The notes under the pieces: generated by a model
Database searches by the model: none
The model's input: the letters and a program-made list of their open reading frames with translations, nothing else
Told to the model about the DNA's origin: nothing
Shown: piece by piece, positions 1-23,665 of the stretch
How the letters are laid out: each line of letters begins with the position of its first letter
How positions within the stretch are numbered: position 1 is the stretch's first letter
Program-made: the position numbers and the translations under genes
IMG/VR virus record: IMGVR_UViG_3300042881_000499
Span: 1-23,665 of that record
Strand: one strand, 5' to 3'
DNA from: a virus
DNA length: 23,665 bases

Positions 1-850
1 CCTTTTCTTGTTCATCTAAAACAAGACCTAATTTATTATTTGCTTCTATTCTTTCATCAATACTTTTAAATTCATCATCTCTTACCTGTCTTAATGTTTC
101 AGCCTGTCTATCATATTTTTCAACTAATCCCGATAATTCTGCAGCAGCTAACTTTGCACTATTCTGTAATGCTATTGTAGCTTTTGATTGCTCATATACT
201 GCTTTTACATTTATTTTTGATGCCTTGTCGACTACACCGCTTACTACATCAACAACAGACGCAGCAGCAGCACCAAAGTTATTATAAACTTTCTTACCTG
301 CTTCAACTGCTTTATCTGCAGTTTCCCCTAAAAATGTTTTAGTTTCTTCAATGCCTTTTGCTAATTGTTTTATTTTTTCAGTATCACCTCCTCCAAGAAA
401 AGAATCTTCCCAAGCTAATTGCGCCTGTTGAATAAATAATTTAATGCCACCAAATGCGACCTTTAATGGAGTAATTGCTAGTGTTAACAATCCTGTCATT
501 ACCTTACCTAGTGCATCAAATCCATTAGTATTTTTACCTACTGAATCTGTAACATCAATAAATATATCAATAAGTTTATTAGCTATCGTTGCAATAGTAT
601 TAAATACTGCAGCAACCGAATCAGCTACTTTTTGGTTTTTAGATAATGTTTCTTTAAAGAAATTAAATGCACCTGCAATTACAGATATTACACCTAATGA
701 TTTAATAGTATTACCTAAAGATGAAAATGCACCCTGTCCTTCTTTGGCTGATTTAACACTATCTTTTGTTTTATTATTTAGATTATCTACATTTTTAGAA
801 CCTGCTTCTGTATTAATCGTTATCTCGAGATTTAATTTTTCTTCTGCCAT
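1..850 (-). CDS. Tape measure protein, N-terminal part (runs off the window)
   Basis: The reading frame starts at the ATG at 850-848 and stays open for 283 codons to the window edge, so the C-terminus is missing. The product starts MAEEKLNLEITINTEAGSKN, then has polar, coiled-coil-prone sequence, hydrophobic Ala/Gly/Ile/Val-rich stretches (about residues 45-65 and 115-135), and a charged helical stretch near the edge. This mix of long helices and hydrophobic patches is typical of siphophage tape measure proteins, which set tail length and help DNA pass into the cell. The start overlaps the upstream stop codon in a TAATG junction, so translation is probably coupled. The call rests on composition and on its place at the end of a run of tail genes. 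Another helical tail protein is possible. Confidence 0.65.
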   Translation of the reverse strand, partial: MAEEKLNLEITINTEAGSKNVDNLNNKTKDSVKSAKEGQGAFSSLGNTIKSLGVISVIAGAFNFFKETLSKNQKVADSVAAVFNTIATIANKLIDIFIDVTDSVGKNTNGFDALGKVMTGLLTLAITPLKVAFGGIKLFIQQAQLAWEDSFLGGGDTEKIKQLAKGIEETKTFLGETADKAVEAGKKVYNNFGAAAASVVDVVSGVVDKASKINVKAVYEQSKATIALQNSAKLAAAELSGLVEKYDRQAETLRQVRDDEFKSIDERIEANNKLGLVLDEQEK

Positions 851-2901
851 TAGTATGTTGTTTCAATTACTTTTAATAAACTTATTTTGGTCGTATTGTA
901 TTCCATAGGGTTAAAGTTCTCAACCTTATTTAATCTAAATAGTACTCCATCAATCCAAATGTACTTACTAAAATCTAGATTATTAATATCATTAGTATTT
1001 AGCAATGCAGAACAGGTTAGTAGCTTACTATCTTTACTTGTAATTTCTGCTATGTAATCACTATGATATGCGTTAAATATATTTGCTATTGGATAGCCGC
1101 TAGTATTAAACTTAGTCTCAAATGGCACACCAAAATTAATATCATTACTTGGCGCAAATGGGTCATCAAGATGTCCACCATACCCATAGTTAGTTATTGT
1201 ATCAAGTACAGCCAATCCGCTTAAAATATTGTAACTCGTTCTCCCTGTTATCTTTTTAATTTGTAATATTCTAATAACACTATCCATTGAATTTTCTTTA
1301 GTATTATTATCTGATATTTTATATATAGCAGGATATATCTTATCTGTTCCATCTTTTTGATATAAAACACTTGGCGCAAATATTACTTCAAGTGTATCTG
1401 TTTCTTTACTAAAATCATATTCTGTATCATATATCCTATCTCCATAGCTTTCATTGTATTTTTTATTATAATTCTCATTGTAAAAATCATTGTCTTTTGT
1501 AAACTTATAATCAAAATACCTTGCATTTAGTTCACTCATAGGCTTAATACTTAAAGGCTTAGACCTGTCTATTTTATTAGACCAATCTAAAGCATTAGCA
1601 TAAGTGTCATCATAGAAGTTAATATAAGGCTTTATAATTAATTTCTTATCATTCCAAGTATCTTCGTAAACATATAAGTTAAACATTTTAACTATGCTTA
1701 AAAAGAAGTCTCTTTGGAATATACCTTTTGGTATTGTATCATTAATAACTAATGCATCACCATAGGCAACATTAACAGGCACAAGTGCATCTGAAAAAAA
1801 TGATACTTGACCTTCTGTTATTGTAACAGGTGGGTCGTCTCTATTAGGTGCAGTATTAGTAAACCTAAAACTAATTGCATCGTTTGTATTTATTAACAAT
1901 TCAAATTCTCCGTCTTCTCCAACCCCTCCAACAAAATTTGATTCATATACGCTTGACCCATTTTTTAATATATAAAAAACACCACTTGTTGCATCACCGC
2001 TAAATGTATAAACCATTTTTAAGGTTGTAGAAACTGTACCTGTATATGTGAATACGCTATTTGAACCGCTTGGAACTAACCCTGAACCTGTAACTGTTGT
2101 AAATCTATATAGACTTGTTCCTGTAATTATTTGCTCTGTTGTCCTTGTAGCTACATTTAAAGTCCCTGTTGTCTTAGTTAAATTAATTTGATTATGAGGT
2201 ATAACAATTCTGTTAAATAAGTTTTGGTCACCTGTTAGCAATTCTAATGAATAAGTATAATCTGTACCTGCAAATATCTTTTGTAAATACTCTGATAAAA
2301 ACAAAGCAGGTCGATATGCAGTTACCTGAAAGTTAACTTTGTCAGTGCTTACATTTCCGTAATCTACTAAAGGATAGAAATAACCTGTGCCATATGCTAC
2401 GCTATTATTATCACCTCTTGCACCTGATACTTCCCAACTAGCTTTAATATTATCTATATTGTAAGTATGGTCATAGTCGCTAAAATCCAAGTCTGTTAAT
2501 CTTTTATTACCTAGTGTATTTATAAAACCACCTAGTTCACCGAATACAGAACATTGATACTCAATAGTCTTATCATCAATTACTATTTCTAGTATTCTTA
2601 ATGTGCCTTTAAATATCTGTACCTTATCAATAAAGATTCTACATTGAGCAGACTTTGATGCATTAAAATTGTAGTTAACATTAGGCAAAGTATTGTCTGT
2701 AAAGTTTGCATTACCTAAATCAAATACAAAGCCAAATATTCTATTGTTAATTGCAGTTCCTGAAATATTAATAGTCTTAGAATAAGATGTGTTTCTACTT
2801 CCGAAGTCATTAATATCATCGATAGCATAATTAAACTCTGTGCTTATATCTTGCAATAAGTCTAATTTATAATCCTCAACATATATTTCTGTACTAATCA
2901 T
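850..2901 (-). CDS. Large tail/baseplate protein (683 aa)
   Basis: The protein is 683 residues, has no signal peptide or membrane segment, and is rich in beta-prone Asn/Thr/Tyr/Ile sequence as expected for a virion protein. The N-terminus holds the stretch DFGSRNTSYSKTINI at about residues 33-47, a pattern I associate with tail/baseplate proteins of Bacteroidota phages. The C-terminus (YIWIDGVLFRLNKVENFNP) resembles the end of hub-like domains. It lies directly upstream of the tape measure candidate and joins both neighbours by one-base TAATG overlaps. A distal tail or baseplate hub role is likely from position, but no enzymatic motif was seen and the exact role is inferred. Confidence 0.55.
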   Translation of the reverse strand: MISTEIYVEDYKLDLLQDISTEFNYAIDDINDFGSRNTSYSKTINISGTAINNRIFGFVFDLGNANFTDNTLPNVNYNFNASKSAQCRIFIDKVQIFKGTLRILEIVIDDKTIEYQCSVFGELGGFINTLGNKRLTDLDFSDYDHTYNIDNIKASWEVSGARGDNNSVAYGTGYFYPLVDYGNVSTDKVNFQVTAYRPALFLSEYLQKIFAGTDYTYSLELLTGDQNLFNRIVIPHNQINLTKTTGTLNVATRTTEQIITGTSLYRFTTVTGSGLVPSGSNSVFTYTGTVSTTLKMVYTFSGDATSGVFYILKNGSSVYESNFVGGVGEDGEFELLINTNDAISFRFTNTAPNRDDPPVTITEGQVSFFSDALVPVNVAYGDALVINDTIPKGIFQRDFFLSIVKMFNLYVYEDTWNDKKLIIKPYINFYDDTYANALDWSNKIDRSKPLSIKPMSELNARYFDYKFTKDNDFYNENYNKKYNESYGDRIYDTEYDFSKETDTLEVIFAPSVLYQKDGTDKIYPAIYKISDNNTKENSMDSVIRILQIKKITGRTSYNILSGLAVLDTITNYGYGGHLDDPFAPSNDINFGVPFETKFNTSGYPIANIFNAYHSDYIAEITSKDSKLLTCSALLNTNDINNLDFSKYIWIDGVLFRLNKVENFNPMEYNTTKISLLKVIETTY

Positions 2902-4127
2902 TATCTAAATTGACTTGTTATATATTTACCAACCTCAATATCTATTTCAAAATTAAATAGCTTATCCGAACTTTCTAACTTGTATTCGTAATTCGTGCTG
3001 CTAATTGTAACAGGGAAGTATGCACCTTGCACCTCCATATAAGTAATCGTACTTGCAAATAATTGTGCCAACCATTCGTAATCTTGTTGGCTTACCCAAT
3101 CAGATACTAAGTGAAACATATCCTTATGCTGAATAGCATAGTTTAAAGTAGTCTCATTGTACTTATTATATGAATCAATATTACTCATTGTATTACCTGT
3201 TAGCTGCCAATCATTGCGCCTGTATGATGCCCTTTCTAAACTTGTTGACCTTTTATTGACTAGGGCAAACTTCATAGTGTCCCAACCTCCTAATCTGTTT
3301 AAGAAGTGCAAGTTGTATTGCCTGTATTTAGGATAGCACTTTTGTTTAAATTGTAGCTTCCTAGATATTGCGACCCCTCTTTTTAAATAAACATTGTATC
3401 CATAAGTGTTCTCAGTAATTATAGTTCTACCTGCAAAAGTATTAATATGCCCTGCTTGACAATTAAATAGATTCATTTCCCCTGAAAATGTAATTCCACC
3501 ACTGACCGTATCTAAAACTGTACCTGATTCGTTAATAGTTTCTATCCATGCAGAATAAGTACCTGCCGTAATCTTAAAATATGTCGCATAAAAATTGTCT
3601 CCATACTCTATTGTTATATTGTCTGCATCTCTTTCTGTTAGCCAATCATCTGTAAAGTTTTCAATTAGTAAGTTATCATAATAATCTGATAGGACTAAAG
3701 GGGTATTGTTATTAACAAATAAAATATCAGCAAATAATGGTGGATAATAGTTATAAGCACTTAATGCGCCTGAAACTAATCCTGCGCTAGTAACTAAGTT
3801 ACCACCGCTTACATATTCTTCGCCTACCTGTATTGTAGAATTAACTTTAATCTTGTCATTAGATGCAACTAAAATAGAACTTCCTGAAGGTTCAAAGTAG
3901 TTAGTAACAAATGCCCTTACCATTGGGGATGCGTTAAATACTCCATAACTGCCTTCTGCAGATGGTGATGGATATACCTTTGTTCTGCTTACCTGTGAGC
4001 CATTAACGTAAACATCGTAAACAAACTTAAATGCAGTTTCACCTACATTAGTTGAACTTGATACATACCATAAGTCATCGTGCATACTAGAATATGGTGC
4101 AGGACTGCTTTGTATTGTTATTGCCAT
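2901..4127 (-). CDS. Tail structural protein (408 aa)
   Basis: This is a 408-residue protein with a beta-rich composition, many Ser/Thr/Asn/Tyr residues and no membrane segments. The N-terminus (MAITIQSSPAPYSSMHDDLW) and the segment around residues 40-75 (VNGSQVSRTKVYPSP onward) look like a beta-sandwich virion domain. Its stop codon overlaps the start of the 683-residue tail protein in a TAATG junction, so the two are probably made in a coupled way. The upstream neighbour ends 4 bases before its start. I infer a tail or baseplate subunit from context. A major tail protein is less likely because of the length, but cannot be excluded. Confidence 0.5.
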   Translation of the reverse strand: MAITIQSSPAPYSSMHDDLWYVSSSTNVGETAFKFVYDVYVNGSQVSRTKVYPSPSAEGSYGVFNASPMVRAFVTNYFEPSGSSILVASNDKIKVNSTIQVGEEYVSGGNLVTSAGLVSGALSAYNYYPPLFADILFVNNNTPLVLSDYYDNLLIENFTDDWLTERDADNITIEYGDNFYATYFKITAGTYSAWIETINESGTVLDTVSGGITFSGEMNLFNCQAGHINTFAGRTIITENTYGYNVYLKRGVAISRKLQFKQKCYPKYRQYNLHFLNRLGGWDTMKFALVNKRSTSLERASYRRNDWQLTGNTMSNIDSYNKYNETTLNYAIQHKDMFHLVSDWVSQQDYEWLAQLFASTITYMEVQGAYFPVTISSTNYEYKLESSDKLFNFEIDIEVGKYITSQFR

Positions 4128-4131
4128 TTTA

Positions 4132-4842
4132 TTATTTTCCTTTTGATTCTTTTGTAATGTTTGCTGCTATTCTTACCGATGCATCGCTTATAATTGCATA
4201 AGCTACTGCGTCTGTAAACTTCTTATCAAATACCTGTGCTACTGCGTTGTCAAAATACTTAGTTTGCTTAATACCTCTTTTTTTAATGTTAACAGATATT
4301 GCGTATGCTAAAGCTCTTTTATTCTTTGCGTCTGTCAGTAATTTTTTTAATCCTTGTTTCTTTTTTTGAGTCGGACTTTCGCCACCATCTCTGCTAGTAG
4401 TTACATTGTCTGTTCTAACAGATTTCCTAGCTTTATTTAGCCAAGTAAATATATTTGCTGCCATTTTCCTATTAGGGTAAATGGTTTTATATGCGTATGG
4501 AGTATCAGAAGGAGAACCGCTTTCTTTACCTTTTACCCCTTTGTTTATAAAATCAAAATACTTAATCTGTTCACTATCTGAAGGATAACCTAAAGCTAAA
4601 ACATAATTAGTACCAAATTTTTTAATTGTAGGAAATGAAACTTCTGTAAGTTTACCACTAGCAATTGACCCTGATTTTTCTAAATTATCTAATATAGCCT
4701 TATTAAAGTCTAAGCCAAATTCAAGCAAAACCTGTTCAAGGATAGGTAATTTCTTGCTATTAACTACCTTATAGTCGCCACTGCCTATCTTTTGAATATA
4801 GCCGTCTCTTAGTGCTTCTATTTGATTCCTACTAATGCTCAT
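4132..4842 (-). CDS. Putative tail completion / virion-associated protein (236 aa)
   Basis: The 236-residue product is basic, with Lys-rich stretches around residues 158-190. It contains YFDFINKGVKGKESG at about residues 94-108, then an Ala-rich helical C-terminus (AYAISVNIKKRGIKQTKYFD). A glycine-containing 'fINkGV' segment followed by a basic 'aysIaknIkkrGi' helix recalls HK97 gp10-like tail completion proteins, which bridge head and tail. The gene lies between the tail assembly chaperone pair and the large tail proteins. The similarity is by eye and weak, so the family assignment is an inference. The ATG at 4842 follows an 86-base intergenic stretch containing a stable hairpin. Confidence 0.4.
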   Translation of the reverse strand: MSISRNQIEALRDGYIQKIGSGDYKVVNSKKLPILEQVLLEFGLDFNKAILDNLEKSGSIASGKLTEVSFPTIKKFGTNYVLALGYPSDSEQIKYFDFINKGVKGKESGSPSDTPYAYKTIYPNRKMAANIFTWLNKARKSVRTDNVTTSRDGGESPTQKKKQGLKKLLTDAKNKRALAYAISVNIKKRGIKQTKYFDNAVAQVFDKKFTDAVAYAIISDASVRIAANITKESKGK

Positions 4843-4877
4843 ACCAATAAATAGTATTATATGCCTAAAATAACTAT

Positions 4878-4899
4878 CCCCACCTTTTTAGGGGTGAGG
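4878..4899 (-). terminator. Intergenic hairpin, possible attenuator or weak terminator
   Basis: The minus-strand RNA can form a 7-bp stem, CCTCACC (4899-4893) with GGTGGGG (4884-4878), closing an 8-nt loop. One pair is G-U and would be a C-A mismatch in plus-strand RNA, so the structure favours minus-strand transcription. It is followed by AT-rich sequence without a clean U-tract, so a factor-independent terminator is doubtful. It sits between the chaperone pair and the next tail gene, where partial termination or mRNA stabilisation could set expression ratios. Confidence 0.4.
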
Positions 4900-4928
4900 A
4901 CGTTAACCAAAAAATCCAACTATGAAAA

Positions 4929-5201
4929 CTATCTTATCTTTTTTATCTGCTCATTATCGTAATCATTCTTAGCTTTTAAATATGATAGCGTATTTAAAAA
5001 ATGTATAACCTTTAACTCGTAAACATCTTGCAGAACTATTGCCTCGTGTTCTGATACTATTTTTGCGCAGTATTGCCATCCAAAATATTCCATAAAATTG
5101 CTGCCACCTTTTCTGCCTTGTCCATTGTCAGACCCTGTTTGTTCAGATTCTCCGTCAAATAATCCTTTGTAATTGGAGTCCAATCGTTGAATACTTGATA
5201 A
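4929..5201 (-). CDS. Tail assembly chaperone, frameshift extension (T-like part)
   Basis: This frame is open from just after a TAA 21 nt upstream of the T-run down to the TAG at 4929. It has no ATG before an internal Met well into the frame; the first possible start is a TTG at 5183. It lies in the -1 frame relative to the 207-residue chaperone gene and overlaps its last part. A shift at the T-run (5200-5208) would add about 90 residues after 160 shared residues, giving a product of about 250. The conserved-looking part is FMEYFGWQYCAKI followed by DVYELKVIHFLNTLSYLKAK, a helical pattern like phage tail assembly chaperone extensions. I interpret it as the equivalent of lambda gpT in gpGT. It could instead be translated separately from TTG. 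Confidence 0.6.
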   Translation of the reverse strand, partial: LSSIQRLDSNYKGLFDGESEQTGSDNGQGRKGGSNFMEYFGWQYCAKIVSEHEAIVLQDVYELKVIHFLNTLSYLKAKNDYDNEQIKKIR

Positions 5202-5680
5202 AAAAAAACAACCGAAAAGTAAACCTCTTTAAAATTAGCGTGTAAAATATCATTGGCATACTCTTGATGCAGGTCTGAATTGTACTTTAAATCTACATAT
5301 TTAAACCATTTGCGTTCTTGTGGTATAACTATTGATGCAGCTATTTTATGTAAGTTAGGTATTAGGTCTTTCATAAAATACTTGCTTTCTATATACCTTG
5401 CAGTATTAATATCCTTAGAATCTTTAATAAACTTATATATTCTTTTATTAGCAAAGATTCTATTTACAGGTTGCCCTTCGTAGTTATCCTTTAAAAAATA
5501 CAATTCTGCCCTGTATTTATCTAATTGCTTTTTAGGTAAATTAGTTACCTGATTTTCAGTTAGGTTATTTATAATAGATATTAGCTTATTCTCAATATCC
5601 TTTTCTGTCCAATCTTTAGATGGGTTAGTAATTATTGGATACATCTGTTGATAATGCCATACTGTTATTTTATGCCACAT
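5057..5680 (-). CDS. Tail assembly chaperone (G-like), 207 aa
   Basis: The soluble, charged, largely helical 207-residue protein sits upstream of the tail structural genes and tape measure, where siphophages encode the chaperones that coat the tape measure during tail assembly. The gene overlaps a second ORF in the -1 frame by 127 nt or more, the classic layout of lambda G/GT-type genes. Residues around 150-160 are encoded by the nine-T slippery run. The unshifted product ends with an amphipathic segment (KAEKVAAILWNIL). The start ATG at 5680 overlaps the end of the small membrane protein gene upstream by 16 nt. The function is inferred from architecture and position. Primary sequence is poorly conserved in this family. 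Confidence 0.55.
   Translation of the reverse strand: MWHKITVWHYQQMYPIITNPSKDWTEKDIENKLISIINNLTENQVTNLPKKQLDKYRAELYFLKDNYEGQPVNRIFANKRIYKFIKDSKDINTARYIESKYFMKDLIPNLHKIAASIVIPQERKWFKYVDLKYNSDLHQEYANDILHANFKEVYFSVVFFYQVFNDWTPITKDYLTENLNKQGLTMDKAEKVAAILWNILDGNTAQK
5201..5207 (-). promoter_or_regulatory. Candidate -1 ribosomal frameshift slippery site
   Basis: Nine consecutive T occur on the minus strand at 5208-5200. In the upstream frame the codons read GTT TTT TTT TAT, so the heptamer T TTT TTT at 5207-5201 allows both tRNA-Phe to re-pair after slipping back one base. The next codon is then TTA in the downstream frame. The frame difference between the two ORFs is exactly -1. Such a run could also act by polymerase slippage. 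Confidence 0.55.
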
Positions 5681-5790
5681 ATCGCCTTAATTTTAGATAA
5701 AGATACTGCAATTATAAATACTAAACAAGCCAATGGTATGCTAAATAGTATAAACTTTATAAGTTCGTATGTAAATGTTAATGCTTTCAT
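5665..5790 (-). CDS. Small single-span membrane protein (41 aa)
   Basis: An ATG at 5790 opens a 41-codon frame ending at TAA 5667-5665. The product starts MKALTFTYELIKF and has one hydrophobic helix at about residues 13-31 (ILFSIPLACLVFIIAVSL), followed by a short basic tail, so it is predicted to be a single-span inner-membrane protein. Its end overlaps the chaperone start by 16 nt, which suggests translational coupling. No family is recognised. Support comes from the clean membrane profile and the operon-style overlap. Confidence 0.5.
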   Translation of the reverse strand: MKALTFTYELIKFILFSIPLACLVFIIAVSLSKIKAICGIK

Positions 5791-5799
5791 ATTATAGTT

Positions 5800-5928
5800 T
5801 TAGTCTATCCATTTGCCGTGTGTCCTTAAATGCCAAAACCTATGCTTTAATACTTCAATAACTAAAGCATAAAATGTATCTGCTTCATAAGTACCCGCAT
5901 TGCAGGTTAGTTTAAATTTTGGTTTCAT
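5800..5928 (-). CDS. Small hypothetical protein (42 aa)
   Basis: An ATG at 5928 opens a 42-codon frame ending at TAA 5802-5800. The product includes TCNAGTYEADTFYALVIEVL and the His/Trp-rich ending HRFWHLRTHGKWID. It overlaps the end of the upstream coiled-coil gene by 17 nt and ends 9 nt before the next small gene, consistent with a compact operon. No function can be assigned. The overlap and the non-random sequence argue that it is real. Confidence 0.45.
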   Translation of the reverse strand: MKPKFKLTCNAGTYEADTFYALVIEVLKHRFWHLRTHGKWID

Positions 5929-6097
5929 AGGATATTTTATTTATGTTATGTATAAGTTGTAAGTCTTTTTTAAGCATCTTAATATCTAATTCTTTCTGTC
6001 CTAATTCCTTTTCTAATTTAACTATCTTCTCTATTAGGCATTCGTTCTCTAGTCTTATTAGGTATTCCTGACTAATTGTGTAGTTGTTTTTTGTCAT
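5912..6097 (-). CDS. Small coiled-coil protein (61 aa)
   Basis: The sequence from about residue 14 onward is a run of heptad-like Leu/Ile with Glu/Lys (ENECLIEKIVKLEKELGQKE), which predicts a coiled coil. I chose the ATG at 6097 (MTKNNYTISQ) over a GTG at 6118, which lies within a predicted RNA stem. It begins the run of small genes before the chaperones. Similar short coiled-coil proteins in phages are often adaptors or regulators, but nothing here fixes the role. Confidence 0.45.
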   Translation of the reverse strand: MTKNNYTISQEYLIRLENECLIEKIVKLEKELGQKELDIKMLKKDLQLIHNINKISYETKI

Positions 6098-6114
6098 AGT
6101 TTGATTTAATAAAA

Positions 6115-6177
6115 CCACCCCGATTACCCAAATTACTATCTTTGTTTTATTTTAATATTAAAAATTTATCGAGGTGG
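6115..6177 (-). other. Long-stem RNA hairpin in leader of coiled-coil gene
   Basis: The minus-strand segment CCACCTCGAT (6177-6168) pairs along its full length with ATCGGGGTGG (6124-6115). It makes ten pairs including one G-U that would be a mismatch in the opposite RNA. The 43-nt loop contains the 14-bp AT palindrome at 6150-6163. The stem would bury the G-rich stretch just before the coiled-coil gene start. The structure is visible in the sequence; a regulatory role is inference. Confidence 0.4.
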
Positions 6178-6185
6178 CTATGTCC

Positions 6186-6263
6186 TTAAATGTTTTGAAA
6201 TATCGCAACTACTAAGAATGCGAATATAAGAATAATTACTGCTTGTTTGTTTTCTTTTTTCAT
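6186..6263 (-). CDS. Tiny membrane peptide (25 aa)
   Basis: An ATG at 6263 opens 25 codons: MKKENKQA, then one hydrophobic helix (VIILIFAFLVVAIF), ending at TAA 6188-6186. The start is preceded by CAAACAAACCAAT, the A-rich initiation context seen at many genes here, and by a TAnnTTTG box at 6290-6283. It is the first possible gene after repeat copy 1. A single-span membrane micropeptide is likely, function unknown. Confidence 0.45.
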   Translation of the reverse strand: MKKENKQAVIILIFAFLVVAIFQNI

Positions 6264-6282
6264 ATTGGTTTGTTTGATAAAT

Positions 6283-6290
6283 CAAAGATA
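6283..6290 (-). promoter_or_regulatory. Candidate Bacteroidota promoter (-7 box)
   Basis: TATCTTTG on the minus strand matches the TAnnTTTG -7 consensus, about 20 nt before the ATG at 6263. I see no TTG at the expected -33 distance. The 50-bp repeat ends 38 bp upstream, so an activator bound there could compensate for the weak -33. It would drive the genes from 6263 into the tail region. Confidence 0.45.
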
Positions 6291-6328
6291 GTGTAAGATA
6301 TATACACATTGCGTACATAATCTAAACT

Positions 6329-6378
6329 ATTTTTAAACTTTGTGATGAACGGCAAATAATAAGGATGAACGGTAATTA
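6329..6378 (-). repeat. Regulatory repeat, copy 1 (two GATGAACGG half-sites)
   Basis: This 50-bp intergenic element recurs at 17052-17102. Shared blocks are ATTTTTAAACTTT, TGATGAACGGCAAAT and GATGAACGGTAA, separated by a 6-bp non-conserved spacer. The half-site GATGAACGG starts at 6344 and 6364 (plus-strand coordinates), exactly 20 bp apart in direct orientation. The element ends on the terL stop codon and lies 38 bp from the TATCTTTG box. Direct repeats two helical turns apart suggest a dimeric or cooperative DNA-binding regulator. Confidence 0.6.
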
Positions 6379-7527
6379 TAGAAAGGAATACCTGCCTGAC
6401 CCCCTTCTAATGCTAAAGTTAGACCACGCTAAAGCCAATGACATTACGCAGTCATCGTGGAATCCACTAGGTGCAGAGTACTTAACCCCATTAGCCGTAA
6501 ACTGATATTCAAACACTTGTAACTCATTTGTAATTGCGCCTTCAGGGAATCCTATTCTGCCTTGTTGTATAGCAGTTGCAAGACCTTCCATTAGTTGTTG
6601 CTTACTTGAACTTGTAAACTTTAAGCCTTCAATAGCTATGCCTTCCCTTTGTAAGTCCTCTAGGATAGGGTCACCTACTCCTGTGCTATCTATTAATATA
6701 GGGCATCTTGGCAGCCTCTTTATATTCTCCTTAGTGTTATGCCAATCCATTTGATACCTGTCAAAGTAAGCCACATTGCCATTATTATCAAGACCTATTA
6801 TCACCGTATGGTCAACAGACTTTGCAAGGTCAATCCCAAATGCTACTATTTGTTGACTGCTAATTGGTCTTATACAATCTTGAATGAACTTATTTCCAAA
6901 TGGGTTTGCGCTATTCTCTGAAGGGTTAGCCATATACTCCTGCTCAAATACTACATTTGGCAGTTGCATCCTAGCTTCATCTATTTCCTGTGGGTCTATG
7001 TATGGATTATCGTAACTCGTAAATTTAAAGGATGCCCAATCATTTTCACCCTCTTTCATAAACAAGCTATAAAAATAATTCTTACCTCTAGGGGTTGAAA
7101 GGAATATTGCCTTACCCTTGTAATCTGTTAAGGTTGGTCTAATACTATTTTGCCATCCTGCTTCTAAGTCAGGTATAAAGGATGCTTCATCTATAATAAC
7201 CAAATGGAATTTACGACCTCTAAGGTTATCTAGTCGTTCACCTGTAAAGAATTCTACCTGCCCACCATTAGGGAAATCTATTTTAAGGTCAGACTTATTT
7301 TTAGGAAGGTCTAGGGATTCAGTTAGCTTAGAAAAGAAAACCTTAGCTAGTCCATAAGTAGGGGTTATATAAGCCACAGAAAGACCTTTAACGGCATATG
7401 TAACAGAAAGTATCTGTGATAGTTCTGACTTACCAAATCTACGACCACACATAACTACCCTAAAACGCTTATCACATTCTAAGATTCTTTGTTGGTTTGC
7501 GTGTGGGTTAGGTAGAAATATCTGCAT
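6376..7527 (-). CDS. terL: Terminase large subunit (ATPase/nuclease)
   Basis: TerL is the motor that cuts concatemeric phage DNA and pumps it into proheads. At 383 residues the protein is short for the family but has both domains. The ATPase shows Walker A GRRFGKS at residues 28-34, Walker B with catalytic Glu in IIDEA at 111-115, and the coupling motif LSTPRG at 143-148. The RNase H-fold nuclease shows acidic residues in GIDLA (Asp233), ILIDSTGVGD (Asp280) and HDD (358-360). Its start overlaps the methyltransferase stop in a TAATG junction, and its stop abuts regulatory repeat copy 1. No head genes follow, which is unusual. Confidence 0.95.
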   Translation of the reverse strand: MQIFLPNPHANQQRILECDKRFRVVMCGRRFGKSELSQILSVTYAVKGLSVAYITPTYGLAKVFFSKLTESLDLPKNKSDLKIDFPNGGQVEFFTGERLDNLRGRKFHLVIIDEASFIPDLEAGWQNSIRPTLTDYKGKAIFLSTPRGKNYFYSLFMKEGENDWASFKFTSYDNPYIDPQEIDEARMQLPNVVFEQEYMANPSENSANPFGNKFIQDCIRPISSQQIVAFGIDLAKSVDHTVIIGLDNNGNVAYFDRYQMDWHNTKENIKRLPRCPILIDSTGVGDPILEDLQREGIAIEGLKFTSSSKQQLMEGLATAIQQGRIGFPEGAITNELQVFEYQFTANGVKYSAPSGFHDDCVMSLALAWSNFSIRRGSGRYSFL

Positions 7528-8150
7528 TAAAATAAACTTTGTTGCATTTGATGTTTACTTAATCTATCTAGTGCCTTTTCGTAATATTCAGTATCTAATT
7601 CACAGGCAGTTAAATCAAATCCGTAATCGTGACAAGCTATTGCTATTGAACCAGAACCTAAATGAGTATCTAATATCTTATCTCCTTGCTTTGCATATTT
7701 ATCAAGTAACCATTTATATAATGCAACAGGTTTTTGTGTTGGGTGTATTCTTTTTTCTAATATATAATTAGATTGAATTGCAAATTTAAAAGACTTTAAA
7801 GAACCTTTATATGAAGTATAAGCTAATTCTCCAGATGAAAAATCAACTTTTCCTGTAATTAATTTATCCCAATATATCCATTCAGAGGAAGGTTTTAATA
7901 AATTAGAATAATTATTTGCACCCCATATTATTTGGTTTTTGGTAATTCTATATAATTCGTTAAAATATTCTTGATTAGGGGATTGATTATCCCATTTTTT
8001 TGATTTATGTTTTGTTTTTTCTCCTTTTCTAACTCCCATATTCATATTTACATTAATACCATAAGGAGGGTCAACAATAGCTAAATCAAAGTGCTTATCA
8101 GGATAACGTGCCATTAAGTCTATATTATCCTCGTTAGTTATTGTTATCAT
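7527..8150 (-). CDS. DNA N6-adenine/N4-cytosine methyltransferase
   Basis: The 207-residue protein carries the catalytic motif DPPYG at residues 27-31, then HPTQKP at 136-141 and the SAM-binding motif DTHLGSGSIA at 161-170. The order (catalytic motif before SAM motif) is that of beta-class amino-methyltransferases of the N6_N4_Mtase family. It probably methylates adenine in phage DNA to evade host restriction or mark it for packaging. No partner restriction enzyme is seen, so it is an orphan enzyme. It lies between terS and terL, an uncommon position, and is coupled to terL by a one-base overlap. Target specificity cannot be read from the sequence. Confidence 0.92.
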   Translation of the reverse strand: MITITNEDNIDLMARYPDKHFDLAIVDPPYGINVNMNMGVRKGEKTKHKSKKWDNQSPNQEYFNELYRITKNQIIWGANNYSNLLKPSSEWIYWDKLITGKVDFSSGELAYTSYKGSLKSFKFAIQSNYILEKRIHPTQKPVALYKWLLDKYAKQGDKILDTHLGSGSIAIACHDYGFDLTACELDTEYYEKALDRLSKHQMQQSLF

Positions 8151-8162
8151 AATATAAAGATA

Positions 8163-8528
8163 CTATAAAATGGTTTTACCATCTACAAAGATTACTTCTA
8201 TTTTATTATCTGACTTGATATCCATTTGTTCCTTTGGTTTGCCATATACTCTAGTAAGTAAAGTATCTAATGAATACAGGCTGCCATTGCTCATTGATTT
8301 CAATATAGCCTTAGCAATAGTCTTTTCAAGTACCGTTGCTTTATCATTAGTGCTAACTGATTTTAGTTCTTCTTCATCCATAGACATTAAAGCCTGAATG
8401 CTATCGTTTATTTCTGATAGCTTATACCCCTGTTCTTTTAATAGACTTACATACTTTCTAGGTCTGCCATTTGGATTACCTGAAACCCCTTTTGGAAATT
8501 GATGCTCTATAATATCTTGTGCTGCCAT
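8163..8528 (-). CDS. terS: Terminase small subunit, putative
   Basis: The 121-residue protein begins with FPKGVSGNPNGRP at about residues 11-23, the glycine/asparagine/proline-rich N-terminal motif of DUF5681-type proteins often annotated as small terminase subunits. The rest is helical and charged, ending in a beta-like IEVIFVDGKTIL. TerS recognises the packaging site and loads TerL. Position supports the call: an HNH nuclease and small packaging-region genes lie upstream, and terL lies one gene downstream. The ATG at 8528 is preceded by an A-rich AACAACACAATAG context. The motif itself is not proof of TerS function. Confidence 0.65.
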   Translation of the reverse strand: MAAQDIIEHQFPKGVSGNPNGRPRKYVSLLKEQGYKLSEINDSIQALMSMDEEELKSVSTNDKATVLEKTIAKAILKSMSNGSLYSLDTLLTRVYGKPKEQMDIKSDNKIEVIFVDGKTIL

Positions 8529-8546
8529 TGTGCTGCTATTGTGTTG

Positions 8547-8900
8547 TTATTTATCTAATTTTGCTTTATAATGCTCACAAAGAATTTCCATCTTTGCTAT
8601 GTAGTATGTACTAAAGTCTTTGTATCCTTCGTTGTTCTGTTGATAATTTATAAATAAAATACCCCTTAATCTTTGGGATGGGGTTTTATTTGTGTCAAGG
8701 TCTGTTTTAATACTGTCTAGGTTATCTAATTCATCTTGCTGAAATGATTCCTCTTTGATAGCTATGTAGCAGAATCTTTGGTTAAGTTGGAATACCTGTG
8801 CTGCATCTACAGGGGATAGTTCCTGTGTGCCAAAGGTAACCTTAATTGTCTTATCCTTTCTTGATGTTAGTCCTTCTATTTGTGCAGGTAGTATTATCAT
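8547..8900 (-). CDS. Hypothetical protein (117 aa)
   Basis: This soluble mixed alpha/beta protein begins MIILPAQIEGLTSRKDKTIK. The middle contains Gln/Asn-rich charged sequence, and the C-terminal helix (YYIAKMEILCEHYKAKLDK) is amphipathic. No known motif was recognised. It lies between a small basic protein and terS, its start overlaps the upstream stop by 4 nt (ATGA), and it ends 18 nt before terS. I associate proteins of this shape with the packaging region of Bacteroidota phages, but the function is unknown. Confidence 0.7.
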   Translation of the reverse strand: MIILPAQIEGLTSRKDKTIKVTFGTQELSPVDAAQVFQLNQRFCYIAIKEESFQQDELDNLDSIKTDLDTNKTPSQRLRGILFINYQQNNEGYKDFSTYYIAKMEILCEHYKAKLDK

Positions 8901-9019
8901 TTGCCTTGTCCTCTACTAGGTTTTGGTTTTGGTGTATGTTTGTTATAAGACTTCTTAGCTTGTCCTCTTTTGCGTTTACCAAATGAAACTTTGGATGAAT
9001 CACTTTTAACTTTTGCCAT
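8897..9019 (-). CDS. Small, highly basic protein (40 aa)
   Basis: An ATG at 9019 opens 40 codons ending at TGA 8899-8897. Lys, Arg and Ser dominate, for example SFGKRKRGQAKKSYNKH, followed by TPKPKPSRGQGK. It has no hydrophobic core and is probably a disordered nucleic-acid-binding peptide. Its start overlaps the HNH gene end by 14 nt and its stop overlaps the next start as ATGA. Similar short basic proteins accompany packaging genes in related phages, as I recall. A DNA or RNA binding role is inferred from charge only. Confidence 0.6.
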   Translation of the reverse strand: MAKVKSDSSKVSFGKRKRGQAKKSYNKHTPKPKPSRGQGK

Positions 9020-9263
9020 TTAATTTATCTTTATGTTTACTCTTTAAATACTCCATGTGTGTTTTAGTATCGCCCATAACTAAATGACATTGCCTACATA
9101 ATGCCATAAGATTGTTTATATTGTCTGCCTTTTTATCACCGCCCATACCCCTTGCTTCTATGTGATGTATGTCAACTGCTTTTGCACCACAAGATTCACA
9201 AGGGATAAAATCTTCTATGCCATAACCAAAGTAATCTAAATATAGTTTAGTGTGTTTTTTCAT
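9006..9263 (-). CDS. HNH endonuclease, small
   Basis: The 85-residue protein shows the HNH zinc-finger nuclease layout: CESC at residues 22-25, catalytic HH at 33-34 (DIHHIEARGMGG), NNL at 50-52, and CRQCH at 56-60. The two CxxC pairs should bind structural zinc and the His residues the catalytic metal. Small HNH proteins next to terminase genes are known to help cos cleavage or stimulate TerL nuclease. Its position just before the terS/terL block suggests that role rather than homing. Its start overlaps the upstream small gene by 17 nt. Confidence 0.88.
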   Translation of the reverse strand: MKKHTKLYLDYFGYGIEDFIPCESCGAKAVDIHHIEARGMGGDKKADNINNLMALCRQCHLVMGDTKTHMEYLKSKHKDKLNGKS

Positions 9264-9429
9264 TCATTAGTATAAAGTTTAAAGATACGAATATGAATCC
9301 TATGTTTAAACTCTTATGTAATTGTGCAAATTCATCTACTGAATAACCTATTGATATACCTAATTGAATAGTTTCAGTTAATACCCCTAATGATATTCTA
9401 AAGTTACCAAATTGTATAGAGTATTCCAT
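9247..9429 (-). CDS. Small hypothetical protein (60 aa)
   Basis: The product begins MEYSIQFGNFRISLGVLTET and is beta-prone with hydrophobic segments (GISIGYSV, IGFIFVSLNFIL), but none is a convincing transmembrane helix. The start overlaps the stop of the upstream gene in a TAATG junction, and the end overlaps the HNH start by 17 nt. This operon-style packing supports a real gene. No family is recognised. Confidence 0.55.
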   Translation of the reverse strand: MEYSIQFGNFRISLGVLTETIQLGISIGYSVDEFAQLHKSLNIGFIFVSLNFILMNEKTH

Positions 9430-9848
9430 TACTTATCTATTTGCTTTAGTTTATTTATCGCCCATTCAATTCCTGAAGTGCCACCCCAAGCATCCCACAT
9501 TAATCCACCGCAACCTTCTGAATATGGTACATCTTTATTTTGTTGATGCCTTTTAAATGATGCCATTCTTGCTATTGTATCCCTAGATATATTTTCTTTT
9601 TTAGCTAATTGATTTGCTCTAGCTTTGCCAACTGCAGTTCCACATTCACCCCAACCATTTTCTTCTGCCCATTTTATTGCCCTCTTTGCATTGTTACTAG
9701 CAGATTCAGGATAGTCATTGTAAGTTTCTTCATATTTACCACTAGCTAAAATAGCCGCCCATACTTTAGCAGCCTTTTCTTCTGTATCATATACGCAACC
9801 TCCTGTACCTATCCTGTACTTACCATTGCTACATTTGTGTATTGGCAT
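9429..9848 (-). CDS. Phage protein with capsid-protease-linked domain (139 aa)
   Basis: Two parts are visible. Residues 1-40 (HKCSNGKYRIGTGGCVYDTE then KAAKVWAAILA) form a short Cys-containing module I recognise from the ends of phage structural proteins. Residues 45-135 hold a helical domain with YPESASNNAKRAIKWAEENG, ARMASFKRHQ and WGGTSGIEWA. That second pattern recurs, as I recall, fused to phage head-maturation proteases and related proteins, but its function is unknown. Here it stands alone between the sugar genes and the HNH nuclease. It overlaps the upstream glycosyltransferase by 20 nt. I infer a virion or assembly-related role. Confidence 0.6.
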   Translation of the reverse strand: MPIHKCSNGKYRIGTGGCVYDTEEKAAKVWAAILASGKYEETYNDYPESASNNAKRAIKWAEENGWGECGTAVGKARANQLAKKENISRDTIARMASFKRHQQNKDVPYSEGCGGLMWDAWGGTSGIEWAINKLKQIDK

Positions 9849-10839
9849 TACCTATTAATTTATTATAAATAGCAAATCTTTTGTTATTTATAGTGTGAAG
9901 GTTAAAGTTGGTATTGCAATAGTCGAATAGCTTTTGACCATATTCTATCCTAGCTGCTTCATCAAAGGTCAATAGTTTAATCCATTTATACCAATCCTGT
10001 TGGTTATTAACATAGCATACTGGCATATCTTTATATGGATGAACATTGCTAACTATTGCAGGGTTTTTCTTAGCTGCAGTTTCTAATACCTTTAAATTAG
10101 ACTTCATTGCTCCAAACTTATTTTCTACTAAAGGAATAATGCTTATGTCGGAATCTGCGTATGCACCCATATATTTGCTTACTTCCGAATAGTCGTAGAT
10201 AGTCGGGTTAAGTTTTAACCCATTAGTAAATACTCCAATCATTCTATCCCAAAGATGCTTCTCACCTAGATTGTATCCTGCAATAACTGTCCTAACAGGA
10301 AAATTAATCTTCTTCATTGGATTGCGCAGAATGTCAATATCAGGAACGTGAGTACCTGACCCTGACCAAAACAACCTTACCATATCAGATTCTAGCTTAT
10401 CATCTTGAAACTGTTCTTCTCCATACGGAAGGGCATTTGGTAATATTTCTACATTAGGATTGTACTTATATATTTCTTCGGCTAACCTTTCGTGAGTACA
10501 AGTGCAAAGGTCTGCCACTCGCATATACTCTGTAATTATATCTGTTATATTGCTTTCTCTGTATCTTTGTGCAAGGATATGTGAAGGCGGCAATATCCAA
10601 TAATCATCATTATCTACTATCAATTTAAAGTTATACTTTAACTTCATTTCAACTAATAGCTTTGCATCTGTTGCAGCTAAGAATCTATTAAATATTACTA
10701 TATCATAGTTATTGTCAAATACTACCTCGTTAATAGTATCTGTAATTAAGCAGTAGTCTTTTTGCATATTGACTAATGGCATCATAATTCTATGATAGCC
10801 AACTCCACTAAATTTACTTGTTATTGCTAGTATTCTCAT
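9829..10839 (-). CDS. Glycosyltransferase, GT-B fold (GT4-like)
   Basis: The 336-residue protein starts MRILAITSKFSGVGYHR, the usual N-terminal strand and Gly-rich loop of GT-B enzymes. It contains IVDNDDYW at about residues 74-81, PNALP near 134-138, and the second Rossmann half starting with RLFWSGSGTH. Near the C-terminus, KVLETAAKKNPAIVS matches the acidic-residue motif of GT4 enzymes that contacts the sugar nucleotide. It probably transfers a sugar to a glycan, virion protein or modified DNA; the acceptor cannot be told. It forms a unit with a GT2 enzyme and an LpxA-like acyltransferase upstream, linked by a 4-nt overlap. Confidence 0.8.
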   Translation of the reverse strand: MRILAITSKFSGVGYHRIMMPLVNMQKDYCLITDTINEVVFDNNYDIVIFNRFLAATDAKLLVEMKLKYNFKLIVDNDDYWILPPSHILAQRYRESNITDIITEYMRVADLCTCTHERLAEEIYKYNPNVEILPNALPYGEEQFQDDKLESDMVRLFWSGSGTHVPDIDILRNPMKKINFPVRTVIAGYNLGEKHLWDRMIGVFTNGLKLNPTIYDYSEVSKYMGAYADSDISIIPLVENKFGAMKSNLKVLETAAKKNPAIVSNVHPYKDMPVCYVNNQQDWYKWIKLLTFDEAARIEYGQKLFDYCNTNFNLHTINNKRFAIYNKLIGNANTQM

Positions 10840-11423
10840 AATGGAATGTAATATGATTTAGTGCCGTTTGAATATTCTGATACATTTGAATTATGCAAAT
10901 CCCAAGTCTTTTTAACTAAATCCATTTTATTATATCCGTAAGCATCTGCACCATTTTGTTCAATATGAGTAGCTTTTGCATTTGGTATATATTTAGTATG
11001 TAAACATGCTGCCCTGCATCTAGTGCAATAATCTAAATCTATTGCTCCGTATGGGTCCAACTGCTCATTAAATGCACCTAGTTTTTTAATTGCATCTGCA
11101 CTAATTGTAAAGTTACCAATCAAATCTAAAGAATCCCCATTATAGCCACCTAAAGGAATTGATGAAATTCCTATTGTTTTATCGTTCATATACTCATTCC
11201 TAGTTTGTAGCCAATTATCAGGTTCTAGTATATCATTACCCATAATCGTAACATAATTAACATAGTCATAGTTAAAGTGTCTTAATCCTTTGTTGATTGC
11301 ATACGAAATACCTGTCTCATTAATTATGCTTATAAAATCTATATGCTTACCTGCATTTTTAATGTTATGAAACAATGTTTCTATGTTTCTATCCTGATAG
11401 TTTAAATAAATTATTGCGTTCAT
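10836..11423 (-). CDS. Glycosyltransferase family 2-like protein
   Basis: The 195-residue protein fits a minimal GT-A fold. The N-terminal strand MNAIIYLNYQDRNIETLF is followed by an acidic metal/UDP-site candidate, MGNDILEPDNWL at about residues 81-92. The acceptor half has GNFTISADAIKKLGAFNEQL and DLDYCTRCRAAC, matching the '...GaFnE..f..yg.eDlDyc.R' signature of GT2 enzymes. It is shorter than most free-standing GT2 proteins, which suggests a compact phage version. It overlaps both neighbours by 4 nt (ATGA junctions), so the three sugar genes are likely co-translated. Confidence 0.8.
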   Translation of the reverse strand: MNAIIYLNYQDRNIETLFHNIKNAGKHIDFISIINETGISYAINKGLRHFNYDYVNYVTIMGNDILEPDNWLQTRNEYMNDKTIGISSIPLGGYNGDSLDLIGNFTISADAIKKLGAFNEQLDPYGAIDLDYCTRCRAACLHTKYIPNAKATHIEQNGADAYGYNKMDLVKKTWDLHNSNVSEYSNGTKSYYIPL

Positions 11424-11902
11424 CGTGGCTTATTTACTCCTAATTTTCTTGCAGGTACTCCTGCGTATTTTGTAAATGGTTCTGATTCACCTTTAAAAAA
11501 TGCACTTGCTCCAATCATACAACCTTCTTGTATTACACTAAATTGATGCAATACTGCGTTTAATCCTATGTTTGAATTTTGCATGATAGTAGAATGACCG
11601 CCTATCTTTGCTCCGCAACTAATTGTTACATTAGATAGTATTTTGCAATCGTGACCTATATGTGCGTGTTTCATTATAAAACAATTATGGGCAATCATAG
11701 TAGTTTCTTCTGTACCTGCATCTATTGTTACTAATCCTGTAATAATATTATTGTCGCCAATAAACACTTTACCTTTTGGCTTGTCCCAATACTTTTTATG
11801 TTCTGCAGTATCGCCTATAATACAATAAGCACCTATGTAATTGTTGTCCCCTAGTACAACATTGTCCCCTATTATTGCAGTTGGATGAATATAATTAGCC
11901 AT
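11420..11902 (-). CDS. LpxA-like left-handed beta-helix acyltransferase
   Basis: Hexapeptide repeats run through the protein (for example HPTAIIGDNVVLGDNNYIGA), giving the left-handed beta-helix of sugar O- or N-acyltransferases. The segment HAHIGHDC, then HQFSVI and PFTKYAGVPARKLGVN, matches the order and spacing of LpxA, including the His pair that contains the catalytic base. At 160 residues it is much shorter than cellular LpxA (about 260) and lacks its C-terminal helical domain, so a sugar acetyl- or acyltransferase is more likely than lipid A synthesis. I chose the ATG at 11902 over a GTG at 11923. It is the first of three linked sugar genes. Confidence 0.8.
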   Translation of the reverse strand: MANYIHPTAIIGDNVVLGDNNYIGAYCIIGDTAEHKKYWDKPKGKVFIGDNNIITGLVTIDAGTEETTMIAHNCFIMKHAHIGHDCKILSNVTISCGAKIGGHSTIMQNSNIGLNAVLHQFSVIQEGCMIGASAFFKGESEPFTKYAGVPARKLGVNKPR

Positions 11903-12188
11903 TTGTTTTTGGTTTGCGACCACGCTTTTTTGGTTCTGTAATTTCTGATTGCATTAATAAGTTGTCTTCATTTAATACCTTATGATAATGAGCATATAAT
12001 CTTACTACCATATCCATACGGCAATTCCCGCACCAAATAGTTAAAATAAAATTAGGGTCTATATATTTTCTATATAAACTTTCATAGGTCTTCATTATAG
12101 ATAAATCTAAGTTTCTTAGATACCCACTTTGCGAAGTTTCGTAATTGTTATAATGCTCTTTTAGATATAATCTATCTACTAATTCCAT
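11895..12188 (-). CDS. Hypothetical protein with CGNC motif and AT-hook-like tail
   Basis: The 97-residue protein is helical (residues 1-45), has a CGNC pair at about 53-56 in IWCGNCRMDMVVRLY, and ends in KKRGRKPKTNG. The RGRKP tail is the core of an AT-hook, which binds the minor groove of AT-rich DNA, fitting for an AT-rich genome. The fold is not recognised. It overlaps the upstream membrane protein gene by 10 nt and the downstream acyltransferase start by 8 nt. DNA binding is an inference from the tail alone. Confidence 0.6.
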   Translation of the reverse strand: MELVDRLYLKEHYNNYETSQSGYLRNLDLSIMKTYESLYRKYIDPNFILTIWCGNCRMDMVVRLYAHYHKVLNEDNLLMQSEITEPKKRGRKPKTNG

Positions 12189-12418
12189 ATCTTATAAATT
12201 AATGTTTCAGTAATAGCAGCTACAAATCCTGATATAAACAATACAGATGCAATGTTTACAATCAATTCAGGTGCGAAATATAATACAATTCCAATCCACG
12301 AAGCCAAGCAACTTCCACAACTGAAAGGCTTGAAATTGAGTCCCCATTTTCTATGTAGGTTGTGGATAGTATTAAAAAATAATGATGCGCAGACACTTGT
12401 TATTATAATTTGAATCAT
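12179..12418 (-). CDS. Small membrane protein with SCGSC motif (79 aa)
   Basis: Two hydrophobic helices are likely: about residues 38-53 (CLASWIGIVLYFAPEL) and 54-74 (IVNIASVLFISGFVAAITET), with a possible third at the N-terminus (IIITSVCASLFF). FSCGSCLASW at about 32-41 carries a Cys pair. I associate small membrane proteins with a Cys-x-x-Cys-x-x-x-W motif with Bacteroidota phages, function unknown. It overlaps the sigma-like gene by 4 nt and the next gene by 10 nt. Confidence 0.6.
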   Translation of the reverse strand: MIQIIITSVCASLFFNTIHNLHRKWGLNFKPFSCGSCLASWIGIVLYFAPELIVNIASVLFISGFVAAITETLIYKIWN

Positions 12419-12897
12419 TTACGAATAAATTTTTTTAGTTCAGATTTAGTTTGTTTTAAAGTTCTTATGATTGACATATAAGGGATACCTGTCTGTCGGC
12501 TTAATTCCTTTGCATTTTTGTTAAAGTCAAAAGTATATAGCCTTAATATTTCCTTTTGATACCAATGTAGTTTTTCAATACCCTTCTCCATTACATCTAT
12601 CACACTATTACTTTCTACTTCTGCAACTTCTTTACCATTGTATTCTGTATAATTCCTGTACTTCTTCCAAAATTGACTTCTATCTGACTTAATCATATTT
12701 AGCATAGTTCTAACTATGTAAAATCTTATTTCGCCTCTTTCATATAAACCAAATAACTTTTCATTAGGCATTTCTAATAAAACCATAAAGACTTCAACCT
12801 TTAAATCATATTGCAATTCTTCAGGCTGCATCTTTGCAAATGCCTGATTGACTTCATCATTAAGCCAATATTGCTCTATAATTTTATTTTTGTCCAT
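12415..12897 (-). CDS. Sigma-70-family-like transcription factor
   Basis: The 160-residue protein has the size and layout of ECF-type sigma factors. Residues about 28-80 form a charged helical region like sigma region 2, including EIRFYIVRTMLNMIKSDRSQ, which resembles the helix that contacts core polymerase and the -10 element. Residues 107-157 look like region 4: EKLHWYQKEILRLYTF, then a helix-turn-helix (NAKELSRQTGIPYMSIIRTL). It could redirect host RNA polymerase to phage promoters. The region 2 match is weak, so an HTH regulator is the alternative. It overlaps the VRR-NUC gene by 22 nt. Confidence 0.6.
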   Translation of the reverse strand: MDKNKIIEQYWLNDEVNQAFAKMQPEELQYDLKVEVFMVLLEMPNEKLFGLYERGEIRFYIVRTMLNMIKSDRSQFWKKYRNYTEYNGKEVAEVESNSVIDVMEKGIEKLHWYQKEILRLYTFDFNKNAKELSRQTGIPYMSIIRTLKQTKSELKKFIRK

Positions 12898-13190
12898 TCA
12901 ATTAGTACAGGCTGATTATCTTTTTCAGTACAAATATATACTAATCCTTGACAATTATGGATATCTTCTAATCTTTCTTTTTGTTCAATACTTAACTTAT
13001 CGCCTATTTTTTTTACTTCAACTGCAACATATTTACCTTCAGATGTGTAACCTTGTAGGTCTGCCCATCCTTTTTGTATTGTTCCTTTACGTTTACCGTA
13101 TGGTATATTGTTTACTCTATTAAGCCTGTACCCAATATATTCTAAATTTTTTTTTGCCCATTTAGTTAGTTCATTTGCCGATATGTCCAT
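12876..13190 (-). CDS. VRR-NUC domain nuclease
   Basis: The 104-residue protein matches the VRR-NUC fold, a PD-(D/E)xK nuclease family. The motif GWADLQGY at about residues 41-48 gives the catalytic Asp, and VAVEVKKIGDKLSIEQKERL at 55-74 gives the ExK pair and the conserved Gln. The C-terminal CQGLVYICTE is the expected last strand. Stand-alone phage versions are thought to process branched DNA such as Holliday junctions, which would fit concatemer resolution before packaging. It overlaps both neighbours by 22-25 nt. Confidence 0.85.
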   Translation of the reverse strand: MDISANELTKWAKKNLEYIGYRLNRVNNIPYGKRKGTIQKGWADLQGYTSEGKYVAVEVKKIGDKLSIEQKERLEDIHNCQGLVYICTEKDNQPVLIEWTKIKL

Positions 13191-13348
13191 AGTAATTCGT
13201 AAAATTGTTTTTTAAAGGTAAGCCTATTTGTACCATCAATGGCATCCTGTCTAGTTGGATAACAGTCAAAAAAATTAATTGTGTAGCAATATTTAACACT
13301 ACCACAGTAGGTATATTTAACCTGAAAGACCCTCAAAGTATTTAACAA
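13166..13348 (-). CDS. Small hypothetical protein (up to 60 aa), non-ATG start
   Basis: No ATG is available at the 5' end. TTG codons at 13348 and 13336 are the plausible starts, both overlapping the end of the upstream gene (stop at 13317). The product contains VKYTYCGSVKYCYTINFFDC and a basic, aromatic-rich end (FKKQFYELLWTYRQMN). It fills the gap between two real genes and overlaps VRR-NUC by 25 nt. The function is unknown and the start uncertain. Confidence 0.45.
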   Translation of the reverse strand: MLNTLRVFQVKYTYCGSVKYCYTINFFDCYPTRQDAIDGTNRLTFKKQFYELLWTYRQMN

Positions 13349-14057
13349 GTGCTAATTTTTTACATTGTGTATCAATAAAATCATCATCTTTTAGTTTTTT
13401 ACTAAACTCCTTTGCATCTAATCCTACTAATTTATTCATTTTCAATAGATTATCTTCCCTAACCATCTTGATAATTTGTAACATTTCGTGTTCCTCAAAT
13501 TTTAATTTGCCCTGCTTTAATAATATTGCGAATACCTTATTAGCATTAAATACTCTATTAAAGTCATTTCTAGGCGATTCTAGCCATTCTTTCTGTGTGA
13601 ATGATACAATATCATCATCTGATAATTTTGGTGGCTCTATTTCGTTTATAATAGGTTTTATCATTTTTCTTACTTCTAATGCTTTTTTTGTATATGCTGC
13701 CATTACCTGACCAATAAACTTTGGGCTGAATTTTTCATAGTGTTCTGTGCTACAGTCTAATTTACCCTGTACTGCCATCTTAAATGCTAACCTGAATTCT
13801 TCAACTGTAAACAATGGATAGCTAGTTCTAATGAAATCTTCAATAACTACCATTTCCTGTGTATCAGGATATTTAGTAAAACCTAGCAATGTGAAGATAT
13901 AAGCTAAATTTTCTTTTAAAGTAATGGGTGAAACTAGATTAAGTTTATTCCCTTTGAATGCTTCAGCTATTTCATTATCAACTATGTACCCACTTTGCAA
14001 GGGCATCCATTCTTTCTGAACTTGTAGCGGTTGGGTTAAATGTTTTTGTATTTCCAT
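13317..14057 (-). CDS. Hypothetical protein in replication cluster (246 aa)
   Basis: The 246-residue protein is mostly helical and charged, with no membrane segment or Walker motif. Residues about 75-125 (TSYPLFTVEEFRLAFKMAVQ, then HYEKFSPKFIGQVMAAY) resemble the helical region I associate with phage replication accessory proteins next to DUF4373 genes. A helicase-loading or initiator-partner role is plausible but unproven. The listed start (14057) lies 80 nt inside the upstream initiator gene. A second ATG at 14006 (MPLQSGYIVD) would cut the overlap to 29 nt and may be the real start. Confidence 0.6.
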   Translation of the reverse strand: MEIQKHLTQPLQVQKEWMPLQSGYIVDNEIAEAFKGNKLNLVSPITLKENLAYIFTLLGFTKYPDTQEMVVIEDFIRTSYPLFTVEEFRLAFKMAVQGKLDCSTEHYEKFSPKFIGQVMAAYTKKALEVRKMIKPIINEIEPPKLSDDDIVSFTQKEWLESPRNDFNRVFNANKVFAILLKQGKLKFEEHEMLQIIKMVREDNLLKMNKLVGLDAKEFSKKLKDDDFIDTQCKKLALVKYFEGLSG

Positions 14058-14664
14058 ATCTAAGTTTGTTTTTAATCCAAGTATTTATTCTTCTTTTTGC
14101 ATCAAAAAACTTTTCAAGTTCATAACGCAATTTACCATTTTTATTTGGTTCGCACCAATATTCTATAAATTCAGTATATGAATCACCTAATATATCTTTA
14201 TATTCTTCTATACTATTAACAAAATTATCTTTAGTATTATTATTAGTTTCATTTTCTTTTATTTCCTTTTCTTTTCTTTTCTTTGCATTACCCTCCCCAA
14301 TAGCCACCCCATTAGCCTCCCCATTTCCCCATCTGCTAATTGCACCATTTTTACCGCTTTCACTTAACTTTGCCCTTAATCCAAGATGGTCATTAAGTCT
14401 TTCTGACCAAAATTCTCCTTCATTAATTTTAAAAAGGTCAAATTGCATTATAACACCTTTAACCTTTATATCAGTTGATTGCATTTGCATTGCTAAGACA
14501 GGTATTAATTCAATTGGTAATTTGCCACCTGCATCGGCTAATCTTTCAATTATGAACCAATAAATGCCATAGCCTTCCATACCTAATTGATGTCTTAAAA
14601 AAAGAACTTTTGTATCATTAGCTGCATTATAATCATGACTAAAATAATATGATTTATTTTTCAT
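13978..14664 (-). CDS. DUF4373-type replication initiator-like protein
   Basis: The N-terminal segment YYFSHDYNAANDTKVLFLRH at residues 6-25, followed by GMEGYGIYWFIIERLADAGG at 28-47, is the signature of the DUF4373 (Lin1244/Lin1753-like) domain. This winged-helix-like domain is found at the start of phage replication initiators. The middle (115-150) is a Lys/Glu/Asn-rich linker, and the C-terminal part (YTEFIEYWCEPNKNGKLRYE) is the usual helical ending of these proteins. It probably binds the origin and recruits the helicase. The gene follows a 95-bp structured leader with complementary hairpin loops and leader ORFs, so its expression is likely controlled. Confidence 0.8.
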   Translation of the reverse strand: MKNKSYYFSHDYNAANDTKVLFLRHQLGMEGYGIYWFIIERLADAGGKLPIELIPVLAMQMQSTDIKVKGVIMQFDLFKINEGEFWSERLNDHLGLRAKLSESGKNGAISRWGNGEANGVAIGEGNAKKRKEKEIKENETNNNTKDNFVNSIEEYKDILGDSYTEFIEYWCEPNKNGKLRYELEKFFDAKRRINTWIKNKLRYGNTKTFNPTATSSERMDALAKWVHS

Positions 14665-14702
14665 AAAATAAAAATGGGGTTCAGATTCCCTGCTAGTCGC
14701 AT
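14661..14702 (-). CDS. Possible leader peptide (13 aa), coupled to replication initiator
   Basis: The ORF MRLAGNLNPIFIL starts at an ATG whose three bases are the first bases of the hairpin B loop. It ends in a TGA overlapping the initiator start as ATGA (14664-14661). Its own start is overlapped by the stop of a still smaller ORF (ATG ATG AAC TGC TAA, 14716-14702) in a TAATG junction. The junction types match those used between real genes here. Short ORFs arise by chance in AT-rich DNA, so this stays tentative. Confidence 0.35.
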   Translation of the reverse strand: MRLAGNLNPIFIL

Positions 14703-14708
14703 TAGCAG
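14690..14708 (-). other. Hairpin B: stem-loop with loop ATGCGAC
   Basis: On the minus strand CTGCTA pairs with TAGCAG (6 bp) around the 7-nt loop ATGCGAC. The loop is the exact reverse complement of the loop of hairpin A at 14736-14754. The leader ORF start codon is in this loop. See the finding on complementary loops. Confidence 0.6.
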
Positions 14709-14735
14709 TTCATCATCCCCCCAATATTGTTTATA

Positions 14736-14754
14736 AACTAAATGCGACTTAGTT
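14736..14754 (-). other. Hairpin A: stem-loop with loop GTCGCAT
   Basis: On the minus strand AACTAA pairs with TTAGTT (6 bp, extendable by one G-U) around the 7-nt loop GTCGCAT. It begins 5 nt after the stop codon of the DnaA-domain gene and would be the first structure in a transcript from the promoter candidate at 14772-14805. It is 27 nt from hairpin B. Confidence 0.6.
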
Positions 14755-14759
14755 CTTGA

Positions 14760-15188
14760 TTATTTTGTAGACAAATATAAAGCATATTTATCCATTTCCT
14801 CACAAAGTTGTTCTATTTTTTCTTTGAACCAATATTCAGTAGACATTATATCCCTACATTTAGTAATAGAATATAATACTGTAGTATGGTCTTTTACACC
14901 TATATATGATGTAATTTCAGATAGACTAAGCCTTGTATACATTCTTAACATATATGCTGCTGCCTGTCTGCCAAATATAGTTTTTTGTTTTCTATTTGGT
15001 GCTTTGATATCTGTACTAAAAACTTCTTCAACTAACTGAACAATCTTTTCAGGCTTAATAGTTTTATCTGTAACAGGCAACCTTATATCATCAAGTATAA
15101 TACCTTCTTTAATTAAAAGATTTTGAAGATAATTAAAACTATCTTTTTGCATTACATACGCAGCATATATTTCTTCTTTATTTGTCAT
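14760..15188 (-). CDS. DnaA domain IV protein (DnaA-box binding), no AAA+ domain
   Basis: Residues about 66-110 match the DnaA C-terminal DNA-binding domain. The segment GRQAAAYMLRMYTRLSLSEI is followed by IGVKDHTTVLYSITK, whose DHTTV at 100-104 is the DnaA signature that contacts the DnaA box. The protein is 142 residues and lacks the AAA+ ATPase and helicase-loading domains of full DnaA (about 450-470 residues). It could bind the phage origin, compete with host DnaA, or act as a repressor. It sits directly upstream of the structured leader and the replication initiator gene, which supports a replication role. The N-terminal 60 residues are helical and unassigned. Confidence 0.85.
   Translation of the reverse strand: MTNKEEIYAAYVMQKDSFNYLQNLLIKEGIILDDIRLPVTDKTIKPEKIVQLVEEVFSTDIKAPNRKQKTIFGRQAAAYMLRMYTRLSLSEITSYIGVKDHTTVLYSITKCRDIMSTEYWFKEKIEQLCEEMDKYALYLSTK
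14772..14805 (-). promoter_or_regulatory. Candidate promoter for the replication initiator leader
   Basis: TATATTTG (14779-14772) matches the TAnnTTTG -7 box, and TTG (14805-14803, within TTTG) lies 23 bp upstream, at the long end of accepted spacing. It lies inside the end of the DnaA-domain gene. Transcription would begin near 14765, just before hairpins A and B. Matches to so degenerate a motif occur by chance, so confidence is modest. Confidence 0.4.
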
Positions 15189-15190
15189 AA

Positions 15191-15385
15191 TTAAAATGGT
15201 AAATCTGTTTTTTCACTTTTCATTACATAAGTATCTTCATAAATCTGATAATCAGGATGGGAATTCTTGTCTTTGTATTTGTTTTCCCACATTGAATATC
15301 TTTTACCTTCTATTGTAAAGTTAATTACAATGCCTTTTGAGGTCTCTTTTTTCCAAGCACCATACTTCTTTTTTTCTTCTGACAT
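15191..15385 (-). CDS. Small hypothetical protein (64 aa)
   Basis: The product has a basic N-terminus (MSEEKKKYGAWKKETSKG) and a beta-prone middle (IVINFTIEGKRYSMWENKYK), then SHPDYQIYED. The pattern looks like a small beta-barrel-type protein and I recall similar ones in phage replication regions, but no named family is certain. It starts in a TAATG junction with the HTH gene and ends 2 nt before the DnaA-domain gene, so it belongs to that operon. A nucleic-acid-binding role is only a guess. Confidence 0.6.
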   Translation of the reverse strand: MSEEKKKYGAWKKETSKGIVINFTIEGKRYSMWENKYKDKNSHPDYQIYEDTYVMKSEKTDLPF

Positions 15386-15597
15386 TATTTTTTTGTTTTG
15401 ATTAATGAATATTTTGCTACAAATTTAGGACTATTTTTAGTACCTACGTTTACTCTTTCGGTAATTATATTATGCCCTTCGTCCTTAAGATTAAATACTA
15501 ATGCTGCTAGTCTTAATGTACCATACTTTTTTAATGCCACTAATGGAGTAAGCGGTTCTTTTTTAAGGTGATTAAGCACCTGCGTTTGTTGACTCAT
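15385..15597 (-). CDS. Helix-turn-helix protein (HTH_39-like)
   Basis: The 70-residue protein has the sequence VLNHLKKEPLTPLVALKKYG followed by TLRLAALVFNLKDEGHNI, the layout of small winged-helix proteins of the HTH_39 type common in phages. Helix 2 starts at TPLVALKKYG and the recognition helix is around TLRLAALVFNL. The end (KNSPKFVAKYSL) would be the wing strand. It probably binds DNA, perhaps regulating the replication genes. The start has the A-rich context AAACAAACAAAATG. Confidence 0.75.
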   Translation of the reverse strand: MSQQTQVLNHLKKEPLTPLVALKKYGTLRLAALVFNLKDEGHNIITERVNVGTKNSPKFVAKYSLIKTKK

Positions 15598-15775
15598 TTT
15601 GTTTGTTTTTTAATTTTGAAAAATTATATTGATTATTTAAAGACATTGCATTATGAATTAATTTTTTATCAGAATACTGACTAGATACATTTAACCTTTT
15701 AACCCATTCGTTAAAGTCTAATCTTTCATCAGGGAAGGCAATTCTACTTAATTTAATACCCCATTTGTTTTCCAT
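15572..15775 (-). CDS. Small hypothetical protein (67 aa)
   Basis: The protein starts MENKWGIKLSRIAFPDERLD and continues with FNEWVKRLNV and a polar Asn/Lys/Ser-rich C-terminus. It has no membrane segment or known motif. It is preceded by an A-rich ACAAAAAACAATAACT context and overlaps the HTH gene start by 26 nt. The function is unknown. Confidence 0.5.
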   Translation of the reverse strand: MENKWGIKLSRIAFPDERLDFNEWVKRLNVSSQYSDKKLIHNAMSLNNQYNFSKLKNKQNESTNAGA

Positions 15776-15777
15776 AG

Positions 15778-15948
15778 TTATTGTTTTTTGTTTATTTGTT
15801 CTTGTTCTAATGCTATTTCATTTTGTCTATCTTGCTCTAATTCTTCTTCGTCTGCTTCATCTTCCCAATCGCAATGCTCTAAACAGTCAGGGCATATTCC
15901 TATTTCCTGAAAGTTGGTATGCGCTCCGCAGCAAGTTGAGTATGGCAT
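15778..15948 (-). CDS. Small zinc-ribbon-like acidic protein (56 aa)
   Basis: An ATG at 15948 opens 56 codons ending at TAA 15780-15778. The N-terminal half has six potential metal ligands: STCCGAH at residues 4-10, CPDC at 19-22 and EHC at 24-26, suggesting one zinc site. The second half is strongly acidic and Gln-rich (EDEADEEELEQDRQNE). It ends 2 nt before the next gene's start and begins 1 nt after the ERF stop. Such small zinc proteins may bind nucleic acid or partner proteins; the role is unknown. Confidence 0.6.
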   Translation of the reverse strand: MPYSTCCGAHTNFQEIGICPDCLEHCDWEDEADEEELEQDRQNEIALEQEQINKKQ

Positions 15949-15949
15949 A

Positions 15950-16495
15950 TTATTTTATTTGATTTTCTTTAATACTTTTTAATGCTTTATTATATTGCTC
16001 TATGGTAGTATATTGGCTGATTCTATTTGCTATTGAATCTTTGGTTGTACTATCATATGTCGTGTTTTCTAATAGCACAATTAGTTCCAATCTTTTTTCT
16101 TCACCTAGTTCGTCTTTATGCTCATTTGTAGAATCAGAATCTTTAGTATCATCTATTGCAAATAAACCATTTAAAGCATACTTCCTAGCGTAACTAGATG
16201 CACTACCTGTAATCTGCGCTGCATCCATACCTTTTTTAATTTCTTCTTCCCTAGCCCAACCGCTTACACTAATACTATCATCTGTACCATCAAGTAGTGT
16301 TGCAGTAGCTTTTATATAGATTCTATCCCCTACCTGAACTACTTCATCACTTACTACTAATGCAGTCCCATATTTATTTAATATGGGTTTTACTGCTTCA
16401 ATGATGTCCTCTGCATTTCGGTATTTATATTTACCGAATGCATTGAATTGTCCTTTTGGTGCTTTTAATTCAGCTTGAATTTTTACTAAGTTCAT
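15950..16495 (-). CDS. erf: ERF-family single-strand annealing recombinase
   Basis: The N-terminal domain matches the ERF superfamily. KAPKGQFNAFGKYKYRNAED at residues 11-30 is the conserved substrate-binding start, and GMDAAQITGSASSYARKYAL at 89-108 followed by NGLFAIDDTKDSD is the family signature. These proteins form rings that anneal complementary single strands during phage recombination. The length (181) is typical of short ERF proteins. The C-terminal part is a charged helical tail, likely for SSB contacts. An exonuclease candidate is encoded upstream at 17736-18470 and may supply single strands. The start has the A-rich AAACAAACAATG context. Confidence 0.92.
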   Translation of the reverse strand: MNLVKIQAELKAPKGQFNAFGKYKYRNAEDIIEAVKPILNKYGTALVVSDEVVQVGDRIYIKATATLLDGTDDSISVSGWAREEEIKKGMDAAQITGSASSYARKYALNGLFAIDDTKDSDSTNEHKDELGEEKRLELIVLLENTTYDSTTKDSIANRISQYTTIEQYNKALKSIKENQIK

Positions 16496-16513
16496 TGTTT
16501 GTTTTTTTTAAAG

Positions 16514-16789
16514 TTACTCAATTTCTGCCATTTTATTATACTCTATTTCAGCCTGATGCTGCATCCATTGTCCGAATGTAAACGCATCATCTTCATAGTC
16601 ATAACCTGCAAATAAGGTTGGCTTTTTGTTATAGAATTTGAAATAATCTTCTACAGATACTAATGTATTATTTACATTAACTCTGCCTTTGTATTGCATT
16701 TGCCAATAGATAAAAGTATCTAAAGCATCAATAGTTTCTGTACCAAATCTTGCACATAATTCTGTGTAGGTGTGTAGTTCTTTTTGCAT
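16514..16789 (-). CDS. Hypothetical protein (91 aa)
   Basis: The protein is acidic and rich in aromatic residues, for example YTELCARFGTETIDALDTF and KPTLFAGYDYEDDAFTFGQW. No motif was recognised. Its start overlaps the stop of the preceding gene in a TAATG junction, making it the second gene of the unit behind regulatory repeat copy 2. Small acidic proteins at the start of an early phage operon are often host-takeover or anti-defence factors, but there is no direct sign of that here. Confidence 0.6.
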   Translation of the reverse strand: MQKELHTYTELCARFGTETIDALDTFIYWQMQYKGRVNVNNTLVSVEDYFKFYNKKPTLFAGYDYEDDAFTFGQWMQHQAEIEYNKMAEIE

Positions 16790-16986
16790 TAGTCAATAGT
16801 TTTAGTTTCTAAAATAGTTTTTACAGGTTCTAAGCTACCGCCATTTGATAAAATAGTAAACTTTTCATAAGCAACTTCTTTATCAAAGCTACCTGAATCA
16901 CTTACATAACAATCATTAATAGATGTGTAAAACCAAATCTCACTAGAGTTGATTCTAGTCTGTTGTACGAATTCAATTTTTTTCAT
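16789..16986 (-). CDS. Hypothetical protein (65 aa), first gene after repeat copy 2
   Basis: The product starts MKKIEFVQQTRINSSEIWFY and has a mixed alpha/beta composition without motifs. Its start follows a strong promoter candidate (TTG, 20 bp, TAGATTTG) and the context AAACAAAACATATT. It is therefore the leader gene of the operon that includes ERF and the replication genes. The function is unknown. Confidence 0.6.
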   Translation of the reverse strand: MKKIEFVQQTRINSSEIWFYTSINDCYVSDSGSFDKEVAYEKFTILSNGGSLEPVKTILETKTID

Positions 16987-17006
16987 AATATGTTTTGTTT
17001 ATAAAG

Positions 17007-17037
17007 CAAATCTACAGGCTTTAAACATACTATCCAA
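17007..17037 (-). promoter_or_regulatory. Promoter candidate for the ERF/replication operon
   Basis: TTG at 17037-17035 and TAGATTTG at 17014-17007 are separated by 20 bp, a good match to the Bacteroidota -33/-7 promoter. The ATG of the first gene is 20 nt past the box. The repeat copy 2 ends 37 bp upstream, nearly the same geometry as copy 1. Confidence 0.6.
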
Positions 17038-17051
17038 GTATTATCTACTGA

Positions 17052-17102
17052 ATTTTTAAACTTTATGATGAACGGCAAATGGGAATGATGAACGGTAAAT
17101 TA
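17052..17102 (-). repeat. Regulatory repeat, copy 2
   Basis: This 51-bp element matches 6329-6378 with one inserted base and few substitutions outside a 6-bp spacer. The GATGAACGG half-sites start at 17067 and 17087, again exactly 20 bp apart. It begins just past the metalloprotease stop codon and lies upstream of a promoter candidate. Confidence 0.6.
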
Positions 17103-17103
17103 A

Positions 17104-17373
17104 CTATTTACTGCCATCTTGTAGGGGTAAGTGCTTACTATTGTCTACCTGTCTGTAGCCTAAACTCCATAGCATTTTAGTAAGAGTAACACTTTTTTCA
17201 ACTATTTGTTCCTCTGAATCTTCAGGATTCAGTAGGTGGAAAATTTCATGGATGACTATTTCCATTTTCTTTCTACCCTTTAGTCTAGGGTCAATATATA
17301 TAATGCCATCACTTTCGGCAATGCCATGTGCTTGTTCTCTGCCTAGCTTCTTATATATAATTTTTATCTTCAC
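17104..17373 (-). CDS. Small HExxH metalloprotease-like protein
   Basis: The 89-residue protein carries HEIFH within MEIVIHEIFHLLNPED at about residues 37-52, the HExxH zinc-binding and catalytic motif of gluzincin-type peptidases. A following Glu (in EEQIVEK) may be the third ligand. The N-terminal strand and AESDGIIYIDPRLKGRK resemble the beta-sheet of ImmA/SprT-like minimal peptidases. Phage relatives are often called putative metallopeptidases with unknown substrates; cleavage of a host or phage regulator is possible. It overlaps the upstream gene by 4 nt. Confidence 0.75.
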   Translation of the reverse strand: MKIKIIYKKLGREQAHGIAESDGIIYIDPRLKGRKKMEIVIHEIFHLLNPEDSEEQIVEKSVTLTKMLWSLGYRQVDNSKHLPLQDGSK

Positions 17374-17555
17374 GCTTTCATTAATATTTCATCAGGTCTG
17401 TCCATCTCGATTAATTCAACCTTTTGACCGCCTCTAATCATTGCCAATATTCTTCTGTACTCTGCTTCAATAGAGTGTATTTCCTGTAGCTTATTATTAA
17501 AATATGTTTCTTGTTGTAATAAAGACCATTTGTTAAAACCTTTTGGCATTTTCAT
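17370..17555 (-). CDS. Small coiled-coil hypothetical protein (61 aa)
   Basis: The middle is a helix with charged and hydrophobic residues in heptads (QETYFNNKLQEIHSIEAEYR), so a coiled coil is likely. It has no signal or membrane segment. The ATG at 17555 follows ACTAAACAAA, the recurring initiation context. It overlaps the MazG-like gene end by 23 nt and the peptidase start by 4 nt. The function is unknown. Confidence 0.55.
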   Translation of the reverse strand: MKMPKGFNKWSLLQQETYFNNKLQEIHSIEAEYRRILAMIRGGQKVELIEMDRPDEILMKA

Positions 17556-17736
17556 TTTGTTTAGTTTTTAAAATTTTTTTTAAATAAATAGCTAAATCTA
17601 GTGCTTCTTCGTATGCGTGTTGCAGCCAATCCTGCTCACTTAAATCAGTCCTATCCATTGTAGTTCCGTATTCTTTTAATCCTTTGTCTTCTCTTTCTAA
17701 AAGGTCATCTATAATTGAGTATAATATTTTGCTCAT
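17533..17736 (-). CDS. MazG-like / phage nucleotide-metabolism protein (67 aa)
   Basis: The 67-residue protein contains EDKGLKEYGTTMDRTDLSEQ and then DWLQHAYEEALDLAIYLKK. The EExxD pair in an all-helical context resembles part of the MazG and dUTPase-like all-alpha NTP pyrophosphohydrolases. The protein is too short for the whole fold, so it may act as a dimer or have lost activity. In phages such proteins are thought to remove modified or signalling nucleotides. It is joined to the exonuclease gene by a TAATG junction. Confidence 0.5.
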   Translation of the reverse strand: MSKILYSIIDDLLEREDKGLKEYGTTMDRTDLSEQDWLQHAYEEALDLAIYLKKILKTKQNENAKRF

Positions 17737-18470
17737 TATTTATCAGTTTTTGAATGATATTTATTGCAGGTATTACACTTGTATTGAATTCTAGTTAAGC
17801 CTGTTGCAGTAATTACCTTATTGTTTCTTATTAGGTCATCACTTCCACATTCAGGGCAACTGCCTCTATCGTGTCCAAATGCCACCCCATAATGCGTTTT
17901 AGGTTCTATGTGCAAAGATAGAGCCTTATGTACTTGCTCCAATAATATTACATCTTTTTTGCAATATTTAATCATCTTCTCCATAGCGACCTTATCCTTT
18001 TTTAATAGGATGTCCTTCCATAGAGAATACTCTGTTTTAATCTTTTGACCTATACCTAAATAGTCTGCTATATAATTAAGCCTATTAGAATTAAACCTGA
18101 ACTTTTGCCTAGCTACTTTTAATGTATCTATCGTTAAATACTTAGGGAACATATCTATTTTATGAAATAGACATCTAGTTCTAATCCAAGCTAAATCAAA
18201 TTTATCGCCATTATGCCCTACTAATTCCGTTGCAGTATTTGCTACTTCTATAAACTTTTGTAGCATTGTTTTGTCATTCTGCTTTGCATCCCATTGTAAA
18301 GCGTAAACCTCTTTTTCTTCTTCCCACTTGTAACATATACAGATGATTGCCCTCTCTTGTATAATGTTTGAATAGTCTATATTTTTTTTGTATCCTGCTT
18401 CCCAAAATAAACCGATGTTCGGGCTTGTCTCTATGTCAAAGAAAAGCCTTCTGCGTTTTGTTTTTAGCAT
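17736..18470 (-). CDS. RNase H-fold 3'-5' exonuclease with C-terminal zinc ribbon
   Basis: The N-terminal domain has the DEDD exonuclease layout: FFDIETSP with Asp12 and Glu14, VGHNGDKFDLAWI with Asp92, and the final acidic motif KYCKKDVILLEQVH with Asp173. This is the pattern of the YprB/RNase_H_2 (DnaQ-like) family. The C-terminal part (205-235) has CPEC and CNTC pairs forming a zinc ribbon, likely for DNA binding. Functions could be replication-linked processing or recombination together with ERF. It is coupled by TAATG junctions on both sides. Confidence 0.85.
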   Translation of the reverse strand: MLKTKRRRLFFDIETSPNIGLFWEAGYKKNIDYSNIIQERAIICICYKWEEEKEVYALQWDAKQNDKTMLQKFIEVANTATELVGHNGDKFDLAWIRTRCLFHKIDMFPKYLTIDTLKVARQKFRFNSNRLNYIADYLGIGQKIKTEYSLWKDILLKKDKVAMEKMIKYCKKDVILLEQVHKALSLHIEPKTHYGVAFGHDRGSCPECGSDDLIRNNKVITATGLTRIQYKCNTCNKYHSKTDK

Positions 18471-18934
18471 TATATTTGTTTGTATTGTGTACTTCCATTA
18501 CTTCTTATAGCTTTTAAAACTTGTTTTCTTTGCCTACCTGTGCTTTCATAAGAAACGTGTACCCAATCAGGGTTCTCGTTTGTACCGAACTCCCAAATTA
18601 ATTGGTCAAATTCTAAGTTATTTTTGATAAAATCAAATACCATTTTATTTGTAACCCCATTAGGAGTGCCATCCATATCCACGTCAATCGCTTCACCCGA
18701 ACAATGCTGTGAGGTCAAACTTCCCTTAACCGCACGATTAAGTTCAATAGACCTGTAAGCACTAGATATATGAATAGGGCATCTAAAGTGCGCTCTAATA
18801 GGTTCAAATACTTTGTCTGCTAATAATTTTAAATTAGCAATATGTTGCTCTGTTGGCATATTACTAATGCCATTACGCTTTGCGCTTTCACTTCTAATAA
18901 CTTCTGATAGGCTTAAATGCTCTGATAATTTCAT
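18470..18934 (-). CDS. Peptidase M15 family endolysin
   Basis: The protein matches the M15A zinc carboxypeptidase/endopeptidase family. HISSAYRSIELNRAVKGSLT leads into SQHCSGEAIDVD with zinc ligands His77 and Asp84, and DWVHVSY supplies His126. Asp110 to Glu115 (DQLIWE) likely contributes the catalytic acid. It probably cuts the peptide stems of host peptidoglycan for lysis. No signal peptide is visible, so export would need a holin. The position right after holin and spanin candidates supports the lysis role. It is preceded by a 28-residue membrane peptide gene whose TGA overlaps its ATG. Confidence 0.92.
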   Translation of the reverse strand: MKLSEHLSLSEVIRSESAKRNGISNMPTEQHIANLKLLADKVFEPIRAHFRCPIHISSAYRSIELNRAVKGSLTSQHCSGEAIDVDMDGTPNGVTNKMVFDFIKNNLEFDQLIWEFGTNENPDWVHVSYESTGRQRKQVLKAIRSNGSTQYKQI

Positions 18935-19017
18935 AAAATATGATTAAAAAAATAAAACAATAATATTAAATATAAAATGCCAACCGAAGTTAGCAACCTT
19001 TTTTCGTAATTAGTCAT
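18931..19017 (-). CDS. Tiny membrane peptide in lysis cassette (28 aa)
   Basis: The ORF begins at ATG 19017 inside the end of the holin-like gene and ends in a TGA overlapping the endolysin start. The product MTNYEKRLLTSVG is followed by one long hydrophobic helix ending in LFYFFNHIL. The double overlap suggests translation coupling from holin to endolysin. It could be a real membrane peptide or only a coupling device. Confidence 0.45.
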   Translation of the reverse strand: MTNYEKRLLTSVGILYLILLFYFFNHIL

Positions 19018-19225
19018 TCTTTTTAAATATTTTTTCTATTGATGTTAATCCTAAGCAACCAAATGCCAACAAAGCTACCGATTCAACAAGTATTGTACTT
19101 GGAGCAGTATGTTCTTCACTAAAGCTATTATGGTACATTGTAACGCATAATGCTATTACACATAGTAAACCGCATAATCTTTTCATACTTAAACGTCCAT
19201 TATCTTCTGTAAAAAATTGCTTCAT
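19010..19225 (-). CDS. Holin-like membrane protein (71 aa)
   Basis: Two transmembrane helices are likely at about residues 17-31 (LCGLLCVIALCVTMY) and 45-61 (ILVESVALLAFGCLGLT), joined by a short polar loop. The C-terminus is basic (SIEKIFKKND). This two-helix shape with charged ends, one tiny ORF away from the endolysin, fits a class II holin. Holin families are too diverse for a certain call, and other small membrane proteins share this shape. Confidence 0.6.
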   Translation of the reverse strand: MKQFFTEDNGRLSMKRLCGLLCVIALCVTMYHNSFSEEHTAPSTILVESVALLAFGCLGLTSIEKIFKKND

Positions 19226-19226
19226 A

Positions 19227-19610
19227 TTATTGTGTTTTAATAAGTGCTAATGCCATAAACAATACTAATGTCCATAATCTGTTTATGCCTTTTTCTTTCT
19301 CGTAGGTTTCTTTAAACTCTTGGATTCCTGTGGTTGGTTTAGTATTTTGGATATGATATCTGTAAATGTTGATTGTATCTTGCTTTTTACTAATTTGATT
19401 AATTGCTGAATCATAGTACTTTGTTTTAATCTTTAATGAATCTATTGTCTTTTTATAACCTAAGTACAAAGCATTTATTTCGTTGCCTTGTTTAATAGTC
19501 ATTATAACAACAGAATCCTCTTTAATTTTCTTTATTATTGGGTATTGCGAGTAGCTTGAAACTGACACCAGAATCATTACTAACACTATCCAAAGTTGCT
19601 TTGAGTTCAC
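19227..19610 (-). CDS. Membrane/secreted protein, spanin-like candidate (127 aa)
   Basis: The N-terminus is a signal peptide or anchor (LWIVLVMILVSVSSYS, about residues 6-21), followed by a polar helical region (NALYLGYKKTIDSLKIKTKY). A second hydrophobic segment (LWTLVLFMALALIKTQ) closes the protein. The first 89 nt overlap the end of the lipoprotein gene in another frame, the arrangement seen for overlapping spanin genes. It could link inner and outer membranes during lysis. There is no sequence family proof. Confidence 0.45.
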   Translation of the reverse strand: MNSKQLWIVLVMILVSVSSYSQYPIIKKIKEDSVVIMTIKQGNEINALYLGYKKTIDSLKIKTKYYDSAINQISKKQDTINIYRYHIQNTKPTTGIQEFKETYEKEKGINRLWTLVLFMALALIKTQ

Positions 19611-19848
19611 TTAATTCGGTTTTTAATATTGATACTTCTGTTTTTAATTCCTTAATTGTTTCCACCGCTTTCTGTACTAATTCAGCTTCCTTTTTAGTTG
19701 CCTTATCCTGTACTTGAACTGATAAAGTATTCGTTTCAGCTACCTTATTCATTAACTTTTGAAACTCAATATCATCTTTTAATTCCTCATTTTGATTTTG
19801 AGCCGATGCCGTACAACCAAATAAAAATATAAATAATAAGTATTTCAT
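19522..19848 (-). CDS. Coiled-coil lipoprotein, o-spanin candidate (108 aa)
   Basis: The N-terminus MKYLLFIFLFGCTASAQ is a lipoprotein-type signal with the lipobox-like LFGC and Cys12 as the lipidation site. The rest is a long coiled coil (for example VETIKELKTEVSILKTEL). Small coiled-coil outer-membrane lipoproteins next to inner-membrane partners are the mark of two-component spanins. Its start is joined to the upstream TM protein gene by a TAATG junction, and its end overlaps the next gene by 89 nt. The phenylalanine at -2 makes the lipobox imperfect. Confidence 0.5.
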   Translation of the reverse strand: MKYLLFIFLFGCTASAQNQNEELKDDIEFQKLMNKVAETNTLSVQVQDKATKKEAELVQKAVETIKELKTEVSILKTELSELKATLDSVSNDSGVSFKLLAIPNNKEN

Positions 19849-20117
19849 TACTTAATAGATTGAATTTTTCCTAAACTTTCAAGTGTGCTTAGTTTAGCCG
19901 TTGCAGATGCTAAAGATGAATCGCATCTTCTTAAAGCCACTTGCATAATATCAACCTTCTCATCTAACTTTTCAACTTTAACCCCTTGACTTGTAATCTG
20001 GTCTTTAAAGGTAGAACGCACATCAATATACAAAGCAGATATGCCACATAGAACAATAAATAAAGTAGCTACAACAGGGTTTTTAGCAAAGTCTTTGAAC
20101 GATACAGGTAATGCCAT
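19848..20117 (-). CDS. TM plus coiled-coil protein, i-spanin candidate (89 aa)
   Basis: One transmembrane helix is likely at about residues 15-31 (VVATLFIVLCGISALYI), followed by a periplasmic coiled coil (GVKVEKLDEKVDIMQVALRR and onward). This is the type II (N-in, C-out) layout of inner-membrane spanin subunits. The partner lipoprotein gene follows directly through a TAATG junction. A general membrane scaffold is the alternative. Confidence 0.5.
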   Translation of the reverse strand: MALPVSFKDFAKNPVVATLFIVLCGISALYIDVRSTFKDQITSQGVKVEKLDEKVDIMQVALRRCDSSLASATAKLSTLESLGKIQSIK

Positions 20118-20118
20118 T

Positions 20119-20649
20119 TTAAAATAATTTTTTATAGTAACCTAATGAATATCCTTGTGTGCCATAATTTACCAATATAAGACCCTTTTTAGGCACTTTT
20201 AAGCCAACCCCTATACTAGCACCCAAAACATTATTAAAGTTCCTTAATTCGCCTCCTATTAATAATTCCGTTTTAGGCTTAATAGTGTTTGTAATATATA
20301 TAGTTTTTTCTTGAAGTTTAGCTTCAAACCCCCTGCCAATTATTTTATTTTGTGTGATTGTGTCCTGAATGTAGAACGTATTTGAATCTATTTTTATTGT
20401 ATCGCTATATGCTTTTACCTGCAAATAGTCGTTAATTATGCGTATTGTATCGTGTACAGGAATAAGTACAGAATCTTGTACAATAATTTCATAAGGTATA
20501 GAATCCCCCTTTTTATACTTAGTCAATGTTTTAACATTGATTATTGTATCAGTTTTTATTGTGATTGTATCTTTGCCGTATTTAGGCGCAGTAAATAGTA
20601 GTAAAATTACTACTGCCATTAATACAATTAACAATAAATTCTTAGTCAT
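20119..20649 (-). CDS. Membrane-anchored beta-rich protein (176 aa)
   Basis: I chose the ATG at 20649 (MTKNLLLIVLMAVV), giving one N-terminal transmembrane anchor. The TTG at 20685 would add 12 residues inside the upstream gene. After the anchor the protein is beta-rich, with repeated 'DTI' turns such as DTITIKTDTIINVKTL and VHDTIRIINDYL. It ends in VNYGTQGYSLGYYKKLF, a terminal-Phe pattern reminiscent of outer-membrane strands. I recall similar phage proteins between holin and lysin genes in Bacteroidota phages. The role is unknown; lysis is likely by context. Confidence 0.55.
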   Translation of the reverse strand: MTKNLLLIVLMAVVILLLFTAPKYGKDTITIKTDTIINVKTLTKYKKGDSIPYEIIVQDSVLIPVHDTIRIINDYLQVKAYSDTIKIDSNTFYIQDTITQNKIIGRGFEAKLQEKTIYITNTIKPKTELLIGGELRNFNNVLGASIGVGLKVPKKGLILVNYGTQGYSLGYYKKLF

Positions 20650-20815
20650 ATCTTTTTGTTGCTTTGTAATAATACCTAATTGCAAAGATACCCGAAATAA
20701 TAGCAGTCAAACCTGCTACCAAAGTTACAAATGGTTGTACTTGTGTTAGTGTTAAAGAGGCTGCCGTAAGGCTTATACCTGTATTAACTAATGCTTGACT
20801 GCTATCTTGTGTCAT
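20642..20815 (-). CDS. Holin-like two-helix protein (57 aa)
   Basis: An ATG at 20815 opens 57 codons ending at TAA 20644-20642. A first hydrophobic helix spans about residues 8-24, and a second spans 28-47 (PFVTLVAGLTAIISGIFAIR). The tail is basic (YYYKATKRYD). The size, two helices and charged tail fit a small class II holin. It overlaps the next gene start by 8 nt and begins in a TAATG junction with the 47-residue gene. The same cassette has a second holin-like gene at 19010-19225, so one may be an antiholin. Confidence 0.55.
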   Translation of the reverse strand: MTQDSSQALVNTGISLTAASLTLTQVQPFVTLVAGLTAIISGIFAIRYYYKATKRYD

Positions 20816-20958
20816 TAATCTTCTTTTACTTCTGTTTGAGGATTTTGTTCTTGCGCTAATTTACCTAAGAATCCTAAAATTGGATTAGCAAACTTTGCAG
20901 GAATTTCCATTAAATAGGCTTCTAATTCTTTAATTTGTTCTGTCGTTAGTGTTACCAT
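20815..20958 (-). CDS. Small hypothetical protein (47 aa)
   Basis: An ATG at 20958 opens 47 codons ending at TAA in the TAATG junction at 20813-20817. The product is MVTLTTEQIKELEAYLMEIP, then AKFANPILGFLGKLAQEQ and an acidic end. The helix-loop pattern has no membrane segment. It overlaps the GIY-YIG gene by 29 nt. The function is unknown. Confidence 0.5.
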   Translation of the reverse strand: MVTLTTEQIKELEAYLMEIPAKFANPILGFLGKLAQEQNPQTEVKED

Positions 20959-21502
20959 TGTTTTTCTTTTTTTTATTTATATAATATAACCTTCTTGATT
21001 CATTTCTTTTTTCAATAGTTTCAATACTTTGTTTTTTACCAATTTTAGCTAAAGATAATTTATTTCTATGCTCATCAGTTATTGGTTTCTTTTTTTTACC
21101 TTTTGCTGATAATGACATTTTTTGCCTTGTTTCTAATGATAGTTTATGTCCTGTTCTGCTTTTATTGCCCTTATGTGCAATTGATAGCTTTTTTCTTGTT
21201 TCTTCAGTTATAACAGTCCCAATTGTTCCTTCTCCTCCATCTGTCAGATTTGTTAAGATACCTGTATTATTATTTTTTCTACCATATAAAGCTATAAACT
21301 CTTTTTCTTTTTCTTGTGCTTCTTTATATGTCAAACCATCTAATAATATTTCAACTTCAATCTCACTTTTATTAGCTACAATCTTCCAAAGACCATTTCT
21401 ATTATATCTTTCTCTTGACCTATTATATCTTTCATCGCTTCCAATTCCGATATAAAAAGGCTCGTTTTTATCTAATCTAATATGTCTGTAAACGTATGCC
21501 AT
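20930..21502 (-). CDS. GIY-YIG homing endonuclease with NUMOD3 repeats
   Basis: The N-terminal domain has the GIY-YIG pattern: VYRHI at residues 4-8, FYIGIG at 16-21, a candidate catalytic Arg shortly after in ERYNRS, and Glu68 in the helix KEKEFIALYG. LTNLTDGGEG follows at about 83-92. Three NUMOD3 DNA-binding repeats come next, around residues 101-112, 123-136 and 143-156 (for example ETRKKLSIAHKG and EHRNKLSLAKIG). This is a free-standing homing enzyme that cuts and copies itself into related phages lacking it. It has a possible own promoter, and its gene overlaps the next ORF by 29 nt. No intron boundary was seen. Confidence 0.9.
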   Translation of the reverse strand: MAYVYRHIRLDKNEPFYIGIGSDERYNRSRERYNRNGLWKIVANKSEIEVEILLDGLTYKEAQEKEKEFIALYGRKNNNTGILTNLTDGGEGTIGTVITEETRKKLSIAHKGNKSRTGHKLSLETRQKMSLSAKGKKKKPITDEHRNKLSLAKIGKKQSIETIEKRNESRRLYYINKKKKNNGNTNDRTN

Positions 21503-21507
21503 TAAAG

Positions 21508-21541
21508 CAAAGATAAAGATTATGGGTTAGAAAATGGCAAA
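21508..21541 (-). promoter_or_regulatory. Promoter candidate for the homing endonuclease
   Basis: TTTG at 21541-21538 and TATCTTTG at 21515-21508 are separated by 22 bp, matching the Bacteroidota promoter pattern. The endonuclease ATG (21502) is only 5 nt after the -7 box, so the transcript would be leaderless or nearly so. The -33 element lies inside the end of the upstream gene. Confidence 0.5.
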
Positions 21542-21846
21542 GGCAAAGAAATTATCGGTGGATTAACTTGATTCTCTATTTGAGCATCTAAATTAAGGTC
21601 TAAAGCAGCAACATCTATTGAATTGTCAAGCCAAGAACAAACTATGTCATAAGTTAATTCCTCGTAAGGGATAAAGTTAGTAACGTCATCTTTTGAGAAT
21701 GATTGACTGCCGTAAACCGAAGCAAAGTATTCTACTCCGTTAATTGTTTCTTTAGCGTTACGATTCCAATGTGCGACTACCACAAAGTCAGTTAAATCAC
21801 CATCTTGTGGAACGCAGTCTAATTGATTAATGTACCAATATTTCAT
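21520..21846 (-). CDS. Fibre-adjacent hypothetical protein (DUF7936-like), 108 aa
   Basis: The pattern DFVVVAHWNRNAKETINGVE, then YGSQSFSKDD and IPYEELTYDIVCSWLD, is one I recall from small proteins encoded next to tail fibre genes in phages, sometimes labelled DUF7936. The protein starts with MKYWYINQLDCVPQDGDLTD and ends with a Pro-rich tail (NPPIISLPLPFSNP). It probably assists or decorates the tail fibre, but no activity is known. It begins 1 nt after the fibre gene stop, with the A-rich AAAACAAATAAT context before its ATG. Confidence 0.65.
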   Translation of the reverse strand: MKYWYINQLDCVPQDGDLTDFVVVAHWNRNAKETINGVEYFASVYGSQSFSKDDVTNFIPYEELTYDIVCSWLDNSIDVAALDLNLDAQIENQVNPPIISLPLPFSNP

Positions 21847-21847
21847 A

Positions 21848-23665
21848 TTATTTGTTTTTAAGTATTTCTATTTCTTGTTTTAATTCTTGTACTGCCTTTG
21901 TTAAAATAGCTATCATATTATTATACTCAACACCAGCTAATGAACCATCTTCTTTATAAAATACTAATTCTTTGTTTACCTTCTCTACCTCATCAGCTAT
22001 AAAACCATAATTAATGTTTTCGTATAATTCATCTGTAAATTGATTTGTTACATCATTTTTTTTACGATAGTTAAATGAAACAGGATTTAACTTATTAATA
22101 AAATCAACATTTTTTATTGATTGTATATTGTCTTTTGATTCTCTTGTAGATACTAAATATCCTAATCCACCTCCACTTTCAACAACCATTGCCCTTCCTG
22201 TAACGGCATTATTATAAGTGAATGTACCTGCATTAACAAACCCATCTCCTCTTACAAAAAAATATGTACTTGTAGTAGCACCATTTAAAATCCTGAAAGC
22301 AGTATCACTTGAATTTGTACCACCAAATATTTGAACTCCAAAAGATTGTGATGTAGTAGTTGTTCCTCTAAAAACACCAGACCAAATATTATTGCCTCCA
22401 TCAACAACAAATTTATCATTAGGACTACTCGTTCCGATTCCAACGTTACCATTACTAAGAAATGAAGCAACTGTTCCAACACTTGATGTAACATCTAAAA
22501 TCCTTCTGCTTGAATTATTTTCGTTTAAGTGAATAAGCATAGCGTGTTGTAAATTACTATTACTTGCTCCTCTTATTTCTGCCGTATAATTACCAGTAAA
22601 TGCACCAGTTGCACTTGTTGCAAAGTTTCTAACTAATAGCATTTGAGTATTACCACTATTTTCACTTGATACTTGTAAAAATCCATTTGGACTACTCGTT
22701 CCGATTCCAACGTTACCACCGCTTGTGATACGCATACGTTCTGCAAGACTACCACTTCCACTTGCACCTGTTTGAAAAATAATATTACCACCAGAACCAC
22801 CAGCTAAATATGCTTGTAATTTTAAATCAATATTTGTACTATTAATGTAGTTGCCTGTATATGATGCTTCTTGACCCATTTTAAATCTAACACTTGTGGC
22901 ATCTTCTCCCATAGTTAAAACATCATTACCTAATGATTTTGCAAGACTTAATAATGCACTCGGACTACTCGTTCCGATTCCAACGTTACCATTATCTTTA
23001 AATCTTACTAATTCACTTCCACCTGATGTACCTGTTCTATTTGTTGCAAAAATAAAACTTGCCTCTGTTTGGTTATTATCAGAATCAATGTTAAAAAACA
23101 TTTCATCTGCCGTATTAATAACTGCATTAACTGCACCAGCAGTACCAAGTGTTAAAGTTGGAGAACCATTTGCAGCAGCCGTAAATGCACCAGCTCCTCC
23201 TGCCGTTACACTACTTGAGAATGTAGCAGCACCAGTAGAAGCTATTGTAAAAGCAGCACTTCCTCCGTTATTAGTAGAAAATAATATTTTTTGGCTATTA
23301 GTTGCTCTTATGTTTAAATCCCCTAATGCAGAACCATTTATAAGGTCATTAGTTGAACCAGCAATCCCAATTAAACCATAAGACGTACCACCAATTTTAT
23401 AAGTGTTATGAGAAGCGCCAGAAGATGGATTTATTACTAAACCTTCATTTGAACTAAACGTAGCACTTGTACCATTTAAAGCACCAGTAAGCGTACCACC
23501 AGTTAAAGGTAGGTAAGCACCTAAATCACTTGACAATGCTAAAGTGCCACTTGCAGCAGGGAAGGTGTAATTGTAAGAATTTGCACTTGGGAAAATAAAA
23601 CTTGCTCCCCCAGTACCATTTCTTAAACCAAAATTAATTCCTTCATTACGCGCCCACATATGAGT
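21848..23665 (-). CDS. Tail fibre/spike with C-terminal S74 chaperone (N-terminus outside)
   Basis: The last 100 residues form an intramolecular chaperone auto-processing domain (peptidase S74). STRESKDNI supplies a Ser-x4-Lys dyad, followed by KLNPVSFNYRKK, YGFIADEVEK and a C-terminal coiled coil. This domain trimerises the fibre and cuts itself off. The upstream part is Gly/Ser/Asn-rich with repeated NVGIGTSSP motifs, typical of fibres. A Met at 23659 exists, but the frame is open to the window edge, and a start at MWARNEGINFGLRNGTGG would lack the usual tail-attachment domain. The gene therefore probably continues beyond the window. Host receptor binding is the likely role. Confidence 0.85.
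   Translation of the reverse strand, partial: THMWARNEGINFGLRNGTGGASFIFPSANSYNYTFPAASGTLALSSDLGAYLPLTGGTLTGALNGTSATFSSNEGLVINPSSGASHNTYKIGGTSYGLIGIAGSTNDLINGSALGDLNIRATNSQKILFSTNNGGSAAFTIASTGAATFSSSVTAGGAGAFTAAANGSPTLTLGTAGAVNAVINTADEMFFNIDSDNNQTEASFIFATNRTGTSGGSELVRFKDNGNVGIGTSSPSALLSLAKSLGNDVLTMGEDATSVRFKMGQEASYTGNYINSTNIDLKLQAYLAGGSGGNIIFQTGASGSGSLAERMRITSGGNVGIGTSSPNGFLQVSSENSGNTQMLLVRNFATSATGAFTGNYTAEIRGASNSNLQHAMLIHLNENNSSRRILDVTSSVGTVASFLSNGNVGIGTSSPNDKFVVDGGNNIWSGVFRGTTTTSQSFGVQIFGGTNSSDTAFRILNGATTSTYFFVRGDGFVNAGTFTYNNAVTGRAMVVESGGGLGYLVSTRESKDNIQSIKNVDFINKLNPVSFNYRKKNDVTNQFTDELYENINYGFIADEVEKVNKELVFYKEDGSLAGVEYNNMIAILTKAVQELKQEIEILKNK
22422..22451 (-). repeat. 30-bp fibre repeat, copy 1
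   Basis: One of three identical 30-bp direct repeats within the fibre gene. It encodes the GNVGIGTSSP turn motif. Other copies are at 22689-22718 and 22962-22991, with start-to-start distances of 267 and 273 bp, both multiples of three. Confidence 0.85.
22689..22718 (-). repeat. 30-bp fibre repeat, copy 2
   Basis: Identical to 22422-22451 over 30 bp. It marks the start of another fibre module. Confidence 0.85.
22962..22991 (-). repeat. 30-bp fibre repeat, copy 3
   Basis: Identical to 22422-22451 over 30 bp. Nucleotide-level identity, beyond protein conservation, suggests recent duplication or ongoing recombination between modules. Confidence 0.85.

Follow-up and report, generated by a model that had tools for sequence, protein, structure and literature searches.

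A conserved nine-T run and a probable frame switch in a tail-chaperone-like gene of Bacteroidota tailed phages

The stretch of DNA analyzed here, hereafter the window, is a tailed-phage genome fragment of 23.7 kb (positions 1-23,665 of IMG/VR record IMGVR_UViG_3300042881_000499). In a module read from the minus strand, the gene of the terminase large subunit (6376-7527; PHROG_2, E 8e-48) lies upstream of ORF1 (5057-5680), which has its ATG at 5680, its stop at 5057 and 207 codons. ORF1 is overlapped by a second ORF on the same strand (4929-5228), which is open in the -1 frame from about 5228 to a stop at 4929-4931. The module continues with a 236-aa gene (4132-4842), two conserved genes of 408 aa (2901-4127) and 683 aa (850-2901) without family match, and the start of a tape measure gene (2-850; PHROG_991 tail length tape measure, E 1.6e-4). 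The window ends within the latter and thus lacks head genes. The gene of Nonlabens phage P12024S whose place is similar to that of the 236-aa gene resembles HK97 gp10 and tail completion proteins, through weak matches that concern the P12024S gene only (PHROG_5, E 4e-4; Pfam, E 0.03). Besides the terminase and the tape measure protein, the only tested window protein with a usable match in Pfam or PHROGs is the product of a tail fibre-like gene at 21848-23659, which carries a C-terminal Peptidase_S74 intramolecular chaperone domain (Pfam E 1.6e-8). Elsewhere in the window, a run of nine A, a slippage-prone length, is found on the coding strand at 13147-13155, near the start of a 104-aa gene (12876-13190) that is nuclease-like by eye.

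The earlier note had described the overlap of the 207-codon ORF with a -1-frame ORF as a tail assembly chaperone pair joined by a frameshift at the nine-T run, and its account of the layout holds in nearly every detail. In the frame of ORF1 the run (5208-5200) reads GTT TTT TTT TAT and contains the heptamer T_TTT_TTT at 5207-5201, in the register that had been proposed. The -1 frame does open shortly before the run, at a distance of 20 nt, not 21, and the predicted fusion of 160 residues of ORF1 with 90 residues used after the slip (4929-5680) is exact. The -1 frame also has no good start codon, as claimed: its only possible starts are a TTG nine codons past the run start, imposed by a Trp codon of frame 0, and an ATG at 39 codons, found in most members of the window's family (family A) and missing from a number of relatives. 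Of 20,000 synonymous randomisations in which the frame-0 protein was kept fixed and the phage's codon usage applied, 0.015% left the -1 frame free of stops across the overlap; the +1 frame has three stops in the same stretch.

IMG/VR homologues were gathered with three kinds of queries: ORF1, the neighbouring 408-aa gene and relatives of ORF1. The set obtained with the 408-aa gene is independent of the T-run, while some ORF1-type peptide patterns (FYQVFNDW and FFYHLGND, among others) adjoin or touch it; any one locus was reachable through several patterns. All relatives keep ORF1, and the T-run is kept by all non-fused homologues covering the junction in family A and in the P12024S-like family (family B), with T9 in the same register throughout the two families. 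More precisely, (G/T)TTTTTTTTTAT is kept in all 85 of the distinct non-fused regions of family A that span the site, a count that leaves out L080, which begins past the site, and L083, which is cut inside it. The run is T9 in these regions, except for T10 in two, and the flanking codons vary. It is also present in all of L124-L143. Family B (L150-L212), whose members are mostly about 25-33% identical to P12024S gp38, keeps NTT TTT TTT TAY, the two Phe codons being preceded by one for Val, Leu, Ile or Phe; in L187 and L201, T9 is present and the frames are broken after it. Among Bacteroidia homologues at yet greater distance, most have a run of equal length (nine). Conservation of the run is far in excess of chance. 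The main check that the earlier note had proposed, whether homologues with both ORFs also retain the run, comes out in its favour.

The last base of the heptamer (Z) is always T, though C would be silent in both readings (TTC in frame 0, CTA in the -1 frame), and TTC makes up 36% of ORF1 Phe codons away from the slip site (349/968). Because a tally of the slip-site Phe codons is drawn from T9-selected sequences, it was excluded as evidence. Third-base changes were counted on trees inferred from the region ahead of the site. Neither slip Phe codon has any in either family, against averages of 10.0 in the upstream two-fold columns of family A (23 columns) and 5.5 in those of family B (12 columns). 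As dual coding would predict, the entropy of codons is lower in the overlap (about 0.3) than upstream of it (about 1.1). The alignments show the -1 frame to be conserved starting at the T-run, and the domain that it encodes is conserved as well: in family A it ends with LSYLKA..D, and in family B it runs KWGWY..IY.LA.GD...CL.FL. Past the frame-0 stop, the -1 frame is under purifying selection, with substitutions at its codon positions 1/2/3 numbering 769/675/1629 (73 comparisons).

In one clade (L102-L105, L109, L144-L147), a single ORF encodes both parts and the T-run is absent; these sequences read DVYYSVSKFIKVISELDSNFKGLY, where the -1 reading of their relatives is SVVFFLSSLQKLDGGFKGLF. Since the fused clade branches within family A, next to L101/L106/L107 (support 95/85), the frame switch was lost through fusion. 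The clade has Ser-Lys-Phe or Thr-Lys-Tyr in place of Val-Phe-Phe, so the latter residues are dispensable in the long form. Neither a separate short form nor a conserved reverse-frameshift heptamer at the junction was found in the fused clade, which seems to make only the long form, unlike what a lambda-like ratio would lead one to expect; despite the two-product requirement, it has no obvious route to a short form. By uniting the two parts in one frame, this clade shows that the predicted fusion is a meaningful product. Overall, the frame switch is supported about as well as sequence alone allows, and we infer that the window's phage makes the long form.

Structural models are consistent with this view. 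The AlphaFold model of a natural fusion (L103, its alignment made of rows from ORF1 and from the -1 ORF) has a pLDDT of 87 and a pTM of 0.82, the fused protein being predicted as one confident fold in which a flexible linker (175-188) is followed by a helical C-terminal domain. A frame-0 model from family B has a similar order of elements. In a Foldseek search against viral models, the L103 and family-B models retrieved P12024S gp38 (E 3.5e-8 and 7e-13); when it is structurally aligned with the fused family-A protein, identity is only 13%. In this cultured phage gp38 directly follows the terminase gene and carries the site CTT TTT TTT TAT with a -1 domain (L148:23136-23830). In both P12024S and P12024L, gp38-gp39 are homologous by fold to the pair described here and share its -1 domain, its site and its post-terminase place; they differ in that identity and in being annotated as two hypothetical proteins, which PHROGs lists with function unknown (PHROG_32199, the P12024S counterpart of ORF1, and PHROG_38404). 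The link to P12024S is by fold only, as tblastn against INPHARED returned no matches for ORF1, the fused form or the 683-aa gene. Fold and profile searches of the PDB gave nothing above noise, an absence that is not taken as a sign of a new fold. The frame-switch proteins matched no named tail chaperone, Pfam family or PDB entry; the only Foldseek rows named chaperone were weak, with Caulobacter phage Seuss at E 0.22 and Rhodobacter phage RcRhea at E 1.3. Flavobacterium phage 6H (L149:10352-10927), a weak fold relative with a CFFYSTR end and T_TTT_TTC, was rejected as a further case as its -1 frame stops immediately. A possible T-like domain lies after that stop.

Two mechanisms have to be weighed for the frame change itself, a -1 ribosomal shift, as the earlier note had put first, and transcriptional slippage, which it had mentioned as an alternative. 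The downstream hairpin that it had reported as absent is indeed not to be found in conserved form: RNAalifold detected no conserved RNA structure after the run in family A and a negligible one in family B (-0.64 kcal/mol), with a mean z near 0, and the mild folding of some single sequences downstream (z about -1) is not conserved. Neither model is at odds with this result: certain tailed phages shift without stimulators (PMC5009743).

The conventional explanation is that the same G/GT pair would be produced by -1 ribosomal frameshifting, through tandem tRNA-Phe slippage on T_TTT_TTT with no stimulatory structure, as is the case for lambda, and we consider it a serious contender, at somewhat less than even odds. 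All frame-changing homologues that were read have the heptamer T_TTT_TTT in register with the frame-0 codons, and this holds also for a clade whose run is T7 only (L231-L236; L231:1468-2166). H_HH.U_UU.Y heptamers rank among the efficient ones in E. coli (PMC4066793), and the tail chaperone frame changes covered by a review that also describes shifting without stimulators are ribosomal (PMC5009743). Three features are nevertheless left without an account. First, Z is never C: it has 0 changes, where comparable columns average about 10 and 5.5, and yet tetramer tests in E. coli show shifting on U_UU.C to be no weaker than on U_UU.U (PMC4066793). Second, the T9 length is kept across two registers. 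In the distant Bacteroidia homologues other than the T7 clade, the run is exactly nine and reads either NTT TTT TTT T.. (L216 with Trp, L220, L221 with Cys) or NNT TTT TTT TTR (L217, L219, L222, L223, L229, L230, L237); a middle base other than T in the first codon goes with one additional T at the opposite end of the run. Finally, Val-Phe-Phe is retained, even though the fused clade has exchanged it.

Slippage of the RNA polymerase is favoured by the invariance of Z, by the maintenance of T9 in two registers, and by the fact that nine is the length at which avoidance of A or T runs becomes evident in many bacterial genomes (PMC1088944). A homopolymer of about nine A or T is present at the junction in the window and in all T9 lineages, and is absent from L231-L236. 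In that clade the site reads CAT TTT TTT AC., which is exactly the heptamer register, and the -1 domain is present; for these reasons a ribosomal shift on T_TTT_TTT is likely there. The register switches number 3-4 on the tree, only one of which is forced by well-supported branches, so that the two registers may stem from a small number of independent events, and covariation of residues could produce the same picture. Given these two points and the T7 clade, the comparison of sequences leans slightly, at little better than even, toward polymerase slippage that inserts an extra U, rather than a -1 slip of the ribosome, in the T9 lineages. Nine As in dnaX of Thermus thermophilus are a known site of programmed transcriptional slippage. 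As in that gene and in the Shigella mxiE/spa genes, an A/T homopolymer here would give two products per gene; those are not phage tail genes, and slippage at the present site is deduced solely from comparative sequence.

The gene neighbourhood bears on the function of the pair. In the longer relatives, the order is terminase, frame-switch gene, genes of about 222 aa, 408 aa and about 700 aa, and a tape-measure-like gene, followed by a head protease, a scaffold-sized gene, a major capsid-like gene, a 172-aa gene and the portal. A similar order, from terminase through tape measure, is found in P12024S and in a region of a 3.9-Mb Flavobacteriaceae contig (L218:6872-18001), which contains a terminase gene, a frame-switch gene with CTT TTT TTT TGG, a tape measure gene and capsid-like genes. 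This region resembles a prophage and suggests Flavobacteriaceae as hosts. The module order, as seen in L118, L122 and L120-L121, is unusual in that tail genes and the tape measure gene precede the head protease, capsid and portal genes.

The architecture of a short form with a -1-extended long form, together with this gene order and the conservation of the gene in Bacteroidota tailed phages, supports a lambda G/GT-like tail assembly chaperone as the best and likely reading. Of the label given by the earlier note, the fit to architecture and neighbourhood is borne out, without any match to an HMM, a PDB entry or a named chaperone; as to the lambda-like location before the tail proteins, the frame-switch gene does lie upstream of the tape measure gene in the same cluster, but three genes separate the two. 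Like lambda gpG/gpGT and its HK97-type equivalents, the pair combines a short form and a -1-extended long form; as for lambda gpG/gpGT, it is conserved in tailed phages and a stimulatory RNA structure was not found. It differs from lambda in several respects: no sequence relation is detectable, the site is a poly-T run held at nine where that of lambda is not poly-T, the gene comes close after the terminase gene and three genes ahead of the tape measure gene, and one clade has fixed the fusion.

According to this model, reading in frame 0 would yield the 207-residue short form, and at the nine-T run a fraction of expression would shift by one base into the -1 frame, giving the 250-residue long form, made of the first 160 residues and a 90-residue C-terminal part in which the helical domain would follow the flexible linker. 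As proposed by analogy with lambda gpG/gpGT, the shared part would coat the tape measure protein, the -1 domain would recruit tube subunits, and both forms would depart before tail completion. Leaving the polymerase question aside, we regard a frame switch combined with a tail-chaperone-like role as highly probable.

That the frame-changed pair is real but serves as some other virion-assembly protein appears unlikely. The distance from the tape measure gene, the lack of homology to known chaperones and the existence of a clade with the fused form only would agree with such a function. Against it, a locus between terminase and tape measure that encodes a short form and its -1-extended counterpart is characteristic of the tail chaperones of long-tailed phages, and the gene remains in the terminase-to-tape-measure cluster in P12024S and in the Flavobacteriaceae chromosome. 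It is far less plausible still that the -1 ORF is translated as an independent gene from an internal start, without any frameshift, as the annotation of P12024S gp39 as its own gene and the in-frame ATG 39 codons past the site in most family-A members might suggest, since that ATG is not general, the TTG merely follows from the frame-0 Trp, conservation of the -1 frame begins at the T-run, the fused clade unites both parts, and the invariance of T9 would be left without explanation.

A bolder reading, to which we give a probability of 0.45, is that Bacteroidota tailed phages make a tail assembly chaperone pair through polymerase slippage at a fixed T9 and not through ribosomal frameshifting, that the T7 clade relies on a ribosomal shift, and that another clade has given up the switch by fusing the two parts. 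The literature that was searched, which excludes most subscription journals, holds nothing on poly-T tail chaperones or on slippage in phage tail genes, and among phage structural operons, the T9 site is a strong candidate for a case of transcriptional slippage.

A frame-switch site is given here for a large Bacteroidota phage family; annotation that ends at ORF ends overlooks the long form. The same frame switch is found, unannotated, in a cultured and published phage, P12024S, the two halves of whose protein are currently catalogued as unrelated (PHROG_32199 and 38404). The T9, T7 and fused versions of one gene offer a natural test of how the product ratio is set in tail assembly, and the T7 clade hints that homologues of one gene may employ different mechanisms of frame change. 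If slippage at T9, ribosomal shifting at T7 and fusion are all confirmed, a single gene family would display three ways to set or drop the ratio of its products.

Follow-up and report, generated by a model that had tools for sequence, protein, structure and literature searches.

The window, a 23,665-nt stretch of virus DNA (IMG/VR record IMGVR_UViG_3300042881_000499), carries two copies of a paired direct repeat that we read, with a probability of roughly 0.6, as a predicted LytTR-type activator operator on the main phage operons, its regulator being supplied by the host. Three features suggest a regulator with a LytTR domain: the geometry of the element, the sequence of its half-sites and the genes that neighbour its cellular copies. 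A transcription factor of this type would bind both half-sites, which are direct repeats set two turns of the helix apart, and, placed directly upstream of a -33/-7 promoter, would recruit the host RNA polymerase, switching on the replication/ERF and tail operons as well as a capsid-region gene in several relatives. The regulator would most likely be a LytTR response regulator of the host or one of its LytTR regulatory-system proteins, since neither the virus nor its relatives showed a recognisable LytTR protein.

Two elements in the window

Both elements are 29 bp long, lie in intergenic gaps and are read, like both operons, on the minus (coding) strand as CCGTTCATC-N11-CCGTTCATC, an orientation absent from the earlier note. 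On the plus strand they appear as exact GATGAACGG-N11-GATGAACGG at 6344-6372 and 17067-17095, a pattern matched twice in the window and never in 100 shuffles (Table 1). As had been described, the half-sites start exactly 20 bp apart in both copies, and the 11-bp spacer, formed by CAAAT adjoining the first plus-strand half-site in both copies and by 6 bp that differ, is consistent with the unconserved 6-bp spacer noted before. The high identity of the surrounding 50-mers (6329-6378 and 17052-17101) also held, the exact count being 43 of 50 bases rather than about 44; the next-best 50-mer on the plus strand of the window shares 29 bases with copy 1. Regarding their surroundings, the elements begin just past the stop codon of an upstream minus-strand gene (3 nt for copy 1 and 8 nt for copy 2), and TAnnTTTG boxes follow on the minus strand 38 and 37 bp past the respective element edges, both in agreement with the first description.

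Table 1. Positions in the window of the element copies, their promoter boxes and the neighbouring or candidate genes.
Feature	Position	Strand	Basis
Copy 1, promoter-distal half-site CCGTTCATC	6364-6372	-	exact pattern match
Copy 1, promoter-proximal half-site CCGTTCATC	6344-6352	-	20 bp from copy 1 distal half-site
Copy 1, -7 box TATCTTTG	6283-6290	-	53 nt past proximal half-site
Copy 2, promoter-distal half-site CCGTTCATC	17087-17095	-	exact pattern match
Copy 2, promoter-proximal half-site CCGTTCATC	17067-17075	-	exact pattern match
Copy 2, inferred -33 element TTGGA	17033-17037	-	consensus match only
Copy 2, -7 box TAGATTTG	17007-17014	-	52 nt past proximal half-site
TerL, upstream of copy 1	6376-7527	-	tblastn to terminase large subunits
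Gene upstream of copy 2	17104-17373	-	ORF list
First ATG ORF past copy 1 (25 aa), candidate only	6186-6263	-	ORF list
Tail-type genes behind copy 1, after the 25-aa ORF	5057-5680, 4132-4842, 2901-4127, 850-2901, 2-850	-	
First ORF past copy 2 (65 aa), heading the ERF/replication operon	16789-16986	-	
ERF-family recombinase, operon behind copy 2	15950-16495	-	Pfam PF04404, E 2.3e-39
Sigma-like protein, first candidate binder of the earlier note	12415-12897	-	no Pfam match at E 0.05
HTH_39 protein, second candidate binder	15385-15597	-	PF14090, E 1.8e-12
Bac_DnaA_C protein, third candidate binder	14760-15188	-	PF08299, E 4.1e-14

Recurrence and promoter register in virus DNA

In IMG/VR, half-site pairs with spacers of 9-14 bp occur in at least 118 stretches, compared to 11 for the mirrored pattern. 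Spacing was surveyed in 33 contigs selected because they hold an exact pair, allowing up to two mismatches and trying distances of 15-30 bp; pairs lie at 20 bp (53 pairs) or 21 bp (6 pairs), and 20 of the 53 are imperfect and played no role in choosing the contigs. Up to five sites occur per phage, in both orientations and at the heads of gene blocks. In relatives the element sits at the same gene junctions as in the window, ahead of the replication/ERF operon, the tail operon and, in several of them, a capsid-region gene, and it also recurs in contigs with few genes in common with the window. The proposal of a regulatory element with two half-sites upstream of promoters, common to the tail and ERF/replication operons, was supported and extends to relatives.

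Many copies inside coding sequence had been named as grounds for rejecting that proposal, and they are few: 4 of the 86 spacer-11 viral matches listed lie inside an ORF of at least 80 aa, and another 22 lack both a long ORF and a TAnnTTTG box within 80 nt. Matches with a 12-bp spacer are a mixture: of the 30 listed, 11 are in ORFs of at least 80 aa, 8 are accompanied by a promoter of the TTGA[CA] type and the other 11 have neither, so that the class belongs only in part with the window element. At least two promoter types are involved, the Bacteroidota TAnnTTTG with a 20-bp pitch and a sigma-70-like TTGACA with a 21-bp pitch. The 63 matches with spacers of 13-33 bp are read as coding repeats, because most have a spacer length divisible by 3 (the 14 other lengths hold 15 in total). 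The 9-bp-spacer class was dropped as the same element, all six of its matches being coding.

The expectation that a TAnnTTTG box always follows the element holds for 66 of the 85 distinct sites, where an exact box is present at 25-70 nt, and not for the remaining 19. All 66 boxes lie 31-33, 41 or 51-53 nt past the element, compared to 1 in the reverse-complement control, and these distances are on one helical face. After thinning to 27 sites, 19 of them with an exact box, the Rayleigh test gave p ~9e-7 at 10.5 bp. The position upstream of the promoter and in helical register with it fits a LytTR operator.

The nearest cultured relatives found, the Nonlabens phages P12024S/L (Inhavirus), are distant, with a portal matching that of the window at 25% over 48% of the protein, HMM matches to ERF, MCP and portal, and an annotated VRR-NUC gene followed by a sigma-70-region-2 gene. 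They possess no CCGTTCATC pair with fewer than four mismatches at 20 or 21 bp, and a scan for a substitute repeat before TAnnTTTG gave none that was convincing. Likewise, a phage collection searched with the element and with a tail protein gave no convincing match.

Likeness to LytTR operators and their cellular neighbours

LytTR operators are described as pairs of ~9-bp direct repeats with 10-13 bp between them (PMC11347149), and the element has 9-bp repeats with a spacer of 11 bp (12 bp in another lineage). The half-site also fits known LytTR sites, as CCGTTCATC agrees with the AlgR site CCGTTCGTC at 8 of 9 bases and with the proximal Bacteroides LRS repeats at 8 of 11 and 9 of 11. A general LytTR binding-site consensus was reportedly set out by Nikolskaya and Galperin in 2002. 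AlgR of Pseudomonas aeruginosa binds CCGTTCGTC, and CCGTTTGTC less strongly (PMC4064291); the former, a core one base off the window half-site, corresponds to algD-RB1/RB2 and occurs exactly in the phage contigs G015 and G022, and the latter corresponds to RB3 and occurs exactly in G008 and G023. However, the algD sites are described as single, at -470, -394 and -45 (PMC4064291), whereas the phage sites are direct repeats at 20 bp.

LytTR operons of Bacteroides carry 11-bp-spaced repeats before TATCTTTG, with ACCGGAAATCA or ACCGTAAATCA as the proximal repeat (PMC6193735). These LRS-like promoters share with the phage element the direct repeats (9-11 bp), the 11-bp spacer, the location upstream of a TATCTTTG promoter and a proximal half-site with ACCG and ATCA; the distal repeats, TCCGGTATTCA and TCCGGCATTCA, are a poorer fit. 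They differ in that LRS repeats lie on the regulator's own operon and mostly 10-11 bp from the -33 (PMC6193735), whereas the phage element is on several operons, in DNA where no LytTR gene was found, with its repeats ~9, 18 or 29 bp from the inferred -33. The element is not classed as an LRS, which has a LytTR regulator and an inhibitory membrane protein alongside the site, because no LytTR was found in 40 virus records. The operators of AgrA, a LytTR activator from Staphylococcus aureus, are also paired direct repeats upstream of promoters, with proximal repeats likewise centred near -60; they belong to a bacterial quorum-sensing locus, and the likeness is one of arrangement, half-site sequences aside (PMC4227749).

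Cellular copies of the element are associated with LytTR genes: 10 of the 31 exact matches have a LytTR ORF within the surrounding 2-8 kb locus, where ~0.4 would be expected at the density seen in 16 such genomes (118 LytTR matches over 71 Mb). Two of the 10 come from the control spacing d=19, and our own HMM found no LytTR ORF in the other 21 loci. The site stands in front of an operon encoding a hydrolase, a PF06580 histidine kinase and a LytTR response regulator at L181 and L168, and at L161 and L274 it lies where two small LytTR genes meet. Among near-matches from two Bacteroidota samples, 4 of 8 distinct intergenic ones have a LytTR ORF in their 2-3 kb locus (two of these, L262 and L272, being exact sites already counted among the 31), compared to 0 of 4 coding ones. 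Near-perfect sites, with up to two mismatches, are rare: 6 of 296 Bacteroidota genomes carry them, against 1 genome for the mirrored control, and 5 of 150 Saprospiraceae, against 2. One of the 6 (the sample centre) and two of the 5 had been selected because of their site. No widespread regulon in the sampled genomes therefore uses this exact site. The looser ACCGnnnATC pair occurs in 14 of 345 genomes, and for 11 of these it falls within an ORF longer than 100 aa (control, one genome with two matches).

Source of the regulator and other readings

An activator encoded by the phage, of another fold or with a LytTR domain too diverged to detect, could instead coordinate the phage's own regulon, which we consider possible but unlikely. 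One regulator per phage would account for several sites per genome, and the element is much commoner in virus contigs (at least 118 stretches) than in cellular genomes (31 exact matches in 257 Gb, scanned with a slightly stricter pattern). Moreover, a regulator of another fold keeps some plausibility because many phage ORFs are uncharacterised, with HTH-like ones visible by eye in G007 and G022. Against such an activator, PF04397 (LytTR) matched none of 40 element-bearing virus records, the control being positive in 5 of 14 genomes, and our own LytTR HMM found nothing convincing in 33 contigs (best E 0.14) or in 118 listed viral loci (1.1 Mb). One of the 20 seeds of this HMM (L249) is a wrong-frame translation and three come from the same contigs as L159, L161 and L168; with these four seeds removed, the rebuilt HMM recovered the same 10 cellular loci and no better phage match. 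A comparison by hhalign of 191 clusters (at least 3 contigs, 55-400 aa) with the LytTR alignment, as it stood before removal of those four seeds, reached at most 3.3% probability, compared to 96.7% for the control. The recurring weak HMM match is a 73-aa group-B protein (E 0.14-0.64), whose model (pLDDT 85.7) gave nothing in Foldseek at E <=0.001; the structural matches listed are mainly integrase C-terminal and SH3 domains (best Z 5.3; possibly an SH3-like barrel), and LytTR is not among them. Four of the 40 virus records, all without LytTR, are apparently complete relatives.

The three DNA-binding proteins of the window also argue against a phage activator. The earlier note had put them forward as binders, and this was not sustained, as they gave no match in element-bearing lineages other than group A. 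At HMM E 1e-3, none matched G007, G009, G017 and G022 (25-32 kb, a second Bacteroidota-type lineage), the six 12-bp-spacer contigs G028-G033 (most contigs of these two sets may be incomplete; G029 has perfect end repeats) or the fragments G011, G018, G034, G037 and G039, so these proteins do not appear to be present wherever the element is.

It is improbable that the element is a repressor operator, of host or phage, through which the operons are silenced. The LytTR protein CoxC does repress from repeats overlapping the -35 (PMC11347149), but the phage repeats are placed as an activator site would be, upstream of the inferred -33 and in helical register with the -7 box. The activator reading is also favoured over chance or a recent duplication within one phage, the least credible explanation, for which the 43 of 50 bases shared by the window copies would speak, but not the spacing and mirror controls nor the recurrence in contigs sharing few window genes. 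Direct repeats at 20-bp pitch are reminiscent of iterons, and one copy precedes the replication operon; however, replication iterons or a DNA-processing site are very improbable, because each place holds two half-sites, a phage has as many as five such places, which are found in either orientation where gene blocks begin, and the distance to the -7 box is constant modulo ~10 bp.

If the host regulator is real, phage transcription would depend on the sensory state of the host. Tentatively, at somewhat less than even odds, phage lineages representing two or more promoter types carry near-perfect LytTR operators and no LytTR of their own, their infection being gated by host LytTR sensing, and the phage would then be an added regulon of the host sensor. 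A review mentions that phages carrying agr genes without AgrA might use the host AgrA, a LytTR protein, and that Pseudomonas phages encode LytTR proteins (PMC11945551); literature searches for host-LytTR operators in phage promoters returned no paper on them among the matches listed. The novelty would lie in the DNA, with a predicted LytTR operator in front of the main operons in phages where no LytTR was found. If true, infection would be tied to host state. The element also offers a sequence handle, ACCGTTCATC repeated at 20-bp pitch ahead of TAnnTTTG, by which the starts of operons and the host requirements of uncultured Bacteroidota phages could be found.

The paired element and its recurrence among viruses

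The assignable genes of the 23,665-base virus record run on the minus strand, and both copies of the element are therefore read on that strand, each with the same order: CCGTTCATC-N11-CCGTTCATC, followed by an A/T-rich stretch, then a TAnnTTTG box, then ATG. The two-copy element ahead of two operons, as claimed in an earlier note, stands, the copies being identical at 43 of 50 bases (about 44 in that note), with 29 for the next best 50-mer in the window; the exact pair occurs twice, versus none in 100 shuffles. Copy 1 is without the TTTGG -33 of many related sites (ATGTACGCAATG stands there, window 6300-6320), which may lower the strength of its promoter or raise its need for an activator; copy 2 has the TTGG form.

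Positions of the element copies and of other genes in the window
Feature	Position	Strand	Remarks
Copy 1	6344-6372	minus	starts 3 nt past the TerL stop codon, ahead of the tail genes
Copy 2	17067-17095	minus	between 17104-17373 and the 65-aa ORF 16789-16986, head of the ERF/replication operon
VRR-NUC gene, then sigma-like gene	12415-13190		sigma-like protein, 12415-12897
Bac_DnaA_C domain protein	14760-15188		free-standing domain (PF08299, E 4.1e-14), replication operon
HTH_39 protein	15385-15597		
Protein with NUMOD3 motifs (PF07460)	20930-21502		perhaps a homing endonuclease

Regarding the other genes, the Bac_DnaA_C protein carries a DHTTVL stretch, which we take to be a DnaA-like signature, and the Nonlabens phages P12024S/L have an annotated VRR-NUC/sigma pair in the same order as the window, where HMMs of the window pair found no match at E 1e-3.

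A search of IMG/VR for two CCGTTCATC copies separated by 9-14 bp found at least 118 stretches, compared to 11 in total for the mirrored control pattern. The 122 matches in the 118 listed stretches, the window's own two not included, have spacers of 11 (86), 12 (30) or 9 bp (6) and none of 10, 13 or 14. With spacers of 13-33 there were 63 matches, spread across 21 spacings and mostly at multiples of 3. In 33 contigs picked for an exact pair, allowing at most two mismatches and spacings of 15-30 between half-site starts, pairs occurred at 20 (n = 53) or 21 (n = 6) and at no other spacing, several contigs being closely related so that the counts are not independent events; the contigs were covered in full apart from G030 (40 of 42 kb), G034 (20 of 67.5 kb) and two of about 21 kb, G037 and G038 (20 kb each). 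Twenty of the 53 pairs were imperfect and had no role in contig choice. The pattern is real and viral.

Conservation in relatives, on which the earlier reading depended, was found at matching junctions: in 15 contigs, sites recur between TerL and the tail genes and ahead of the ERF operon, several relatives having a further site ahead of gene c60 in the capsid region. Four contigs (G003, G008, G019 and G020), taken as complete because their ends carry perfect direct repeats 121-127 nt long, hold 3, 2, 4 and 3 sites, respectively.

Promoter position and helical register

The element belongs to promoters. Many copies inside coding sequence, which the earlier note would have counted against a regulatory role, were not seen, as 4 of the 86 listed spacer-11 viral matches lie within an ORF of at least 80 aa. 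As to whether a TAnnTTTG box always follows, a check that it proposed, 64 of these 86 matches have one within 80 nt, most but not all. In the range of 25-70 nt, an exact box follows 66 of 85 distinct sites, placed at 31-33 (15), 41 (10) or 51-53 (41) and nowhere else; 16 of the remaining 19 have a near-match box at those positions and three have none, and the reverse-complement control gave one exact box. A set thinned to 27 dissimilar sites includes 19 with an exact box, ten of them at 31-33, two at 41 and seven at 51-53, with a Rayleigh p of about 9e-7 at 10.5 bp, and a single phage (G013) has both the 41 and 51 distances. The distances step by about ten bases, thus keeping to one helix face, which is where an activator in contact with RNA polymerase would be expected.

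Among the 30 listed 12-spacer matches, a class contaminated by coding matches, eight are followed by a TTGA[CA]-type promoter at a distance of 19, 20 or 29 nt, which suggests an equivalent arrangement, in a further lineage, built on a sigma-70 promoter. At seven loci (L012, L024, L035, L088, L104, L116 and L118), CCGTTCATC pairs at 21 bp follow a GTTGTnTTCGAACAAC-like inverted repeat, several with a TTGACA-type promoter downstream.

Resemblance to LytTR sites and the predicted binder

The AlgR core CCGTTCGTC (PMC4064291) differs from the phage half-site by one base, and the AlgR sites CCGTTCGTC and CCGTTTGTC equal the half-sites of contigs G015/G022 and G008/G023, respectively. Bacteroides LytTR operons, as described in PMC6193735, have repeats spaced 11 bp, as in the N11 of the phage element, the proximal one being ACCGGAAATCA or ACCGTAAATCA, upstream of TGTA/TGTG-19-TATCTTTG; LytTR repeats differ from system to system.

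Exact matches in 257 Gb of cellular genomes numbered 31, with 20 at the 20-bp distance and 11 at the control distance of 19 bp. LytTR ORFs were detected with our own HMM at 10 of the 31 loci (8/20 and 2/11), compared to about 0.4 expected from 118 LytTR matches in about 71 Mb of 16 of these genomes, and an HMM rebuilt without one wrong-frame and three self-derived seeds returned the identical ten. Two loci, L181 and L168, have the site in front of an operon that encodes an alpha/beta hydrolase, a PF06580 histidine kinase and a LytTR-domain response regulator; at L161 and L274, two small LytTR genes meet where the site lies. The Saprospiraceae loci L161, L268 and L274 show a third half-site at the 20-bp pitch, with 0, 2 and 4 mismatches. 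At L156, L169 and L180, in bacteria unrelated to each other, the exact site is followed by a hydrolase of another type (by eye, a predicted exported alpha/beta hydrolase of the GKGRPxILIPGL type), possibly a conserved LytTR target.

Regarding the protein that binds, PF04397 was found in none of 40 virus records (the control was positive in 5 of 14 genomes), and neither our LytTR HMM, also after removal of faulty seeds, nor a profile comparison gave anything convincing on the phage sequences. The sigma-like, HTH_39 and Bac_DnaA_C proteins put forward in the earlier note are missing from four element-bearing contigs of a second Bacteroidota-type lineage (group B) and from six with the 12-bp spacer. 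BLAST clusters common to group B and the lineage of the window (group A) were, among those viewed, structural or ERF-like by look; HTH-like ORFs were noticed by eye in G007 and G022. With no phage LytTR found and these candidates missing, a host LytTR protein is the simplest predicted binder. Counted against it is the rarity of near-perfect sites, present in 6 of 296 Bacteroidota genomes (the chosen centre among the six; mirrored control 1) and 5 of 150 Saprospiraceae (two chosen ones among the five; control 2), so that no broad regulon of the exact sequence was seen in the phylum. Many LytTR proteins have few targets. This, together with the divergence of repeats noted in PMC6193735, would fit such rarity. 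In these two samples, a LytTR ORF is in the locus of four of eight distinct intergenic near-matches, two of them already among the 10 of 31, and of none of four coding ones. Two of the sampled Bacteroidota genomes (L278 and L279) have perfect pairs at 20 bp of ACCGCTTATC, a half-site also found as a phage variant; a LytTR ORF is absent from these short loci.

The element would then be ordinary in kind, a putative activator operator of LytTR type, and its context unusual, since the phages whose main operons bear it yielded no LytTR protein.
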